Origin: Thermus brockianus
Lineage (GTDB): Bacteria; Deinococcota; Deinococci; Deinococcales; Thermaceae
Reading direction: 5' to 3'
DNA: 64,000 nucleotides
NCBI RefSeq assembly: GCF_001880325.1
Contig: NZ_CP016313.1
Coordinates: 124,001 to 188,000, forward strand
How positions within the stretch are numbered: position 1 is the first letter of the stretch; the number at the start of each line of letters is the position of its first letter. Under the pieces are notes generated by a model. That model saw nothing but the letters and a program-made list of their open reading frames with translations. It did not search any database and was not told the DNA's origin. Positions 1-64,000 of this stretch are shown here, piece after piece. The translations under genes and the position numbers were made by a program.

Positions 1-554
1 ACTCTTAGGTCCCCTTGCAAAGGGTCCGTTGAGTAGGCCCGGTGGGTGGGCCTAGGTTCAAGACCCACCGTAACTATACCACCACCGCAGGTCCGCGGCA
101 GCCCCTGCAGTGGGCCCTCGTTTACCCCGTGGGGCAAGCCTGGCCCAGTCTGGGATTCTTCCCCCCGTTGGGGTTCCCCTTCCTACCCGCTAGAACGAGG
201 AGGGGGATCCCCGAGGCCGCCCTCGGGGATCCCCCGGGGGTACGCCTACCGCCTCCCGGATGGCCACGAGGCCCGCACCGAGCACCTACCCTGACATATC
301 CCCGCCGGGCGAGGGAAAGAGGGCAATGGCCTAGGCTCTTGTGTAAAAAATGATGGACGTGCCCCCCAATCCACCACCCCTTTACCTGCTGGGGTCATTA
401 CTCCCTGTCCTGTAGACCGGAGTTCTAGCGCCGCATAGGCTAACCAGCACGCCTCTTCTCCCATGTCCCTAGCGCACCTGTAAAACCAGGTCTCCACAGG
501 TTAAGTACGGTGCGTTTCCCAATGCCTCAGGGCGTAAAACGGGCGGGGTTTCCT
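1..554. other. no supported gene
   Basis: Several overlapping open frames exist on both strands, but none gives a recognisable domain, a convincing ribosome binding site or consistent codon use. A GC-rich stem-like stretch lies near 30-70 and resembles a tRNA T-arm by chance; no cloverleaf can be built around it. I see nothing assignable here. Confidence 0.5.
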
Positions 555-1163
555 TTACCAAGGGCCGGGGATATAGCTCTTGCTACTTCGCCGCTGACTC
601 TCCCGAACGAAGCCAAAGCCCTGGGGGTTCTTGGCTCCAAGCCCAGCGGTGAGGGCCAGGTGGAGGAGGTGCGGGTCCCCTAGGAGGGCGAACTGGCCTA
701 TCCACCCCTTCACCCAAAACCCCTTGTACCGCTCCATCCGGGACGTGTTCCCCCCAAGGGGAACCACCCGCACCCGGCCTGGGGGCAGGTGAAGGGCCTT
801 GGCCTTCCGGTTGAGGTTGGCCTCAAGAAGGGGGGAGAAGTCGGGATCCTCTGGGGAAAGGTAGTGGGTTTCCCTCCCCACCGTACGATAGACGGTGATA
901 GGGGAAAGGGCCTTCACCTGGAGGAAGTCCTGGGGCTCGGGTAGGGGCAGGGGCTCTAGGAGACGGAGAGGCCAAGGCCGGCCATAGAGGACAAGCTCCC
1001 CGGTCTCTTGCAGGGGGCGGAGGAAAGCCTCTAAAAGCCCCGGTAGCGGGGAGGCGAGGAAGAAGCGCACCTCTTGGCCCTCGGGGTGGAAGCGGCGGTC
1101 CTCTCCTAGGTGCAAAGGGGAGAGCCGGCTAAAGACGAAGAGCTTGAGGGGCCTGCCGTCCAC
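555..1163 (-). pseudogene. cas6: 5'-truncated cas6 (crRNA endoribonuclease)
   Basis: Cas6 is a RAMP-fold endoribonuclease that cuts CRISPR repeats to release crRNAs. The C-terminal two thirds are intact: LKLFVFSRL near the start, a YKGFWVKGW stretch, and the glycine-rich terminus AGLGAKNPQGFGFV that is the Cas6 hallmark. The frame opens only at 1199 after an in-frame TAA, with a GTG at 1163 as the sole likely start. Relative to the family about 45 N-terminal residues are missing, including the part that normally carries the catalytic Tyr/His. Type I-C systems use Cas5, not Cas6, so this gene does not belong to the cas operon at 2.4-10.2 kb; it more likely served the decayed array at 1244-1565. 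I am confident of the family and fairly confident that it is non-functional. Confidence 0.75.
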
Positions 1164-1243
1164 CTGGAGGTCCTCCGGAGGGCTTCTTGAAAATGGGGAT
1201 TAGAGGGAGATGACAGGACGATTTCCTGGAGGGCACTTTGGCT

Positions 1244-1565
1244 GTTTGTAACCTACCCATGGGGAATCCAAGCCGTCACATCCAGGATGGTGTCAGTGTG
1301 GTTCAGAACGGTTTGACGTGCTTACGAGGAATCCAAGTGAAGTTAGGATCTGTCCCGTAATAGCTTTCTCCGGTTTCCCGGATATAATTAATAGGGGGTG
1401 TAACTTACCTATAAGGAATCCCCGTTCCGGGAGGCCCAAGAGGTCCTGCGGGCTGGCTTCCTCCTGTTTTGTGCGAACCCATGAGGAATCCAAGCGAGGA
1501 TGATGCCGGTCCAAGTGAACGCTTTTGAACCCGTGTTTGTAAAGAACCTATGAGCCCACTAGAAC
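1244..1565 (+). CRISPR. decayed CRISPR array, second repeat type
   Basis: Five diverged copies of a roughly 30-nt repeat occur at 1244-1273, 1311-1339, 1396-1425, 1466-1495 and 1535-1565. They share GTTTG at the left, a central AACCTACCTATGAGG-like core and GGAATCC(AAG) at the right. Start-to-start distances are 67, 85, 70 and 69 nt, which fits a 30-nt repeat with 37-40-nt spacers and one enlarged interval. The 3' ends read GGAATCCAAGC rather than the usual GAAAC. No two copies are identical, unlike an active array. The layout resembles Cas6-dependent repeats and lies next to truncated cas6. No cas effector genes of that type are present. Confidence 0.6.
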
Positions 1566-1676
1566 CACGCCCCGCCCGGGTGGAGAGAAGCACGGCCCTC
1601 CCGAACTTTACAAGTCTGGAACTCCCAAAGCCCCCCGAGAAAAGCCCCCCGCCAGGGGAGCTGGGCGGGGACAGGC

Positions 1677-1892
1677 TTAGGCGCCCTTGGCCCGGAGGAG
1701 AGCGGGGCCCTTGAGGGGCGCCACTTCCTCTTCGGAAAGATCCAGGAGGGCCAGGGTGTTGCCCTCGTGGTCCACGAACTCCACCAGGTAGCCCCCATGG
1801 GGGTAGACCAGGACCACGGTGCCCACATCCCCCGCCTTTAGGCCCCACGCCTCCTTGTCCCGCTTCAGGACTACCAGGTCGTGCTCCCGCAT
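1677..1892 (-). CDS. DUF4926-like small protein
   Basis: A 71-residue protein starting MREHDLVVLKRD and carrying the short beta-rich pattern GLKAGDVGTVV...YLVEFVDHEGNTLALLDL typical of DUF4926. Members of this family are usually encoded directly after a DUF6883 protein, and relic sequence of that partner lies immediately upstream in the same direction. The frame stays open upstream past the chosen ATG to 1982, so the two domains are in one frame here after the upstream frameshift. The biochemical role of the pair is not established; a toxin-antitoxin-like or immunity role has been suggested only by gene pairing. Domain call from pattern memory, moderate confidence. Confidence 0.55.
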   Translation of the reverse strand: MREHDLVVLKRDKEAWGLKAGDVGTVVLVYPHGGYLVEFVDHEGNTLALLDLSEEEVAPLKGPALLRAKGA

Positions 1893-2170
1893 TCCTTCCT
1901 CTTCCTCCTCAAGGTACCAAGCGCTCTGCACGCACGCCTCCCCTTTGGGGCCCCGTAAGGGCCCCCTCAGGACCACCAGCACCCCTTGGCCTTGGAAGCC
2001 GAGCCGGCCCTCTACCTCCTCCGCTTCCCGGGCATGGCCCAGGAGGGCCGCCTCCAGGACCGCGGGGGAAAACCCAAGCCTGCGAAGATGCGGGCCTTGC
2101 CCCCTCCCGCCGGGTGCTTGGGGTCGAGCAGGTACCCTGCAAGCTTGGCCCGGGGCACCTGGAAGTGCAT
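1893..2170 (-). pseudogene. DUF6883-like protein, frameshifted
   Basis: The N-terminal part reads MHFQVPRAKLAGYLLDPKHP then GGGKARIFAGLGF, which matches the start of DUF6883 proteins. After a run of five C on the coding strand (about 2061-2070 on the plus strand) this frame runs into a stop. The continuation VLEAALLGHAREAEEVEGRL followed by VLRGPLRGPKGEACVQSAWYL is found in the next frame. One base added in the homopolymer would restore a single protein reaching the DUF4926 start. This is either a real pseudogene or a homopolymer sequencing error. The start ATG at 2170 is preceded by TATACT six bases away, so the transcript may be nearly leaderless. Confidence 0.5.
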
Positions 2171-2369
2171 GGGGCCAGTATATTGCCTCCTTTGCCTCCC
2201 GTAGTGAAATCCCTTTTCCTCACCTCCAGCGGGCAAAGTCCTGGACGAAGGCTAGAGTCCTTGTAGAGTATCCGTTGAAGGGAAGGGCTGCGAGCAGGGT
2301 GAAGGTGAGGAATATGGTTGCGAGTGTTTAGGTATCCTCTTCGGCCTTGTGGCAAAGGAGGGGAGGAAG

Positions 2370-2398
2370 TTGGCCAGAGCGCAGAAGGCTGGTATAGT
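2370..2398 (+). promoter_or_regulatory. candidate promoter of the cas operon
   Basis: TTGGCC (2370-2375) and TATAGT (2393-2398) are separated by 17 nt and match sigma-A -35 and -10 boxes well. The predicted transcript start near 2405 leaves about 70 nt of leader before the cas3 ATG at 2476. The stretch 2171-2475 holds no other feature. Confidence 0.5.
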
Positions 2399-2475
2399 TT
2401 TTTGATGCATAGTGGCCTTTCTTTATTGCGTTTCTGGGGTAAGGGATGGGTAGAAACCTGGATTAGCATAAAAGC

Positions 2476-4722
2476 ATGGAAACCGGCAAGACCTTACGCG
2501 CCCATACGCCCAACGGAGAGGGGAGATGGCATTTTCTGAAGGACCACCTCGAGGCCGTTGCCCAACGGGCCAGCGAGTTCGCTCAGGCGTTTGGGACCCC
2601 AAAGTTGAACAGAGCTTTGGGATATCTCCACGACGCAGGAAAGGCCACAGAAGAGTTTCAGGACTACCTCCAGAGAGTAGCGAGGGGTGGGCGCTTGCAA
2701 AAGGTGCCCCACTCCATCTGGGGCGCTGCTTTAGCGTATGCGCTTTTATCTTTCACCCACAAGGAAAAGGGCAAGTTTGCCCAAAGCGGCTGGGAGGCCT
2801 TGGCGCTACCCGTGCTGGGCCATCACGCAGGCCTTCCCAGCAGGGGCGAGGCGACCAGCAAGTTGGGCAAGACTGGGGAACGAGCCCGACAAGAGGGAGT
2901 GTTCCAGAGTATTCTTGACTTCCTCGAAGAGGAGGGTTTGAAGGAGGCCACACTCCAGGCCCTGAAGGAGGCTCTGGAGGAGGTGAAAACCAAAGTAGCG
3001 GGGCACGAGGCTACGAGCCTTAGGCTTGATCTCCTAATCCGAATGGCCTTTTCGGCGCTCGTGGACGCAGACTACCTGGACACGGAGGCGCACTTTGACC
3101 CCCACCTGGCCTCCCTCCGCCAGGGGCAACCTACTTTGGAAAGCCTTTGGCAAAGACTCCAAAGAGCTCAAGAAGCCCTCCTCCAAACCGCCCCCAAGTC
3201 CCCCGTGAACAGGGTTCGCAGCGAGGTGTACGAGGCTTGCTTGAAGGCGGCGGAGTTGCCTCCCGGCCTCTTCCGCCTCACCGTACCCACGGGTGGGGGT
3301 AAGACGCGTAGCGGCCTCGCCTTTGCCTTAAAGCACGCCCTAAAGCATGGCCTCAGGCGTGTGGTGGTGGCCATCCCCTATACGAGCATCATTGACCAGA
3401 CCGCAGGGGTCTACCGGGAGATCTTGGGCGAGGAGGCCGTATTGGAGCACCACTCCGCCTACGAGCCCCCTCAGAACGGGGATGAGGCCCAGGACGAGGG
3501 GTTATTGCGCCAGCAACTTGCCACGGAGAACTGGGATGCGCCGCTCATTGTCACCACCACCATCCAGCTCTTTGAGAGCCTCTTCAGTAACCGCCCATCC
3601 AAGATGCGGAAGGTGCACCGCTTGGCCCGGAGCGTGATCCTCCTGGACGAGGTCCAGACCCTACCCCCTGAGCTCCTTGAGCCCACTCTGGATGTCCTCC
3701 GCTTGCTCGCTACCCCCGTAGAGCAAGGCGGTTACGGGGCCACCGTGGTATTCTCCACGGCCACCCAACCCACCTTTGAGGCCGTCCCTGGTTTCCGGAG
3801 CTTAGAGATACGGGAGATCGTCCAAGACTACCCCCAGCACTTCAGCGTCCTCCGGCGGGTGGAGTACGAGCTCCGCCAAGAACCCCTCTCGTGGAAGGAG
3901 GTGGCGGGAGAGGTGGGAAGCCGTGAGCAGGTGATGGTGGTCGTCAACACGCGGAAGGACGCCTTGGCGCTCCTCGATGCCCTGGGCGAGGAGGAGGGGG
4001 TTTTCCACCTTTCCACCCTCCTCTGCCCCGCCCACCGCCGGGAGGTCCTAGCGGAGGTGCGGAGGCGGCTTTGCGGGGGAGAACCCGTTCGGCTGGTGAG
4101 CACCCAGGTGGTGGAAGCCGGCGTGGACCTGGATTTCCCCGAGGTGTGGCGGGCCATTGGCCCCTTGGACCGCGTGGTCCAGGCTGCGGGACGGTGCAAC
4201 CGGGAGGGCCGTTTGGAGGCGGGCCGGGTGGTTCTCTTTTGGCCCAAGGAGGGAACCAGCCCCCAAGGGCCCTACCGGGTGGGGACAGAAAAGGCCCGGA
4301 TCCTCCTCAAGATGGTGTCCTCTCCCGAATGCCTCCACGATCCCGAACTCTACAGGAAGTACTTCAAGGAACTCTACGAGGCGGTAGAGACCGACCGGGA
4401 GATCCAGGGGTACAGGCAGGAGCTGAACTTCCCCGAGGTGGCCCAGCGCTACCGCCTCATCCGGGAGGACACCGTATCCGTTGTGGTGGACTACCGGGAG
4501 GGGCTTAAGTGGCTGGAGGCCTTTCGTAACGACCCCACCATTACCAACTGGCGGCGGCTTCAGCCCTACCTGGTGAGCCTGTTCCGGAAAGAGGCAGAGC
4601 AAAAGCGCCACTTCTTGGAGCCTGTGCCGGGCCACACCGATCTATACGTGTGGCGAGGTGCCTATGACCAAGTCCGGGGCCTTGCGGAAGGCTATACTGA
4701 TCCTAGCGATCTCATCGTTTAG
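2476..4722 (+). CDS. cas3: Cas3 helicase-nuclease (type I-C)
   Basis: Cas3 is the effector nuclease-helicase that degrades DNA flagged by Cascade. The 748 residues carry an N-terminal HD nuclease domain (His24, the His52-Asp53 pair in LHDAGKA, His79, and His116-His117 in VLGHHAG), then a superfamily 2 helicase. Helicase motifs: Walker A PTGGGKT at about 271-277, DEVQ at 391-394, STATQPT, STQVVEAGVDLDF, and motif VI QAAGRCNREGR. All catalytic residues I can check are present and the length fits the family. It is the first gene of seven tightly packed cas genes. The ATG at 2476 lacks a strong Shine-Dalgarno sequence. Confidence 0.95.
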   Translation: METGKTLRAHTPNGEGRWHFLKDHLEAVAQRASEFAQAFGTPKLNRALGYLHDAGKATEEFQDYLQRVARGGRLQKVPHSIWGAALAYALLSFTHKEKGKFAQSGWEALALPVLGHHAGLPSRGEATSKLGKTGERARQEGVFQSILDFLEEEGLKEATLQALKEALEEVKTKVAGHEATSLRLDLLIRMAFSALVDADYLDTEAHFDPHLASLRQGQPTLESLWQRLQRAQEALLQTAPKSPVNRVRSEVYEACLKAAELPPGLFRLTVPTGGGKTRSGLAFALKHALKHGLRRVVVAIPYTSIIDQTAGVYREILGEEAVLEHHSAYEPPQNGDEAQDEGLLRQQLATENWDAPLIVTTTIQLFESLFSNRPSKMRKVHRLARSVILLDEVQTLPPELLEPTLDVLRLLATPVEQGGYGATVVFSTATQPTFEAVPGFRSLEIREIVQDYPQHFSVLRRVEYELRQEPLSWKEVAGEVGSREQVMVVVNTRKDALALLDALGEEEGVFHLSTLLCPAHRREVLAEVRRRLCGGEPVRLVSTQVVEAGVDLDFPEVWRAIGPLDRVVQAAGRCNREGRLEAGRVVLFWPKEGTSPQGPYRVGTEKARILLKMVSSPECLHDPELYRKYFKELYEAVETDREIQGYRQELNFPEVAQRYRLIREDTVSVVVDYREGLKWLEAFRNDPTITNWRRLQPYLVSLFRKEAEQKRHFLEPVPGHTDLYVWRGAYDQVRGLAEGYTDPSDLIV

Positions 4723-4730
4723 GGGGTAGG

Positions 4731-5417
4731 GTGGCAGGGGTTACTGTTAAGGTTTGGGGCGATTTCGCCTGTTTCTCTCGGCCCGAGTTCAAGGTGGAAC
4801 GGGTTTCCTACCCCGTTCCCACCCCGAGCGCTGCCCGGGGTATCCTCGAGGCCATCTTCTGGAAGCCAGAGTTCCGATACGAGGTGCGCCGCATTGGAAT
4901 CCTTAAGATGGGGACTCCCTTTGCCATCCTGCGCAATGAGGTGGAAAACCACATGGTCCAGCCCTTCTTCGTGGAGGACAAGCGCCAGCAACGGGCTAGC
5001 CTGGTCCTGAAGGGCGTGGCCTACCTGATTGAGGCGGAGATGGTCTTGCGGCCGCAGGCCACGGACCCCATCGCTAAGTACTGGGAGCAGTTCGCGCGCC
5101 GCCTGGAGCGGGGCCAGTACCACCACACCCCCTACCTGGGGACCCGGGAATTCCCCGCCTACTTCGCCCCGCCGGACGGGGAGGAGCCCGATGGCAGCCT
5201 GGACCTGGACCTGGGGCCCATGCTCTTTGACATCGCCTTTGTGGAGGACCCAGCCCGCCCCCAGTTGACCTTTAAGCGTCCGGGAAAGGGCGAGGTCAAG
5301 GGGTACGCCCTCCCCCTCTTCTTCCACGCCCGGATCAAGGGGGGATGGCTGGAGGTCCCGAAGGAAAAGTATCAAGAACTCTACCGCTTGGAGGGGGGCC
5401 ATGCTCCGGGAACTTAA
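4731..5417 (+). CDS. cas5c: Cas5c crRNA-processing RAMP protein
   Basis: In type I-C systems Cas5 (Cas5d/Cas5c) replaces Cas6: it cleaves the repeat and stays on the 5' handle of the crRNA in Cascade. The 228-residue protein has the family layout: VKVWGDFACFSRPEFKVERV at the N-terminus, PTPSAARGILEAIFW, and RGQYHHTPYLGTREFPAYF containing the conserved PYLGTREF motif. Its basic residue plus His-His region corresponds to the catalytic area described for Cas5d, although the usual Lys-His pair is not exact. The start is GTG at 4731, 8 nt after cas3 ends. The 3' end overlaps cas8c by 17 nt, implying translational coupling. Confidence 0.93.
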   Translation: MAGVTVKVWGDFACFSRPEFKVERVSYPVPTPSAARGILEAIFWKPEFRYEVRRIGILKMGTPFAILRNEVENHMVQPFFVEDKRQQRASLVLKGVAYLIEAEMVLRPQATDPIAKYWEQFARRLERGQYHHTPYLGTREFPAYFAPPDGEEPDGSLDLDLGPMLFDIAFVEDPARPQLTFKRPGKGEVKGYALPLFFHARIKGGWLEVPKEKYQELYRLEGGHAPGT

Positions 5418-7155
5418 GGAAGCCTTCCGGCGGTTCCATGAGGAAGGCGTGTTGCTTCCGACGAATTACAAGGAGAAAAGGGTTTCCTGGCTGGTCCGCC
5501 TGGAGGGGGAAAAGGCTTGTTTGGAGCACTTGGGTAGGGGAAAGGGCGTTAAGCCAATCCCCGCCCCGGACCGCCAGCGCTCTGGGAAGGCAAGCGAAAA
5601 CAACCTGAAGCCCTACCTTCTCGTGGACGACGCCCGTTACGTATTGGGGATTCCTGAGAAGGGGAAGGAGAAGGAGGCTCGACTCCTTCACCGAAGCTTT
5701 GTGGGGCTCCTGGAAGAAGCCTGTCACGAGACAAAGTTGCCCGCCTTGGAAAAAGTCCTCCAGTTACTCAAATCGCTGAAAGTAAGGACCATCAAGAGGC
5801 AGTTTCTTAACCAAGGGGGAAAGCCCAGGGACCTGGTGGCGTTTAAGGTGGATGGCGTTCTGCCTACGGACCTCGATGAAGTACGGGACTTCTGGAGCCG
5901 TTTTCTAGCCAGGAAGCTTGAGAAGGAAGAGGGCTACTGCGGCCTGTGCGGCGAGAAGAAAAAGGTTGTGAGCACTTTTCCTAGGGAGGTTGTGATTCTG
6001 GGACAAAAGTGCCAGATGGTATCCTTCAACAAGGGTGCTTTCAACTCTTTCGGAAAGAAGCAGACGGAGAACGCTCCCACATGCTATGCGTGCGCCTCCC
6101 AAGTGGTGGACGCCCTGGACTACCTGAGCCGGTCGGAACGCCACCACCGTACCCTGTACTGGGAGGCAAAGGGCGGGCTGCAGAACCAGCTCGCCGTCTT
6201 CTGGCTGAAAGAACCAGTGACGGTACCATCTGAGGGGCCCGCAGGTTCGCTGGACTTGGAAGCGGCCCTTGGGGGTCTCCTTAGCGAGGAAGTGGGGCCC
6301 GACACTCCCCTCCCCGATCTCGCCCAACTGCGAGAACTTCTAAAGGCTCCCTGGACGGGTAGCCAGTGGCCCACCCATCTAGACGAGGTGAGTTTCTACC
6401 TGGCTGTCCTTTCGGCCAATAAGGGACGGCTCGTGGTCCGGGAGTGGTTTGCCGTGTCCCTGGGCCGCCTGAAGGAGGCGGTGGCCCGGTTTCTCGAGGC
6501 CACCCGGCTTGTGGGCCCACGCGGGGAAGACCCCCGGCCCATGGCCATAGGCGCCCTGATTCAGGCCCTGGGGGAGGCTAACCCTACGCTTGCCCGGGAC
6601 CTCATCCGCACCGCCTTCCTGGGTGCGGCACCGCCCCAGGAGCTCCTGTTGGCCCTTCACCTTCTCAGGAACCCTAAGCTCCTAAGCCCAAGCGGACCGA
6701 AGGAGTGGGGGCGGCTTCACGCCCTGATGGCAGCGGTAAAGCTTTGGCTCTTTTACAAGAAGGAGGGCACCTGTATGGCTGAGTTGGACCGGGAGCAGAG
6801 GAACCCCGCCTACCTGGCAGGCCGCCTGTTGGCGGTTTTGGAAGAGGCGCAGAAGAGGGCCTTACGCTACAGGGTAAAACAGACCTTGGTGGACCGCTTC
6901 TATGGGGCGGCCTGCACCGCCCCTGCCGCCACCTTCGGCAACCTGTTGCGGATCGCCACCACCGCTCACCTGCCGAAGGTGGGTTCGGAGCTACGGAAGA
7001 TGGTGGAGGAGATCCTCGCTGCCCTGGACCAAGCTGGGGGGTTCCCCCGAACCTTGGACCTCACGGGACAGGCGGAGTTTGCCCTGGGGTTTTACCAGCA
7101 ACGGGCGGAGCTTCGGGCGAAGTCCCATAAGGAAAGCGGAAAGGAGGCGCAATGA
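5401..7155 (+). CDS. cas8c: Cas8c (Csd1) Cascade large subunit
   Basis: Cas8c is the large subunit of type I-C Cascade; it recognises the PAM and recruits Cas3. The protein has 584 residues, typical of Csd1. The N-terminal region contains the SENNLKPYLLVDDARYVLG stretch seen in the family, and a treble-clef-like zinc site is formed by Cys180-x2-Cys183 and Cys228-x2-Cys231. The C-terminal third is helical and would include the Cas11-like small subunit, which in I-C is made from an internal start. The ATG at 5401 lies inside the end of cas5c and the stop overlaps the cas7 start (ATGA). Confidence 0.93.
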   Translation: MLRELKEAFRRFHEEGVLLPTNYKEKRVSWLVRLEGEKACLEHLGRGKGVKPIPAPDRQRSGKASENNLKPYLLVDDARYVLGIPEKGKEKEARLLHRSFVGLLEEACHETKLPALEKVLQLLKSLKVRTIKRQFLNQGGKPRDLVAFKVDGVLPTDLDEVRDFWSRFLARKLEKEEGYCGLCGEKKKVVSTFPREVVILGQKCQMVSFNKGAFNSFGKKQTENAPTCYACASQVVDALDYLSRSERHHRTLYWEAKGGLQNQLAVFWLKEPVTVPSEGPAGSLDLEAALGGLLSEEVGPDTPLPDLAQLRELLKAPWTGSQWPTHLDEVSFYLAVLSANKGRLVVREWFAVSLGRLKEAVARFLEATRLVGPRGEDPRPMAIGALIQALGEANPTLARDLIRTAFLGAAPPQELLLALHLLRNPKLLSPSGPKEWGRLHALMAAVKLWLFYKKEGTCMAELDREQRNPAYLAGRLLAVLEEAQKRALRYRVKQTLVDRFYGAACTAPAATFGNLLRIATTAHLPKVGSELRKMVEEILAALDQAGGFPRTLDLTGQAEFALGFYQQRAELRAKSHKESGKEAQ

Positions 7156-8309
7156 ACGAGCGGCACCTTAATCCAGAAGTGCGGCACGAATTCGTCTTTC
7201 TCTTCGAGGTCTGGTATGGAAACCCCAACGGCGACCCGGATGCGGGCAACCTGCCCCGGGTGGACCCGGAAACCATGCACGGCCTGGTCACGGACGTGGC
7301 CTTGAAGCGCAAGATCCGGGACTACATCGCCCAAGTCTATGAGGGGCAGCCCCGCTTCTCCATCTTCGTCCAGAGCAAAGTGGCGCTAAATAGGCTAATC
7401 CTCGAGGGCTTTCAGGAGGCAGGGATTGAACCCGTATCCCTTCCTCTAGGCCAGCTTGGCTTCGCGGTAGACGAAACGCTATTGGAGTATCTGGATAGCC
7501 TCTCGGAGAAAGGCTTTAGCCGGGAAGGAGATACCCTCTACTTTACCGGCGAGGCAAAGAAGGAAGAAGAGTTCTCGGCAATTCTGGTTGATGAGGGAGA
7601 GAGCCTACCTGACCCGCTTAAGGAAAATTTGAAGAAGATAGCTAAGGAATTGGCCAAGGCGGCACGGAACAAAAAGCTCACGGACGAGGACCGGAAAAAG
7701 GTTAGGGAAAAACTTGCGGAACGCTTCTTTGACGTTCGCATGTTCGGCGCGGTCCTCAGCACGGGGCTCAATGCGGGGCAGGTCCGAGGGCCCGTCCAGC
7801 TCACCTTCGCCCGCTCCCTGGACCCGGTAGCGCCTCTGGACGTCCGCATCACCCGGGTAGCCATTACCCGGGAAGAGGACCGGGCCCGCAAGGAAACGGA
7901 GATGGGCAGGAAGCCCGTGGTGCCTTATGGTCTGTACCGAGCACACGGCTTCTTCAACCCGTTCCTAGGGAAAGAGACGGGCGTCCGCAGGGAGGATCTT
8001 GAGGCCCTTTGGAATGCGATGAGCGAGCTCTTTGAGCTAGACCGTTCTGCGGCGCGAGGTGAGATGGTGGTGCGCGGCCTCGCCGTCTTCAGCCACGAGG
8101 ACCCTAAGGGGAACGCTCCCGCTCACCGCCTCTTTGATCTGATTAAGGTTGAGCGCCGCCAAGATGTGAGGACTCCCCGGAGCTTCTCAGACTACAGGGT
8201 GATGGCACCAATGGGCGGCTCCCTAGAAGCTTACGGCTTCCCCAAGGTGCACCTGACCTGGCTTGTCAGGCCGGAGGGCATGGAAGAGCTGCCAAGCGAT
8301 GTGGGATGA
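7152..8309 (+). CDS. cas7: Cas7 (Csd2) Cascade backbone
   Basis: Cas7 forms the helical filament that coats the crRNA spacer in Cascade. The 385 residues begin with a RAMP-type strand followed by FEVWYGNPNGDPDAGNLPR, the Csd2/Csh2 signature. They continue with DVRMFGAVLSTGLNAGQVRG and a C-terminal YGLYRAHGFFNPF stretch. A charged insert near residues 130-180, rich in Lys and Glu, is probably a loop. The ATG at 7152 overlaps the cas8c stop as ATGA, so the two are translationally coupled. No missing family element is visible. Confidence 0.95.
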   Translation: MNERHLNPEVRHEFVFLFEVWYGNPNGDPDAGNLPRVDPETMHGLVTDVALKRKIRDYIAQVYEGQPRFSIFVQSKVALNRLILEGFQEAGIEPVSLPLGQLGFAVDETLLEYLDSLSEKGFSREGDTLYFTGEAKKEEEFSAILVDEGESLPDPLKENLKKIAKELAKAARNKKLTDEDRKKVREKLAERFFDVRMFGAVLSTGLNAGQVRGPVQLTFARSLDPVAPLDVRITRVAITREEDRARKETEMGRKPVVPYGLYRAHGFFNPFLGKETGVRREDLEALWNAMSELFELDRSAARGEMVVRGLAVFSHEDPKGNAPAHRLFDLIKVERRQDVRTPRSFSDYRVMAPMGGSLEAYGFPKVHLTWLVRPEGMEELPSDVG

Positions 8310-8880
8310 GGCCATCCCCATCTCCGCCCTGCAGCACTTCGCCTACTGCCCAAGGCAGTGTGCGCTCATCCATGTGGAGGCGGCTTGGGAAGACAACCTC
8401 TACACCTTGAGGGGCCGCCGGGCTCACGAAGGGGTGGACCTGCCCGAGGGCCTTGTCCGGGAGGGGGTTAGGGTGGAGTTCGCCCTGCCTCTCTACTCAG
8501 AGCGCCTGGGGCTTGTGGGGCGGGCGGATGCGGTGGAGTTTCACGGGGGGGTCCCCTACCCTGTGGAGCACAAGGTGGGCCCGAGGCGCACCAGGCGGGC
8601 AGACGAAATCCAGCTATGTGCCCAAGCCCTTTGCCTGGAAGAGATGCTAGGGGTTGAGGTGCCCAAAGGGGCCCTTTTCTACCGAACATCTAGGAAAAGG
8701 CGGGAGGTAGTCTTTACGCCTGAACTTAGGGCCCTCGTGGCCGAGGTCACCGAGCAGGTCCGCACCTTACTCCACTCTGGCCACCTTCCCCCACCTGTTA
8801 AGGACGCCCGATGTCGGGACTGCTCCTTGGTGGAGGTCTGCTTGCCCCACCTGATGGACACCTTGGAGGAAACCCTCTGA
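8299..8880 (+). CDS. cas4: Cas4 exonuclease for spacer acquisition
   Basis: Cas4 is a RecB-like Fe-S exonuclease that trims pre-spacers and checks the PAM end with Cas1-Cas2. The ATG at 8299 gives 193 residues; a TTG at 8263 would add twelve residues but overlaps cas7 much further. The first iron-sulfur half is in FAYCPRQC (Cys17 and Cys21), and the other half is CRDCSLVEVC close to the C-terminus. Between them lie RADAVEFHGG and VEHKVGPRR, the PD-(D/E)XK catalytic strands. The start overlaps the last 11 nt of cas7. Confidence 0.92.
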   Translation: MWDEAIPISALQHFAYCPRQCALIHVEAAWEDNLYTLRGRRAHEGVDLPEGLVREGVRVEFALPLYSERLGLVGRADAVEFHGGVPYPVEHKVGPRRTRRADEIQLCAQALCLEEMLGVEVPKGALFYRTSRKRREVVFTPELRALVAEVTEQVRTLLHSGHLPPPVKDARCRDCSLVEVCLPHLMDTLEETL

Positions 8881-9896
8881 ACCGCATCCTGCTCAACTCC
8901 CTGTTTGTCCAGACCCAAGGCGCTTACCTTCGCCTGCAGGGCGATACCGTGCGGGTAGAGGTGGAAGGAGAGCTGCGGTTGCAGGTCCCCCTGCACCACC
9001 TGGGGAGCCTCGTGCTCTTCGGCAACGTGCTGGTGAGCCCCCACCTCCTGGCCCGGTGTTCGGAGGACGGTCGGTCCGTCGTCTGGTTGAGCGAACACGG
9101 AAGGTTCCAGGGACGGATGGTGGGCCGGGTCTCGGGAAACGTGCTTTTGCGGAGAGCGCAATACCAAGCCTTGGACGAGGAAGAAAAAGCCCTGGCCCTG
9201 GCCCAAGCCTTTGTCCAGGCCAAGGTGCGCAACGCCAGGGTGGTTTTGCTTCGGGCGGTCCGGGAAGGGGGCGCCTCCGAGGTCCTTAGCCAAGCGTTGC
9301 GCGAGCAGGAGGCGGTCTTGTCGGCCCTACCTCGCGCCAACAGCTTGGACGAGGTGCGGGGCCTCGAGGGGCAGGCAGCTGCCGCTTACTTTCAAGCATT
9401 CGGTGAAATGCTCCTAGTACCCGGTTTCGCCTTTGCAGGTAGGGTCAAGCGACCGCCCCGCGACCCAGTCAATGCCTTGCTTTCGTTCCTCTATACCTTG
9501 CTGGTTAGCGATGCGGTGTCCGCTTTGGAGGGGGTGGGACTTGATCCCCAGGTGGGCTACCTGCACGCCTTGCGCCCCGGAAAGCCCGCCCTTGCCTTGG
9601 ACCTTGTGGAGGAGTTTCGTGCGTGGTGGGCCGATCGCCTGGCCCTAACCCTCCTGAACCGCAGGCAGTTGGGACCCAAACACTTCCTAGAGAGGCCCGG
9701 AGGTGTGGTGTACCTAACCGAAGATGGGCGAAGGGAGGTGCTTGTTGCTTACCAGAAGAGGAAGCAGGAAGAAGTAATCCACCCCCTCCTTCGGGAACCA
9801 GTACCCGTAGGACTACTGCCTCACTTGCAAGCGAGGCTCCTAGCCCGGTACCTTCGGGGCGATCTGCCTAGGTATCCGGGTTTTGTGGCGAGGTGA
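8877..9896 (+). CDS. cas1: Cas1 integrase (type I-C)
   Basis: Cas1 is the metal-dependent integrase that inserts spacers. Family alignment puts the start at LNRILLNSLFVQTQGAYLRL. The only canonical start in frame is ATG 8811, which overlaps cas4 by 70 nt. A CTG at 8877-8879 overlaps the cas4 stop as CTGA and has a GGAGGA Shine-Dalgarno 6-7 nt upstream, so I chose it. The 339-residue protein carries the catalytic triad regions: Glu in SALEGVGLDP, His in VGYLHALRPGKP, and the acidic pair in LALDLVEEFR. It is adjacent to cas4 and cas2, as expected for an adaptation module. Confidence 0.93.
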   Translation: MNRILLNSLFVQTQGAYLRLQGDTVRVEVEGELRLQVPLHHLGSLVLFGNVLVSPHLLARCSEDGRSVVWLSEHGRFQGRMVGRVSGNVLLRRAQYQALDEEEKALALAQAFVQAKVRNARVVLLRAVREGGASEVLSQALREQEAVLSALPRANSLDEVRGLEGQAAAAYFQAFGEMLLVPGFAFAGRVKRPPRDPVNALLSFLYTLLVSDAVSALEGVGLDPQVGYLHALRPGKPALALDLVEEFRAWWADRLALTLLNRRQLGPKHFLERPGGVVYLTEDGRREVLVAYQKRKQEEVIHPLLREPVPVGLLPHLQARLLARYLRGDLPRYPGFVAR

Positions 9897-10198
9897 ACGT
9901 GGGGCGTGTAGATGTTCTTGTAGCGTATGACGTGGATACCCTTTCGGAAGAGGGACAAAGGCGCTTAAGAAAGGTGGCCCAGATCTGTAAGAACTACGGG
10001 CAAAGGGTCCAGCTTTCCCTCTTTGAATGTCGTCTCAGCCTAGCTCAGTTAGAGGACTTGGAGGCCAAGCTTCTCAAAGTCATGGACCTGGAAAAGGATA
10101 GCCTTCGGATTTATGTGCTTCACGGAGGTAGGGCGAAATCTCTCCGTGCCCACGGTAGGGACAAGTACATAGACTTTGACGAGCCCCTCGTTCTATGA
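9893..10198 (+). CDS. cas2: Cas2 adaptation subunit
   Basis: Cas2 is the ferredoxin-fold dimer that bridges two Cas1 dimers during spacer integration. The 101-residue protein shows the family pattern VLVAYDVDT at the first strand, RVQLSLFECRLS at the middle strand and LRIYVLHGG near the end. The start is GTG at 9893 and overlaps the cas1 stop as GTGA. It is the last cas gene; the CRISPR leader and array follow about 195 nt downstream on the same strand. Confidence 0.95.
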   Translation: MNVGRVDVLVAYDVDTLSEEGQRRLRKVAQICKNYGQRVQLSLFECRLSLAQLEDLEAKLLKVMDLEKDSLRIYVLHGGRAKSLRAHGRDKYIDFDEPLVL

Positions 10199-10392
10199 TG
10201 TCAACGAAAGCGCGAACCTCCTTTGGGTGCGAAATATTTGGGGGGTTCGCGCAAGGCGGCAAACGCCGTCGGGGAGCTTGAAAAGGAGTTTTGGACCGTG
10301 TGCTCCAGGGGTGCGGGGGAAGGGGGTTTCAGGCCTGGTCCGCGCAAAAGGGGTTGGTCCTCACGTCCAGAAGGCTTATCATGGAGGGAGGA
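10199..10392 (+). promoter_or_regulatory. CRISPR leader with inverted repeat
   Basis: This 194-nt stretch between cas2 and the first repeat is the leader, judged by position and by the perfect repeats beginning directly after it. It contains an inverted repeat with arms GCGCGAACCTCC (10210-10221) and its near-perfect complement (10241-10252) around a 19-nt loop. The arms could be a terminator for the cas operon or a leader element bound during integration. There is no T-run after the stem. Confidence 0.6.
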
Positions 10393-11022
10393 GTTGCACC
10401 GGTCCGAAAGGACCGGTGAGGATTGAAACAGGGTGAGGGCGTTCAGGAACCCGGTGACGATGCGGAGTTGCACCGGTCCGAAAGGACCGGTGAGGATTGA
10501 AACCATCGCTGAGGCAGCCCGCCGATAGTGCGGGGCTGCTCCAGGTTGCACCGGTCCGAAAGGACCGGTGAGGATTGAAACCTGGACCTCTCGTGGGAGA
10601 CGGTCCACGGCCTGGGCGTTGCACCGGTCCGAAAGGACCGGTGAGGATTGAAACCTCATCTCCCCGGAAGGGGTGATGGCGCTAGGGAAGGTTGCACCGG
10701 TCCGAAAGGACCGGTGAGGATTGAAACCTCGTTTTCCGGGAGCGGTGGGAAGACGCCACCTGGTTGCACCGGTCCGAAAGGACCGGTGAGGATTGAAACT
10801 TCGTCATCCTCTCACCTCCACCCCCACGCTACCACGGTTGCACCGGTCCGAAAGGACCGGTGAGGATTGAAACCCCACCGCCTGGGGACAGTAGCCCGAC
10901 TCCACCCAAACGTTGCACCGGTCCGAAAGTACCGGTGAGGATTGAAACATCTCCAGGGGGCGCCCCACCCGGGACACCATCCCTTGTTGCACCGGTCCGA
11001 AAGGACCGGTGAGGATTGAAAC
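10393..11022 (+). CRISPR. type I-C CRISPR array, 9 repeats, 8 spacers
   Basis: The 37-nt repeat starts GTTGCACCGGTCCGAAAGG and ends GGTGAGGATTGAAAC. It folds as a 7-bp stem CCGGTCC/GGACCGG with a GAAA loop. Repeats start at 10393, 10467, 10545, 10618, 10691, 10763, 10837, 10912 and 10986. Spacer lengths are 37, 41, 36, 36, 35, 37, 38 and 37 nt. Eight repeats are identical. The eighth (10912-10948) has one G-to-T change that breaks a stem pair; it lies at the leader-distal end, where older repeats accumulate changes. The array ends at 11022 against a truncated AddB-like gene. Confidence 0.98.
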
Positions 11023-13137
11023 CTTCCAGGAAGAGGCCGTTTTCCAGGGCACGCTTGAGCAGGAAAACAAGCTTCCCCTTGCGGTATTCCCAAGCTCTTT
11101 GGCGGACGAGGTAGGAGAGGCTGGGCTCTTCCCTCCAGGCCGCCTCCACCTCCCTAAAGGCCTCGTCCAGGTGTTGCGCCACGTGGTCCTTAACCGCCGA
11201 AGCCTCCCTCTTGCCCGCCTCCAGGGCCCGCCGCACGGCCTTGGCCAGGACCTCGTGGAGGAACTGCCCCTCATCGGCCCGCTCCCCGTCCCCCGCTTCC
11301 CCATCCCCCCGGAGGCGGAGGCGGTGCTTCGCATAGAAGCGGAAGGGGCAGGTGACGAGGTCCTCGAGGGCGGAAACGGAAAGCCTCTCCGGAGGCCAGG
11401 GCTTCCCTCCTACCGCCAGAGCCGGGGCCCAGGGCTTTGCTCCTCCGGGCAGTACTTCGCCCCCTCCAGCTCCAAGGCCCTCTCCAACTGGGCCTTCAGG
11501 GGATCGCCCTCCCAGTGGCCGAGCCTCCTGGCCTCCACCAGGCTCCCCACGCGCCGGGCCTTGGGCGCTGGCGGGTTGGGGTGGAGGCCAAGCCGCTCCA
11601 GGAAGGGGCTTGGGGGGACGGGGTCCTTGCCCACGGTCTCCGGGTAGGTGAGGTGGAGGCTACCCCCTTCGGCGACGCTACCCAGGAGGGCGGCGAAGAT
11701 GAGGGCCTCCCGCGCCGCTCCTTCCAGGGGCTCCTCCACGGGGATGCCCTTCTCCCGCAGGGCTTTCGCCTCGAGGAAGCCCAGCATGGGGTCCTCGCTC
11801 AGGGGAGGCGGGGTAAGGCCTTCGGCCATGCCCAGGACGACAAGGTGGCGGTACTCCCCCCCGTAGCGGGCCAGGGGCGTGTGGAGCTCCAAACCCCCAT
11901 AGCCGGGTTGGGCGGGGACGGTGAAGTGGAAGAGGAGCTCGGGAAGGCCCAAGAGAACCCCTTCCCGGTCCTCCTCCTCCAGCTCCCTTAGCCCGGCCAG
12001 GAGGGCCTCGAGGGCCATTCGCTCCCGGGGCCAGGAGCGGACCCGATCCCGTATGGAGCGGAGGAGGTTCCTGAGGCGGGCTACCAGGTCCTTCCCATCC
12101 GCCACTTGGCCTAGCTCCCAAAGCGCCGAGGGCAGGCCCACCTTCCGCCAGGCTTCCCCTTGGGGCCGGAGCCTGCGGGCATGGTCCAGGTCTATCCCTC
12201 TCCACTCCTCGGGGACGAAGGGATGGAAGAGGAGGCGCAGGGTAGCCTCGTAGGGGAAACCCTTCAGAACCTCGGCCAGGAGGGCCACCAGGCTACCAAG
12301 CCGGGTTTCCCCCAAGGGGATGCGGTAGAGGAGCCGGACGGGCAGCCCGTACTCAAACCCCACCGCGGCCACCAGGGGGCCGTAGCGGCGGTCATCCCGA
12401 ACCACCAGGGCGAGCTCCTTGGCGGGCGTTCCCTCCTGGAGCAATGCCTTAAGGTGGGCGAGGGCGTACCGCACCTCCTCCTCCATGCTCGGGAAGCGGA
12501 GGGCTTCCACCGTGAAGCCCCCCGGGACCCCCTTGCTCTGGAGGAAGGCCTCCCCCAATGGGGAGAGAACCAGGGGCTCCACGCGGACGCCCACCTCCTC
12601 GAGGGCCTTCTTGGCCCCTTCGTTGGCCTGGCCCCAGGGTCCTTCGGGAAGGAGGAGCTCCACCCGGCTACCGGGGGAGGCCGCGCCCTTCAGGAAGGCC
12701 AATTCCCCTTCCCCTAGGTAGGGCTGGCCACGCACGTTTAGGCGGTGTTTCCCTTGCGCGCTCTTTCCCGCCTCGGCGAAGACTTCGGCGGGGTCCACAA
12801 GGTTTTCCTTCCGGAGGAGTTCTCGGTAGCGGCGGGCCACCTCCACGAGGCGCGCTAGCCGTGGGGGAAGGCCCTTAAGATCCTCGAGGCTCCGTCCGGT
12901 CCGCAGGAGGGTGCGCACCCCTCCCTCCAGGGCCGCCGCCATTCCCTTGGGGTCCTTCGGGCAAAGGGCTTCCTTCACCGCCCTCACCAAAAGGCGGCGG
13001 GCCCGGTAGGGGGACGCCACATCCAGGCCCGACTGCACCACCACCTCCTCTGCCAGCCTCCTCAGGGGTCGGTAGGGCACACCCAACCGGCGGGCCACCG
13101 CCCGGTTAGGGGTTACAACCGGCTCCTCCATCCTCAC
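11023..13137 (-). pseudogene. AddB/RecB-like PD-(D/E)XK nuclease, frameshifted and truncated
   Basis: The first 575 residues form an inactivated-helicase-like region as in AddB-type proteins (LALVVRDDRRYGPLVAAVGF, YRHLVVLGMAEGLTPPPLS). They stop near 11410. In another frame the protein resumes with LSVSALEDLVTCPFRFYAKH and DEGQFLHEVLAKAV, the start of the RecB-type nuclease domain with its CPFRFY iron-sulfur-type motif. That frame runs to GKLVFLLKRALENGLFLEG and ends abruptly at 11023, exactly at the last CRISPR repeat. The catalytic Asp/Glu/Lys part is therefore absent. Two lesions (a frameshift near 11412-11430 and the 3' truncation) make it a pseudogene. Confidence 0.7.
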
Positions 13138-13141
13138 CCCC

Positions 13142-13345
13142 CTAAAGGGGCCGGGTGCCCTTGATGCGGCCCCGGGCGTCGTAGTGGTAGACCCGCCGTC
13201 CCCGGCGGACGATCACCGTGTCCGCCGTCCAACCCAGGACCTCGTCCTGGCTTGAGATGCTGATGTGGCCGATGATCCGCCCCCGCTCGTCAAACACGTC
13301 CAAGACGTTGCCTCGCCTGCGCACGGATGCGATCCTCATGCTCAT
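13142..13345 (-). CDS. 67-aa hypothetical protein
   Basis: I do not recognise a named family. The protein is beta-rich and basic: VLDVFDERGRIIGHISISSQ, then DEVLGWTADTVIVRRGRR and a short KGTRPL tail. The middle is repeated in diverged form in a relic at 20130-20242, so it is a real conserved element. Its ATG at 13345 overlaps the stop of the upstream propeller gene (ATGA), and the AddB-like pseudogene begins 4 nt after it. All appear to be one minus-strand unit. A second ATG two codons in is an alternative start. Confidence 0.6.
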   Translation of the reverse strand: MSMRIASVRRRGNVLDVFDERGRIIGHISISSQDEVLGWTADTVIVRRGRRVYHYDARGRIKGTRPL

Positions 13346-13824
13346 CGCCCCTTTCCCCAGTGCACGTCCACCGTCACCACCTGAAAGACGCTGCCGCCGA
13401 ACACGAACCGCCCCTTCCCGAAATCCCCCCTGTATATCTCCAAATCGTCCCCGGCCACCTTAAAGCGATGGAAGCGGCGCAGGTCCCGGCTTACCAAGAG
13501 TTCATTCAAGCCAGACACGAAGACGTAGGTGCCGTTCCCATAGGCCACCCCGAAGAGGTCCCACCCCCGGTGGAGGCGAAGGGTTTCCCAATGGAGGCCG
13601 TCCCGCGAGCGCATGAGCACCCCGGCGTTGCCCACCGCCAGGAAACCCGCCTCCGTGTGGACAATGGCGTTCATGCGGGCCGGGGCCGGCACCTCCCGCC
13701 ACACCTCCCCATCCTTTGAGACCAGGAGGCGGAAGGGGGTGACGGCCACAAAGACCCCCTGGCCGAAGGCCACGTCCTCTACGCTCCCACCCGCCTCGTC
13801 CACCGCGTGCACCCGGGCCTCCAC
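13342..13824 (-). CDS. beta-propeller repeat protein, short
   Basis: The 160 residues consist of about four repeats of the type VAFGQGVFVAV...LLVSKDGEVW, VAYGNGTYVFVSG...LLVSRD, each a blade of a BNR/kelch-like propeller. The same repeat occurs in the lipoproteins at 56858-58750 and 59334-60673 and in the relic at 55612-55950. This copy has no signal peptide or lipobox and too few blades for a closed propeller. It may be a C-terminal remnant or need a partner. The start is GTG at 13824, 41 nt after the protease gene; the stop overlaps the 67-aa gene. Confidence 0.6.
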   Translation of the reverse strand: MEARVHAVDEAGGSVEDVAFGQGVFVAVTPFRLLVSKDGEVWREVPAPARMNAIVHTEAGFLAVGNAGVLMRSRDGLHWETLRLHRGWDLFGVAYGNGTYVFVSGLNELLVSRDLRRFHRFKVAGDDLEIYRGDFGKGRFVFGGSVFQVVTVDVHWGKGR

Positions 13825-13865
13825 TTGGGGCGTGGGCGAGGAGGAGGCCCACCAGGACCCACGCC

Positions 13866-14936
13866 CTACTCCACCGCCCGCAGGAGGAGTTCCTCGGCGA
13901 ACCCCGCATAGATCCGCACCATATTTGAGTCATGGAACTCCCCTAGCTGTTTCGCTTTCTTCCAACGGAGGAGGTTGTATTCCACGAATGCGCTTTTTAT
14001 CTCGACTACCCGTACACCGGGTTTAAGGGGCAGGAGTCCAGGGACAAGGAGGAAAGGTGGGCGCCCACGTGCCGGAAAGGCGTAGCCCCACTCTCCTAGC
14101 TCGTTCCAAAGGCGACGCCAGAAGTACCACCACTCGTCCCAGTCCCGATCAGGCCGGCGCCAAAGGTACTGCCAACGCAAGGCTCGCTCTTCCAGCCACT
14201 CCCACCACTCCCTGTCCCCTGGATCTACTATCCCCTCTTCCACGGCCAAGTACCCCCAGTATTCGGGGGGCTGCCCCTGGATGAGCCGTTGCACCCACCG
14301 GGCCTCCCGACCCCGGAAGCGGCTGTAGGCGATCCAGTTGGCCAGGCTTTCCTCAATGATGCGGCACCAGAGCTCCCCGTAGGGGGTGGGTCCTGTGTCC
14401 ATGAGGGCGTGGCCCAGCTCGTGGTAGTAGACCTTGTCTAGGACCAGGTTGGGGTGCACCCCTTCCCGGCCCGCCCAGGAGAGGATGCGTTCCGGGCAGA
14501 GAAGGATGGCAGGCCCATCGTGGTGCTGGAGGGCCTCCACTTCCGGGTCCCCTTCCGCCAACCGGAGGAGCTCCCGCTTTTTCGCCCCATCCATTTGGTC
14601 TACGTAGAGGCCCACCGCTACCGTTTCCCGGTACCAGTCCCAGGGCGCTGTGTCCAGGCCCTGCAGGGGCTCGCCCTCGTCCCCGTCCCTCCGCCTGCGC
14701 CTCTCCTGGGCCCAGCGGCGGGCCACCTCGGGGTGGAGGAAGCGGAGGCGTTCCCGGGGGTAGAGGTAATCCATCTGGCGGGGATTTGCCAGGAAGACGG
14801 GTGTTTCCACCGCCTTCTTCCCCATGGCCCCGTCCATGCGCCCCCAGAGGACATCCCTGGAGAAGTCCATCTTTCCTGCCTCCTTAGAGCCGAGATTCGC
14901 CAACTTAACCGGTATAGGTTTTGCCATATCCTTCAC
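13866..14936 (-). CDS. putative HExxH metalloprotease, Trp-rich tail
   Basis: A 356-residue protein with a zincin signature VYYHELGHALMD near residue 171. About 22 residues later ESLANWIAY could supply the third zinc ligand (Glu), as in gluzincins. The stretch near 240-290 is strikingly rich in Trp and Arg (EWWEWLEERALRWQYLWRR, then DEWWYFWRRLW). There is no signal peptide, so it is probably cytoplasmic. It is the first gene of the minus-strand group that includes the propeller fragment and the 67-aa protein. The substrate is unknown. The start ATG at 14936 has GAGG nearby; an ATG at 14924 is possible. Confidence 0.6.
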   Translation of the reverse strand: MKDMAKPIPVKLANLGSKEAGKMDFSRDVLWGRMDGAMGKKAVETPVFLANPRQMDYLYPRERLRFLHPEVARRWAQERRRRRDGDEGEPLQGLDTAPWDWYRETVAVGLYVDQMDGAKKRELLRLAEGDPEVEALQHHDGPAILLCPERILSWAGREGVHPNLVLDKVYYHELGHALMDTGPTPYGELWCRIIEESLANWIAYSRFRGREARWVQRLIQGQPPEYWGYLAVEEGIVDPGDREWWEWLEERALRWQYLWRRPDRDWDEWWYFWRRLWNELGEWGYAFPARGRPPFLLVPGLLPLKPGVRVVEIKSAFVEYNLLRWKKAKQLGEFHDSNMVRIYAGFAEELLLRAVE

Positions 14937-15303
14937 CTCTTCCTCTAAAATAAAGGTAGGCTACATAGTCGCGCTCCTTGCCACGAAAAGCGAAGGGGCA
15001 AATCCCTTTGAGACGGCGTTTCTCTCCATTCGCTCTTCGCATTTAGGACTCAAACCAACCTGCATCCCGAAGACCCAGGATGCCGTCGGCGGAAGTCCAA
15101 CCATCCGCTCTATGGGAGCCTAGCGCGCTTCATCCGAAAAATAGGTCCTTCCCCTATGGTCCCCAAGCCTAGGGTGGCCAGAACCTTGCGGGATGGGAGG
15201 AAGCGCTTTGGGGCTAAATCAGGCGTCGTGTGTGACAACTCCTCGGACTTCAGCCCGTGGAGTTGTCAAGGCTCCTTCATACCCGGATACTGGAACCAGA
15301 GGT
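14937..15303. other. intergenic, with IS605-like hairpin
   Basis: Between divergent genes. The notable element is a hairpin at about 15234-15277: GACAACTCC and GGAGTTGTC flank CGGACTTCAGCCCGT. The CGGACTTCAG...CCGTGG pattern followed by TGTCAAGG resembles right ends of IS200/IS605 elements (TnpB-type omega-RNA tails). No tnpA or tnpB remnant is visible next to it. No other feature is seen in this stretch. Confidence 0.35.
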
Positions 15304-15980
15304 ATGACAACAACGGAGGAACAGCACAGCTATCTGCTCCCCAAGTACCTCTTTTACCAGGTCTTGGTGTGCGTGGTGCGCTACGGCCGCAAAGACGCTT
15401 CTCTAGGGCCCAAGGGGAGGGCGACCCTTTGTTTGCTCTTCTTGGCCTTGGAAGCCCTGGGGACCTTGGGGGAGACTCGGTGGTCCCAGGGCGTGCCTGA
15501 TCTTCCGAAGGTGGCCAGGGCTCTAAAGGATGGGCGCGGCCGGCTGGGTACGGCTTTACGGCGGGCATTGGAAAAGCACTTAGACCTTCTTCTCCCCTTT
15601 GTACCAGAGGAGATAGGAAGGCTCCCGAAGACGAAGCGGGCATCGGCGCTACGCCGTTACCTGGCCCAGGAAGTCGGAGGCTATAAGGCGTGGGATCTTT
15701 GGCGGGAGTTGCTGAGGGGGATTAATGATGCACTCCCGGACCTAGGTAAACCCCTGCCCGATTCTCGGGGATGCGTCTGCTTGCCCCTGGTCCCGGAAGC
15801 AATCCTGGCCCTTCTCCCTTTTCCGGTCTTAGGGGTAGCTTTCTTCCAGGCTCTGGCCAACAGCTGGCGGTTCCAAAACGAGCGCTTGCAGGAGGCCACG
15901 GCGGCCCACTTCGTCTATGGCTTCGTGCGTCAGGAGGAGAGGTTTCCATTCAATAAAGGAGCGGCAGATCTTTTTAGGGA
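15304..15980 (+). pseudogene. hypothetical gene, 5' part, split by IS
   Basis: An ATG at 15304 (MTTTEEQHSYLLPKYLFYQ) opens a 226-residue frame rich in helix, with no recognised domain. It ends at ADLFRD, where the insertion sequence at 15981-17017 begins. Removing the IS and one copy of the 11-bp duplication CTTTTTAGGGA joins the frame seamlessly to the part at 17018-17383. The original protein therefore had about 344 residues. The function is unknown; a helical, possibly nucleic-acid-associated role cannot be supported further. Confidence 0.65.
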
Positions 15981-17017
15981 CCCCCCTTTCGGATATTCAA
16001 TGCATACCCCCTTGACAAGCCAAAGGAAAAGGGGGCGCTTGGTGAGCTGTGGAAGAACACCAGACGCCCCCTTCCATCCTACCCCTGCCCCTGGAGGAAC
16101 TGGTCCCCCTGCTCCAGGCATGGCTCCAAGCCCGCTTGCCAGAAGGGGAGAGAAAACCCGGCAGGCCCAGGACCTTCTCCGACCTCAGCCTCTTTCTCTT
16201 CCACCTGGTCCGCGCCCTCCTGGGCTTCTCCAGCGAACGCATGCGCCGGGAACTGGCCCGCAACCCTAGGCTCCGCAAGCGCCTCGGTCTAGAGCGCGTT
16301 CCCTCCTCTGCCACCCTCAGCGAGCGGAGCCGGAAGCTACCCTGGCCCCTCCTGCGGGGAGGGAAGCGGGTGGGCCGGGGGAGGCGGGTGCTGGCCATGG
16401 ACGCCACCCTTCTCCCCGCCCAGAGGTCGGATGGGGAGGCGGCTTGGGGCGTGGGCTCGGATGGGGGCTGGGTTTATGGGTACAAGCTCCACCTCCTCGT
16501 GGACCTGGACACGGGGGAGGTGCTGGCCCTACGGGTGACCCCGGCCTCATGGCACGACTCCCCGGTGGGGCGGGGGATGCTCTGGGGGGTGGAGAGGTTT
16601 CCTGGGGAGAAGCCCCCCGTGGTGGTGGCGGACGCGGCCTACGAGGGGGAAGCCAACTTTCGGTTGACGAGGAGGCGAGGGATGCTTCTGGTGACGGGGC
16701 ATAACCGGAGACGGGGAAGGCCAAAGGGGAGGGGGCGGCTTTTGAACCTGCGGCGGCGGGGGAGAGGTGCGTACCGGAGGCTTTTGGGGCGGCGGTGGGA
16801 GCTGGAGACGGTCTTTGGTCTGCTGAAGGGGCCGATGGGGCTGGTGGGGGCGGTGGGGAGGGTACGGGGGCTGAAGGCGGTGGCCCTGCAAGTGGAAGCT
16901 TGGGTGATGGCCTGGAGCGTGGTGGCCCAGCTTCTTGGGCAGGCGGGTCTGCCCATCACCCGGGTGTTGCGGGCGGTGGCGTGAGGTGAGTACGCAGGTG
17001 AATATCCGAAAAGGGGG
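15981..17017 (+). mobile_element. 1,037-bp insertion sequence, copy 1
   Basis: Terminal inverted repeats CCCCCCTTTCGGATATTCA (left, 15981) and CCCCCTTTTCGGATATTCA (complement of the right end, 17017) bound one transposase gene. The target duplication CTTTTTAGGGA lies at 15970-15980 and 17018-17028 (the next base, C, also matches the left end). A same-length copy with the same transposase is at 45465-46501. A DDE transposase with an 11-13-bp duplication suggests the IS4-like superfamily. This copy has split a host gene. Confidence 0.9.
16049..16984 (+). CDS. DDE transposase of IS copy 1
   Basis: The 311-residue transposase catalyses excision and insertion of the IS. Catalytic acidic residues are visible in LAMDATLLPA (first Asp), VVVADAAYEGEANF (second Asp) and RRWELETVFGLLKG (Glu with the following Lys six residues later, as in IS4-type E-x6-K). 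The N-terminal region, about residues 30-90, is a helical DNA-binding part with FSSERMRRELARNP and SATLSERSRKL. The start is GTG at 16049. The sequence is identical to the copy at 45533-46468, so transposition between the sites was recent. The protein looks intact. Confidence 0.9.
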   Translation: MEEHQTPPSILPLPLEELVPLLQAWLQARLPEGERKPGRPRTFSDLSLFLFHLVRALLGFSSERMRRELARNPRLRKRLGLERVPSSATLSERSRKLPWPLLRGGKRVGRGRRVLAMDATLLPAQRSDGEAAWGVGSDGGWVYGYKLHLLVDLDTGEVLALRVTPASWHDSPVGRGMLWGVERFPGEKPPVVVADAAYEGEANFRLTRRRGMLLVTGHNRRRGRPKGRGRLLNLRRRGRGAYRRLLGRRWELETVFGLLKGPMGLVGAVGRVRGLKAVALQVEAWVMAWSVVAQLLGQAGLPITRVLRAVA

Positions 17018-17383
17018 CTTTTTAGGGACATAAAGCCTTTGCGTAAGGAAGGGGACATGGACTGGGCCTATCTGGACTGTGACGCAAAGGGAACGGTATT
17101 GGAAGCCAAGCGAAAGGACGCCAACACCCTCTGCTTGTCCGCCTACCTGGAAGAGGACACCCGCCTGAAAGGCACCCGCCTCCGGAAGCATTTGAAGATG
17201 TGGTATGAATTCGCCGACGTTTTGGCCGCTCACTATCTGAGGTGTGGAGGAAGCCTCCACCCAGGAAATGGGGGGTATGATTGGGACCTGATTGAGGAGT
17301 ACCATGAGGCCATCCTCCGGTGGCTGCGGGACGGTCGTTGCCCCTTCAAGGGGGACTTGGAGGGGGAAGGGGTACGTCGGTGA
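17018..17383 (+). pseudogene. hypothetical gene, 3' part, split by IS
   Basis: Continuation of the gene starting at 15304. After the second target-duplication copy the frame reads IKPLRKEGDMDWAYLDCDAK and ends with DLEGEGVRR. The join across the IS is in frame with no lost residue. The C-terminal part is acidic and contains KHLKMWYEFADVLAAHYLR; no family is recognised. The TTG at 17039 could allow translation of this piece alone. Its stop overlaps the next gene as GTGA, so both were one operon before insertion, and the IS may now be polar on that gene. Confidence 0.6.
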
Positions 17384-18399
17384 GGAGCTTCCGCGAACTC
17401 TTGCAGGAGGCCTTGGATGCGTTGCAAGCGGGCAGCCTGGACCTGGGCGAGCACTTCCGGAGGGAAGCCATTGCCCAGGTAACCCGGGGGCCTTTAGGGG
17501 AGGACCCCGTGGCCCAAGCTCTGGCGTTGGGGCGCAAGGCGCTTCTGGCCCTTGCTCAAGGCGCCAAGGACGAAGCCCGCCGCTTCCTAAGCCAAGCAGT
17601 ACGCCTCCACCCTGGGCTGGGCGGTGGGTTAGCCTTGGAACTCCTGGCCAGGCTGGCCGAGGACACCCCGGAGGTAGGAGAGGTCCGCGCCCTCCTGGAG
17701 AGGGAGCGAAAGGCCTGGGAGGAAGCCCCTTTGGGCCTACTGCTCCTTCGGGCCCTTGGGGCGGTGCCCCCCGAAGGGTGGGTGGGCCTCCTAGCGCCTA
17801 AAGAAGGGGCGAGTGCCCGGGATTTGCCGGCCCGGCGGGCCTCGAAGGGTAGGTGGCGGGAAGGGGGTTCTAGGAGAGCTAGCCGGGAGCGGGGCCCCAC
17901 CCGGCCAACCCTCCGCTTGCCCTTGTGGTACTGGGAAAGGGAACGAACATTTGACGAGAGGGGGAAGGTATTGGGCTTTCTTCCCGCCTTTTCGCGGGAT
18001 AAGCCCAAGTCCGGGCGAGAGGGAGGGTGGCGTTCACCCGAAAGCATCCTGCGCCTAGACATGGGGGGATACCTTACCCTCCGCATGGACCGTCTACCGA
18101 AACCTTGGGGTGGGCTGTTGGTCCTCTCGGGTGGCCTAGGAAGTGTCCTTCTGCCCCTGCCGTGGAAGGCTCCCGAGCCGCGCCTGCGCGCCCGTATCCC
18201 CCTGCCGGCGGAGCCCGGGGAGGAGGTGGAGGCCCTCTTTTGGGCCTGGGAAGATCTCACGCCCGCGACCCTCCGGGCCCTCCTCACCGCACCGAGGGTC
18301 CTATACGGAAGGGAAACGCTCCTGCCATGGCTAGATGAAGCCGTCCGCAGGGGGGTTGCAGACCCGGTAGAGTGGGCGGAGATCTTGGACGCTCTCTAA
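17380..18399 (+). CDS. hypothetical protein, 339 aa
   Basis: Unknown function. The N-terminal half (to about residue 130) is all helix with a TPR-like spacing: AQALALGRKALLALAQGAK, then DEARRFLSQAVRLHPGLGGG. A basic linker follows near residues 150-175 (RRASKGRWREGGSRRASRER). The C-terminal half is predicted beta-rich with LRLPLWYWERERTFDERGK and a proline-rich strand pattern. The GTG start at 17380 overlaps the upstream stop, so it was translationally coupled to the gene now split by the IS. No transmembrane segment or signal peptide is seen. Confidence 0.6.
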   Translation: MRSFRELLQEALDALQAGSLDLGEHFRREAIAQVTRGPLGEDPVAQALALGRKALLALAQGAKDEARRFLSQAVRLHPGLGGGLALELLARLAEDTPEVGEVRALLERERKAWEEAPLGLLLLRALGAVPPEGWVGLLAPKEGASARDLPARRASKGRWREGGSRRASRERGPTRPTLRLPLWYWERERTFDERGKVLGFLPAFSRDKPKSGREGGWRSPESILRLDMGGYLTLRMDRLPKPWGGLLVLSGGLGSVLLPLPWKAPEPRLRARIPLPAEPGEEVEALFWAWEDLTPATLRALLTAPRVLYGRETLLPWLDEAVRRGVADPVEWAEILDAL

Positions 18400-18771
18400 G
18401 AAGTGGAGGCAATCCTGGGCCTTAGGAGGCCTCGTCTCCTGGTCGTCAGGTCCCGGAAAAGCTCCCACCGAAGCCGGAGAGAGCGCGCTTAGGGGAGGGA
18501 GGCGTTCCTGAAAACCGGGGGTGCCTGGCGGCCCGCTTGGAATCCAGGGTTAAAGTTATCTCGTGTGGGGACAAGTCATCACCCGCCTGTAGTTGGGGTT
18601 GAAACGCTGAAAGCTGATGGGGTTCTTTGGGATATGGCTTTTTTAGATGCATCTGCAGGCCTAATTCTGGAGGGGGGTAGATTGGTTTTTGTGATGAGGG
18701 AGAGGCGAGCGTTTAGGGTATGCGGTTGACTTTGGGGTGGTCCCATGGGCTATACTTAGGGCGAGGTCTAT
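18400..18771. other. intergenic, no gene
   Basis: No open frame with family support. Base composition falls towards AT from about 18640, leading into the AT-rich gene at 18772. A lone TTGGGGTTGAAAC near 18590-18606 resembles a CRISPR repeat 3' end but has no partner copies. Confidence 0.5.
18726..18756 (+). promoter_or_regulatory. candidate promoter for AT-rich gene
   Basis: TTGACT (18726-18731) and TATACT (18751-18756) are 19 nt apart, slightly long but otherwise a good sigma-A match. The start codon at 18772 follows 16 nt after the -10 box, with GAGGT between as a short ribosome binding site. Confidence 0.5.
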
Positions 18772-19560
18772 ATGTTCTCTCAGGAGGAAGCGTACAAGGA
18801 GCTAATTGGCTCTGTGTTGCGATCTCTTAAAGATAGGGTATTGGACATCACGGGTGGTTATGCTCCGACTTTTTTGGAACAAAAGAAAGGCATGTCCAAC
18901 ATTTATTGTGCACATTTTCACGAGGAGGATTTGGACAGCGTTTTAGACATTTTTAAAGATGTAATGATTACCTTTGCGCGGCATTTCGCAGGAGACTTCT
19001 TCGGTGATAGAATAGAAACCAAAGTGGCACCAAAAGTTTTTTCTTTAAAAGTTGACATAGAGAGGACAAATGAGCTCGAAGTAAGCTTGGTTCCCGAACC
19101 GTATTTTGTGAAGATTACATCTTCTAAATATTTGCATGCTACGCTATCTATGAACCTCATTCCGGTCTTTTGCTCCATAAGCGGTAAAGAGTATAGCTTT
19201 TTTCAAAGGGCTATACTCCCCCTTTCTGAAGAAAATTCGGAAATAAAAGTTGCCGACGAATTATCCCTGACAACTGTGTTCACAGATACAAAAAGAATGC
19301 GTTGGGTATTTGATTATTTATTGGATCTTCGCGATTCGGGTTGGATACTTGGAGAGAAACCCCAAAAAATAAACCTTGAAGATGATTATAAAGTACATTA
19401 CTACGCTACCCTTTATCATAAAGACGCGATTTCTAAAATCCAGTGGCGCCACAACCACGAGGGAACCAAAATTCATATAGGCAAAGAAGTTCTGAATGGG
19501 CCTCTGGCGGTAGCTCTCCTCCTGGAGATACATTTTACGCTCCCTCGGGCCAAAGTCTGA
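18772..19560 (+). CDS. AT-rich orphan protein, 262 aa
   Basis: A soluble 262-residue protein with no family I recognise. It has no signal peptide or transmembrane segment. Notable stretches are FARHFAGDFFGDRIETKVAP, TDTKRMRWVFDYLLDLRDSG and KIQWRHNHEGTKIHIGKEV. Codon use is far more AT-rich than in every neighbouring gene until about codon 240, where GC returns abruptly. The last roughly 20 residues (PLAVALLLEIHFTLPRAKV) may thus be read from host DNA at a junction. This points to recent acquisition from a lower-GC donor. Single-gene cargo beside a CRISPR locus could be a defence gene, but nothing in the sequence proves it. Confidence 0.7.
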   Translation: MFSQEEAYKELIGSVLRSLKDRVLDITGGYAPTFLEQKKGMSNIYCAHFHEEDLDSVLDIFKDVMITFARHFAGDFFGDRIETKVAPKVFSLKVDIERTNELEVSLVPEPYFVKITSSKYLHATLSMNLIPVFCSISGKEYSFFQRAILPLSEENSEIKVADELSLTTVFTDTKRMRWVFDYLLDLRDSGWILGEKPQKINLEDDYKVHYYATLYHKDAISKIQWRHNHEGTKIHIGKEVLNGPLAVALLLEIHFTLPRAKV

Positions 19561-20129
19561 GGCTACAAGCCAGGCTTTGCCTGGCCTCGGAGTACAGAAC
19601 GGCCTCCGCGGGAGCCCTTCCGAAGGGCCGCGTTCAGGTCCTGGCCAGGATGTTCGGCACAGTGGCAATGTTTCGGTACCATTTGGGCTACACGGCGGAC
19701 AAGTGTGATCTCTTCCTAAAGCAGCACCTACTCCCGATAGCCACATGAAGGGCAACCTTAGCACGTATATCGTTTAGTCCCCTCCTACCTCCTTCCGCTA
19801 TGTCGGCGACATTGTGTGGCATTCGCACCTAATCTGTGTCCTACACTCCCTTGGTAGTTTCATCGCAGGCTAAGCCAAGAGTTTTCTTGTAGACTATGCG
19901 AAATGCAAGCGTCAGGTAAGTAGAAAACCCTTTTAGAAGAGGACTTTTGTGCGTTTTTTCGTGCGGGAAAGCAGCCCGGTCGTTGTTTCCTTATCCTGAA
20001 CCCAGAGGTGATGCCCATGAAAGACACGATTGAGATTGGGGCGCACGTGGATGGCCAAGTGTCCCTAGCGCCGGACTTTTTCCGGGAAGTCCTTTGGACG
20101 TCCATAAGATTGACTGCTTTCTGGGAGAC
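19561..20129. other. intergenic, no supported gene
   Basis: Short open frames only. A frame ending ARMFGTVAMFRYHLGYTADK near 19650-19748 has plausible codon use but no recognised family and no start. Nothing else is supportable. Confidence 0.4.
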
Positions 20130-20242
20130 GTGGTTAGGGTGGAGCCGATTTTCAGCCGCATCACCATCTCAATCCAGGACGAGGTCCTGGCTTGGGCGGC
20201 GGATGGGGTGACTATCCGCCGGGGGCGGGAGGTCTTCTCCTA
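20130..20242 (+). pseudogene. relic of the 67-aa protein family
   Basis: The plus-strand frame GDVVRVEPIFSRITISIQ continuing DEVLAWAADGVTIRRGREVFS aligns with residues about 12-55 of the 67-aa protein at 13142-13345. The shared core is ISISxQDEVLxWxADxVxxRRGRxV. The N-terminus is missing and the frame upstream (ATG 20018) does not match the family. This is a partial, probably silent copy. Confidence 0.45.
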
Positions 20243-20357
20243 ATGACACCCGAGACTGGATTTACCCAACCCTAAACTAGGTTCTGGGAATGCCGACAAT
20301 CGTGACCCATATAGGGAAGCCAAACCTAGGGACCCAAGAAGCAGGGCGGAGGTGAAC

Positions 20358-21941
20358 GTGAACACTGGAGACAGAAAAGCGGACATTGCTCTTCTTGAAG
20401 CGGTTGAGCGTGGGGACTTGGCTCTTGTCAAGGCTCTCTTGGAAAGGGGCGCCGACCCAAACTATGACTCCCTTTTGTATGGGGGACCTCTTCACTTGGC
20501 AGCAAAAAAGGGATACGTCGAGATCGCCCAGGTCCTTTTGGAAATGGGTGCTGATCCCAATGTCCAGGACCGTGAAGGGGAAACCCCCCTCCACGTGGCG
20601 GTGGAGGAGGGACACGCCGAGTTTGTCCGGATTCTTGTGGGGGTGGGTGCTGATCCCAATGTCCGGGACCGTGAAGGGGAAACCCCCCTCCACGTGGCGG
20701 CGAGGGAGGGACACGCCAAGGTTGTCCGGATTCTTTTGGCAGCGGGTGCTGATCCCAATGTCTGGGACCGTAAAGGGGAAACCCCCCTCCTCAAGGCGGC
20801 GAGGGAGGGACACGCCGAGGTTGTCCGGATTCTTGTGGGGGCGGGTGCTGATCCCAATGTCCGGGACCGTGAAGGGGAAACCCCCCTCCACGTGGCGGCG
20901 AGGGAGGGACACGCCAAGGTTGTCCGGATTCTTTTGGCAGCGGGTGCTGATCCCAATGTCCAGGACCTCGAAGGGGAAACCCCCCTCCACAGGGTGGCGA
21001 AGGAGGGACTCCGGAAGATTTTTGAAGCCCTTTTTGAAGCGGAAGGGGAAACCCGGCACGTGGCGGCGGAGAAGGGACACGACGTGGCGGCGGAGGAGGG
21101 ACACGCCGAGGTTGTCCGGATTCTTGTGGGGGCGGGCGCTGACCCAAACGCTAGGGAATGGCATCGTGCATGGACACCCCTCCACTGGGCGGCATGGGAG
21201 GGTTACCTCGAGATCGTCCAGCTCCTATTGGAAACGGGTGCTGATCCCAATGTCCAGGATGAGCACGGGGAAGCTCCTCTCCACAAGGCGGCGCAAAGGG
21301 GGCACATCAACATCGTCCAGCTCCTCTTGGAGAGGGGGGCCGAACCAAGCTCAAGGGACAAACGAGGAAACACCCCCCTCCACATGGCATTGAGGGGGAA
21401 ACACTTCGGTGTTGTTCGGGTGCTTTTAACAGCAGGCGCCAACCCGAACGCCCGGGGCGAGAATGGGAAAACTCCCCTTCATCTGGCGGTGGGACAGGGG
21501 CATATCGAGGTCATCCGGGCTCTTTTAGCGGCGGGTGTCGACGTGAACGCACCGGACGATGTGGGTAATACCCCCCTCCACTGGGGGGCGGCGAGCGGGA
21601 ACCTCCGCGTCGTCCAGCTTCTTCTGGAGGCGGGGGCCGACCCCAACCGAAAGGGTATATGGGGGAGGACTCCTCTTCACCGTGCGGCGTTTTTTGCGCA
21701 CCCCGAGGTTGTCCAAGCGCTCTTGGGGGCAGGAGGTGATCCAAATGCTCAGGACGCGAACGGGATGACTCCCCTCCACCTGGCGGCGCGGGAGGGGCGC
21801 CTCGAGGTGGTCGGAGCGCTCCTAGATCGGGGGGCGGATCCGACGATAGCAAATGCTGAGGGGAAAACTCCCCTAGACCTCGCCCTCCTAAACGGACACG
21901 ATAGCGTTGTTCACCTCCTCCGGGAGGCTTTGTCCAGGTAG
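20358..21941 (+). CDS. ankyrin-repeat protein
   Basis: About fifteen ankyrin repeats of 33 residues make up almost the whole protein of roughly 527 residues. The unit is GADPNVxDxEGETPLHVAAREGHAEVVRILL. Ankyrin stacks bind other proteins; no catalytic or membrane domain is present, so this one is a soluble binding scaffold. One irregular unit near residues 220-245 is partly deleted (LFEAEGETRHVAAEKGHDVA). GTG 20352 is in frame, but GGAGG overlaps it. GTG 20358 has that Shine-Dalgarno 5 nt upstream and is preferred. An intrinsic terminator follows the stop. Near-identical DNA units suggest ongoing recombination between repeats. Confidence 0.88.
   Translation: MNTGDRKADIALLEAVERGDLALVKALLERGADPNYDSLLYGGPLHLAAKKGYVEIAQVLLEMGADPNVQDREGETPLHVAVEEGHAEFVRILVGVGADPNVRDREGETPLHVAAREGHAKVVRILLAAGADPNVWDRKGETPLLKAAREGHAEVVRILVGAGADPNVRDREGETPLHVAAREGHAKVVRILLAAGADPNVQDLEGETPLHRVAKEGLRKIFEALFEAEGETRHVAAEKGHDVAAEEGHAEVVRILVGAGADPNAREWHRAWTPLHWAAWEGYLEIVQLLLETGADPNVQDEHGEAPLHKAAQRGHINIVQLLLERGAEPSSRDKRGNTPLHMALRGKHFGVVRVLLTAGANPNARGENGKTPLHLAVGQGHIEVIRALLAAGVDVNAPDDVGNTPLHWGAASGNLRVVQLLLEAGADPNRKGIWGRTPLHRAAFFAHPEVVQALLGAGGDPNAQDANGMTPLHLAAREGRLEVVGALLDRGADPTIANAEGKTPLDLALLNGHDSVVHLLREALSR
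20550..21044 (+). repeat. 99-bp tandem DNA repeats in ankyrin gene
   Basis: Units starting GCTGATCCCAATGTCC begin at 20550, 20649, 20748, 20847 and 20946, an exact 99-bp period. Units are nearly identical at DNA level, including silent positions, whereas downstream ankyrin repeats are diverged. This is the pattern of recent duplication or gene conversion. The number of units may vary between isolates. Confidence 0.9.
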
Positions 21942-21957
21942 CCGAGGATACCTCCCT

Positions 21958-21986
21958 CCCCCGCCTACCAAAGGCGGGGGTTTCTT
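21958..21986 (+). terminator. intrinsic terminator after ankyrin gene
   Basis: Arms CCCCCGCCT (21958-21966) and AGGCGGGGG (21972-21980) with a 5-nt loop, followed by TTTCTT. It lies 17 nt after the ankyrin stop and before the convergent dnaE2 end. Confidence 0.8.
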
Positions 21987-22081
21987 CTGTCAAAACCGAC
22001 CTAAGGGAAGCCCAGGGAACAGCGCAGCCCTGGCCCTTCCGGGAGACCATCGGCACACGGGGGACACGGATGGGGACGGGG

Positions 22082-25000
22082 CTAGGCGGTGGACCCTTCC
22101 AGGTCCCACACCTCCTCCACCCGCATGGCCCCTCCTTGGAGCGCTCCCTGGACCAGCAAGACCCGGGCGTCCCGCAGGGTGGGGTAGCGCCTCGCCCACA
22201 CCTCCGGGGGGATGACCGCCTGGAGGCGGTGGGGGCCGTCCTCGAGGACATAAAAGGCGTAGCCCCGGGCGGTCGGGGGCTTCTGCTTGGCCACCACGAG
22301 CCCGGCGGTGAGGGCAGGTCCTGGGCGGAGGAGGGGAATGGGGGTGGCCCCGAGTTCCTCCAGCCGGCCCCGGAGGAGGTCCATGGGGTGGAGGGGGAGT
22401 TCGGAAAAACCCTTGGCCTCGAGGTCCAAGGCGAGCCGCTCCCCGGCCTCCAAAGGGGGGAGGGGTGGGGGCGGGACCCCTTCCGCCAGCAGGGGGCCCT
22501 GGGGGGCGAGGCCAGCGCGGAAAAGGGCCTCCCGCCTGGGGTGGAGGCCTTCAAAGGCCCCGGCCCGGGCCAGGGAGAGGAGGGCGTCCTGGGGTGGGTC
22601 CAGGCGGGCGCGGAACTCCTCCAGGGAGCGGAAAGGCCCCCGAAGCCTCTCCCGCAGGATGGCCCGGGCCACCCCTTCCGAAACCCCCTGGGCGGCGGTG
22701 AGGGGCGGGCGGAGGGCCTTCACCCCCCCTTGGACCTCCACCCGGTAGTGGAGGCCCGAGCGGTTGACGCAAAGGGGCAGAAAGGGCACCCCAAGCCGCC
22801 TCGCCTCCTGGCGCAGGGTGGAAAGGGGCCACATGCCGGGGGCCTCGGAGAGGAGGCCCGCCAGGAACTCCGCCGGATAGTGGGCCTTGAGCCAGAGCGT
22901 GGCGTAGGCGTGGCGGGCGAAGGCCAGGGCGTGGCTCTCCGTGAAGCCATAGCCCCGGAACCCCTCCACCATGCGCCACAGGGCCTCCGCCTCCTCCCCC
23001 GCAAGGCCCAAGGTGGCCGCAAGGCCCCGCAGGAACCTCTCCCGCAAGGGGCGGAGGTCCTCCTCGTCCCGGGCCTTGGCCACCGCCTTGCGGAAGGCCT
23101 CCGCCTCCGGCCAGTCCATCCCCGCCCCGTGGTGGAGGAGGCGGAGGAGTTGCTCTTGGAAGAGGAGGACCCCTTGGGTCTTCCCCAGGATGGGCTCCAG
23201 GGCCGGGGGCAGGGGGGGCCTCGCCTCCTGGCCCAGGCGCCGGGCCAGGTAGGGGCGCACCGTTCCCGACTGGATGGGCCCCGGGCGGACCAGGGCGATC
23301 TGGTGGGCCAGGTCCTCCAGGCTTCTCGGGCGGAGCTTCCGGCCCATGGCGGTCTGGGCGGGGCTTTCCAGTTGGAAGACCCCCAGGGTTTCCCCCCGCC
23401 AGAGGGGGCGGTAAACCGCCTCCTCCTGGGGGAGGCGCTCCAGGTCCAGCCAGACCCCCTCCAGGCGGAAGACCTCCTCCCGGGCCCTTTCCAGGGCCGA
23501 GAGGGTGCGCAGGCCCAAGAGGTCCAGCTTCACCAGGCCGAGGGCCTCGAGGTCGTCTTTGTCCAGGGTGAGCATGCGGATCCCCCCGGTGCTCCGCACC
23601 ACGGGGGCGTAGCGGGTGAGGGGGCCGGGGGCCACCACCACCCCGCCCACGTGGGGGGTGAGGTGGCGCACCTGCCCCTTTTCCATGCGGGCGAGGAGGG
23701 CGAGGAGGAGGTCCTTCACGGGCGCCTCCCCCAGCACCTCCCGGAAAAGGGGCTCCGCCTCTTTTGCCCGGTGGGGGGAGAGGTGGCGGAAGTCCCGGCC
23801 CAGGGCCCGGGTGAGGCGGTGGCGCAAGGGGGCGGGCAGGCCTAAGGCCCGCCCCAGGTCCTGCACCGCCAGGGGCAGGCGGTAGGTGACGTAGGCGGCG
23901 GCCATGGCCTCCTCTGCCCCGTAGGCCTCCTCCAGGTGGCGGATCACCTCCTCCCGGCGGCGGCTCGCCAGGTCCAGGTCAATGTCCGGCAGGGCCTTCA
24001 TCCCCCCGTGGAGGAAGCGCTCGAAGAGGAGGCCCTCCGCCACCGGGTCCACGGGGGTGAGGTCCAGAAGGTGGGCGAGGAGGCTCCCCACGGCGCTCCC
24101 CCGGGCGGAGGCCAGGATGCCCCGGCTCCGGGCCCAGGCGGCCACCCCGTGGGCCAGGAGGAAGAAGCCGGCGAGGCCCAGGGCCTCCACGGTGGCGAGT
24201 TCCTCCCTGAGGCGCTCCCGGTAGGCGGGCCTTTGGGGGTAGCGGCGCTCCAGGGCCTCCCAGGCCAGGCGGGAAAGCGCCCCCATGGGGGTCTGCCCAG
24301 GGGGGAGGGGGACGGGGGGGTCCAGGCTCCTTTCGGGCAGGAAGGGGAAGGCCAGGGCCTTCCCCAGGGCGCGGGCGTTGGCCCAGGCCTCGGGGAAGGG
24401 GAGGCGGTCCAGGGCCTCCTCCCGGCTGGGCAGGGCCAGGGCCTCGTTCCGGGGCCGGTCCGGGTGGGGCACCTCCACGCTCAGGCCCAGCCGGGCGCAG
24501 GTGAGGGCGTCCAGGAGGGGGTAGAGGTCCGGCGAGGCCTGGCGCACCTCGAGGGCCGCCACGTAGGGCAGGCCCCGGTCCTGGGCCAGGGCCCGCAGGA
24601 CCCGGGCCCGGCGGTCGTCCCCCGGGAGGCGGGCGTGGTAGAGGGAGAGGAAAAGCCGATCCCCAAAGGCCTCCTTCAGGGCCTTCAGGAGGCGGTCCAA
24701 GGCCTCCAGGCGCCTTTGCGCCAGGAGGCGGCTTGGGAAGCCCTCCCGCCCCCCTGTGAGGAGGACCAGGTCCTCGTTGGCCGCCAGGAGGGCCTCCAGG
24801 GGGAGGCTCCCCTCCGCCAGGGCCTGGGTCAGGTGGGCGGAGAGCCGGGCGTACCCCTCCCGGCTCCCCGCCAGGAGGAGGACGGGGAAGGTGCCCTCCG
24901 GGGTTTTTAGGGGAAGCCCCGCCCCCAGGAGGGGCACCACCCCCAGGGCCTCGGCGTGGCGGTGGAGGCGCACCCCCCCGGAGAGGGAGAGCCAGTCCGT

Positions 25001-25126
25001 GAGGGCCAGGTGGGTGTGGCCCAGGGCCGAGGCCACCTCCAGAAGCCTCTCGGGGGAGGAAACTCCCCGGCCGAAGTAGGACTCCGTCCAGAGCAGGGCT
25101 AGTCCAGGATCCGGCTCAGCACCCAT
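22082..25126 (-). CDS. dnaE2: DnaE2 error-prone C-family DNA polymerase
   Basis: DnaE2 is the catalytic polymerase of the ImuB-DnaE2 translesion mutasome. The protein has 1,014 residues, short for DnaE but usual for DnaE2. The N-terminal PHP domain is degenerate: ALTDWLSLSGGVRLHRHAEA has TDW where replicative enzymes have TDH. Catalytic Asp residues are visible in ALPDIDLDLASRRREEV and VKLDLLGLRTL. The helix-hairpin-helix region and OB fold (VVAKQKPPTARGYAFYVLED) follow. The ATG at 25126 lies inside imuB (28-nt overlap), so the two are coupled. It is third in the cassette behind the palindromic operator and probably damage-inducible. Confidence 0.93.
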   Translation of the reverse strand: MGAEPDPGLALLWTESYFGRGVSSPERLLEVASALGHTHLALTDWLSLSGGVRLHRHAEALGVVPLLGAGLPLKTPEGTFPVLLLAGSREGYARLSAHLTQALAEGSLPLEALLAANEDLVLLTGGREGFPSRLLAQRRLEALDRLLKALKEAFGDRLFLSLYHARLPGDDRRARVLRALAQDRGLPYVAALEVRQASPDLYPLLDALTCARLGLSVEVPHPDRPRNEALALPSREEALDRLPFPEAWANARALGKALAFPFLPERSLDPPVPLPPGQTPMGALSRLAWEALERRYPQRPAYRERLREELATVEALGLAGFFLLAHGVAAWARSRGILASARGSAVGSLLAHLLDLTPVDPVAEGLLFERFLHGGMKALPDIDLDLASRRREEVIRHLEEAYGAEEAMAAAYVTYRLPLAVQDLGRALGLPAPLRHRLTRALGRDFRHLSPHRAKEAEPLFREVLGEAPVKDLLLALLARMEKGQVRHLTPHVGGVVVAPGPLTRYAPVVRSTGGIRMLTLDKDDLEALGLVKLDLLGLRTLSALERAREEVFRLEGVWLDLERLPQEEAVYRPLWRGETLGVFQLESPAQTAMGRKLRPRSLEDLAHQIALVRPGPIQSGTVRPYLARRLGQEARPPLPPALEPILGKTQGVLLFQEQLLRLLHHGAGMDWPEAEAFRKAVAKARDEEDLRPLRERFLRGLAATLGLAGEEAEALWRMVEGFRGYGFTESHALAFARHAYATLWLKAHYPAEFLAGLLSEAPGMWPLSTLRQEARRLGVPFLPLCVNRSGLHYRVEVQGGVKALRPPLTAAQGVSEGVARAILRERLRGPFRSLEEFRARLDPPQDALLSLARAGAFEGLHPRREALFRAGLAPQGPLLAEGVPPPPLPPLEAGERLALDLEAKGFSELPLHPMDLLRGRLEELGATPIPLLRPGPALTAGLVVAKQKPPTARGYAFYVLEDGPHRLQAVIPPEVWARRYPTLRDARVLLVQGALQGGAMRVEEVWDLEGSTA

Positions 25127-26430
25127 CCTTCCCCCTCCCGGTAGACCTCCAGGACAAGCCCCCCCTCCACCTCCAGGAGGAAGTAGTCCCGCCCGGGCTC
25201 AAGGCGCCACCAGCGCCCGCCGGCCCGCCAGCGGTCCAGGAGGCGCACCACCCGCCGCTTCCTGCCCAGGACCACCCACCGGGGTTTCCCCCGTGGCAGA
25301 GGACCTTTAGGGGCACCAGGTAAAGCCGCATCCTCCACCTCCAGGCTCCGGTAGCGGAAGCCCCATTCCGGGGCCAGGGCCTCCGGGTCCAGGACCTCCA
25401 CCCGCAAAAGCGCCCCGGGGTAGCGGGCCAGGAGGGTTGCGAGCCCGGTTCCCGGCCGGCGGAAAAGCCCCTCCTGGTGGGCGGGGCGGTGGAGGCCCGA
25501 GGCCACCGCCCGCACCTCCTCCAGGGGCATCCCCCAGGCCCCGCTGCGCCGGAAGGCCAGCTCCAGGGCGAGCCGCACCTCCTTCTCCCCCCGCAAGGGG
25601 GCCTTGGCCAGGTGCTCCCCGCGGAAGCGAAGCCCCGCCCCCACCGCCTCCACCGCCACCCAGGTGGCGGCCTGGCCGGCGAGCCCCCGGTGGAGCCTCT
25701 GGGCCAGGTGCGCCAGAAGCCCAGGCCCCCCATCCACCTCGAGGTCCAGGGGGAGCCTGGCCTCCACCCATCGCCCCTCGGGGAAGCGGGCCACGCCAGG
25801 GCGCCAGGGGCCGTGGAGGTAGGGGAGAAGCCTTTCCCCTTCCGGGAGGTAGGCGCGGAGCTGGGCGGGGCTCCAGGCGAGGAGTTCGCCCACCCGCTTT
25901 AGGCCCAGGAGCCGGAGCTTCCCAAGCCCCTCGAGGCCCAACCCCACCCCCCTCAGGAGGTAAAGGGGGAGCCGGTCCAGGAAGGCCCGCTCCGCCCCTT
26001 CCGCCACCACCCGGGCTTCCCCTTCCCGGGCGGACCAGGCGGCCAGGAGGGCCACCTCCCGCCAGGCGGCCACTCCCACCCGCACCCCGTACCCCTCCGC
26101 CAGGAGCCGGGCCTCGGCGGGCGTGAGCCGGAGGAGGACGGCTCCCTCCGCCAAAGGCTCCACCCAGGGGGTGAGGCGGTAAAGCTCCTGGAGGAGGGCC
26201 CGCCAGGCGGGGGCGGCGTGGGCGGGGTAGGGGAGAAGGTGGAGGCCCGCCGCCCGTATCCGGGCCACCTCCACCCCCATCCCCTCCCGCACCCCGAGCC
26301 TTTGGGCCTGGGGGGAGAGGGCCACCACCCGCCCGCCCCGGTGGAGGGCCAGGGGGAGGTTTTTGAGCTCGGGCCGCTCCCGTCCAAGGAGCCAGACGGC
26401 CCAAGGGCGGAAGAGGGCGGCGGCCACCAT
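25099..26430 (-). CDS. imuB: ImuB, Y-family-like mutasome protein
   Basis: ImuB is a catalytically dead Y-family relative that bridges DnaE2 to the sliding clamp. The 443-residue protein begins ALFRPWAVWLLGRERPEL, where active Y-family enzymes have a metal-binding Asp. It continues WVEPLAEGAVLLRLTPAEA, where the active-site Asp-Glu pair is replaced. LGLEGLGKLRLLGLKRVGEL is the HhH thumb. The little-finger region and an extended C-terminus follow. Its ATG at 26430 is directly adjacent to the stop of the LexA-like gene with no gap. Family call rests on order and missing catalytic residues. Confidence 0.88.
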   Translation of the reverse strand: MVAAALFRPWAVWLLGRERPELKNLPLALHRGGRVVALSPQAQRLGVREGMGVEVARIRAAGLHLLPYPAHAAPAWRALLQELYRLTPWVEPLAEGAVLLRLTPAEARLLAEGYGVRVGVAAWREVALLAAWSAREGEARVVAEGAERAFLDRLPLYLLRGVGLGLEGLGKLRLLGLKRVGELLAWSPAQLRAYLPEGERLLPYLHGPWRPGVARFPEGRWVEARLPLDLEVDGGPGLLAHLAQRLHRGLAGQAATWVAVEAVGAGLRFRGEHLAKAPLRGEKEVRLALELAFRRSGAWGMPLEEVRAVASGLHRPAHQEGLFRRPGTGLATLLARYPGALLRVEVLDPEALAPEWGFRYRSLEVEDAALPGAPKGPLPRGKPRWVVLGRKRRVVRLLDRWRAGGRWWRLEPGRDYFLLEVEGGLVLEVYREGEGWVLSRILD

Positions 26431-27057
26431 CTAGAGCCTCCGCAGGATCTTGAGGGCCTCCAGGGCCTCCCGCCCCCGCAGGAGGAAGCGGAAGACCCCC
26501 TGCACCTCCACCTCCCCCGCGGGGAGGCGCAGGGTGGGGTAGGCGGGGTTGTGGGGCCTGAGGACCACCTCATCCCCCTCCAGGTAGACGTACTTCAAGG
26601 TGGTCCGCCCTTGGTGGAGGACCGCCGCCACCTCGCCCCGCCTCGGCCTGGGCCCCCGCTCCACCACCACCACGTCCCCCTCCAGGAGGTACTCGGCCAT
26701 GCTGTCCCCCTCCACCACCAGGGCGAAGAGGCCGGGCCTGCCCGGGAGGGCCAGGAGGCCCTCGGCCTCCTCGAGGGACTCCTCCAGGGGGCCTGCGGGG
26801 ATGCGGCCCACCAAGGGGATGGCCGTCCCCGCCACCAGGAGGCCCTCGGGGGTGAGTTCCAGGTGGGTGGGGCGGCCGTGGCCGGCGGGGTGGAGGCGGA
26901 GGAGGCCCTTCCTCTCCAGGGCCTCGAGGTGTTGCCGCAGGGTTTGGGGCCGCAGGCCAAGGAGGCGCGTGAGGTCGTGGGCCGTGGGGGAAAGCCCCTC
27001 CTGGACCATTTCCGCCACGGCCTTCAGCACCCGCTGTTGCCCGGAAGGCAGTTTCAT
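26431..27057 (-). CDS. lexA: LexA-like self-cleaving repressor
   Basis: A 208-residue repressor with a winged-helix N-terminus (LSPTAHDLTRLLGLRPQTLR, residues 22-41) and an S24 peptidase C-terminus. The auto-cleavage site Ala88-Gly89 (GRIPAGP), the nucleophile Ser119 in EGDSMAEYLLEGD and the base Lys155 in TTLKYVY are all in place and close to their numbers in E. coli LexA. It heads the imuB-dnaE2 cassette, taking the position ImuA or a LexA-family gene holds elsewhere. A perfect 36-bp palindrome begins 5 bp upstream of its ATG, so autoregulation and DNA-damage induction of the cassette are likely. Confidence 0.9.
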   Translation of the reverse strand: MKLPSGQQRVLKAVAEMVQEGLSPTAHDLTRLLGLRPQTLRQHLEALERKGLLRLHPAGHGRPTHLELTPEGLLVAGTAIPLVGRIPAGPLEESLEEAEGLLALPGRPGLFALVVEGDSMAEYLLEGDVVVVERGPRPRRGEVAAVLHQGRTTLKYVYLEGDEVVLRPHNPAYPTLRLPAGEVEVQGVFRFLLRGREALEALKILRRL

Positions 27058-27062
27058 AGGAA

Positions 27063-27098
27063 CCCCCTAATACCTGTTATATAACAGGTATTAGGGGG
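27063..27098 (-). promoter_or_regulatory. perfect 36-bp palindromic operator
   Basis: Half-site CCCCCTAATACCTGTTAT meets its exact complement at 27080/27081. On the minus strand it carries TATAAC/TATTAG -10-like hexamers and ends in AGGGGG that can serve as ribosome binding site for the lexA-like ATG at 27057. Repressor binding here would block both transcription and initiation. By position it is the probable operator of the cassette. Confidence 0.75.
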
Positions 27099-27186
27099 CG
27101 TCAAGGCCCACGCCGAAGCGAGACCGTGAGCCCCGGACCACCCCCCTGGCGATCTCCTTGTGGGCTTGCCCGTTATCCCCTGGCCA

Positions 27187-28614
27187 TCACGGGACGACGT
27201 GGCAAGCCTCGGCCGAGGTGGGGGGATTCACCGTGGAGTCCAGGGGCGTGAGGGTGAGGCACACCTCCTGACCGCTCCGCCCTTCCAGGCGGAGTACGGC
27301 AGCGTAAAGGGGCTGAGGCCGGTCCATCTGGATTTCGCTGTAGGGCGTGGAAATCGCTTGTTGGCCCACCTTGGCCTCCAAACGGTATCGCTTAGCCCAA
27401 CTCCACTCGGCAAAGGTGAGCTGCAACGATTCGGGACCCACGGGGTCAAGCCGTAGCAGGGTCATCTGGCGGGGTTCTTGGTTGCGGTAGCAGGCCCGGG
27501 TGCGGGCCAGGGTGTAAACCGTCCCTCCTTCCAGCTCTAGGCGCAGGGTATCGGTTTGTAGGCCGGGCCCGGGGCAGGCCTTGGCTTTGAGGCCCAACGG
27601 GACGCTTGCACCAGGGGGGAGAACACCTGTGGGGGGCGTGGCGTCTTCCAACCAGGTCCCGCCCACCTCCACGCGCAAGACCTGGAAAGGCACCGCCCCG
27701 ACATTGCGCAGTTCTTGCGAAAAGGCATAGGCCTCCAAGAAGGTGGTTTGGTGGAACCAGCCCTGAAGGCGCAAGAGCGGCGTCCCGTAATAGGCCTGGA
27801 TGGCCGCGATGTCCCCCTGACTTAGCCCTTGGCGTTGCCCGAGCCGCTCTGGGGGCACCCCGTTCTTGGGCCGGATGGTGAGCTGGCCGTTCTTGGAGAA
27901 GGCCCGGGCGGAGTAGTGCATGACGGAGTCATAATCGTAAGCCCCTTGGAGGCGCCCTTTCAGGCCTAGCTTATCAAAGGCGTAGCGGTACTCGTCCACG
28001 ATGTTGTCCCAAAGGATCTCCACGTACTCATCGCGGTCGCTGCGGCTATGCTCGTGCCAAAAGCCCAGGGCATGGAGGATCTCGTGAACCACCGTGCCCG
28101 TGGACGGAACCCCATCTCGGCCGCAGTACACGTCCAAGTCCTGCGCGCCACCTACCCACCCTACGGGTGACCAACAGGTGTCCTGGTCGTTGTCCACCAT
28201 AAAGCGCACGTAATCCGGCTCGCTGGTGCGCTCTACGAAGCGGATGGAGGTCTTCTCCTCAATGTGCGCGATGGCCTCGAGGATCCGGGCCCGCTGGGCC
28301 TCGTTCACCGCTGGGTCAATGGTGTAAGGTACCCGGCCCTGGGGCCACAAAGCTCCATAGAAAAAGGGCTCCAAAGTAAACCCCTGCGGCGCAACCTCTC
28401 CAGGTCTTGGAAAGGAGCGCCGCGGCACCAGGATGTCCCCTTCTACCAGCAGGTGGTTGGGGTCGTGGGGAATGACCCTGCCCATTACCAGGGCTTCCCG
28501 TCCGTCCGGTAACGCCACCCACACGGGCTCCCAGGGAGCTGCCACGCCCCCCTCACGTTGCGTTGGCTGGGTGCACGACGCTAGCACCACGAGAAGGAGC
28601 CAAACCTTGCGCAT
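27187..28614 (-). CDS. astacin-family zinc protease lipoprotein
   Basis: A 475-residue secreted protease. The N-terminus MRKVWLLLVVLASCTQPT is a lipoprotein signal with lipobox LASC. The catalytic signature HEILHALGFWHEHSRSDRD (about residues 176-194) gives three His ligands and the Glu base of astacins, and the Met-turn YDSVMHYS follows about 45 residues later. The C-terminal 200 residues form two beta-rich domains, probably Ig-like, with QGWFHQTTFLEAYAFSQELR. It sits on the outside of the cell as a membrane-anchored metallopeptidase. It follows the lipoprotein gene at 28618 by 3 nt, so they are co-transcribed. Confidence 0.9.
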   Translation of the reverse strand: MRKVWLLLVVLASCTQPTQREGGVAAPWEPVWVALPDGREALVMGRVIPHDPNHLLVEGDILVPRRSFPRPGEVAPQGFTLEPFFYGALWPQGRVPYTIDPAVNEAQRARILEAIAHIEEKTSIRFVERTSEPDYVRFMVDNDQDTCWSPVGWVGGAQDLDVYCGRDGVPSTGTVVHEILHALGFWHEHSRSDRDEYVEILWDNIVDEYRYAFDKLGLKGRLQGAYDYDSVMHYSARAFSKNGQLTIRPKNGVPPERLGQRQGLSQGDIAAIQAYYGTPLLRLQGWFHQTTFLEAYAFSQELRNVGAVPFQVLRVEVGGTWLEDATPPTGVLPPGASVPLGLKAKACPGPGLQTDTLRLELEGGTVYTLARTRACYRNQEPRQMTLLRLDPVGPESLQLTFAEWSWAKRYRLEAKVGQQAISTPYSEIQMDRPQPLYAAVLRLEGRSGQEVCLTLTPLDSTVNPPTSAEACHVVP

Positions 28615-28617
28615 ACC

Positions 28618-29322
28618 CTACCCCCCGCATCCGGCCGCGCATGGGGTCGTGGCCAAGATAAAGTCCAGAGTTTTTTCCAGCGCGCCCACTTTCACGCTCA
28701 AGCGCGCTGGAGCGGCCAGGTACGTCCAGACCTGCTTTGGTTCAGGCCCCCTAAACTCCAACACCAACCGGTCTGGGCCCGAACGGTCGGGCCGGTACCG
28801 GCAGGCCACCTGGTCCACCGCGTCGCCCACCAATGGCCCCGTCAGGACCACGAGTAGGGCTTCCGGAGGAGCGTTAAAGCCCTCGACCCGCTGAAGGGGC
28901 ACTGCTACCTCCACGACAGCTCCGGCCGGGACCACCACAGGATCGGGCACCGGTCCTAAGGTGAAGTCCCCTACCCGGGCCGCAAATCGCGCCTCTACCC
29001 GCCGGTTCTGGGCCATATCCAGGCTGCAAGGGGCGTAGCCGCTGCAATCCCCCACCCAGCCGGAAAAGAAATAGTCCCCTTCGGGAAGCGCCCGGAGCTC
29101 CACGCTCCTGTCGGGGCGAAGCCGGTAGGCGCACACTTGCCCTGATGGACAGACTTCGGTCAAGCCATCGTGTCGGACCGCTACCCGGCCACCTTCACCA
29201 ACTTGAACCACGAGTTCCCGCAAGTTTGTGCTCCCGCCGGTGGGATCGGTACAGGAGGCTACGAATAGGAGTAGCCCCAGAAATAACGTCGCTCCTGCCC
29301 TCCGTTTACGCATAGGCTCCAC
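28618..29322 (-). CDS. lipoprotein with InlB-repeat-like domain
   Basis: A 234-residue exported protein. The signal GATLFLGLLLFVASCTDPTG carries a lipobox VASC. A domain near residues 80-120 reads DYFFSGWVGDCSGYAPCSL and matches the FxGWxGDCSG pattern of the bacterial InlB-B/flagellin-modified repeat. The rest is beta-rich (VVVPAGAVVEVAVPLQRVEG) and resembles a CARDB-type fold. Paired Cys residues suggest disulfides. ATG 29313 (fourth codon) is a good alternative start. The astacin gene follows directly; this may be its surface partner or a substrate-binding protein. Confidence 0.8.
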   Translation of the reverse strand: MEPMRKRRAGATLFLGLLLFVASCTDPTGGSTNLRELVVQVGEGGRVAVRHDGLTEVCPSGQVCAYRLRPDRSVELRALPEGDYFFSGWVGDCSGYAPCSLDMAQNRRVEARFAARVGDFTLGPVPDPVVVPAGAVVEVAVPLQRVEGFNAPPEALLVVLTGPLVGDAVDQVACRYRPDRSGPDRLVLEFRGPEPKQVWTYLAAPARLSVKVGALEKTLDFILATTPCAAGCGG

Positions 29323-30211
29323 CCGTCTTCAACAACCTACCCGGAACTTGCCACCCACCTTGTGCTTGGGTGCATAGGGATAGCGGCTAATGGGCTCCAC
29401 AGCAGGGTGGCGAGCTTCCATATTGTAGCCGGCCCGCTCCAGGGGCTACAAGGGTGATCCATAGACCGAAATCTTCTCCAACGTCCTAACCCTTGCCCAG
29501 ACCGCATCCCAAAGAGGCCTTTAGACCCTCTTGGGCAAACCACCGTGAGGTGCTGCACAGGCATGGGCGAGCGCGGCTTCCCTCGCCGAGAACCGACCCC
29601 CCAAGGAGGCCCCCAGTCCCGCTCCGCCTGGCCCAAGACGTAGCCCCTCCCACCCCCAACGGTCAAAGAGGTAGATCCCGGCGCTACCCCCGCGCCCTCT
29701 ATCCCACCTCCCTCCACGACCTGTGAGGGGGAGTAGCCGCCTTCTGGAAAGGCCCTTTTTACTACAACCTTGCCTGCCTTTTGGACCGGTTGAATGGGTG
29801 GGGTGGACTAGCTTGCAAGGCGAGTAAAGTCTACTTGGCGGACTACCTACGGGGCACCCGGATTTCTCCCCGCTGGTTGGAGCGCAAGAGGCCCTCCTTT
29901 ACCACAACCACAGGGTGCGCACCCTCATGGGCTCGGGGCTTGTAGCCTTTGCTAGCCTCGAGGACCTGGAGGCGCACCTCAAGGAACGCCCCGAGCGGAG
30001 GGGGGGCGGATCCTTATCTGGTAAGAGGCTTTACGCGAAGGGGCCAAGCGGACCTTTGTTCTCGTGGACATTTTCTCGCCGCGGAGCATTTCATGACCGG
30101 GCTTTTTTGGAAACAGGTGCCACCCCCCTTTCAATCTTTTTTTTGAATGCTCCCGGGACCCGGCGTGAGGATCAAGCGTCAAAAATAGAAGGGCTCGAGG
30201 GACCGTTCAGG

Positions 30212-30236
30212 AGAAAAAAGAGGGGGTAAAACCCCC
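30212..30236 (-). terminator. minus-strand intrinsic terminator
   Basis: Read on the minus strand, GGGGG-TTTTA-CCCCC (30236-30222) is followed by TCTTTTTTC. It could end transcripts from the frameshifted gene at 30630-31464, about 400 nt upstream. Confidence 0.55.
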
Positions 30237-30294
30237 GTTAAGAGAAAAAACGAAGGTTTATGAGTCGGAGGGGGTGTCCTTCGGTCAAAAAGTG

Positions 30295-30322
30295 CGCTCT
30301 CCGGGGGGAGACCCGGAGAGCG
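30295..30322 (+). repeat. 11-bp perfect stem-loop
   Basis: CGCTCTCCGGG and CCCGGAGAGCG pair perfectly around a 6-nt loop GGGAGA. There is no T-run on either side, so a terminator role is doubtful; an attenuator or regulatory RNA element is possible. Confidence 0.5.
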
Positions 30323-30629
30323 GACAGTCTAGAACCCTGCCCGGTTAGTGGGGGGTGGGGGCAGGTCGCGAGAGGGGGCAGAGCATCTCTATTGTCCTGA
30401 GAGCGGGGAGTTCGCTCCCCAAGCGGCTTCCGTGGGGGTGAACCCTCCCCGTTCTAATCCTCTTCTCAGCAAAAAACGGGGTACTATTGACGCCCCGATT
30501 TTCGCCGGAAAAGAGGGATGCCCCCCTCGTGGCCTCCTTACGGAACAAGGAGACCGCCTCGTGGTGAAGGAAGAGGCGGAGGGGCGCCCTACACATCAGG
30601 TTAACTATAGCGCCCAGGCTCAGCGCCGA

Positions 30630-31464
30630 TCAGATTTTCCATCCCGCTTTTATCAAGTATTCCTCCCGCAACTTAGCGACAAACGCTTTCTCCTGCGCCG
30701 ACCCATTCGGGGTTCCTGCTTTCATCCACCAAGAACTCCATTTGCCCTTGAGGTCCTCGTTCCAAGTGCCCTTTTTGTAGCGGGGAATGAGGTACCAGTA
30801 GCGGGCTCTCCACTCCCGAATACGTTTCTCGTCCTGCAACCCCATGAACACGGCTAGCTCCACGAAGATCTTCCGGTGTTCCATAGGGACCTCGGGGCGT
30901 TGAGCGTAGGTGATGTAGAGACCCATCTGGGGGGACCATTTGTTCCCCACCAGCTGTCGTAGGCGTTTCGGGGTAGTTCAAGGGCCTCCCGAGGAGGAAG
31001 AGGTACCGCAGGATGCCTGGGGGAATGTCGGGTAACTGGGGGATAGAGCGGAGACCCACGACCCACTCTTCCACCTCCAAGGGGTCCGGCCAGGGGAGGT
31101 TGTAGTAGAAGAAAAGGGTGCTCGCCTGAGAAGGGAAAACGTAGCCATAGAGGGCGCGTCTCACTCCTTCGTGGCCCCCAACAGTGGCTTCCCAAGAAGC
31201 GTACTTCTCTCGGGGTATGTCTATTTCCCGCATCCACCGGAGCACCTGGGACTCCGGGACGTTCCCTTGGGCGAGAATGGACTCGAACGTCAGTTGCGCA
31301 TAGGCCACAAACTCGGCCATCTGGTAGCTGGGGGGTTGAGTGGGGGAAATATGTGAATGGGGGACGAATGGCTTCCCCTCGTAAATAGCCCAGAGAAGGC
31401 GGCTAAGGTTGTTGGGCTCGTCGAAGGGGGCTAGGGGGATGACCTTGGGGTCCTTCATAGGCAT
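30630..31464 (-). pseudogene. hypothetical protein, frameshifted
   Basis: The first frame (31464 to about 30960) encodes MPMKDPKVIPLAPFDEPNNL and ends GILRYLFLLGRPLNYPETPT. The second frame continues GNKWSPQMGLYITYAQRPEV and PMEHRKIFVELAVFMGLQDE to KAGWKI at 30630. Both halves have native codon use and no second start, so they are one gene of about 275 residues with a single frameshift near 30955-30965. The protein is helical and Trp/Tyr-rich (ARYWYLIPRYKKGTW, KWSSWWMKAGTP). No known family and no signal peptide. Confidence 0.55.
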
Positions 31465-32257
31465 AAGGATAGAAACAGGGGCCCCTCTTCTTGAAAAAAG
31501 TGGGGTGGGGGCAGGAACGGGGCCCGCCTCGGCCCTGGCCTTCCTGCATGGGCGTGGAAAGGGGGGTAGGGTTCCCCTCCCCCTGGGCCTTCACCGAGCG
31601 CTCCCGGACCGAAGTCCGGGGAACCTTCACGCAAGGAAGCGCAGCTTCGGAGCGCGACATCGGGGGGGTCTCTCTGTGGGGCGTCTTAGTGCGCGGAAGG
31701 TTGTAGGTTACTGAAGGACGTGTTGGGTGAGCGCGTTTTCTCATCCATCCCCACCTCGCCTTAGGACAAACCCCTCCTGGGTCACAACGTGAATCGGCCT
31801 AGGGAATGTCCTACGCGACCTCCTTTCCGCTCTCCCCATCCATTGCCGCTTCTGGAGCGCCAAGCACCGCAACAGCGGCTATGTGGGGCGCAAGCCCATG
31901 GCCCGGCTTCCCCTTGCGTCCCGCCCAGGCGATGACTTGAACCGCCAGGTGGGCGGAGAGGCTCAGGGTCCGGAAACCCGGAAGACCAGGCGCTACAGCG
32001 TGAACCGTTGGGGTTCCCCGTTCCCTTGGCAACCTGGGAGGCGGGGATGCCCCCTTGGGTAATGCGCCCTACCGGGGCCTCGAGCGCCGCCTATCCCTAG
32101 GTGGCTCTAGAGGTGCACTGGGATTAGCGTTGGCAAGGAGGGTGTGTAGTATGTCGTGGAAAGGGGGTGAGGGGGTTCCGTTGCCTGATGGCAACCTGGG
32201 GTTATGCCTATCCGACCAAATGTTTGGTCGGGGTATCGTGCCCTAGACCCTAAGGGA
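31465..32257. other. intergenic, no supported gene
   Basis: No frame with family support. A plus-strand frame at about 31830-32050 (RLPLASRPGDDLNRQVGGEA) has some coding character but no start and no recognised homologue. The operator-like palindrome at 32212-32231 is the only clear element. Confidence 0.4.
32212..32231. promoter_or_regulatory. 20-bp operator-like palindrome
   Basis: Arms CCGACCAAA and TTTGGTCGG flank a 2-nt centre. It lies 26 bp upstream of the ATG at 32258. The form is like sites of TetR-family repressors, though no regulator gene is adjacent. Confidence 0.5.
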
Positions 32258-33028
32258 ATGGGATTGCAGGTGCTTCTCCTACTGGTCGTTTTGGCCCTGG
32301 GACCTCTAGGCCTCGCTCAAAGGCCCCTCAAAACCGTGGCGTGGGGCGGCTACACCCTGCGCATAGAGGGAAAGCCTGAAGGGGGTCAAGTGGCACGAAT
32401 CCTGGCGGGCGAGCGCACCCAGTTGGAGATCCAGGGGTGGTTACTCAACGCCTCCTTTGGCGAGGTGACGGGTAAGGCTCCGAAGGAACTTCTGATCACT
32501 GACTTCTCGGGCGGAGCTCACTGCTGCCTTACCGTTTACCTGTTCACCCAGGAAGGGGGGGTGCGCAACCTGCTCTACGAGGAATTGGGAGATGGAAGTC
32601 TTGAGCTTCGGGATCTCGATGGGGATGGCCGCTTTGAACTGGTGCTGGCCCGTATCTACAGCTATTTCGGTGACCTGCCGTTTGCCCTCTCCCCGGGAGT
32701 GGTTCGGGTTTACGCCTACGACGGCTCGGTGTTTTACGAGGTTACCCGAAACCTTCCTAGCCTCACCCTCCGGGAGGTGGCGAGGTACCGGAAGGCGTTT
32801 CTGGAGGGGAAGCGCCGGGGCGATCTGGAGGCGATGAAGGGCAATGCCCTGGGCTACTGGGTCAACGCTTTGGTCGTTGGGCGCGGGGTGGCGGCCAAGA
32901 GCTGGCTGATGCAACATGCTCCTTTTGAGGTTAGGAGATGGCTTTTGGTTAACGAGGAGGCCCTTTTGCGGAGCGTTTCGGCGTTGGGTCTGAGTTACAA
33001 CCGCACCCTACCTCCGAACACGCCCTAG
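32258..33028 (+). CDS. secreted protein with FG-GAP-like motif
   Basis: A 256-residue exported protein. ATG 32258 gives a clean signal peptide MGLQVLLLLVVLALGPLGLA with cleavage after GLAQ; longer frames from 32204 lack sense upstream of it. The centre has DFSGGAHCCLTVYLFTQ and a calcium-binding-like loop ELRDLDGDGRFELVLARIYS, the DxDGDGxxEL pattern of FG-GAP/VCBS repeats. The C-terminal region is helical (REVARYRKAFLEGKRRGD). It is probably a periplasmic or surface protein of unknown function. A palindromic operator-like site lies just upstream. Confidence 0.75.
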   Translation: MGLQVLLLLVVLALGPLGLAQRPLKTVAWGGYTLRIEGKPEGGQVARILAGERTQLEIQGWLLNASFGEVTGKAPKELLITDFSGGAHCCLTVYLFTQEGGVRNLLYEELGDGSLELRDLDGDGRFELVLARIYSYFGDLPFALSPGVVRVYAYDGSVFYEVTRNLPSLTLREVARYRKAFLEGKRRGDLEAMKGNALGYWVNALVVGRGVAAKSWLMQHAPFEVRRWLLVNEEALLRSVSALGLSYNRTLPPNTP

Positions 33029-33324
33029 CCTAAAGGCCCAGGCAAGGCTAGCCCAAAGAGGCTGCAGAAGGGCTCCAGGCTGGGTTTCCCAGTCGGCGCC
33101 CCCAGCCTCCATCTAGAACTTGGATGGAGCACCTGGTTCGGTCGGGGGTTAGCCTGAGGGCTCTCGGAGGAAAGGGGGGCTCTGATGCGCCCCACGTTCC
33201 TGTAGCGCTCGCGAACAAGGATCGCGGCCCCCTTATCTTCTGGGCTGAGCGGTAAGGTGCGCAGGAAGGTCTTGGTTGCAAGGTATAACCCGACCCATCT
33301 TAGAATCTATGCCGGGAGGAGTCT

Positions 33325-34917
33325 ATGAAACGGGTGGATTTAGACCCCCTCCGCCTCACCCTCTTTGGGGGATGGGGGGAGATCGGGGGCAACCAGATCC
33401 TTTTGGAGGCGGGGGAGGGGGCGGTGCTCCTGGACTTCGGCAAGCCCTTCGCCCGCTGGGGGAAGTTCTTCACGGAGTTCCTCTCCCCCCGCTCCGCCTT
33501 GGGCCTTAGGGACCTCCTCCTCCTCGGGCTCCTTCCCCCCATCCGGGGCCTCTACCGGGACGACCCCCAGGACACCCTCTTCCTCTCGGAGGCTGAACGG
33601 AAGGGCCTCCTGACGGGGGAGCTGGACGGGGAGCGGATCCTCGCCCTCCTCCTCACCCACGCCCACCTGGACCACACCGGGGCCGTGGCCTACCTTAGGC
33701 GGGACATGCCCATCGTGGCCAGCGCCGCCACTGCCGCCATCGTCAAGGCCATGCAGGACACCGCCCAGGTGGGGATGGATGGGGAGGCCGCCTACGTGAC
33801 GCCCCGGCAGCCGGGGAAGGAGGGGGTTTTGGAGGGGGACCGGAAGCGCTACCTGCGCCGCCCCTACCGCCTCCTCCACGGCACCCTGAAGGCCTTCCCC
33901 CACCAGAGCCCGGCCAAGACCAAGACCCTGGAGGGCCACCCCTGGGAGCCCGCGGAGGCCCCCTTGTCCCTAGGGCCCTTCCGGGTGCACCCCTTCCCCG
34001 TGGACCACTCCGTGCCGGGGGCGGTGGCCTACGCCCTGGACACACCCGCGGGCCTCGTGGTCTACACGGGGGACCTGCGGGGGCACGGGCGCTGGGGGGC
34101 GAAGACGGAGGACTTCCTCCGCGCCCTGGAGGGGCGGGAGGTCTTCCTCCTGATGGTGGAGGGCACCCGGCTTGGCCGCCCGGGGAAAGCCCCCACGGAG
34201 GGGGAGGTGCGGGAGGCTCTGCACGGCCTCCTGAAGGAGCACCCGGAGGCCCCCGCGGTGGTGGACTTCGCTCCGAGGAACCTGGAGCGCCTCCTCTCCT
34301 GCCTGGAAGTGGGGAGGGATCTGGGCCGGGCCCTGGTGGTCACCCCCAAGGACGCCTACCTCCTCTTGGCCCTGGCAGAGGCGGAACGCGAACCCTGGAC
34401 GGGGGTCCTCCGGGAGGTCCTGGTCCTCCGGGAACCCAAGGGGCGCCGGGACGGGTGGGAGGAGGCGCTTTGGGCCCAGGGGGGCATCCGCCCCGTGACC
34501 CTGGAGGAGGTGGCCCAGGACCCCGCCGCCTACCTCCTCGCCCTGGGCTTCTACGAGATCAACCGCCTCCTGGACCTGCGCCTTCTGGAGAGGGCCTCGG
34601 GGCGGCCCTCCCGCAGGGGGGTCTACGTTTTCTCCAACGCCTTCTGGGCGGACCAGGAGCAGATCCTGGACCTTAGGGTCCTCCTGGAGTGGCTGAAACG
34701 GCTGGAATTTGACCTCTACCCCAAGTCCCTCCGCCCGCTTCCCGATGACCCCTCCCGGGTGGAGAACCCCTACCACACCTCGGGCCACGCCCCGGAGGGG
34801 GACCTGGTGGCGTGGGTGCGGCGCCTGAAGCCCAGGTACCTCCTGCCCGTGCACACGGAGGCCCCCCACCGCTGGCAGGAACTCCTGGCAGGGGAAGGGG
34901 TGGAGGTGCTCCTATAG
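33325..34917 (+). CDS. RNase J-like metallo-beta-lactamase protein
   Basis: A 530-residue MBL-fold hydrolase of the RNase J / beta-CASP type. Zinc-binding motifs: LLLTHAHLDHTGAVAYL (HxHxDH), then PFPVDHSVPGAVAYAL and VVYTGDLRGHGRW. The beta-CASP region is followed by NPYHTSGHAPEGDLVAW (motif C His) and LLPVHTEAPHRW. This pattern belongs to RNA-processing exonucleases, so a role in RNA decay is likely; it is longer at the N-terminus between strands than canonical RNase J. GGGAGGAG lies 5 nt before the ATG. A -10-like TATAAC lies at 33284. Confidence 0.85.
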   Translation: MKRVDLDPLRLTLFGGWGEIGGNQILLEAGEGAVLLDFGKPFARWGKFFTEFLSPRSALGLRDLLLLGLLPPIRGLYRDDPQDTLFLSEAERKGLLTGELDGERILALLLTHAHLDHTGAVAYLRRDMPIVASAATAAIVKAMQDTAQVGMDGEAAYVTPRQPGKEGVLEGDRKRYLRRPYRLLHGTLKAFPHQSPAKTKTLEGHPWEPAEAPLSLGPFRVHPFPVDHSVPGAVAYALDTPAGLVVYTGDLRGHGRWGAKTEDFLRALEGREVFLLMVEGTRLGRPGKAPTEGEVREALHGLLKEHPEAPAVVDFAPRNLERLLSCLEVGRDLGRALVVTPKDAYLLLALAEAEREPWTGVLREVLVLREPKGRRDGWEEALWAQGGIRPVTLEEVAQDPAAYLLALGFYEINRLLDLRLLERASGRPSRRGVYVFSNAFWADQEQILDLRVLLEWLKRLEFDLYPKSLRPLPDDPSRVENPYHTSGHAPEGDLVAWVRRLKPRYLLPVHTEAPHRWQELLAGEGVEVLL

Positions 34918-35133
34918 CGGCTTCTGGGGGAAGGGGGAAGGCCCGCCGAGGGCCAGGGGGGGAGGTTGCCCTAGACCCGCCCCCCTCGTCCCACACCTCC
35001 AGGGCGTTGCCGCGCCTGGGCGTGGAAGGGGCCTAGGCCCCCGCACCGCCTCCGCGCGAGGCCGGGAGAGGGGCTGCAGGCCTGGGGCTGGACCGGGGAG
35101 GCGCGGATGCCCGCAACCCTTGCCGGCGGCGGC
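34918..35133. other. intergenic, nothing recognised
   Basis: GC-rich spacer between convergent genes with no clear terminator stem followed by T residues. I see no gene. Confidence 0.5.
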
Positions 35134-35577
35134 CTAGCGCGGTGGACACGTGAAGGGAACCGGTTCGGGTGGGGTCAGGGCCACCTCCAGGCGGTAGCGG
35201 TCGGGCAGGGCCAAGGGCTGGAGCAGGAGCCCCACCCCTTCCCCCCCACGGGCCATCCGCACGATCCAGTAGGCGTCCCCCAAGAGGGAGAGGTTCTCCC
35301 GCCGGCAGATCACGGAAAACCCCTGGGCCCGTAGCTGCCCCTCCAGGAGGGAGCCCACCCCCCTAAGGTCCTCCACGCTCCTGGGCCGGTAGCCGCTTTG
35401 GGGAGGATAGGTGAACTCGGTGATCTCCACGCTCCCCTCCTCCACGCGGGCGAGGAGCTGGGCCTCAGGCAAAACCAGGCCGAAGCGCTTGGAGACCAGC
35501 AGGGTTTCCGCTCCCACAAAGACGGGAACGCAAGCGGTAAGGAGGAAGAGGGTGAAGGGAAGGAGGCTGGTCCGCAT
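35134..35577 (-). CDS. small lipoprotein
   Basis: A 147-residue exported lipoprotein. The chosen ATG at 35577 gives MRTSLLPFTLFLLTACVPVF with lipobox LTAC; the frame extends upstream to 35823 but that part has no sense. The mature protein reads LLVSKRFGLVLPEAQLLARV and SVEDLRGVGSLLEGQLRAQG, beta-alpha mixed, and ends in a Pro-rich tail TPPEPVPFTCPPR. No family recognised. It is a monocistron unless transcription reads from the toxin-antitoxin relic upstream. Confidence 0.7.
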   Translation of the reverse strand: MRTSLLPFTLFLLTACVPVFVGAETLLVSKRFGLVLPEAQLLARVEEGSVEITEFTYPPQSGYRPRSVEDLRGVGSLLEGQLRAQGFSVICRRENLSLLGDAYWIVRMARGGEGVGLLLQPLALPDRYRLEVALTPPEPVPFTCPPR

Positions 35578-35799
35578 GCCCTCATGGTGCCCATGGCCGT
35601 TCCTTCCCAACCTTGAGCCTTCCTTAACCTTCCGCTTGGGGCCACAATCAAGGGAGGCAGCCTGGCGGTGGGGGTGCCCATGCCGAATAGGCCCTCCGCG
35701 CCGCCAGGAGAGAAAACCTTCCCATTTGGGGGCGATCCGGGAGGGAGCGGGACGCTCCTGGGGGAGCCGGATAGCGAGGAATCCCGGTAGCTCCTTCGC

Positions 35800-35833
35800 C
35801 AGGTAGGAAGAACCCGGTGTCAAGGCCGGTCAC
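35800..35833 (-). pseudogene. relic start of a PIN-domain toxin
   Basis: Overlapping the antitoxin stop as GTGA-type coupling, a GTG at 35833 opens MTGLDTGFFL, the first strand of VapC-like PIN domains with its catalytic Asp. After about ten codons the sequence no longer matches a PIN domain in any frame. The toxin has been deleted, leaving only its start. Confidence 0.45.
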
Positions 35834-36047
35834 GCCGCCCCTCTTCCAGGAGGCGGTGGGCTTCCTCGGTGAGGCGGGTGCGGCCGGCCACTTCCAGAAC
35901 CTTCCGCCCTAGGGCGGTTCGGCGCCGGTCGCGCAAGTAGAAGGCGAGGGCCTTGGCGGTGAGGGCGCTTAAGGACTTGCCCTCGTGGGCGGCGGCTTCC
36001 CGCAGGAGGCGGGCTAAGTCCTCGGGAAGGTACACGGTTAGGCGCAT
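35820..36047 (-). CDS. ribbon-helix-helix antitoxin-like protein
   Basis: The 75-residue protein starts MRLTVYLPEDLARLLREAAA and has the CopG/Arc-type ribbon-helix-helix fold: a beta strand with LTVYLP, then two helices (EGKSLSALTAKALAFYLRDR). Such proteins are usually antitoxins that bind their own promoter. The C-terminal tail (LTEEAHRLLEEGRRDRP) would neutralise a toxin. The partner gene survives only as about ten codons overlapping the stop, so this is an orphan antitoxin. Confidence 0.75.
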   Translation of the reverse strand: MRLTVYLPEDLARLLREAAAHEGKSLSALTAKALAFYLRDRRRTALGRKVLEVAGRTRLTEEAHRLLEEGRRDRP

Positions 36048-36383
36048 ACACGCATAGCATAGACCACGTTACCGGCTAGCCCCTCCTCCCCCCTAGGAGC
36101 CAGATACCGTGGACTAGGAGGGAGGCGAGAAGCTTCGGGACGAAACGCGTGAGCCTACCTTCCGCCTATCTCCCCCTTAGGACGGAGGACCTCATGAGTG
36201 TAGCGGCGACTCAGGGGTGGTAGCCCTCCTTTCGTCCGCCATGTCGGCGCGGGAAGGCCTCTCGGCTAGCCTCAGGAGAATCGGGAGGACCTCGGCCACA
36301 TTTTCCTTCACCGCTTCCCGGGGGGTCGCCGGTAGGCTATCCCCCGTCCGTGGGGTACCTCCTTGTGCGAACCGGACAGGTTC
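36048..36383. other. intergenic, no gene
   Basis: No supported frame. A plus-strand stretch 36217-36399 has an open frame without a recognised domain. Confidence 0.4.
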
Positions 36384-36402
36384 ATCTTACATTTGGTAAG
36401 AT
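36384..36402 (+). promoter_or_regulatory. vapBC operator and -10 box
   Basis: Inverted repeat ATCTTAC (36384-36390) and GTAAGAT (36396-36402) with a 5-nt spacer. The right arm contains TAAGAT, a -10-like hexamer 6 nt before the vapB ATG at 36409, so the transcript would be leaderless. Binding by VapB here would block transcription. Confidence 0.6.
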
Positions 36403-36408
36403 ATTCGT

Positions 36409-36666
36409 ATGCCGCTCACCCGTCTCTCAACCAAAGGCCAGGTGGTCCTACCCAAGCCGGTACGGGAAGCCTTGGGCCTCAAGGCCGGGGATGAGCTTCT
36501 TGTCCAGCTGGAGGGGGAGGCCATCCGCCTCATCCCGTGGAGGAGGCGGAGCCTTGCGGAGGTCCTGGATGCCCTTCCCGGCCATCCCCCCAGGACCAGC
36601 TTCCCAAGCCCAGAAGCCCTCTTCGCCGCAGAGCGGGAGGAGGCGCGCCAGAGGTGGCGCCGATGA
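36409..36666 (+). CDS. vapB: VapB-like AbrB-family antitoxin
   Basis: The 85-residue protein carries the SpoVT-AbrB swapped-hairpin DNA-binding domain: RLSTKGQVVLPKPVREALGL, then KAGDELLVQLEGEAIRLIPW. The C-terminal part (EALFAAEREEARQRWRR) is the toxin-binding tail. It overlaps the PIN-domain toxin gene (ATGA) and has an inverted-repeat operator directly upstream, which together are the hallmark of a vapBC module. The transcript is probably leaderless from the TAAGAT box. Confidence 0.88.
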   Translation: MPLTRLSTKGQVVLPKPVREALGLKAGDELLVQLEGEAIRLIPWRRRSLAEVLDALPGHPPRTSFPSPEALFAAEREEARQRWRR

Positions 36667-37094
36667 TCGTGGACGCCAACTTTCTCCTGCGCCTCCTCAC
36701 CCGACACCCTGAGCCCATGTACCAGGCGGCCCGGGCCTTCGCCTTGGAGGCGGAACGCCGTGGCCTTGCCCTTGAGGTGCACCCAATACACGTGGCGGAG
36801 GTGGTCTACGTCCTGGAGGGACGCCTTTACGGCCTCTCCCCGAGGGAGGTGGCCCGCGAGCTCCTCGCCCTTCTTTCGGCACGGCCTTTTGTTCCGCGAG
36901 AGGAGGAGGCCTTGCGGGGCGCCTTGGAAGCATATCCGGAAAGCGGCCTGGACTTTCCTGACCTCTTCTTGGCCGAGCTTGCCCGGGCTGAGGGCAAGCC
37001 GGTGGTGAGCTTCGACCGCAAGATACGGCGGACCGGGGTCAAACTCATCGTGCCCAAAGGGCAAACTTGGACGGACCTCGGACCAAAGCCCTAG
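36663..37094 (+). CDS. vapC: VapC-like PIN-domain ribonuclease toxin
   Basis: A 143-residue PIN domain. Catalytic acidic residues: Asp4 in MIVDANFLLRLL, Glu in IHVAEVVYVLEGRL, Asp in LDFPDLFLAELA and Asp in VVSFDRKIRR. VapC toxins cut specific RNAs, often initiator tRNA, when not bound by the antitoxin. The ATG at 36663 overlaps the vapB stop; a longer frame from 36537 merely overlaps the antitoxin gene. All expected residues are present, so this is probably an active toxin held by VapB. Confidence 0.88.
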   Translation: MIVDANFLLRLLTRHPEPMYQAARAFALEAERRGLALEVHPIHVAEVVYVLEGRLYGLSPREVARELLALLSARPFVPREEEALRGALEAYPESGLDFPDLFLAELARAEGKPVVSFDRKIRRTGVKLIVPKGQTWTDLGPKP

Positions 37095-37924
37095 GCGTCG
37101 TCCCGTAACCGCGGTATGCCCCGATAGGGCCGGAAGCTGCGGAGGGGAGGCCCCTGGTGGCGACACGCGCGAACATCCGGCCCACCTGAGGGCCCACCTG
37201 CCTGGCCGGGGGTGTGGCCATGAACCCCCGGGATCACGGGGCTCTTCGCGCCCTTTAGGATAGCCGTTGGACGGGGCACGGGGTACCGGGCTATGCAGGT
37301 GGCTCAAGGAGGCGGTTATATCGGCTCTATGAAATTGAGTTGCACCGGTCCGAAGGGGCCGGTGAAGAATGAAACTGAACTGAGAGGCCGAACACCGCTT
37401 CCGGCTCGGGAAACCTAGGGTCCCGCACCTCCATCCCCGCTTCGCCTTCCGAATAGACCGTACGCCCTCTTTTCCTAGCTTTCGTCACCGCCACCAGAAC
37501 ACACCCTGCAAAAGCTTCCAAAGACGCTACTCCTAGGGTGGCCTCGGGGGGGCACAGCTGTAAACCTGGTGCCTGTGGGCCAAGGGGGCATGGACGTTTT
37601 GTAGGGTGCGGTAGAAGGGGAAAGGTCAGAGGGAGAGGAGAAAAAGGTTTGCGGAAAATTTTGGCAGTGAGCTTGGCCCTTGCCGAGGTCTTGGCCCGGG
37701 AAAAAGAGGACGAGGGAGAGGGATTTGGCGAGGGTATTTTCTAGATGCCGTTGAGGTCTTTGGAGTTTGCGGCCCTGGGTTTGGAGGGAGTCGTCTACTC
37801 CGACGTAGGTGGACACCGAAGGGGTTTGCGCGTCGCGATGGTAAGTCGGCCGTAGGCCAGGTTGTGGGGACGCTCAAGGTTGAGTGTCCCTATTGGGTGA
37901 AGGTATTCCCCTTTCAGGGGGTCC
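37095..37924. other. 830-bp region, no gene, one orphan CRISPR repeat
   Basis: No supported coding region. Apart from the lone repeat at 37339-37375, the AG-rich stretch 37610-37740 resembles an eroded coding sequence on one strand (GLRKILAVSLALAEVLAREK), perhaps a transposase relic, but there is no start and no match I can name. Confidence 0.4.
37339..37375 (+). repeat. orphan type I-C CRISPR repeat
   Basis: A single 37-nt sequence differs at four positions from the array repeat. It starts GTTGCACCGGTCCGAA and ends GAATGAAAC. The stem CCGGTCC/GGGCCGG still pairs, with a T-G wobble in place of T-A. No second copy flanks it within 100 nt. It is the remnant of an array, or a decoy repeat able to give an unlinked crRNA-like RNA if transcribed. 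Confidence 0.8.
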
Positions 37925-38128
37925 TCAGCGCTCGGGAACGTGGCCTAGCTCGATCACCAAGCGGAGCCACCTTCGCTCCCGCTCGTCCACCCCGGAAAGC
38001 AACCGCACGGGGTGGCCCGGCAGGTACCGGGCCACCACCGCTTCCAGGTCCTGGGCCAAGGCCTGCACCTCCGCCTCCGGGAGTTCCGGGGCGTCCAGCA
38101 GGATCTCCAGGGTATCTTTGCTCGTCAT
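37925..38128 (-). CDS. 67-aa hypothetical, end of signalling operon
   Basis: Small acidic protein (SKDTLEILLDAPELPEAEVQ, RWLRLVIELGHVPER). No recognised domain. Its ATG at 38128 overlaps the stop of the HD-GYP gene as ATGA, which supports translation as the last gene of the operon. It could be a dimer partner or regulator of the phosphodiesterase; no direct evidence. Confidence 0.6.
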   Translation of the reverse strand: MTSKDTLEILLDAPELPEAEVQALAQDLEAVVARYLPGHPVRLLSGVDERERRWLRLVIELGHVPER

Positions 38129-39570
38129 CTTTTCTTTACCTCCTCCCTCGCGGCACGCAGGGTCAAAAAGAGCTGAACCAGCCTCGGGTCTAGCTTCTTC
38201 CCCGCCATAGCCCTAAGCTCCTTCTCCGCCCGCTTCGGGTCGTAGGCGGGCTTGTAGGGCCTTGGGCTCACCAGGGCGTCCCACACATCCGCCACGGCGA
38301 AGACCCGGACGTGCAAAGGGATCTCCTCCCCCTTGAGCCCCCGGGGGTAGCCCGTGCCGTCCCAATGCTCGTGGTGGTAGAGGACCACCTCCAACGCCGC
38401 CTGGGATAGGAAGGGCACCCGGGCCAGGACCTCGTACCCCAGCTCGGGGTGCGTCTTCACCAGGCGCCACTCCCGGGTGACCAGGGGGCCATCCTTGTCC
38501 AGGATCTCCCGGGGGACGAAGAGCTTCCCCAGGTCGTGGAGGTAGGCCCCGATGCGCAGGCACTCCAGGTCCTTCACCCCCGCCCTTTCCCCCAGGGCCA
38601 CGGCCAGCTCCGCCACCCGCCGCATGTGCCCCTCGGTTTCGTAGTCCAGGCGCTCTAGGATGGCGGAAAGGGCCATGAGAAGCCCCTCGGTTTGGAGGCG
38701 CCGCTCCAGGTACCCCTCCAGCTCCTCCCGGGCCACCCGCAGGAGGGCCACCCCTTCCGGGGAGACCTCCACGGGGCGGGCGAAGCTGGCGAGGGCCAGG
38801 GCGCCATACGGCTTACCGGCCCGCTCCAAAAGGGCGAGGACCACGGTGCGCAAGCCCGCCTCCCGCATGGGGGGGAGGGCGTGGGGGAAGGTTTGGTAGT
38901 CGGGGATGACGGCGAAGTCACGCCCCTTTAGGAGGGCCGTAGCCCCCATGCCCAGACGCACGGCGTGCCGGCGGTACAGCTCGGGGTAGTCCGGCGGGTA
39001 CACCCCGGCGAGGACCCAGGGCCGGAAAGCTTCTCCCTCCAGCCGGAAGAGCACCCCCACTTCCAGGCCGGTGCGCTCCAAGAGGACCTCCAAAGCCCCC
39101 CGGATCTCCTCCGCCAAGGAAGCGCCTTGCCGTAGCCTTCGGGAGAGGGAGAGGAGGACCTCCAGGGTGGAAAGGCCCGCCATGCGGCCCTCCCGCAGGG
39201 CCACTGCCTCCAAGAGGGCCTCCAGAACCTCCTTCTCCTCCCCCAAGGGTCCTACTCCCTCCAGGGCCAGGACCAGGGAGCCGCGGCGGGCCATGTGGCC
39301 GAGCCGCCTTTTGCCGTCCGGGGAGAAGCCCAAGGGGCCGGGGGGTGGCGTGGTCCCTTCCCGTGGCTCCCACTCTGGGGGCAGGCGGAGGCCCCGGGCC
39401 AGCCCCGCTGTGCCCGCTGCCCCCACCACCCGGTACCGCCCCGCCTCCAACCGGAGGAGGTAGGCGCCCTCGGCCCCCAGGTGGGCCATGGCCCCCTCTG
39501 CCGCCCGGGCGTAGAGCTCCGGTAGGTCTTGGGCTTGCATCAGGCTAAGGAAGACCGCGGCGGTGCGCAT
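38125..39570 (-). CDS. GAF-GAF-HD-GYP c-di-GMP phosphodiesterase
   Basis: A 481-residue protein. Two GAF-type sensor domains occupy about residues 1-130 and 140-300. The C-terminal HD-GYP domain (about 310-480) has the metal-binding HD in AYLHDLGKLFVPREILDKDG, further His in VLYHHEHWDGTGYP (the GYP motif with HxxHE) and FAVADVWDALVSPRPYKPAY. All hallmark residues for c-di-GMP hydrolysis are present. It lies downstream of the PAS-GGDEF-EAL gene, about 80 nt away on the same strand. The start at 39570 may be a few codons too early; no strong Shine-Dalgarno is seen. Confidence 0.88.
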   Translation of the reverse strand: MRTAAVFLSLMQAQDLPELYARAAEGAMAHLGAEGAYLLRLEAGRYRVVGAAGTAGLARGLRLPPEWEPREGTTPPPGPLGFSPDGKRRLGHMARRGSLVLALEGVGPLGEEKEVLEALLEAVALREGRMAGLSTLEVLLSLSRRLRQGASLAEEIRGALEVLLERTGLEVGVLFRLEGEAFRPWVLAGVYPPDYPELYRRHAVRLGMGATALLKGRDFAVIPDYQTFPHALPPMREAGLRTVVLALLERAGKPYGALALASFARPVEVSPEGVALLRVAREELEGYLERRLQTEGLLMALSAILERLDYETEGHMRRVAELAVALGERAGVKDLECLRIGAYLHDLGKLFVPREILDKDGPLVTREWRLVKTHPELGYEVLARVPFLSQAALEVVLYHHEHWDGTGYPRGLKGEEIPLHVRVFAVADVWDALVSPRPYKPAYDPKRAEKELRAMAGKKLDPRLVQLFLTLRAAREEVKKR

Positions 39571-39649
39571 GGTACCGTAACCTCAGGGGTGGGAGATGGC
39601 CAGACCCCCTCTGGCCAAGCGGCCATTCTACCCGGGCCCATCTCTTGCT

Positions 39650-41326
39650 CTAGTCCTCTTTGGATCCGTCGCCGACCTGGCTTTCCCCCTTTTCTAGCCA
39701 GCGTCGGGGAAGGAGGGGGTGCGCTTCGGGCCGGTGAATGTGGAATCCTTGGGCGAAATCCGCCCTGAGCTCCCGGGCCAAGGCCAGTTGCTCTGGGGTT
39801 TCGACCCCTTCCAGCACCACCTTCAGGCCTAGGTCGTGGGCCATCCCCACCAGGTGGCCGAGGAGCGCCCGGGAGGGGGAACCTCCCGGCCCCGGGGGGC
39901 TCAAGAGCTCCCTCCCCACCTTCAGGAGGTCTAGAGGGAGCTGGCGGAGGTGTCCGAGACCCGTGGCCCCCGTGCCAAAGTCGTCCAAGGCTAGGCGGAA
40001 GCCGAGGCCTTTAAGCCGCCACAAGGCAGGGGCGATGCGCCCCAGCTGGTGGGTAGCGGTGCGCTCGCTGACCTCGATCACCGCCCGCCCGGGGTCAAGG
40101 CCTTGATGGATCAGGCGTTCCGCCAGGTTTAGAAAGCTGGTGTCCCCTAAGGACCACGGGGTCACGTTCACCCAGACCGTGAGGCCAGGATGGGTGGACT
40201 GGAGCCGTTGGAGTTCCTGCAGAACAAAGCGATCCAAGACCTCGTTGAGGGCCCGGCGGGACAGGTCCATCTGGGGCAGGGGGTTGACGTAGCCTTCGGG
40301 GCGCCGCAACCGGAACAGCACCTCGGCGTCCTCCAGCCGGTCCTCCTTTAAGTTGAGGATCCCCTGCAGGAAAAGCTGGCTCTGGCCCGTGGTTAAGGCG
40401 TGATGAAACTCCGCTTCCAGCGCCAGGGCTTGCGGCGTGAGGCCATCCAGGTCTGGGGTAAAGGCCTCGGGTTCCTTTAGCCGGAAGAGCTTCGCCCGGT
40501 ACATGGCCAGGTCGGCCCGCCGCAATAGCTCCTGCAGGCTCACCCCATGGTCCGGGAAGAGGACCAAGCCCAGGCTCGCCTCCAGGCGCACGGGCTGGCC
40601 GTGAACCGACACCTCTACGGATGCCGCCCGGAGCAGGAGCGCGGCCTTGGCTTTGGCCTCCCCGAGATCGTCGGCGGGGTACCAGGCGGCAAACTCGTCC
40701 CCTCCCAGCCTTCCCACCACCGCCTGGGGAAGAGCACCCTTCAGGTTCCGGGCCAACTGGGCCAGCACCTCGTCCCCCGCCGCGTGCCCCAAGGTGTCGT
40801 TCACCGTTTTGAAGCCGTCCAGGTCCAGGTAGGCCAGGGCCCGGCGGCTCCTTGCGTAAAGGATGTCCTTCTTCACCCGCTCGGCGAAAGCCCTTCGGTT
40901 CAGGAGACCAGTCAAGGGATCCAGGGTGGAAAGCGCCTCCAGCCGGGCCCGGAGGGCCATCTCCTCGGTGACGTCGCGGCTGGTGGCCACCAGGTACTCC
41001 ACGGCGCCGCTGGGGCCCCGGATGGGGGTGACCACCTTTTCCTCCGTGTAGAGGGTTCCATCCTTGCGGCGGTTGACAAAGACACCCCGAAAGGGGTGTC
41101 CCGATAGGATCTCCTCCCAAAAGCGCCGGTAGAACTCCAGGGGATGGTGGCCTGACTTGAGAAAGCGAGGGTTTTTCCCCAGCACCTCCTCCCGCCCGTA
41201 CCCCGTGAGGCGCTCGAAGGCGCCGTTCACGTAGACGATGCGCCCCGTGGCGTCGGTGATCAGGACGCTCTCGGCCAGTTGCTCCAAGACGCTTTGGAGC
41301 ACATGGGGCGGGAGGAGGCGGGTCAT
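39650..41326 (-). CDS. PAS-GGDEF-EAL c-di-GMP enzyme
   Basis: A 558-residue signalling enzyme. A PAS domain (residues about 8-125) starts LAESVLITDATGRIVYVNGA. The GGDEF domain has a canonical active site RLGGDEFAAWYP with LAYLDLDGFKTVNDTLGH, so diguanylate cyclase activity is likely. In the EAL domain the name motif is EVL (EDAEVLFRL). Most other catalytic positions are kept: WVNVTPWSL, VIEVSERTA, LALDDFGTGATGL, LLKVGREL and VLEGVETPEQ. The balance of cyclase and phosphodiesterase activity cannot be told. The ATG at 41326 overlaps the stop of the globin gene (ATGA). Confidence 0.9.
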   Translation of the reverse strand: MTRLLPPHVLQSVLEQLAESVLITDATGRIVYVNGAFERLTGYGREEVLGKNPRFLKSGHHPLEFYRRFWEEILSGHPFRGVFVNRRKDGTLYTEEKVVTPIRGPSGAVEYLVATSRDVTEEMALRARLEALSTLDPLTGLLNRRAFAERVKKDILYARSRRALAYLDLDGFKTVNDTLGHAAGDEVLAQLARNLKGALPQAVVGRLGGDEFAAWYPADDLGEAKAKAALLLRAASVEVSVHGQPVRLEASLGLVLFPDHGVSLQELLRRADLAMYRAKLFRLKEPEAFTPDLDGLTPQALALEAEFHHALTTGQSQLFLQGILNLKEDRLEDAEVLFRLRRPEGYVNPLPQMDLSRRALNEVLDRFVLQELQRLQSTHPGLTVWVNVTPWSLGDTSFLNLAERLIHQGLDPGRAVIEVSERTATHQLGRIAPALWRLKGLGFRLALDDFGTGATGLGHLRQLPLDLLKVGRELLSPPGPGGSPSRALLGHLVGMAHDLGLKVVLEGVETPEQLALARELRADFAQGFHIHRPEAHPLLPRRWLEKGESQVGDGSKED

Positions 41327-41907
41327 GCCCCTTCTTTGCGGATGGCCTCCAGCATCTCCCGCGCCTCCTCCACGGTGAGGCGCTCCAGGAGGGCGGGCTC
41401 CATGCCGGCCACGTTGTAAAGGGCGAGGGCCCGGTAGCGGTCGTACCCGTGGGTGATCACCGCTCCCACCGCCATGCTCAGCCGGTAGAAGGCCTCCGTT
41501 AGGGGATCCGCCTCGGGGTGCCCGCCCTCATGGGTCTTGTGCTCCACGAAGGCGGCCACGAAGGAGGCCATGGCCAGCATCATGGGGTTTTCCACCCCCC
41601 GCACCACGTGCACCAGGCCCACCTTGGCCATCCAGGCGAAGTACCCCTCGTCCAGGGGCCCCTGCACCGTCCGTTGCCACCAGCGCCTCAGGGTTTCCTC
41701 CCGGTCGGGCCTTTCCCCCTCCCGGAAGACCCTGGCCGTGGGGGGATGGGCGAAGAGGGTGTCGTAGAAGGCCCCCACCAGCTCCTCCGTCCAAGAGAGG
41801 AGGGTGTCCTTGTGACGGGCGATCACCGCCGCGTCCTCCGGACGGAAGCGGGTTTCGGGCGGCATCTGCGCCAACGCTTCCTTGGCGATTTCCAGCATCT
41901 TGGTCAT
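41323..41907 (-). CDS. protoglobin-like sensor protein, copy C
   Basis: A 194-residue single-domain globin of the protoglobin/globin-coupled-sensor type. The F-helix motif VGLVHVVRGVENPMML has the proximal His in the expected GxxHxxxG setting. The E-helix region reads FYDTLFAHPPTARVFREGER. It is a close paralogue of the gene at 42880-43434, sharing the segment around FAHPPTARVFREGERP word for word. The C-terminal extension (LERLTVEEAREMLEAIRKEG) is helical. By family it should bind heme and sense O2, CO or NO. Translationally coupled to the PAS-GGDEF-EAL gene. Confidence 0.78.
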   Translation of the reverse strand: MTKMLEIAKEALAQMPPETRFRPEDAAVIARHKDTLLSWTEELVGAFYDTLFAHPPTARVFREGERPDREETLRRWWQRTVQGPLDEGYFAWMAKVGLVHVVRGVENPMMLAMASFVAAFVEHKTHEGGHPEADPLTEAFYRLSMAVGAVITHGYDRYRALALYNVAGMEPALLERLTVEEAREMLEAIRKEGA

Positions 41908-41917
41908 GGTTCACCTC

Positions 41918-42283
41918 CTAGCCCAGGATTTGGGCGATCCGGCTCGCCGCCTGGCGGGCTTCCAGGTGGATGAGGCCCAGGTTGGCCCCCATGGGGGCGG
42001 TGACCGCCAGCACCCCCTTTTCCCCGGCGGCGTAGACCACGAGGTAGCCTTCCCGGCCCCGCACCACCACTTCCTCCAGACCGCCAAGGGCTGAGGTCTG
42101 GGCGATGCGCTTCCCCAAGCCCAGGGCCGTGGCCGCCATGGCCGCCGCCCGGGCGGCCTCCGCTTCTGGGAGGTCCGTGGCCAGGGAAAGGCCATCCGTG
42201 GAGGCCACCATGGCCCCGGTAAGCTCCGGTACCGCTTGCCTCAACGAACGCACCACCCCTTGCAGTTCTTCGTGACGGCTCAT
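41918..42283 (-). CDS. roadblock/LC7 protein (MglB/CvnB-like)
   Basis: The 121-residue roadblock/LC7 domain begins MSRHEELQGVVRSLRQAVPE and contains the strand pairs GAMVASTDGLSLATDLPEAE and YLVVYAAGEKGVLAVTAPMG. Roadblock proteins bind small GTPases, as MglB does for MglA, acting as activating partners or scaffolds. The GTPase gene at 43448-43981 in the same operon is the likely partner. Spacing: 3 nt from the upstream gene stop and 10 nt from the next start. A 2-protein unit like CvnB-CvnD of actinobacterial conservons. Confidence 0.88.
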   Translation of the reverse strand: MSRHEELQGVVRSLRQAVPELTGAMVASTDGLSLATDLPEAEAARAAAMAATALGLGKRIAQTSALGGLEEVVVRGREGYLVVYAAGEKGVLAVTAPMGANLGLIHLEARQAASRIAQILG

Positions 42284-42286
42284 GCT

Positions 42287-42883
42287 CTACTCCTCTCCGG
42301 CCGTTTTGGCCATCTGCTCGTACAGCTCTCGGCTAATCCCCGTGGCCTTAAGGAACTTGGCCAGGAGACGTTCCTCCAGTTCCCGTGCTTGGAGCTCGCT
42401 TTCGTAGGTGTACTGTTGGGCGACGATGGCGAGGTTGTACAAGGAAACCAGGGCCAGGGCCCGGTTCAACCGGGCCAAAAGGCCCGGGTCCTCGTGGAAT
42501 AGCTCGCTGAAGACGCGGGTCCACTCGTCCACCCAGAGGCCGTAAATCCCCGCCACCAAGGTGCCGGTGCTGAAGCCCGCTTCCAGGTAAGCCCTACCGG
42601 CCCGCGCGCGCCTTTCCAGGTACTCCGCGTCCAAGGTAGGCCGCGCGAAGTAGACCTGGGCGATGGCGGTGAGGGCCTGGGTCACGTCCTGGATTTGCTG
42701 GGTCAGGGGATGGTGGCGGAGGCGCTCGGCGATGCGGCCGGCGACCACCGGGAAGTAGGGCTCCACCTGTTCCCGGACCGAAGCGAGAAGCTCCCAGTCC
42801 GAGAGGACCCCCATGAGCTCGGCCATCTGCCGAAGGTAGGCCGCGCGTTCCTCTGGGGTTAGGGCGAACAGGTTCTTGATCAT
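42287..42883 (-). CDS. globin-fold sensor, copy B, without proximal His
   Basis: A 198-residue all-helical protein of globin-sensor size. The region ARAGRAYLEAGFSTGTLVAG aligns with the F helix GxxHxxxG of globin-coupled sensors, but Tyr stands where the heme-binding His is expected. Helices before it read YFPVVAGRIAERLRHHPLTQ. It may bind heme through Tyr, bind another ligand, or have lost heme. It lies between the roadblock gene and globin copy A with a 4-nt overlap (42880-42883). The family assignment is by length, helix pattern and operon context, hence moderate. Confidence 0.6.
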   Translation of the reverse strand: MIKNLFALTPEERAAYLRQMAELMGVLSDWELLASVREQVEPYFPVVAGRIAERLRHHPLTQQIQDVTQALTAIAQVYFARPTLDAEYLERRARAGRAYLEAGFSTGTLVAGIYGLWVDEWTRVFSELFHEDPGLLARLNRALALVSLYNLAIVAQQYTYESELQARELEERLLAKFLKATGISRELYEQMAKTAGEE

Positions 42884-43434
42884 CCCATCCCCTCCACCGC
42901 GATGCGCACGCTCCGCTCCAAGAGTTCCTTGCTCTGGCCCGTGATCTCCCGGGCTGCTTTTAGGTAAACCTCCTTGTAGCCCTCGGCGATGAGGGCGGCC
43001 ACGGTGGCCATGAGGCGGTTGACCGATGGGGCCGCCTCGGGCAGGCGGTCCGCCACGAACCGGGCCACGAAGGCGGCGTGGCCCAGCATCATGGGGTTGG
43101 ACACATCCCGCTTGAGATGTACCAAACCCACGTACGCTTGCCAGGCCCAGTAGTCCAGGTCAAAGGGACCCTCCACCGTCCGCCGCCACCAGCGCCTCAG
43201 GGTTTCCTCCCGCTCGGGCCTTTCCCCCTCCCGGAAGACCCTGGCCGTGGGGGGATGGGCGAAGAGGGTGTCGTAGAAGGCCCGCACCAGCTCATCCCCT
43301 AGGGCGAGCAACGCCCCCTTGTGCCGGGCGAGGGCCTCGGCGTCCGCCTGGGAGAAGCGGTCCTCCGGGGGCATCTCGGCCAGAACCCGCTGGGCCAACC
43401 CTTGGAAAAACCCGTTGTCCTTGTCCATTCCCAC
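42880..43434 (-). CDS. protoglobin-like sensor protein, copy A
   Basis: A 184-residue globin paralogous to copy C at 41323-41907. The proximal His is in VGLVHLKRDVSNPMML with the G-x-x-H pattern. The segment FYDTLFAHPPTARVFREGER is shared with copy C. The C-terminal helix (AREITGQSKELLERSVRIAV) could couple to a partner. As a single-domain sensor it must signal through another protein, the GTPase, DUF4388 or c-di-GMP enzymes in the same operon being candidates. The stop overlaps the start of copy B. Confidence 0.78.
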   Translation of the reverse strand: MGMDKDNGFFQGLAQRVLAEMPPEDRFSQADAEALARHKGALLALGDELVRAFYDTLFAHPPTARVFREGERPEREETLRRWWRRTVEGPFDLDYWAWQAYVGLVHLKRDVSNPMMLGHAAFVARFVADRLPEAAPSVNRLMATVAALIAEGYKEVYLKAAREITGQSKELLERSVRIAVEGMG

Positions 43435-43447
43435 CTCCTCCTTAAGC

Positions 43448-43981
43448 TCACCAAACCCCCTGCCACCTTTCCCCCGTCACCAGCTCCAGGATGCGGATGA
43501 GGGCCAAAGTGGCGCTGGTGGGGCTCGTGGCGTTCATCCCCACCACGTGCTCAGGGGGGAGGCCGAAGTAGTCGGCCACCTCCCCGGGGGTCCACACTTT
43601 GGGAAGGTCCTGCCGCGTCACCCCCACCACGAAGGGGACGGGGTGGCGCGAGGTCAGGTACTCCAGGATGTGGCGGGCTTTGGGAAAGTCCCTGGGGCTA
43701 TCCCCCGGCACCAGGACCACCAACCCCAAGGCCCCCTCCACCAGGACGTCCCACATGAAGTCGAAACGCTCCTGGCCCGGGGTGCCGAAGAGGTAGATGG
43801 GCACGCCGTCCAGGGTGAGTAGGCCGAAGTCCATGGCCACGGTGGTCCGCTCCTTGCCGATCTCTTCCGAGGCCCACTCGTCCGTTTCCACCACGGGGAT
43901 CTCGGAGAGGGACTGGATGAAGGTGGTCTTCCCGGCGCCCACGGGACCGGAGACGAGGAGCTTTAGGGGTTTCCCCCTCAT
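43448..43981 (-). CDS. small GTPase (CvnD/MglA-like)
   Basis: A 177-residue Ras-like GTPase. P-loop SGPVGAGKTTF, switch I Thr in RTTVAMDFG, G3-like YLFGTPGQERFDFMWD as in the CvnD family rather than the classical DxxGQ, and a modified G4 VTRQD in place of NKxD. The TPGQERF...FMWD spelling is characteristic of GTPases encoded in conservons. The roadblock partner is three genes downstream. It starts within the last codons of the DUF4388 gene, an overlap of 4 nt. It probably works as a switch between the sensors and output enzymes. Confidence 0.88.
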   Translation of the reverse strand: MRGKPLKLLVSGPVGAGKTTFIQSLSEIPVVETDEWASEEIGKERTTVAMDFGLLTLDGVPIYLFGTPGQERFDFMWDVLVEGALGLVVLVPGDSPRDFPKARHILEYLTSRHPVPFVVGVTRQDLPKVWTPGEVADYFGLPPEHVVGMNATSPTSATLALIRILELVTGERWQGVW

Positions 43982-44619
43982 CCCCGCCTCCCCATGAGCG
44001 AGGCCAGAAGCCGCCGGAGGAGGCCCCGCTTCTCCTCGTCCGGCCGGGTTTCCTGGTAGGCCCGCACCGGGGCCACCTTGCCCGCCAGGCGAAGCTTGTG
44101 CAGGTAGTAGGCCACCTCTTCCACCGGGAGCCCCAGCCGATGGCCGAGGTCCTCGGCGGAGGCTCCTTGGGCCAAGAGGGGCCTGGCCCGCTCCCAGAAG
44201 GACCAGAGGGGTTCTTCCAGCCAGACCTCCAGGGCCACCGCCTGGAACCGGGTCTTGGGGTCGGGCAGGTGGGGCCGGTAGGCGGCGAGTTCGTCCACCA
44301 CGGTGGTGGTGGTGAGGAGGATCCGCTCCAGGGGCCAGCCCAGGGCCTGGCCGTTGGGCGGCGGGGGCGGGGTACCTTGGGCGAACTCGAAGGCCCCCTC
44401 TTCCGCCCGGAAGAGTTCCTGCAGAACGGAACGGGCCTGGACGGGGTCCAGGACCTTGGTCCCTTCCCGCACCCAGAGGACCTTTCCCCCATCTAGGGCG
44501 ATGGTGTAGCCCACCTTGCGGCCTGGTAGGTGGAACACCTCCAGCACCCCACTCCTTCGGCCCAGCATCCCCACCAGGTCGGGGAAAGGCATGTCCTTCA
44601 GGCTGCCGAAGATGGCCAT
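43978..44619 (-). CDS. DUF4388 (PATAN)-HTH protein
   Basis: The ATG at 44619 gives MAIFGSLKDMPFPDLVGMLG, the standard start of DUF4388; the frame continues upstream to 44673 only as Gly-rich nonsense. DUF4388 covers about residues 1-95 (VGYTIALDGGKVLWVREGTK). A C-terminal winged-helix-like part follows (GASAEDLGHRLGLPVEEVAY). Such proteins are common next to MglA/roadblock GTPase modules and two-component systems; the role is regulatory but unproven. It overlaps the IclR-like gene end by 22 nt and the GTPase start by 4 nt, so translation is coupled. Confidence 0.82.
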   Translation of the reverse strand: MAIFGSLKDMPFPDLVGMLGRRSGVLEVFHLPGRKVGYTIALDGGKVLWVREGTKVLDPVQARSVLQELFRAEEGAFEFAQGTPPPPPNGQALGWPLERILLTTTTVVDELAAYRPHLPDPKTRFQAVALEVWLEEPLWSFWERARPLLAQGASAEDLGHRLGLPVEEVAYYLHKLRLAGKVAPVRAYQETRPDEEKRGLLRRLLASLMGRRG

Positions 44620-45380
44620 AGCTCCGCCACCACCTCCTTTAGCGCCGGGGCCAAGGCCCGGCAGGCACGACACGCTTTGGGCGCTTCGGGGGCTTCAAAC
44701 ACACAGGGATCCCCCATGGGGAGGGAAAGGCCCAAAGCGGCGAAGGCTTCCCCCGTGGCGGCGCGCAGGGGTACGGCCAGGCCACAACGGTCCGGGATCG
44801 CTTCCCCACGCGCCCGGGCGAAGCCCAGCTGGCGCACCTGGCCCAGGTCCGCTTGCACGGCGGCCACGGTGGAGAGGGTACGTGGGGTGAGGGGTTTCGG
44901 GGGAAAGCGCTGGAGGTGGGCCCGGAGGGCCTCCTCCCGCAGGAAGGCCAGGATGGCCTTCCCCCCGGCGGAGGCGTGGGCGTGGCCCGTCACGGGGCGC
45001 CGTTCATCGCGGAAGGGCCAGAGGCGCTGGCCACGGTTGCCCGAGGTCGCCTCCACGTGGAGCCCCCAAGGACGCACCGTGAGGACGTAAGCCCGGAGAC
45101 CAGTGCGGGAAAAAGCCTCATGCGCCAGTTCCTGGTAGAAGAAGGGGTCGTCGGGGGCTTCGGGTATGGGGATGAAGGGATGGGGGTAGCGGAGAACCCA
45201 CCGCCCGGTCAGGGGGTCCCGGGCGGCGAAGCCTTCCACCCGTAGGGCTTCTAGCGCCTTGGCGAGGGAGCGGGGGCTCACGCTCAGGCTTTTCGCCAGC
45301 TCTGTGGGGCGTAACCCCAGGGGATGGGCATAGAGGGCTTTGAGTGCCCTGAGGGGTAGGTGGAAGGAGCTCCTGGGCAT
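44598..45380 (-). CDS. IclR-family regulator with Cys-rich tail
   Basis: First gene of the signalling operon. The ATG at 45380 gives a 260-residue protein with an N-terminal winged HTH (GLRPTELAKSLSVSPRSLAK, ALEALRVEGFAARDPLTGRW) and an IclR-type ligand domain (HAHASAGGKAILAFL is the family signature). Upstream codons belong to IS DNA and were not used. Unusual for IclR, it has Cys in IPDRCGLAVPL and three Cys in the last 40 residues (PCVFEAPEAPKACRACRAL, a C-x2-C pair), possibly a metal or Fe-S site. IS copy 2 is inserted 84 bp upstream of the ATG. Confidence 0.82.
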   Translation of the reverse strand: MPRSSFHLPLRALKALYAHPLGLRPTELAKSLSVSPRSLAKALEALRVEGFAARDPLTGRWVLRYPHPFIPIPEAPDDPFFYQELAHEAFSRTGLRAYVLTVRPWGLHVEATSGNRGQRLWPFRDERRPVTGHAHASAGGKAILAFLREEALRAHLQRFPPKPLTPRTLSTVAAVQADLGQVRQLGFARARGEAIPDRCGLAVPLRAATGEAFAALGLSLPMGDPCVFEAPEAPKACRACRALAPALKEVVAELWPSSAA

Positions 45381-45464
45381 CCCGCATATTGTTGCCAAAA
45401 GCCTTCGGAAAGTGCAAGAAAGCGAAAAGCAATCGCCATGAAGTGTTTTGGAATATGCACACAA

Positions 45465-46501
45465 CCCCCCTTTCGGATATTCAATGCATACCCCCTTGAC
45501 AAGCCAAAGGAAAAGGGGGCGCTTGGTGAGCTGTGGAAGAACACCAGACGCCCCCTTCCATCCTACCCCTGCCCCTGGAGGAACTGGTCCCCCTGCTCCA
45601 GGCATGGCTCCAAGCCCGCTTGCCAGAAGGGGAGAGAAAACCCGGCAGGCCCAGGACCTTCTCCGACCTCAGCCTCTTTCTCTTCCACCTGGTCCGCGCC
45701 CTCCTGGGCTTCTCCAGCGAACGCATGCGCCGGGAACTGGCCCGCAACCCTAGGCTCCGCAAGCGCCTCGGTCTAGAGCGCGTTCCCTCCTCTGCCACCC
45801 TCAGCGAGCGGAGCCGGAAGCTACCCTGGCCCCTCCTGCGGGGAGGGAAGCGGGTGGGCCGGGGGAGGCGGGTGCTGGCCATGGACGCCACCCTTCTCCC
45901 CGCCCAGAGGTCGGATGGGGAGGCGGCTTGGGGCGTGGGCTCGGATGGGGGCTGGGTTTATGGGTACAAGCTCCACCTCCTCGTGGACCTGGACACGGGG
46001 GAGGTGCTGGCCCTACGGGTGACCCCGGCCTCATGGCACGACTCCCCGGTGGGGCGGGGGATGCTCTGGGGGGTGGAGAGGTTTCCTGGGGAGAAGCCCC
46101 CCGTGGTGGTGGCGGACGCGGCCTACGAGGGGGAAGCCAACTTTCGGTTGACGAGGAGGCGAGGGATGCTTCTGGTGACGGGGCATAACCGGAGACGGGG
46201 AAGGCCAAAGGGGAGGGGGCGGCTTTTGAACCTGCGGCGGCGGGGGAGAGGTGCGTACCGGAGGCTTTTGGGGCGGCGGTGGGAGCTGGAGACGGTCTTT
46301 GGTCTGCTGAAGGGGCCGATGGGGCTGGTGGGGGCGGTGGGGAGGGTACGGGGGCTGAAGGCGGTGGCCCTGCAAGTGGAAGCTTGGGTGATGGCCTGGA
46401 GCGTGGTGGCCCAGCTTCTTGGGCAGGCGGGTCTGCCCATCACCCGGGTGTTGCGGGCGGTGGCGTGAGGTGAGTACGCAGGTGAATATCCGAAAAGGGG
46501 G
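45465..46501 (+). mobile_element. 1,037-bp insertion sequence, copy 2
   Basis: Same ends, length and transposase as copy 1 at 15981. The target duplication is AATATGCACACAA (45452-45464 and 46502-46514), 13 bp against 11 bp at copy 1. It sits between the IclR-headed operon and the divergent GAF-PAS-GGDEF-EAL gene, 84 bp from the first and 454 bp from the second start codon, and may alter expression of both. Confidence 0.9.
45533..46468 (+). CDS. DDE transposase of IS copy 2
   Basis: The 311-residue transposase is identical in every residue to the one at 16049-16984. Acidic catalytic positions are in LAMDATLLPA, VVVADAAYEGEANF and RRWELETVFGLLKG. The GTG start at 45533 lies 68 nt inside the IS left end. 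Identity of the copies including silent sites indicates very recent movement. The reading direction is opposite to the IclR-headed operon and towards the large sensor gene. Confidence 0.9.
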   Translation: MEEHQTPPSILPLPLEELVPLLQAWLQARLPEGERKPGRPRTFSDLSLFLFHLVRALLGFSSERMRRELARNPRLRKRLGLERVPSSATLSERSRKLPWPLLRGGKRVGRGRRVLAMDATLLPAQRSDGEAAWGVGSDGGWVYGYKLHLLVDLDTGEVLALRVTPASWHDSPVGRGMLWGVERFPGEKPPVVVADAAYEGEANFRLTRRRGMLLVTGHNRRRGRPKGRGRLLNLRRRGRGAYRRLLGRRWELETVFGLLKGPMGLVGAVGRVRGLKAVALQVEAWVMAWSVVAQLLGQAGLPITRVLRAVA

Positions 46502-46514
46502 AATATGCACACAA

Positions 46515-46955
46515 GTATTGCTCGCCTTGGCTGGGCCCTAAAAGGGGCAATATCCCATTCCCCCAAGAAGAGGACGCCTCGGGATTGTCCGCTCCGGGGG
46601 AAACCGGGAAATTGCGCCAGTCGGCTTCGGCATACGGTTCCGCAGGATGGGGTGGGAAGGGCGCTGTGGCCAGCCTCCCCGGCCTCCCTTGGGCACTTTT
46701 TTGTGGATTGGAGTGCTGTGGGCTGGGCCGGCTAGGACACCAGGGGTACTCGGGCGAAACCGATAAAGGGCGGTGGTTGCTCTTGGGAGAAGCCGCGAGC
46801 GCGAGGGCGGGTGGGGCAGCAAGGGCCCCGGTGCCACGCCGGGCGACGGCTGCTGCCGGAGCTTGGGCGCTGGCCGCTGCGTCGTTTCAGGATGCGGAAG
46901 GTGGTAGCGCTTTAAGAAAGGGGCGTTGGGGAAGTATATAATTCGGGTTGGACCG
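46515..46955. other. upstream region of large sensor gene
   Basis: No supported gene. I looked for a c-di-GMP riboswitch-like fold and found none I could defend. A -10 box TATAAT lies at 46937-46942, with a weak -35 region about 17 nt earlier. Confidence 0.4.
46937..46942 (+). promoter_or_regulatory. -10 box of large sensor gene
   Basis: Consensus TATAAT. The transcript would start near 46949, which rules out the upstream start at 46926 and supports ATG 46956 with a leader of only a few nucleotides. Confidence 0.6.
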
Positions 46956-49900
46956 ATGCCCCGCCGGACAAATGCGACTCTTCATCTTATGAAACTTCTC
47001 TTAACCGATGCGCCGTTTCTTCAAAGGCTTGACGCTTTCTTGAGCGCTCTCTTGGATCTTCCCTGGATGTCCCTGGAAGGCAAAGGGGCTATCTTTCTGC
47101 GCCAGGGACAAGGCTTGCGCTTGGTGGTAGGGCGCTACCTGGATGAGCCGTTGCAGCGCCTGTGTGCTCGGGTTCCGTTAGGGCGGTGCCTGTGCGGAAG
47201 GGTGGGGCTTTCGGGCAAAGCGCTTGTGGTCCAGGAGGTTGGCGAGGCTCACGAAATCCGCTATCCCGGCATGCCGCCGCATGGCCACGCTATCTACCCT
47301 TTGAAGGTGGGGGAGCGGGTCTTGGGGGTGCTTACCCTATACCTGCCACCAGGGAGGTTGCTCTCGGCGGAGGAGGCAGCCCTGCTGGAAACGGCGGCGG
47401 GCCTGCTGGCCTTGGCGGTTTTGCGTGAGCGGGCGGAGCGGGCGGCTAGGGTCGTGCGCCGGGCGGCTTTGGCCCTGTGGCAGGCCTCGGACGAAAGGGC
47501 TTTTCTTCAGGAAGTGTGCAGCCTGCTAGTGGACGAGGGATATCTACTGGCCTGGGTGGGGGAGGCGTTGCCTGGGGGCCAGGTGCGGGTGTATGAGGGG
47601 GCAGGGGCAGTGGGTTACCTGGAGGGCCTCTTGGTACGCTGGGATGAAACCCCGGAGGGCCAAGGCCCCACGGGCCGCGCCATCCGAAGTGGGGAAAGTC
47701 AAGTCTTAAGGGATGTGGAGGGGGACCCTCGCTACGGCCCGTGGCGAAACCGGGCCCAGGCCTTTGGCTTTGCTTCCAGTGCGGCGTTGCCGCTCAGAGT
47801 GGAGAACCGGGTTTGGGGTGCCCTAAACGTTTACGCGCCGGAATCGGACGCGTTTGATGCAGAGGAACTTTCCTTGTTGCGGACTTTGGCCCAGCTGGTC
47901 AGCCGAGGGCTGGAGCGCTTCAGAATAGAGGCCAAGGTGCACCTCCTTGCCCAGGTGGTAGAGGAGGTCCCGGAAAGCATCTTCCTAACGGACCTGGAGG
48001 GTAGGATCTTTTACGCAAATCCAGCGGCGTGCCGCCGGACGGGGTACACCTTGGAAGAACTCCTTGGGCAGAATCCTCGCCTCTTTAAGTCAGGGAAGAA
48101 CCCCCAGACCTTCTACCAGGAGCTTTGGGAGACCCTACGCCGGGGAGAGATCTTTCAAGGGGTATTTTGGAACCGTAGCAAGACGGGCCGGATTCTGGTG
48201 GAACACAAGATCCTTACCCCAATCCGGGATGACCAAGGACAGGTGATCGCCTTTGCTTCGACCGGGCGGGAAATAACCCGGGAGTACATGCTTTCTCGCC
48301 TCCAAGGGGCGATGCGGTCCTACCTCGAGGGCTTGTTGCGGGAGGGGGTGCAGGCCCATGGGCTCCGGGGGCTTTTGCGCGAGGTTCTTGAGGCGGTGCC
48401 GGGTGCCGAAATGGCCGCCTTGTTGCTGAAGGGCAAAGATGGGCTTTTCTCCTTCGCGGAACTGGTGGGCGAGTGGGATCCCCGATGGAAGGAATGGGTT
48501 CTACCTCCGGAGGCTTTGGCCCACTTGTCCCAATATGGGACCTTGTCCCAGCTCGAGTTGGAGAGGCTGGCGATGCGCTTACCCGAGGAAACCCGTGCCC
48601 TGGTGGTGAATGGCCTGGGGACCCTGAAAGACGCGGTGTACGTGCGCTTGGAGAGGGGGGGTGAGACCCGCGGGTTTCTCGTGGTAGGGTCGTACCGCTG
48701 GCGCATGGCCCCGGAGGTAGAGGAGGCGTTGCGCTTTCTCGCTGTGGAGATTCAAGGGGTCTTGGAGTGGGAAGAGGCACAGGTCCTGTCACGATGGCTG
48801 AGCCTGCACGATCCGGTGACGGGCCTGCCCAACAGAACCTTCTTGGAGATGGAGCATGCGAAGGTTAGGGGACCCCTTGGCTTTTTCCTTTTAGAGCTCG
48901 AAGGCGTAAGCGAGATCAACCAAACCCATGGTCGCGCTGCCGGGGACGAGGTGTTGCGCATTTTGGCGGGGCGCTTCCAAACCCTCCTTCCTCCAGAGGG
49001 CAAGCTTTATCGTACCGGCGAGGTCGAGCTTCTATTTATCCTCCCCGTGGAGCCTGTACGGGCCGTCGAATTTTACCAGCGGCTGAAGGAGGCCTTGAAT
49101 GAGCCCGTTTACGTGGCTAACGAGGCGGTGCGGTTGGGTGGTGCAGTGAGCGCGGTTTTCGCTCCTGAAGATGGCCAAGACATGTCGAGCTTGCTCCGCC
49201 GGGCAGATTTGGCCTTACGCCGGGCCAAGCGGGAAGGGGGTTTGGCCTTCTTCAACCCGGTGATGGAGGAAGCCCACCGGCGGCGGCAGGATATCTTAAG
49301 CGGTCTAGAGGCAGCTTTGCGCGAGAGAGGGTTGCGGCTTTTCGCCCAGCCTATCGTGGATGTGCCTACGGGGAGAACCTTGGCGCTAGAGCTTCTTCTG
49401 CGCTGGCCCCGGAAAGGCGAGTTCGTGCCCGCTTCGGAGTTCATCCCCCTGGCGGAGGAAACGGGGTTGGTGGTCGAGCTGGACCTTTACGTACTTCGGG
49501 AAATCGTAGCCTGGCCCGAACTGGGCACCTGCCTTCATGTCAACGTTTCCGCCAGGACTCTCCATGACGAGAGACTTCTTGCGGCGCTGGAAGCCTTGAG
49601 GGGAAGGCGGCTTCGGTTAGAGGTCACGGAGTATACGCTGGCCGATGCCAAGGCTGAGCAGGTGCTCGAACGCATAAAGGCGATGGGTTTCGGCCTAGCC
49701 TTGGATGACTTCGGTCAAGGCTTCGCCTCTCTCAGAAGCCTGATACGTTTTCCTTTTTCCGTGGTGAAGGTGGATCGGGCCTTTACCTGGGGGATAGGTA
49801 AGGACCCTAAGGCGGAGGTGGCCTTGAGGAGCATCCTGAGCCTGACCCAGGAGCTCGGGCTCCTGGTGGTGGCGGAAGGTGTGGAGACGGAAGCCCAGCG

Positions 49901-49991
49901 GACCTGGCTCCTTGAGGCGGGCTATCCATTGGCCCAGGGATATCTGTTGGGCCGTCCGGAGCCTCTGGAGTTTTATATGGACAGCGCCTAG
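46956..49991 (+). CDS. GAF-GAF-PAS-GGDEF-EAL sensor enzyme
   Basis: About 1,011 residues from ATG 46956. Two GAF domains (about 10-150 and 170-320; LGRCLCGRVGLSGKALVVQE, GPTGRAIRSGESQVLRDVEG), a PAS domain (about 335-450, ESIFLTDLEGRIFYANPAAC), a third GAF-like region and then GGDEF and EAL. The GGDEF site is lost: YRTGEVELLFIL replaces GGDEF. The EAL domain keeps NVSARTL, EVTEYTL, LALDDFGQGFASL, VVKVDRAF and VAEGVETEAQ, with ELL in place of EAL. I infer an active c-di-GMP phosphodiesterase with a degenerate cyclase as regulator. It lies divergent from the globin/GTPase operon, with IS copy 2 between them. Confidence 0.9.
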   Translation: MPRRTNATLHLMKLLLTDAPFLQRLDAFLSALLDLPWMSLEGKGAIFLRQGQGLRLVVGRYLDEPLQRLCARVPLGRCLCGRVGLSGKALVVQEVGEAHEIRYPGMPPHGHAIYPLKVGERVLGVLTLYLPPGRLLSAEEAALLETAAGLLALAVLRERAERAARVVRRAALALWQASDERAFLQEVCSLLVDEGYLLAWVGEALPGGQVRVYEGAGAVGYLEGLLVRWDETPEGQGPTGRAIRSGESQVLRDVEGDPRYGPWRNRAQAFGFASSAALPLRVENRVWGALNVYAPESDAFDAEELSLLRTLAQLVSRGLERFRIEAKVHLLAQVVEEVPESIFLTDLEGRIFYANPAACRRTGYTLEELLGQNPRLFKSGKNPQTFYQELWETLRRGEIFQGVFWNRSKTGRILVEHKILTPIRDDQGQVIAFASTGREITREYMLSRLQGAMRSYLEGLLREGVQAHGLRGLLREVLEAVPGAEMAALLLKGKDGLFSFAELVGEWDPRWKEWVLPPEALAHLSQYGTLSQLELERLAMRLPEETRALVVNGLGTLKDAVYVRLERGGETRGFLVVGSYRWRMAPEVEEALRFLAVEIQGVLEWEEAQVLSRWLSLHDPVTGLPNRTFLEMEHAKVRGPLGFFLLELEGVSEINQTHGRAAGDEVLRILAGRFQTLLPPEGKLYRTGEVELLFILPVEPVRAVEFYQRLKEALNEPVYVANEAVRLGGAVSAVFAPEDGQDMSSLLRRADLALRRAKREGGLAFFNPVMEEAHRRRQDILSGLEAALRERGLRLFAQPIVDVPTGRTLALELLLRWPRKGEFVPASEFIPLAEETGLVVELDLYVLREIVAWPELGTCLHVNVSARTLHDERLLAALEALRGRRLRLEVTEYTLADAKAEQVLERIKAMGFGLALDDFGQGFASLRSLIRFPFSVVKVDRAFTWGIGKDPKAEVALRSILSLTQELGLLVVAEGVETEAQRTWLLEAGYPLAQGYLLGRPEPLEFYMDSA

Positions 49992-50132
49992 GGTGCCCCC
50001 AGAGGGAATGGGGATGAGGGTGCCGCAGTTTGCCATGCCTTCAGGCAGAAGTAAGGAACTTCCGTAGAGGTGCCTTCACGATTGCGAAGACGGCCTCAAG
50101 GGAAGGCGTCGGTAGAGGTTGTCTCGCGACCC

Positions 50133-51110
50133 CTACCCCTCCCCCCACCCGGGGATGAGGAGGCTCCGCATCCCCGTCCAGTAGGCCACCTTCTCCTTGG
50201 GATGCCCCGCCTGGAGGTAGTTGCGGATGGCCCGCCACCTTAGGCGGTGGAGGAGGTCCCCCCGGGCCCGGTCCTGCTTGGCGTCCATCCCCGCCAGGCG
50301 GGCAAGCTCCTTGAGGAGCCACTTGGCGTCGTCGTAGCTCAAGGGCTTCCCCTTGCCCTTCCGGGGCCCCGGGGAGAGGAGGAGCTGGGGGTAGGGGAGG
50401 GGCTGGTGGCTCGCCAGGTAGTCCCGCAAGGGGAGCCACGCCTCCAACACCTGCCGGGCCAAGGGGGAGAGGGGGACCTCCCTAAGCCGCTCCCCCCGCA
50501 CCAGTAGCCTCTCCCCCTGGAGGTCCGCCCGCCACAGGCCCACCACCTCCTTGGCCGTGAGCCCCACCTCCCCCACCAGGACCAGGAGGACCTGGAGGAG
50601 GGGACGCCAGTAGGCGGGGGTGTAGGTTTCCGCCAGGGCCCATAGCCGGGCCCACTCCGCCTCGGTGAGGGGCTTTCGGCTTTGGACGTAGGGGGTGAAG
50701 CGGGGAGGGTACTCCACGTGGGGGGGCATGGGATGCCCGGCCCACTCCAGGAAGCGGAAAAGGTGGCCCAAGGCCCCCCGGGCCCTTTCCACGGTGTTCC
50801 AGGCCAAAGGCCCCTTGGTCCCCCCGGGGAAGCCGTGCTCCTTGATCCAGAGGAGGTAGGCGCGGATATCCCCCGCCTCCAGGGCGGGCCACCTCCTACC
50901 CTGGAGGGCGAGCCAACGGACGAAGAACCGGACCAGGGGGGGCACTTCCCGGTCGGGCTTCTTGCGGGTGCGGACCAGGAAAGCCCAGACGCCCTCCTCC
51001 AGGACGCCTTCGTCCCACCGCTCCAGGGCCTCCCCCACGAGCCGCTTCCTTTCCTCGGGGAAGTCCCAGGGCTCCAAGCCTAACCGATCCTCCGTCATCT
51101 TCCCTACCAT
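50133..51110 (-). CDS. tyrosine recombinase, degenerate
   Basis: About 325 residues with a SAM-like N-terminal DNA-binding region (ERARGALGHLFRFLEWAGHP) and a tyrosine-recombinase catalytic region. EVGLTAKEVVGL stands where the first catalytic Arg is usual (normally TGLRxxE). HRLRWRAIRNYLQAGHPKEK keeps the His-x-x-Arg pair, but the GHxS and Tyr motifs are replaced by VAYWTGMRSLLIPGWGEG. The protein may have lost recombination or use a variant active site. ATG 51098 is an alternative start. A broken second copy at 60855-61085 ends in the same segment. Confidence 0.7.
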   Translation of the reverse strand: MVGKMTEDRLGLEPWDFPEERKRLVGEALERWDEGVLEEGVWAFLVRTRKKPDREVPPLVRFFVRWLALQGRRWPALEAGDIRAYLLWIKEHGFPGGTKGPLAWNTVERARGALGHLFRFLEWAGHPMPPHVEYPPRFTPYVQSRKPLTEAEWARLWALAETYTPAYWRPLLQVLLVLVGEVGLTAKEVVGLWRADLQGERLLVRGERLREVPLSPLARQVLEAWLPLRDYLASHQPLPYPQLLLSPGPRKGKGKPLSYDDAKWLLKELARLAGMDAKQDRARGDLLHRLRWRAIRNYLQAGHPKEKVAYWTGMRSLLIPGWGEG

Positions 51111-51134
51111 GATACACCCTCCCCCCACCCCCAC

Positions 51135-52275
51135 CCGCGCCTTCTAACCCTTGTGGGAAGGTACTCGGGATGCGGGAATGGCGTGGAGAGCGGTGCGGAG
51201 AAGAGTTGGGAAAACGGGAAGGAGGGAAGGAAAGGTGGGGGAGGGGTGGGGAAGGGCTAACAAAGGAAAGGGGTAGGAAAAAGGGATAGGCGCTCAGCAC
51301 ACCCGGAGCACCAGGCCCGAGTCCTTACAAGGCCATGGCGTAGACGCTATCCCGAGCGAGGGCCTGGTCCGCCACCTCCTTCGCGTACCCTGGGGGAGGT
51401 GTTCCCCAGACCATGGCCCGCAGAACTCCCCGAAAAGGAGGGCATACCGGAACCAAAGAAGCCTCTCCTCCTAGGCGGGGATGAGGCTAGCGGTGGGGTC
51501 CAGGAAGAATTTCGCTTAGGGGGGAAGCGGGCTTACGGTTTCAGATTACGCTGGAGGAGGTTCCCACTCTCCAACCCTTCTCAGGTGAGCCTATCCGGAA
51601 CCCAAAGCCTCAACCAGGGACCCATCCTGCGCCACGGACCGACGTCCCCAAAGGGTCCCCTCTAGATCCCGCCACGGGATCGCAGCCTTCGGCATCCAGG
51701 CGGACCAGGAGACCACATGCCCGCCATCCGGGAGTGTTTCCCCCTCTTCCTTTTCCCCTGGCAGGAGTTTGCCAGAGCTTGTGTTAAGGCGAGGCGGTAT
51801 GCGAGGGTAAGCAGCGCCGTCTCCGAGCACCTTTGGCGGACTTCTGCCAGTTTCCGACCTTCCTCCTCGAGGCCCCCCTCTTCACCCGATGAGCCCCGCA
51901 TTTCGCATTCGCGGAGGCCTCGAGGCCAGGGGGAAGCTCCAACCCCGCTACTTCAAGGAGTGTTGGGGAGCTGCAATCCCCCGGTTTTCAAACCGGGAAG
52001 GAACTCGCAGACGTGCTACCGGGCCTAGCCGCAGGCGCATCCGCGTCGCATAGGCTCCGATGGTACGCAAAGCCTTCAAATACCCCCTTTCTCCACCAAG
52101 TCGCAGAAAGAATACATTGAACGTACCCCCGGACGTTGTCGCCAAAGCTACGGAGGCCCCTCCTCGGTGGATTCAAGGGGAGCCCAGGACGGTTTTCTCC
52201 CAAACTGGCCCCCTCCGCCCCGGCGGAAGAGATCCAGCTCCTGGTAGAGAGGATGGGGCAAGTGGTGGTTTGGGT
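51135..52275. other. 1.1-kb region without supported gene
   Basis: Purine-rich tract near 51170-51290 and several short frames. A minus-strand frame reading TPPPGYAKEVADQALARDS near 51330-51410 has native codon use but no family. A 7-bp hairpin CCCGGTT/AACCGGG lies at about 51979-51997. Nothing can be named. Confidence 0.4.
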
Positions 52276-52281
52276 TATAAT
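52276..52281 (+). promoter_or_regulatory. -10 box of the Sel1 gene
   Basis: Consensus TATAAT, with GAGGTGG as ribosome binding site between it and the ATG at 52299. No good -35 box is visible. Confidence 0.55.
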
Positions 52282-52298
52282 TTTTCCGAGGTGGAGCC

Positions 52299-53303
52299 AT
52301 GAGGGGTTTAGTCGCACTGTTCCTGTTGTTGCTCGGTTCCACTCCCGCTTGGGCCCTTTCTCCCCAAGAGGGCTGGGACCTCGTGGCCGCGGTGGAGAAC
52401 GGCAACCACGAGGCCTATAGCCGCCTCGTGCAGGCCTACCAGGCGGGCGATTCCGAGGCTGGCGTGGCCCTGGGGATGCTTTACCTCAACGGGATCGCCT
52501 ACCCGAGGGACCTAGAGAAAGCCCGCCAGTACTTCGAGTGGGCCCATGGTAGGGGGAGCGGTTGGGCCAGCTGGGCCCTAGCCGCTCTCTATATCAACGG
52601 CTTGGGCGTGCCGAGGGACCTACAGAAGGGCTTCCAGTACGCCAAGCAGAGCATGGATAGGGGCTACCCCGGTGGAAAGGCGGTGTATGGCCTCTTTCTC
52701 GGCGCCGGCCAGGGTGGTTTGAAGCAAGACCTAGACCGCGGGATCCGCCTCATCCAGGAGGCCGCGGAGTCGGGAGACCCGGTGGCCCTCAATGCGCTCG
52801 CCCGCTACCTCGCCTTTTTCGACCACCCAAAGCTTCCCAGGAACCCCCAGAAGGCGCGGGAGTACTGGGAGCAGGCCGCGGCGAAGGGCTATTACCTCGC
52901 CCGGAGCTTCCTGGCCTATGACCTCTTCTTCGGGTTGGGTGGCCCCCCGAACCAGAAGCGGGCCCTGGAACTCGCCAAGCCGTTTGTGGGCTTTGACCCC
53001 GTATCAACCACCGTCTGGGCTGCCGCTCTCTACTTCGGCCAGGGGGGTGTACCCCAAGACCGCCCCCGGGCCTGTGGGATGGCGAAGGAAAGGGCCGAGT
53101 TGTTTTCGGGCCTCGGCACCATCTACGGCCTCTGCATCCTGGAAGGGGTGGTGCCCGGGGAGCGGGCCCTGGGCTTCGCCTACCTCCTCGTTGGAGCACT
53201 TGACAGCCACCCCCTGGCCCAGTCCCTGGTCCCCGAATGGGAGAAACGGTTGAAGCCCGAGGAGGTTAACCGGGCGAAGGAGCTTCTCAAGAACCTGCCG
53301 TGA
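52299..53303 (+). CDS. secreted Sel1-repeat protein
   Basis: A 334-residue protein with signal peptide MRGLVALFLLLLGSTPAWAL and about seven Sel1-like repeats. The units follow the pattern AGVALGMLYLNGIAYPRDLE, ASWALAALYINGLGVPRDLQ, ending KARxYFEWA. Sel1 repeats form alpha-solenoids for protein-protein contact. It has no catalytic domain and acts in the periplasm or at the surface. Its stop overlaps the HTTM-type membrane gene (GTGA), so the pair is translationally coupled. A TATAAT promoter lies 18 nt upstream. Confidence 0.85.
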   Translation: MRGLVALFLLLLGSTPAWALSPQEGWDLVAAVENGNHEAYSRLVQAYQAGDSEAGVALGMLYLNGIAYPRDLEKARQYFEWAHGRGSGWASWALAALYINGLGVPRDLQKGFQYAKQSMDRGYPGGKAVYGLFLGAGQGGLKQDLDRGIRLIQEAAESGDPVALNALARYLAFFDHPKLPRNPQKAREYWEQAAAKGYYLARSFLAYDLFFGLGGPPNQKRALELAKPFVGFDPVSTTVWAAALYFGQGGVPQDRPRACGMAKERAELFSGLGTIYGLCILEGVVPGERALGFAYLLVGALDSHPLAQSLVPEWEKRLKPEEVNRAKELLKNLP

Positions 53304-53743
53304 CCTCCTGGCGGGCGAAACCCCGGGCCTGGCTCGGCTACCTTTACGGGTCCCTCTTCGGCCTTTCCCCCCTGGGGCTCACCCTGTCCCGCCTGATCCT
53401 GGGCGGTACTCTTTTTGCGGACTGGCTTTTCCTAGCCCGGTGGTACGAAGCCTTTTTCTCGGAGAGGGGGCTTTTCCGTAGGCACGAGGTCCTGGAGGTC
53501 TCCAAGGTGGACGTGCCCCTCTTCTTCGGCTCCGAGGCTTGGAACCTCCTCCTCTTTGGGGCCATCGGGGCTCTCTCCCTCCTCTTCGTCCTCGGCTACC
53601 GGCCGAGGCTCATGGCCCTCCTCCTCGCCCTCCTCCTCCTCGGGCTCCAGAGCCGGAACCCCTGGGTCTGGAACACGGGCCACGCCCTCATCCAACGGGG
53701 CCCTTCCGTGAAGGGCGCGCCCCGCCTCCCGGGGTGGCCTTAG
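53300..53743 (+). CDS. HTTM-domain membrane protein, C-terminally truncated
   Basis: The 147-residue product has at least three transmembrane segments (GLTLSRLILGGTLFADWLFL, AWNLLLFGAIGALSLLFVL, RLMALLLALLLLGLQSRNP). With WYEAFFSERGLFRRHEVLEV this is the pattern of HTTM / vitamin-K-dependent gamma-carboxylase-like proteins, which normally have about 300-400 residues. After NPWVWNTGHALIQ the sequence changes to RGPSVKGAPRLPGWP and stops, so it is cut at a rearrangement junction near 53690. Probably non-functional as is. The GTG start at 53300 overlaps the Sel1 stop. Confidence 0.65.
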   Translation: MTSWRAKPRAWLGYLYGSLFGLSPLGLTLSRLILGGTLFADWLFLARWYEAFFSERGLFRRHEVLEVSKVDVPLFFGSEAWNLLLFGAIGALSLLFVLGYRPRLMALLLALLLLGLQSRNPWVWNTGHALIQRGPSVKGAPRLPGWP

Positions 53744-53744
53744 G

Positions 53745-54000
53745 CGCCAGAAACCCGAGGGGTCGGGCTGGGCCAGCCCCTTGTCGCGCAGGAGGCGCCA
53801 CACCGCCTCGGGGCTGTAGCCCTTGTGCTCCAGCAAGGGGTTGACCCCCGCCGGGGCGAACTCCTCTTCCCCGAGGAGCCCCCAGAGCCAAGCGTGGAGG
53901 GCCTCCGGGTCCAGGGGGGTGGGGGCATTCCAGTGCTTGGAGGCCTCGAGGGCGGTGGGGGAGAGGAGATGTTTGGGTCTCTCCGTATTCACCGCCCTCT
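53745..54000 (-). pseudogene. fragment of unknown gene at a junction
   Basis: A minus-strand frame reading LSPTALEASKHWNAPTPLDP, EALHAWLWGLLGEEEF and NPLLEHKGYSPEAVWRLLRD has native GC3 codon use. It has no natural start or end: on one side it meets the truncated HTTM gene and on the other a transporter fragment. The helical pattern of YSPEAVWRLLRDKGLAQPDP looks like a winged-helix piece. No family can be named. Confidence 0.35.
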
Positions 54001-54002
54001 TT

Positions 54003-54119
54003 GGAGACCCCGACAAGAAGGTGGGCTATATGCCCTTGGACGCCCGGGTCCGCTTCCAAGCGGTACAAAACGGCGAGGTAGATGTTGCCTTCCGAAACAC
54101 CACCGTGACCGGTAGCTAG
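54003..54119 (+). pseudogene. fragment of amino-acid ABC transporter binding protein
   Basis: The frame PDKKVGYMPLDARVRFQAVQ then NGEVDVAFRNTTVTGS matches the segment of AapJ-like periplasmic amino-acid-binding proteins in which a PLxAxxRFxALQxGEVDxxxRNTT motif occurs. Only about 38 residues are present, with a stop directly after. A shuffled relic without function. Confidence 0.55.
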
Positions 54120-54176
54120 CGGCTTGGAAGTATGCCCAGCCCCTTTCGCTCCTCCGGCCGGCCTCGAGGCTCAGCC

Positions 54177-54731
54177 CTACTCCCCCAGGGTCACGGCGTG
54201 GTACAGGTCAAAGAGGAGAAGCCACCCCCCCGTGCAGAACGACAGCCCATCCTGCCCCCTGAAGCCGCGCCTCCCCCTTGGAGGCCAGCCACAATCCCCC
54301 CGCGATGTAGAGGAGGTCCAAGGCGGCGTTGAGGTAGAGGATGTCCCGGAGCCAAGCCCTGTCCGGCTCCGGTGACAGGAGCCCCACCAGGGCGATGCCC
54401 CCGTCCACGGAGGCCCAGAGGGCGTTGGTGAGCCAGAAGCCCCGCCAAACAGGGTCGGCGGCCACGAGCCCCCCAGGGCCCCGGCGAAGGACCAGGGCAC
54501 GCTCCAAAGGAGAAGCCTCACGGAAAGGGCAGACCCTTGGTAGCCCTCGGGCATGGGCCCAAGGCGGCCCTCCAAGGGAGGTCTTTCCCCGAGCGGGCCG
54601 GGCGCCGTCCTGGTCGCCTGGGGTTCTTCGGAGGTGGCGGTCCAGTCCGCCCCCAAGGGTTCGCCCAACCCCTGGCCGCAGGCCAAGCCCGCCAGGAGTA
54701 GGAAGACCGCCAGGCGGAGGGGTCTTGCCAT
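54177..54731 (-). pseudogene. small membrane protein, two frameshifts
   Basis: Starts at ATG 54731 with signal MARPLRLAVFLLLAGLACGQ. The frame carries ALSVRLLLWSVPWSFAGALG, then shifts at a G-run near 54470 to GGLVAADPVWRGFWLTNALW, ASVDGGIALVGLLSPEPDRA and LYLNAALDLLYIAGGLWLAS. It shifts again at a C7 run near 54225 to GGWLLLFDLYHAVTLGE and a stop. Three or four hydrophobic helices result. Both lesions are in homopolymers, so sequencing error is possible. Function unknown. Confidence 0.5.
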
Positions 54732-54827
54732 GCCCCAAGCTTCCCCTTTCCTCCCCGGCCAGACTGTGGGCCAGGGGAAACTTCCCGGCCTTCGGGACCC
54801 CGCAAACCCCTCGTCCAAAAGCCCCCC

Positions 54828-55283
54828 TCACCCCTGGCTCTCCAGGAGGTCCAGGACCAACCCCAAGGCTTCCCCGAGGGAAAGGACCCAGACCGTACCC
54901 ACCTTTTTGCCCATAAGGTGCCCGAAATGACGTCGGTCACCGGTCACCAGGGCATCCGCTCCTGCGCTCCAGGCGGCCGCCAGGATGGGTGCATTCTCCA
55001 AGGGAAGGTCTTTCGCCAAGGCCCTTTGCACCAAGCCCCAAGGAGCCTCAGGAACCAGCCGCACGCTTTCTCGAAGGACCTGAAGGTACTCCAGGGCCTC
55101 CAGCCGTTTCGCCTCCAGGTTGCGCTGGGCCTCCTCCAAGGCGTGGGCGGAGGTGAGGAGCTCTAAGCCCACCTTGGGTGCCAGCTCCGAAAGGGCCCGC
55201 GCCCGTCCCGACTGCCAACAGGCGGCGAAGAGGACGTTGGCGTCCAGAAAAAGGCGGCGGAGCTTAGCGGGGGATGGCGGCAA
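54828..55283 (-). CDS. PIN-domain toxin
   Basis: A 151-residue PIN-domain protein from TTG 55283, which overlaps the antitoxin gene by 20 nt; ATG 55313 is an alternative start. First acidic residue in RRLFLDANVLFAACWQ, then Glu in AHALEEAQRNLEAK and Asp in ADALVTGDRRHFGHLM. The usual second Asp in the PxEDxP region is Asn (LENAPILAAAWSAG), so activity may be altered. PIN toxins cleave RNA. It is directly downstream of the AbrB-type gene, forming a toxin-antitoxin pair. Confidence 0.72.
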   Translation of the reverse strand: MPPSPAKLRRLFLDANVLFAACWQSGRARALSELAPKVGLELLTSAHALEEAQRNLEAKRLEALEYLQVLRESVRLVPEAPWGLVQRALAKDLPLENAPILAAAWSAGADALVTGDRRHFGHLMGKKVGTVWVLSLGEALGLVLDLLESQG

Positions 55284-55506
55284 GGCGGGCCCGCTCCTCT
55301 TCCGTAAGGGCATCCTCTGCCAGGAGCTCCTGGAGGCGCCCTTCCGCGTACACCTCCAGAGGGTAGACCCCGGCAGGGCGCAAGAGGAGCCCCCCTTCGG
55401 GGGCAAGCTCCACCAGGAAGTAAGCTTCCCCCTCCACGCCCATGGCCCTGAGGAGGCGCTTGGGAATGGAGAGTTGGCCCTTTCGGCTGAGCTTGGCCAG
55501 TTCCAC
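55264..55506 (-). CDS. AbrB-family antitoxin
   Basis: An 80-residue protein with an N-terminal SpoVT-AbrB domain: MELAKLSRKGQLSIPKRLLR, AMGVEGEAYFLVELAPEGGL. The C-terminal helix (LTEEERARLAAIPR) would bind the toxin. Stop and toxin start overlap. The upstream region to 55611 contains TATACT-type boxes on the minus strand suitable for a promoter. It is independent of the vapBC module at 36409, with low similarity. Confidence 0.78.
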   Translation of the reverse strand: MELAKLSRKGQLSIPKRLLRAMGVEGEAYFLVELAPEGGLLLRPAGVYPLEVYAEGRLQELLAEDALTEEERARLAAIPR

Positions 55507-55611
55507 CGTTCCAGTATATCGGACCCATGGTTTCTCGGTTTGCGGAAATTCCTTTTAGGGGTCTCCTTCCCGAAACCAAGCTTTCAGGCAAGACCGCCCA
55601 CCCCCCAAGGC

Positions 55612-55950
55612 CTAGGAGGGAGGGGGAGAGACCAGGATGGCCCTATCCCCTCCCACTGCCATAAACCGTCCCGCGCGGTAGGTCACATCTACGAGGCGAT
55701 CAGTCTGGATCCTTTGGCGGTCCACCACCCGGGTCCACCGCTCGGCTTTCCGGTTCCCTCCCATCGGTGGAAACAAGGATGGCGCCAGGCTCCCCCAGAG
55801 CCACGTAATGGCCGTTGCCGTAGGCCACATCCCTCAGACTCGGCAACGCGGCGCGCCAGGTATCCCCGGCCCCCGGCAGGGGCTTCGCGGTTTCAAGGGA
55901 CCGCCCGTTCCACCTGGCCGAAGGAAGAACCCCTTGACCCGCCTTAGGAT
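55612..55950 (-). pseudogene. beta-propeller repeat relic, frameshifted
   Basis: The first frame (about 55950-55750) reads DTWRAALPSLRDVAYGNGHY and VALGEPGAILVSTDG. After a frameshift near 55745 a second frame reads AERWTRVVDRQRIQTDRLVD and VTYRAGRFMAVGGDRAILVS. Both are blades of the BNR-like repeat also found at 56858-58750. No start or signal peptide is present. This is the eroded end of another family member. Confidence 0.6.
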
Positions 55951-56857
55951 TCGCCCTCGGCGAGCAACAGGGCCCGCACCGCCTCGAGGCCAGGGGGAAG
56001 GTGGTGGGCCCCGAGGATGCGAAGCCGTAGAGCGAGGTCCTGCAATTGCCCGCGCACTTCCCCGGAGGGGAGTGGGCCCATTCCAGGGGAGTAAGAGCAA
56101 TAGGGGATGGGGAAGATAACAGGATTATTGGGGCTTTTGATGCCGATGGTTTTCCAAAGAAAGAGGACGAAGAAGTAGGCCCCTTGGGGGTACAAATTAT
56201 TCGCGAAAGATACCTTTCGCGAACATTTACAGGAGCGCCCAGGTTTTTTAGACAATCATCGGTGTTATTATGGCTATTAACGCCCTCTTTTGGCACTCGT
56301 GGAGCCTTTGGCCACGGGAGGATAGCGTTTCTTCACGGCTCACTAAAGCCGAGACAAGAGGTCGTGGGGGGTTCTTAAACGGGATGTCAGGGTGCTGGCT
56401 AGCCGACGGGTCGTCTCCGGGTCCCAACCTACGGAAGGCCCAATCCTCGGACCCCGCAGTCTCTTCCTTTAGGGAATCAACCCCCGCGCATCTGGAAAGC
56501 GCTGTCGCACAGAGCCTCGAGGCCCCTATCGCCTTGGCCATGTCATGGCTTCTAGGAGACGTACTTTTAACCTACAAACAAGCGAACGGCCACTCCGAAC
56601 ACAAGCCTGTACTTCACGCTCCGGCTTGTGTCCTTCACGTATGTATAGGGGCATTGGTTTCAATGCCTTTCCCCTACCGAAGCTCTAGCGACGAGCGGGA
56701 AGGCTAGCTAACAAGGGCCTACAGGCGTGCACAAGCGGCAGCGCACCCCTGAGCAGGAAGTCTCGGGAGGTGGTGAAACCCCCGTTAAGGGATTTGTAAG
56801 GCCCCTTTGGGAGAGTGAAGTATGGGGATGCTTGAATTCCCCATGCGGAGGTGAGCC
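55951..56857. other. 900-bp region, relics and a palindrome
   Basis: A minus-strand frame at about 55944-56100 (SGEVRGQLQDLALRLRILGA, LPPGLEAVRALLLAEGES) has native codon use and may be a gene fragment. Locally AT-rich DNA at 56190-56280 holds the palindrome given separately. At 56822-56844 ATGGGGA and TCCCCAT form an inverted repeat 13 nt before the GTG at 56858 and may be an operator. Confidence 0.4.
56201..56224. promoter_or_regulatory. 24-bp palindrome in AT-rich DNA
   Basis: Arms TTCGCGAAAG and CTTTCGCGAA flank a 4-nt centre ATAC, a perfect 10-bp inverted repeat. It has the size of partition, dimer-resolution or operator sites. No protein gene with a matching role is adjacent. Confidence 0.5.
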
Positions 56858-58750
56858 GTGAAAAAAGCGTGGCTCCTGTTAGGCGTGGCTCTCATTCTTC
56901 TAGTGGCTGGTTGTGCTATGCAAGGTAGTCCCGATCAGGGAAATGGCGGCGGGGGCAACGGGGGAGGCGGCAACGGGGGAGGCGGCGTTCTTGCTTGCTC
57001 CCCTACTGCTGGGAATCCCGGCGAAACGTGGAAAGTTGCCTTCAGCTACGCTCCAGAAGCCATAATTTTTGCTGGGGGCTGCTACGTGGCGGTGGAAGGC
57101 TCTTCCGCCTTAATCTCACCGAATGGCCTCATGTGGCATGTAACCCAGTTGAACGCAAACGAGGAACTTTCCGACGTGGCGTTCGGGAGGGGGCTTCTCG
57201 TTGCGGTGGGGCGTGGCCTTTACACCTCCTCTGATGGGCTGAATTGGAACCGAACGTATCTCCCGTCAGCGCCGTCGTGGTTGTCCGGTGTCGCTTACGG
57301 GGAAGAGAGTGGGCTTTTTGTAGCTGTGGGGTCTGAGGGTGCGATTTACAGTTCCGTTGATGGAGAAAACTGGGAACGCCGTAGCTCCCCCACCACCTCT
57401 AACCTGGCTGATGTGGCCTACGGTGGCGGGAGCTTTGTTGCGGTGGGTCGGAATGGAGTCATCGTTTATTCGCAGGACGGGGTAAACTGGACGACTGCTC
57501 AGGCAAACGGCGCCGATGACCGCTTCTCCGTTGCGTTTGGAAACGGGAGGTTTGTGACAAACGGCCGAGGCGGTCTCTTCCTCTCTGAAGACGGGGGTGC
57601 TAGTTGGAGTAGGGCGAACGCTCCGGTGAACATCTTTTCCACAGTGGCGTTTGGCCGTGGCACTTTCGTCATAGGGGGCGGGACGCCAGGAACTGTGGTC
57701 CTATCGCCGGATGGAGAGAACTGGGAAACCATCCCTGTGCCCACGCAGGCAACGGTTGACTTCGTTGCGTACGTTAACGGCAAGTTTTTGGTGTTAACCC
57801 AATATGGGGATGTCTTGGTGTCAACAGATGGCCGCAACTGGGAAACTGCATTCAATCCAGGCCAGGATCCTATAGCGATCCGGCACGTCAACAATCGGTT
57901 CTATCTCCTCCTAGAGGGACCCCGTATTACCAGAATCGCCTCATCCCCAGACGGAATATCTTGGACCTTGCATGACCAATCCATTCCAGGTGTGATAACA
58001 GCTTTGGCTTACGGGTCGAACCGGTATGTGGCCGTCGGGAGGGACGGCGCCCTCTACTACTCCGAAGACGCACAGGAGTGGTTCCCCGGCCAGGTAGCTG
58101 GGGCATCCAGCGAGTGGGACCTGACGGACGTCGTTTATGCGGATAACCGCTTTGTGGCGGTGGGACTAGGAGGGCTAGTGCTGGTCTCGGAAGACGGAGA
58201 GCGTTGGGACGTAAAACAACCTTACGGCCCTACTGAAAATGACTTCTACGCCCTTGCCTATGGGGCAGGCACGCTCTTAGGCGCTTCTGAGGATGGATTT
58301 TTATGGATCTCCTCCGATAGGGGTGATACCTGGACGACGGTTGACACGGGCGCAGGGGAGAATTTAAACGCCATCATCTACACCAACCAGCGCTTCGTTG
58401 CCGTCGGCGACAGAGGAACGATTGTAGCGTCAGACCCGTCTAATGTGGAGACCTGGACCCTCGAGGAAAGCGGCCTTACAGGTTACTCAGTCTACGGCGA
58501 CCTTTACAGTGTGGCCTACGATGAGCAGCGCGACGTTTACCTCGCGGTCGGGGTCTTCGACGGCTACATCGGCGGAGAATGGTACAGCTGGCCAGTCATT
58601 CTCCGGAAATGGGGAAACGACAGCCACAACCCCTGGGAACCTCTCACGCGGGATTTCGACAACAGGAGTTTTCTAGAATTTCGCTCCATCGTTTTCGGCA
58701 ACGGCCGATTCGTGTGCGCTGGTCCCTATAGCGTTGGCGTAACACCCTAG
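56858..58750 (+). CDS. beta-propeller surface lipoprotein
   Basis: A 630-residue lipoprotein. The signal KKAWLLLGVALILLVAGCAM has lipobox VAGC, followed by a linker of Gly and Asn (residues about 30-45) that spaces the fold from the membrane. The rest is about twelve repeats of about 40-45 residues of the type VAYGEESGLFVAVGSEGAIY, SSVDGENW, each a propeller blade like BNR/Asp-box repeats. The GTG start at 56858 has GGAGGTG 6 nt upstream. A strong stem-loop terminator follows at 58815. Role unknown; adhesion or binding is plausible. Two relatives lie nearby. Confidence 0.85.
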   Translation: MKKAWLLLGVALILLVAGCAMQGSPDQGNGGGGNGGGGNGGGGVLACSPTAGNPGETWKVAFSYAPEAIIFAGGCYVAVEGSSALISPNGLMWHVTQLNANEELSDVAFGRGLLVAVGRGLYTSSDGLNWNRTYLPSAPSWLSGVAYGEESGLFVAVGSEGAIYSSVDGENWERRSSPTTSNLADVAYGGGSFVAVGRNGVIVYSQDGVNWTTAQANGADDRFSVAFGNGRFVTNGRGGLFLSEDGGASWSRANAPVNIFSTVAFGRGTFVIGGGTPGTVVLSPDGENWETIPVPTQATVDFVAYVNGKFLVLTQYGDVLVSTDGRNWETAFNPGQDPIAIRHVNNRFYLLLEGPRITRIASSPDGISWTLHDQSIPGVITALAYGSNRYVAVGRDGALYYSEDAQEWFPGQVAGASSEWDLTDVVYADNRFVAVGLGGLVLVSEDGERWDVKQPYGPTENDFYALAYGAGTLLGASEDGFLWISSDRGDTWTTVDTGAGENLNAIIYTNQRFVAVGDRGTIVASDPSNVETWTLEESGLTGYSVYGDLYSVAYDEQRDVYLAVGVFDGYIGGEWYSWPVILRKWGNDSHNPWEPLTRDFDNRSFLEFRSIVFGNGRFVCAGPYSVGVTP

Positions 58751-59333
58751 CGCTCAAAGCGGCGCGCGAGAAACGTACCGTGCGCTTGAAGGCGCTGACG
58801 TAAGGGACGTGTTAGCTGGCCTGCCTGCTAGAGGCAGGCCAGCAGGTTTTCCCCGGCTTACCCCTACACGGGGCTCGTTGTTTGGCCGAGGGAGTAGACG
58901 GGGTCGAGGCGCACCACCTAAAGTAGGTGAGCAGGAAGAGCCTCTTCCCTCCCAACCTCCCAACCAAGGAATACCGCTCGTACCCCCGCAAGAGAAGCGG
59001 TCAGCGGAGGATCCTGGCTCGTGTGTCCAATCCGGCGCCCTCTGGTCCGAGGCACCGCCTGGGTCTACACATAAACCGCAGCACATGGGCAGGTAGAAAG
59101 GACTCCGCCTCCAGCTTGGATGAGGGTATGAAACACTTACCTTACAGGTTGTTCATTAGTGGCTCACGGGTACAAGCGGGCTGCAGCTTAGCCCACCGGC
59201 ACGTCCACGCGGGTTTCATCGGAGAAAACGTTGGCAAGGGCGGGAGGCATGACGTTGCAAGGGTTGCAGAGCCCACATGCACAAGGATCCCCGCCCTTGC
59301 ACCCAGATGCGTCGCGGGGTGAAGCTACCCCTC
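58751..59333. other. convergent intergenic region
   Basis: Between the convergent propeller genes. Apart from the terminator at 58815-58848 I see no gene with a defensible domain. Confidence 0.5.
58815..58848 (+). terminator. intrinsic terminator of propeller gene
   Basis: GCTGGCCTGCCT (58815-58826) and AGGCAGGCCAGC (58832-58843) form a perfect 12-bp stem with a 5-nt loop, followed by AGGTTTT. It lies 65 nt after the stop at 58750. Confidence 0.75.
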
Positions 59334-60673
59334 TTAAGGGGAACGCGAGACAATCACTTTGCCGACGCCCACGAACTTGCCGTTTCCGTAAGTCAGGCCA
59401 AAGATATCCGTGGGTTCACCGACCACTACGGAAGCTTCCCGAATATTCGGAGAGGACGCCCTGAGAATCCCCTTGTAGCTGACTTGGAAAAAGCACGTAT
59501 CCCCGCCACAAGCGATGCCCACGGCCCTTTGGTCCCTGCCTGCCCCGTCGCCGTAGACCTGCCATTGCGTGCCATCCTGAGATTCTAGCACAAATACAGT
59601 TTGATTGTTCCCTTCCGTGCCCCCAACAACGAGGAAACGGCCTCTCTCGGCATCGTAGAAGAGGTCTCCCACGTAGGCCGTGGAGGAGTAGGGGTCAGGG
59701 CGGTAGTGAGTTAATGTCCAATCCGTTCTGTTTTCGGAGGCAAAGACGACTACCCCGTCCCCCAAATCTCCGAACCCAACCCCCGCCACAACAAAGCGCC
59801 CGTTGCCATACGCTACGCGGTACCCGTGCCTTAGCCCATAAATGGGCTGTCTCGTCCAAGTGTTTCCGTCGTAGTAATAGACGCCGTGATCTGAGCCGAA
59901 CACCCACTTTCCCTGGGCGTAAATCACGCTATAGGGGTAAAACGCGCCCGAGGGAGGCTGGAGGTTAGTCCACGTTACCCCATTCGTGGACGTATAGATG
60001 CGGCCAGCAGGTCCCACGGCGATGTAGGTTCCGGAGCCATCGTACGCAGCGTCCCAACGGATCCCCTAGTCCATTGCTCCCCGTCGGACGAGACCCAAAT
60101 GTCCTGCCGTGGCTCCCCCCCCGCAAACGCGCTCAAAGCCAGGAATCGACCCCCTTTGTACACGACGCGCAAAAGGTCGGGGTTCACCGTCGGTTGGTGC
60201 GTGGTCCAGACGGTGAGAGGAACACTTTTTTGTGTAGCGCTGTTGCCATACGCCACCTTCACGCTTAGATCGTGGGCACCGGAGGGCGCGTTGGAGGAAA
60301 CCGTAACGTTAAGCGTCATCGTTTCTTCACCATTGGATGGAACGGAGATGGTTTGCTGGCTGGAGGAGGGTCTAAGCCAAGTAACGCGCTGGCCGTTTTC
60401 CAGCACCTCTACTTCCACTTCACCCTGAAAACCGTCCTGCGAGGACAGCGTAAGCGTAAGGGTTAGATCTTGGCCTTGATAGACCTCGTAAGCGGTGAGC
60501 CTTACCGACTCCAGGGTGAGCTGGGAGGAAGTACCTCCACCACTCCCACCGCCCCCGCCGTTACTTCCTCCACCACCGCCGTTACCGCCTCCACCCCCCA
60601 ACTGTCCAGCGCAAGCAGCGAGCAGAAGGACAAGGCCAAAGCCAACCAAAACCAACCGGAAAGACAGGAGCAT
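59334..60673 (-). pseudogene. second beta-propeller lipoprotein, frameshifted
   Basis: ATG 60673 starts MLLSFRLVLVGFGLVLLLAA with lipobox LAAC, followed by a Gly-rich linker with Asn and Ser. An Ig-like domain (about residues 50-150: VRLTAYEVYQGQDLTLTLTL) is followed by propeller blades (LLRVVYKGGRFLALSAF). Near 60062-60066 the frame is lost after GEQWTRGS and resumes with WDAAYDGSGTYIAVGPAGRI in the next frame. It continues to GLTYGNGKFVGVGKVIVSRS at 59334. One base restores about 445 residues. It is organised like the 56858 gene but with an extra Ig-like domain. Confidence 0.7.
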
Positions 60674-60854
60674 ACCTTCACCTCCGCTTCTTACGTTAGA
60701 CATCACCCCCTTACAAGGACCTTAAACGCCCGGTTAGAATACGCTTGCTACACTTACCCGCAGTAAGTAGGCCCAAATATAGTAGAGAAGTCCGCCATTC
60801 AGAAGGCAAATGCGCCATGCCGGGCCAGGGGAGCTGGGAAGGCGGGGATGGTGG
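60674..60854. other. intergenic, no gene
   Basis: Upstream region of the second propeller gene and junction to the recombinase relic. A good Shine-Dalgarno (GGAGGTGAAGGT) lies just before the ATG at 60673 on the minus strand. Confidence 0.5.
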
Positions 60855-61085
60855 GATCAGAGGACATCCACGCCTCCCTCCTCTGGATCAAGGAGCACGG
60901 CTTCTCTGGGAAGACCAAGGAACCTTTTGCCTGAAGCACCGTGGAAAGGGTTCGGGGGGACTTCCTCCACCACCTAAGGTGGTAGGCCATCCGCCGCTAC
61001 CTCCAGGTGGGGCGTCCCAAGGAAAAGGTGGCCTACTGGACGGGGATGCGGAGCCTCCTCATCCCTGGGTGGGGGGAGGAGGCGA
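60855..61085 (+). pseudogene. tyrosine recombinase relic
   Basis: The plus-strand frame reads EDIHASLLWIKEHGFSGKTK, then a stop in PFA*STVERVRG. A deletion follows and the sequence resumes at DFLHHLRW*AIRRYLQVGRP and KEKVAYWTGMRSLLIPGWGEE. The pieces match the intact recombinase at 50133-51110 (IRAYLLWIKEHGFPGGTKGP; LQAGHPKEKVAYWTGMRSLL). Two stops and an internal deletion make it dead. It lies 10 kb from the intact copy in opposite orientation, possibly bordering a former mobile segment at 51-61 kb. Confidence 0.75.
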
Positions 61086-61580
61086 AAAGGGGGCTCAAAG
61101 CCGCCCCCGCCACAGCCAGAACAGGCAGATCCTTGCCCGGAATTGGCATCTAGGAATACCTTAGCCGGCAACACGTAGATCCCCCAGGCCCGGTGGAAGG
61201 CTTCCAGGTCCGCCGGGGAAACCCGGGCGTTTTCGGCAAACTCCTCCAGGCGCTCCTCTCCTTCGGCAAAGTGACCTGGCCCCCCGCCTGGAGAGAAAGG
61301 TGACCGCGCTGCCCGCGCTTTCAGATCAGTAGAAAATCGGTTATGTCTGGGCAACTTCCTTCAACGGCACGATAGCGCTGCCCCTCGCTGTCCAGAACTG
61401 TCGGTCGCATCAGGGCCGAAACGGCGAATTTCAGGATGCCCAGCAATGCAGCACAGTAACCAACACCTAATCCATGGCACCACCGGCATGAACCCGGCCC
61501 AGGCTCGCATCGGGGCCCGCGGGCGGCGCCACTACGCACGCCTCGCCCCTATTCGACATTACCCGCAGCGCGGTGACCGG
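61086..61580. other. junction to copper island, relics
   Basis: A minus-strand frame GHFAEGEERLEEFAENARVS, PADLEAFHRAWGIYVLPAKV at about 61140-61270 has Thermus-like codon use but no start. From about 61320 the base pattern changes to less Thermus-like DNA. No gene can be named. Confidence 0.4.
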
Positions 61581-61583
61581 GAC

Positions 61584-61811
61584 ATGGAGTCCGCCCACAC
61601 GACAATTATGATTAGACCCCGTGCAGATTTGCGAAACGGCGAAAGCTTCTTGTTGTGGGACTCCCGGCGGCACGCCCCGGTCTGCCAGGCCTGTGCCGAG
61701 GTCTGCCAGGCCATCGCTGACCCCGACGGCACCATGAGGGCCTACGCTGACGCCTGCCGCCACGGGATCAGGAATGCCGCCCCGTGCCCCAGGCTGCCCG
61801 CGAGCCCCTAG
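61584..61811 (+). pseudogene. relic of four-helix copper-binding protein
   Basis: A frame with APVCQACAEVCQAIADPDGT and AYADACRHGIRNAAPC resembles the Cys-rich end of four-helix-bundle copper-storage proteins (CxxCxxxC pattern), with the last Cys motif damaged (CRHG instead of CRxC). About 75 residues, no complete family length. Its place before a multicopper oxidase supports a copper role, but it is probably a remnant. Confidence 0.35.
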
Positions 61812-61877
61812 CCGTGGCCGGGAGTTGCCTATTACACGGGCTTAACACTCCAGGCGCAGGCTAAAGCAGGAGGTGTT

Positions 61878-63377
61878 ATGAACCGACGCGAACTGCTGAA
61901 GTACGGTGTCCTGGGCTTGGTGAGCAACTACGGGCTCTCGAGGCTCCCCGCCTTCGCTCAAAGCCCCTTTCCCCAGCCCCGCACGCTCCAGGTGCGCCGG
62001 ACCGATGGCCTGGTGGAGGTCCAGATCACCGCCCAGCAAAGCCACCTGATCCTGGGCGGCAAGCCTGTCTGGCTGATGACCTACGGCGGCTTCCCCGGCC
62101 CCACCCTGCGGGTGCGCGAGGGCGAGACGGTGCGGCTGAAATTCACCAACAACCTTCCCGAGCCTACCAACCTGCACCTGCACGGCTTGCACGTGCCCCC
62201 TAGCGTGGACGACTCGATGGCCCTGGTCCAGCCTGGTGAGAGCCGCCTTTATGAGTTCAGGATCCCCAAGGGCTCGGCGGGGACTTACTGGTACCACCCC
62301 CACGTCCATGGCCGGGTGGCCGCACAGCTCTACGCGGGGCTGGCCGGCCTGCTGGTGGTGGAGGGGCCGCTCGACGCCCTGCCCGAGTTGAAGGAGGCCG
62401 AGGAATACCTCCTGGTGCTCAAGGACTGGGTTTTCTCCGGCGACCGGATCCCCGCCTGGACACAAATGGACTGGATGAACGGCCGGGAGGGCAGCCTGCT
62501 CACCGTCAACGGTGCCGTGCGCCCGACCCTGCGTGCGCAGAAAGCCACCCTGCGCCTGCGGCTCCTAAACGCCAGTAACGCCCGCTACTACCGGCTGGCG
62601 TTGGAAAATCAGCCCCTCTACCTCATCGCCACCGATGGCGGCTTCCTCGAGAAGCCCGTCGAGCTCACCGAGCTCCTGCTGGCCCCCGGTGAGCGGGCCG
62701 AGGTGCTCGTGCGCCTGAGCCGGCCCGGCACCTACCGGCTGCAGGCCCTCCCCTACGACCGCGGGGCGATGAGGATGCACGGGGGCATGCACAGCGTGAT
62801 GGGCGATCAGGGCATGGGCCAGGGGATGGGAACGATGGACCACGGCGGCATGGGGGGGATGGGCGACACGGGGACGATGGGCTCCCTGATGGGCATGGGA
62901 GCCACCCGCCTCGAGACCCTCCTCACCATCGTGGCCCCAGCCAACCCCAAGCCCATGCCCCTGCCCACCTCGCTGGCCCCCATCGAACGCCTCGATCCCG
63001 CCAAGGCCGCTGCCACCCGCCGCCTGGTGCTGGGCGAGCGCATGATGCAGGCCGAGTTCTTCATCAACGGCCGGATGTTTGACCCCGGCCGGGTGGACAT
63101 CCAGGCCAAGCTGGGGACGATCGAGGTCTGGGAGCTCGTCAACGAGACCGAAATGGACCACCCCTTCCACCTACACACCTACCCCTTCCAGGTGCTCTCG
63201 CGGGACGGCCAGCCGGCACCCTACCGGGCCTGGAAGGACACCGTGAACCTGCGCCCGAACGAGACCGTACGAATCGCGGTGCCCCTACGCGACTTCGGTG
63301 GGATCACCGTCTACCATTGCCACATCGTCGAGCACGAGGACCGGGGGATGATGGGGGTGCTCGAGGTACGGCCCTAG
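61878..63377 (+). CDS. multicopper oxidase (CueO-like)
   Basis: A 499-residue secreted oxidase that would oxidise Cu(I) or organic substrates using O2. The N-terminus MNRRELLKYGVLGLVSNYGL carries a Tat-like twin-Arg signal. Copper-ligand motifs: NLHLHGLHVPP near 98, GTYWYHPHVHGR, MDHPFHLHTYPF and VYHCHIVEHEDRGMMGV, which give the type 1, 2 and 3 sites. A Met-rich loop (about residues 298-340: RMHGGMHSVMGDQGMGQGMG) fits Cu(I) capture as in CueO. AGGAGG lies before the ATG at 61878. The following P-type ATPase gene fits a copper-resistance operon. Confidence 0.92.
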   Translation: MNRRELLKYGVLGLVSNYGLSRLPAFAQSPFPQPRTLQVRRTDGLVEVQITAQQSHLILGGKPVWLMTYGGFPGPTLRVREGETVRLKFTNNLPEPTNLHLHGLHVPPSVDDSMALVQPGESRLYEFRIPKGSAGTYWYHPHVHGRVAAQLYAGLAGLLVVEGPLDALPELKEAEEYLLVLKDWVFSGDRIPAWTQMDWMNGREGSLLTVNGAVRPTLRAQKATLRLRLLNASNARYYRLALENQPLYLIATDGGFLEKPVELTELLLAPGERAEVLVRLSRPGTYRLQALPYDRGAMRMHGGMHSVMGDQGMGQGMGTMDHGGMGGMGDTGTMGSLMGMGATRLETLLTIVAPANPKPMPLPTSLAPIERLDPAKAAATRRLVLGERMMQAEFFINGRMFDPGRVDIQAKLGTIEVWELVNETEMDHPFHLHTYPFQVLSRDGQPAPYRAWKDTVNLRPNETVRIAVPLRDFGGITVYHCHIVEHEDRGMMGVLEVRP

Positions 63378-63606
63378 CCCCCCTTCCCCGGTACCGGAGG
63401 GGAGCCATGGTATCCTCGAAAAGGCCCCGCACGTCCAGCGGCGCATCCTACTCCGCGCGGCGGTTGGGATCGGTGCCGGGGTGCCCCTGCGCCGGTACGC
63501 CCACGCCCGTTAGTCCTTCTAGGAGGAGTTCCACCGGGGCCTCGAGGCCCGCCCCCTGCCCGAGCTCCCCGTGCCCACCAAGGCGCCGCTGTAGGAGGTG
63601 CAGGCT
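63378..63606. other. spacer with eroded small frames
   Basis: A frame with stops (RRILLRAAVGIGAGVPLRRY) lies between the oxidase and the ATPase gene and looks like a decayed small gene. AGGAGGTGCAGGCT just before 63607 serves the ATPase start. Confidence 0.4.
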
Positions 63607-64000
63607 ATGTCGAAGGCAGTGACCCGCCACGGCGCTCACCCACACGGATCGGTCCTCGCGGTCGCCCTGAGGAATTGCTACGACGGTTCGGAGTACGCCG
63701 ACCTCGAGCGGCAGCTCGCCCGGCTGGAAGGCGTCCTGCAGGTCCACCTCGACCGCACCCGGGGCGTCGCCCACCTCGCCTACGACCCTGCGGTGACGAG
63801 CGCCCAGCGGCTCGAGGCCGAGATCAAGCAAAGGGGCTACGCCTGCGACTGCACCGACTGCGCCCCCTCCCAAGCCCAGCCCGGGCACCCCAGCGTGGGC
63901 TCGGAGGGCCACGCCCACGCCCACCACGGCCACGCCGCCCGTCCGTCCCCAGCCCACGACCACACCGCCGTGCAGCGCCGGGAGCACACGGGCTACGAGG
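63607..64000 (+). CDS. heavy-metal P-type ATPase, N-terminal part
   Basis: The frame is open to the window end (131 residues so far). The region about 15-75 is an HMA-like fold: SVLAVALRNCYDGSEYADLE, RQLARLEGVLQVHLDRTRG, KQRGYACDCTDC. The usual GMxCxxC metal site is reduced to a single Cys in ALRNCYDG; three Cys follow in YACDCTDCAP. A His-rich region (GHAHAHHGHAA) comes next, typical of copper or zinc ATPases. Coupled in direction with the multicopper oxidase. The pump domain lies outside the window. Confidence 0.75.
   Translation, partial: MSKAVTRHGAHPHGSVLAVALRNCYDGSEYADLERQLARLEGVLQVHLDRTRGVAHLAYDPAVTSAQRLEAEIKQRGYACDCTDCAPSQAQPGHPSVGSEGHAHAHHGHAARPSPAHDHTAVQRREHTGYE

Follow-up and report, generated by a model that had tools for sequence, protein, structure and literature searches.

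A candidate roadblock/MglA-type GTPase switch with heme-globin input in Thermus, and probable exchange of its oxygen/redox sensor proteins among bacterial gene clusters

A ten-gene operon on the minus strand of the Thermus window (the whole stretch of 64,000 nucleotides that was analysed), located at positions 37925-45380, is best explained as a heme-globin input module acting on a roadblock/MglA-type GTPase switch, and for this explanation as a whole, including an output via pili and c-di-GMP, we estimate a probability of about 0.55. The unit that is conserved across bacteria consists of a DUF4388 protein, the GTPase, a roadblock protein, and a sensor. To our knowledge, few bacterial Ras-like GTPases have a known input except in Myxococcus and Streptomyces, and the occurrence of three chemically different O2/redox-binding families in one slot by a GTPase-roadblock pair offers a concrete candidate input, suggesting a little-known route that feeds oxygen or redox signals into a bacterial GTPase. 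If true, this would tie gas sensing to bacterial small-GTPase signalling, with a further connection to c-di-GMP, and perhaps twitching, in Thermus. The initial annotation of the locus was right in what it observed; the core of its interpretation has been strengthened, and of its c-di-GMP part no more than a local extension is left.

The window is part of a non-chromosomal contig of 342,792 bp; the genome of this hot-spring Thermus totals 2.39 Mb, and its largest contig (2.04 Mb) is presumably the chromosome. The locus is orthologous to a region of the megaplasmid pTbrSNM4-1b of T. brockianus SNM4-1 (97.8% identity), on which the gene order and nearly all operon genes are repeated at 97-98% identity, and because these are annotated there gene by gene, they can be regarded as real genes. 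Most adjacent genes overlap by 4 bp or are separated by less than 20 bp, the sole larger gap (79 bp) being located ahead of the HD-GYP gene. The first gene (44598..45380) encodes an IclR-like regulator with an HTH and a partial IclR_C domain (Pfam IclR_C 8.6e-14) and is annotated at the same size of 783 bp in T. brockianus. It is followed by the genes for a DUF4388 protein (PatA-N-like; 43978..44619; Pfam DUF4388 9e-10), a small Ras-like GTPase of the MglA family (43448..43981; Pfam ATP_bind_1 7e-17, Arf 8e-4), the stand-alone protoglobin globin A (42880..43428; Pfam Protoglobin 7e-19), the degenerate globin B (42287..42883; Pfam Protoglobin 8.7e-6), an MglB/CvnB-like Roadblock/LC7 protein (41918..42283; Pfam Robl_LC7 1e-17), and a second stand-alone protoglobin, globin C (41323..41907; Pfam Protoglobin 2.5e-18). 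Further downstream, a PAS-GGDEF-EAL protein (39650..41326; Pfam PAS, GGDEF, and EAL), a predicted phosphodiesterase of the GAF-HD-GYP type (38125..39570; Pfam HD-GYP and one clear GAF), and a conserved small protein of 67 aa (37925..38128; WP_071678120.1 in T. brockianus), whose gene overlaps the HD-GYP stop, are encoded. Coordinates, strand, Pfam domains, and the T. brockianus annotation bear out the tightly packed ten-gene operon described initially, and the gene content holds at the level of Pfam domains except for two details: only one of the two GAF domains assigned to the HD-GYP protein is significant by Pfam, and the middle globin lacks the heme-binding histidine.

In the aligned set, the GTPase carries GTPGQ at 66-70 (G3) and TT at 46-47 (switch I). 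GTPGQ in G3 and a threonine replacing the group 1 arginine beside the G2 threonine are the distinguishing features of MglA groups 2-5, which are likewise accompanied by a roadblock protein with an Asp-Gly pair encoded within four genes (PMC4316618). Both motifs and the Asp-Gly pair are present here, and the roadblock gene is located three genes downstream of the GTPase gene; in most relatives the two adjoin. The G4 motif reads TRQD in Thermus and TKQD or NKQD in Chloroflexota, to be compared with [NT]KxD, which together with placement in the group 5 clade is the criterion for group 5, and the GTPase tree was calculated without reference sequences of the groups. Among known structures, relatives of the roadblock protein are 7f8m and CvnB5 (3leq). 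As in the MglA/MglB systems of Myxococcus and T. thermophilus (group 1), small GTPase and roadblock protein are encoded in one operon, but G3 is GTPGQ rather than TVPGQ, and the operon has globins and DUF4388 in addition. A separate GTPase of the TVPGQ type is encoded elsewhere in this genome, next to a chromosomal roadblock gene (C1:190k), as is a second cluster of the GTPGQ family (C1:822k) with the order DUF4388-GTPase-roadblock-REC-HD-GYP, which does not include a globin. In the conservons (CvnA-D), too, roadblock and GTPase are combined in an operon, which may include accessory proteins that bind a cofactor or ligand, and GAF (CvnF) and P450 (CvnE) accessory proteins have been linked to such actinobacterial G-protein systems (PMC13343842). 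Membership of the operon in this class was rejected, since the CvnA kinase and CvnC (DUF742) are absent from the Pfam matches of nine operon genes, the tenth gene product (67 aa) being too short. The initial proposal of a conservon/MglAB core stands for the MglA-family GTPase with its roadblock partner and fails for the conservon.

With respect to the c-di-GMP enzymes, the PAS-GGDEF-EAL protein has an intact GGDEF motif and most EAL motifs, the KxD motif reading KVG (Asp missing), and in the GAF-HD-GYP protein the HD and HHExxDGxGYP motifs are intact. Judged by their catalytic motifs, the GGDEF and HD-GYP enzymes of the operon would thus be competent, the EAL domain lacking the Asp of KxD. The initial annotation had made the c-di-GMP level the output of the switch, which is not supported as a general feature: together with this module the enzymes are confined to Thermus and near relatives, and a general coupling of the module to c-di-GMP was rejected because they are missing from most non-Thermus clusters. 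They likely represent a Thermus-specific output, that is, a local extension of the module, and control of these enzymes by the GTPase, which might thereby set the c-di-GMP level, is weakly supported, as outside Thermus they do not belong to the conserved module. An alternative of lower yet still appreciable probability holds that two systems adjoin at this locus, a switch made up of DUF4388, GTPase, roadblock, and globin, and a c-di-GMP pair independent of it. It would be compatible with signalling from the globins to the GTPase and incompatible with a c-di-GMP output. The conservation of the core outside Thermus without c-di-GMP genes and the presence of separate PAS and GAF sensor domains in the two enzymes are in line with this alternative, but the EAL gene overlaps the globin C gene and, in T. 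oshimai and two other genomes of the genus, comes after the core. Moreover, a chromosomal globin-less Thermus paralogue of the core is directly followed by a REC-HD-GYP gene, which argues that the c-di-GMP link arose more than once in Thermus.

The input side of the proposed module is formed by the globins. Globin A possesses the B10 tyrosine (Tyr54) and the proximal histidine (His106), its nearest sequence in the PDB being the sensor globin of AfGcHK (5ohe), and globin C has kept both residues as well; with Pfam Protoglobin scores above the cut-off, both belong to the protoglobin family and are predicted to bind heme. Globin B clears Pfam narrowly and has a tyrosine at the position of the proximal histidine and an alanine at B10. 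A globin fold is still predicted for it (AF2 mean pLDDT 89), with the globins of AfGcHK, GsGCS, and HemAT as top Foldseek matches, and similarly degenerate copies are found in a further Thermus (L034) and in a different genus of the same family (L199); globin B is thus probably a non-heme partner. Of the three globin sensors postulated initially, all are thus recognized by Pfam as protoglobins, and two retain the heme residues. Proximal histidine and B10 tyrosine are invariant in a set of 14 cluster-linked globins from four phyla, and in a larger set both are present in 51 of 55 linked globins, the exceptions being three globins of the B type and one partial row. By blastn, the genes of globins A and C match at 78% over 332 bp, and about 90 bp are nearly identical between them. 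T. brockianus SNM4-1 has lost globin B and the roadblock gene by recombination in this shared sequence; one chimeric globin is left, and the rest of the operon has been retained, which speaks against the proposed module.

The association of globin and GTPase was analysed in the GTPase-containing GTDB genomes that were scanned and in two paired surveys covering Deinococcota and Chloroflexia. In the GTPase-bearing genomes of these two groups, 44 of 67 matching globins are encoded less than 3 kb from the GTPase, with about 0.2 expected by chance (Deinococcota, 20/27 within 3 kb and about 0.09 expected; Chloroflexia, 24/40 and about 0.08), although these chance figures overstate independence because the linked genomes are related and the calculation ignores shared ancestry, and the p-values should not be read literally. 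The co-occurrence in other Deinococcota for which the initial annotation had called was thereby found. All 36 scored globin cluster records, which include a few pairs representing one genome twice, have globin and GTPase on one strand, and the usual neighbour of the globin gene in these records is the roadblock gene. The gap between the latter two is below 220 bp in 31 of 33 cluster records and across several gene orders (DUF4388-GTPase-Robl-globin, Robl-globin-DUF4388-GTPase, globin-Robl-GTPase-DUF4388, and GTPase-globin-Robl). A globin gene is also located beside a roadblock gene at two loci of Deinococcota and two of Chloroflexia that have no GTPase nearby (L151, L152, L182, L196). The linkage recurs in Deinococcota, Chloroflexota, one cyanobacterium, and one gammaproteobacterium, and this recurrence across phyla supports the earlier view of a genuine coupling between the globins and the GTPase/roadblock pair. 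In the Chloroflexota and gammaproteobacterial genomes from the scan, only one or two matching globins were found each, the best match being the one within the cluster. Plasmid clusters of Deinococcus and the chromosomal Thermus paralogue comprise DUF4388, GTPase, and roadblock without a globin, which is therefore dispensable to the core. In the GTPase tree, globin linkage changes its state about ten times, and as the deep joins are unsure owing to long branches, the tree is compatible with one origin of the linkage or several. An apparent Rosetta-stone fusion of roadblock and globin (L033, 12874-13863) was rejected; its joined frame seems to result from an error of assembly, because the contig consists of a 10.16-kb unit present twice with 99.9% identity, the copies differing by indels only.

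In other clusters, the sensor slot is occupied by different proteins. Of 80 scanned loci, 15, from beta- and gammaproteobacterial clusters, encode a stand-alone PAS protein (about 160 aa) near the roadblock gene. Its sequence can be aligned with that of the N-terminal PAS domain of E. coli Aer, sharing ITH.N, RHPDMP, a tryptophan ten residues past RHPD, and VKN.RK.G, when what we take to be the Aer sequence is used as reference. Five cyanobacterial and Thermochlorobacter (Chlorobi) clusters contain one or two hemerythrin-like proteins each. One cluster of Gloeomargaritales has globin and hemerythrin together, and one of Chromatiales globin and Aer-like PAS. By family and motif, binding of FAD, diiron, and heme, respectively, is predicted for the Aer-like, hemerythrin-like, and globin proteins. 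The gas or redox input proposed initially becomes more likely because sister clusters carry an Aer-like FAD-PAS or hemerythrin, and the slot is likely an interchangeable O2/redox input to the roadblock/MglA-type switch. A more far-reaching reading, to which we give slightly less than even odds, is that widespread and so far undescribed Ras-like GTPase circuits receive signals from interchangeable stand-alone O2/redox sensors (protoglobin, Aer-type FAD-PAS, diiron hemerythrin) via the roadblock protein and would thus correspond, on the G-protein side, to aerotaxis receptors, with surface motility as the probable target of control. It is unlikely that the globins are instead O2- or NO-scavenging or detoxification proteins that are merely co-regulated with the GTPase. 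The operon protoglobins are annotated only as domain proteins, with no fused signalling domain, and unlinked globins of the same family occur in nearly every Thermus genome, as this explanation would have it; yet the linkage survives across phyla through rearranged gene orders, the exchange for Aer-like PAS or hemerythrin is more readily explained by sensing than by a common detoxification chemistry, globin B lacks both heme residues, and a natural globin-roadblock fusion, HGbRL, exists (PMC4476040).

In the proposed heme-globin input module, globins A and C would bind heme and sense O2 (or NO or CO), the non-heme globin B may pair with A or C, and ligand binding would alter the contact of the globins with the roadblock protein. 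MglB sets the nucleotide state of MglA; here, the roadblock protein would act as GAP or GEF and determine the GTP/GDP state of the GTPase, by which means the globins may set the state of the switch. As the gene nearest to the sensor is that of the roadblock protein, and as the fusion HGbRL has been studied, it is likely this protein that receives the signal of the sensor. The GTPase may act through the DUF4388 protein, the best candidate effector, probably on type IV pilus function. DUF4388 is presumably a domain of the PatA-N (PATAN) type. In Synechocystis, the pilus motor PilB1 is a target of response regulators with PATAN (PMC7690835), and PATAN neighbours are occasional for MglA groups 1 and 5 (Wuichet and Sogaard-Andersen, PMC4316618). 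In the Thermus lineage, the two c-di-GMP enzymes would add a c-di-GMP output; the pilus ATPase PilF of T. thermophilus binds this messenger, with an effect on twitching (PMC11731258). In clusters of other bacteria, an Aer-like FAD-PAS or a hemerythrin can take the place of the globin or accompany it. The Thermus proteins are heat-stable and well suited to biochemistry. The DUF4388 protein (AF2 mean pLDDT 84) has a predicted helical C-terminal part, possibly a winged helix according to the model, and a fold search against the PDB gave no confident match, the winged-helix matches being weak (E > 0.03). The least probable of the alternatives, a transcriptional switch in which the GTPase would control gene expression, with the DUF4388 and IclR-like proteins as outputs and no direct action on pili or c-di-GMP, could invoke these matches, the position of the IclR-like gene at the head of the operon, and the receiver-like plus wHTH protein of group 3 systems (PMC4316618), but it suffers from the weakness of the fold matches and from the absence of the IclR-like gene outside Thermus.

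HGbRL of Methylacidiphilum, which shows ligand-driven movement, is the nearest published precedent in the open-access literature, and there, too, the globin signal is thought to reach a roadblock domain; its globin, however, is HGbI-like and not a protoglobin, and HGbRL is a single polypeptide reported from one genus only (PMC4476040). The globin-coupled sensors (HemAT, AfGcHK, DosC) share the globin family and the heme residues, whereas the output here is unfused, in the form of a separate roadblock/GTPase gene set. The non-heme globin domains of RsbR resemble globin B in having a globin fold with the proximal histidine lost, but globin B has neither a STAS domain nor a stressosome context. 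A text search of PMC4316618 gave no mention of globin, and what is new in comparison with the MglA groups 2-5 near PATAN proteins is the presence of globin, hemerythrin, and Aer-PAS as partners. Searches of the open-access literature gave no description of protoglobin-GTPase clusters (an account in a subscription journal is possible), nor anything on protoglobin or DUF4388 with roadblock or on hemerythrin with roadblock and GTPase, so that exchangeable O2/redox partners of a roadblock/MglA-type GTPase switch appear, within this literature, to be new.

Upstream of the operon, a divergent gene on the plus strand (46926..49991), which had been omitted from the initial annotation, encodes a GAF-GAF-PAS-GGDEF-EAL protein whose GGDEF motif is lost, and probably belongs to the locus. 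An IS with a DDE transposase gene (45533..46468, plus strand; domain scores identical to those of a copy at 16049-16984) is outside the system and is inserted between the operon and this gene; no IS is present at this place in T. brockianus, where the divergent gene has the same place and orientation.

Globins A and C of the operon have a nearly identical tract in common (window 41544-43382), and recombination at this tract has removed globin B and the roadblock gene from the orthologous locus of T. brockianus SNM4-1. The same DDE transposase is encoded twice in the window (16049-16984 and 45533-46468); the copy at 45533-46468 lies upstream of the operon, whose promoter it may influence. The homologous locus L033 (contig G015:C1) consists of two head-to-tail copies of a 10.16-kb unit with 99.9% identity and the gene content DUF4388-GTPase-roadblock-globin-globin; it probably represents a dimeric assembly of a small circular plasmid.

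In GTPase-roadblock-DUF4388 clusters of cyanobacteria and Thermochlorobacter, hemerythrin-like proteins are present (L051:2299-3250, L052:1917-2860, L053:3522-3950, L055:10478-10933, and L059:7670-8083). Homologous GTPase clusters of beta/gamma-proteobacteria encode Aer-like PAS proteins close to the roadblock gene, each a stand-alone protein of approximately 160 amino acids (L077, L079, L081, L086-L089, L098, L109, L110, L113, L117, and L125).

Elsewhere in the window, Pfam domains identified the Cas genes Cas3, Csd1/Cas8c, Cas7, and Cas1 (2476-10198), for which the presence of Csd1 points to type I-C. Further genes encode a DnaE-like polymerase adjoining an ImuB-like protein, forming a mutasome-like pair (22082-26430), a MazE-type antitoxin adjoining a PIN-domain (VapC-like) protein (36409-37094), and a multicopper oxidase (61878-63377). 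Outside the window, two neighbouring roadblock genes are located in the same genome (G000:C1:1400465-1401023).
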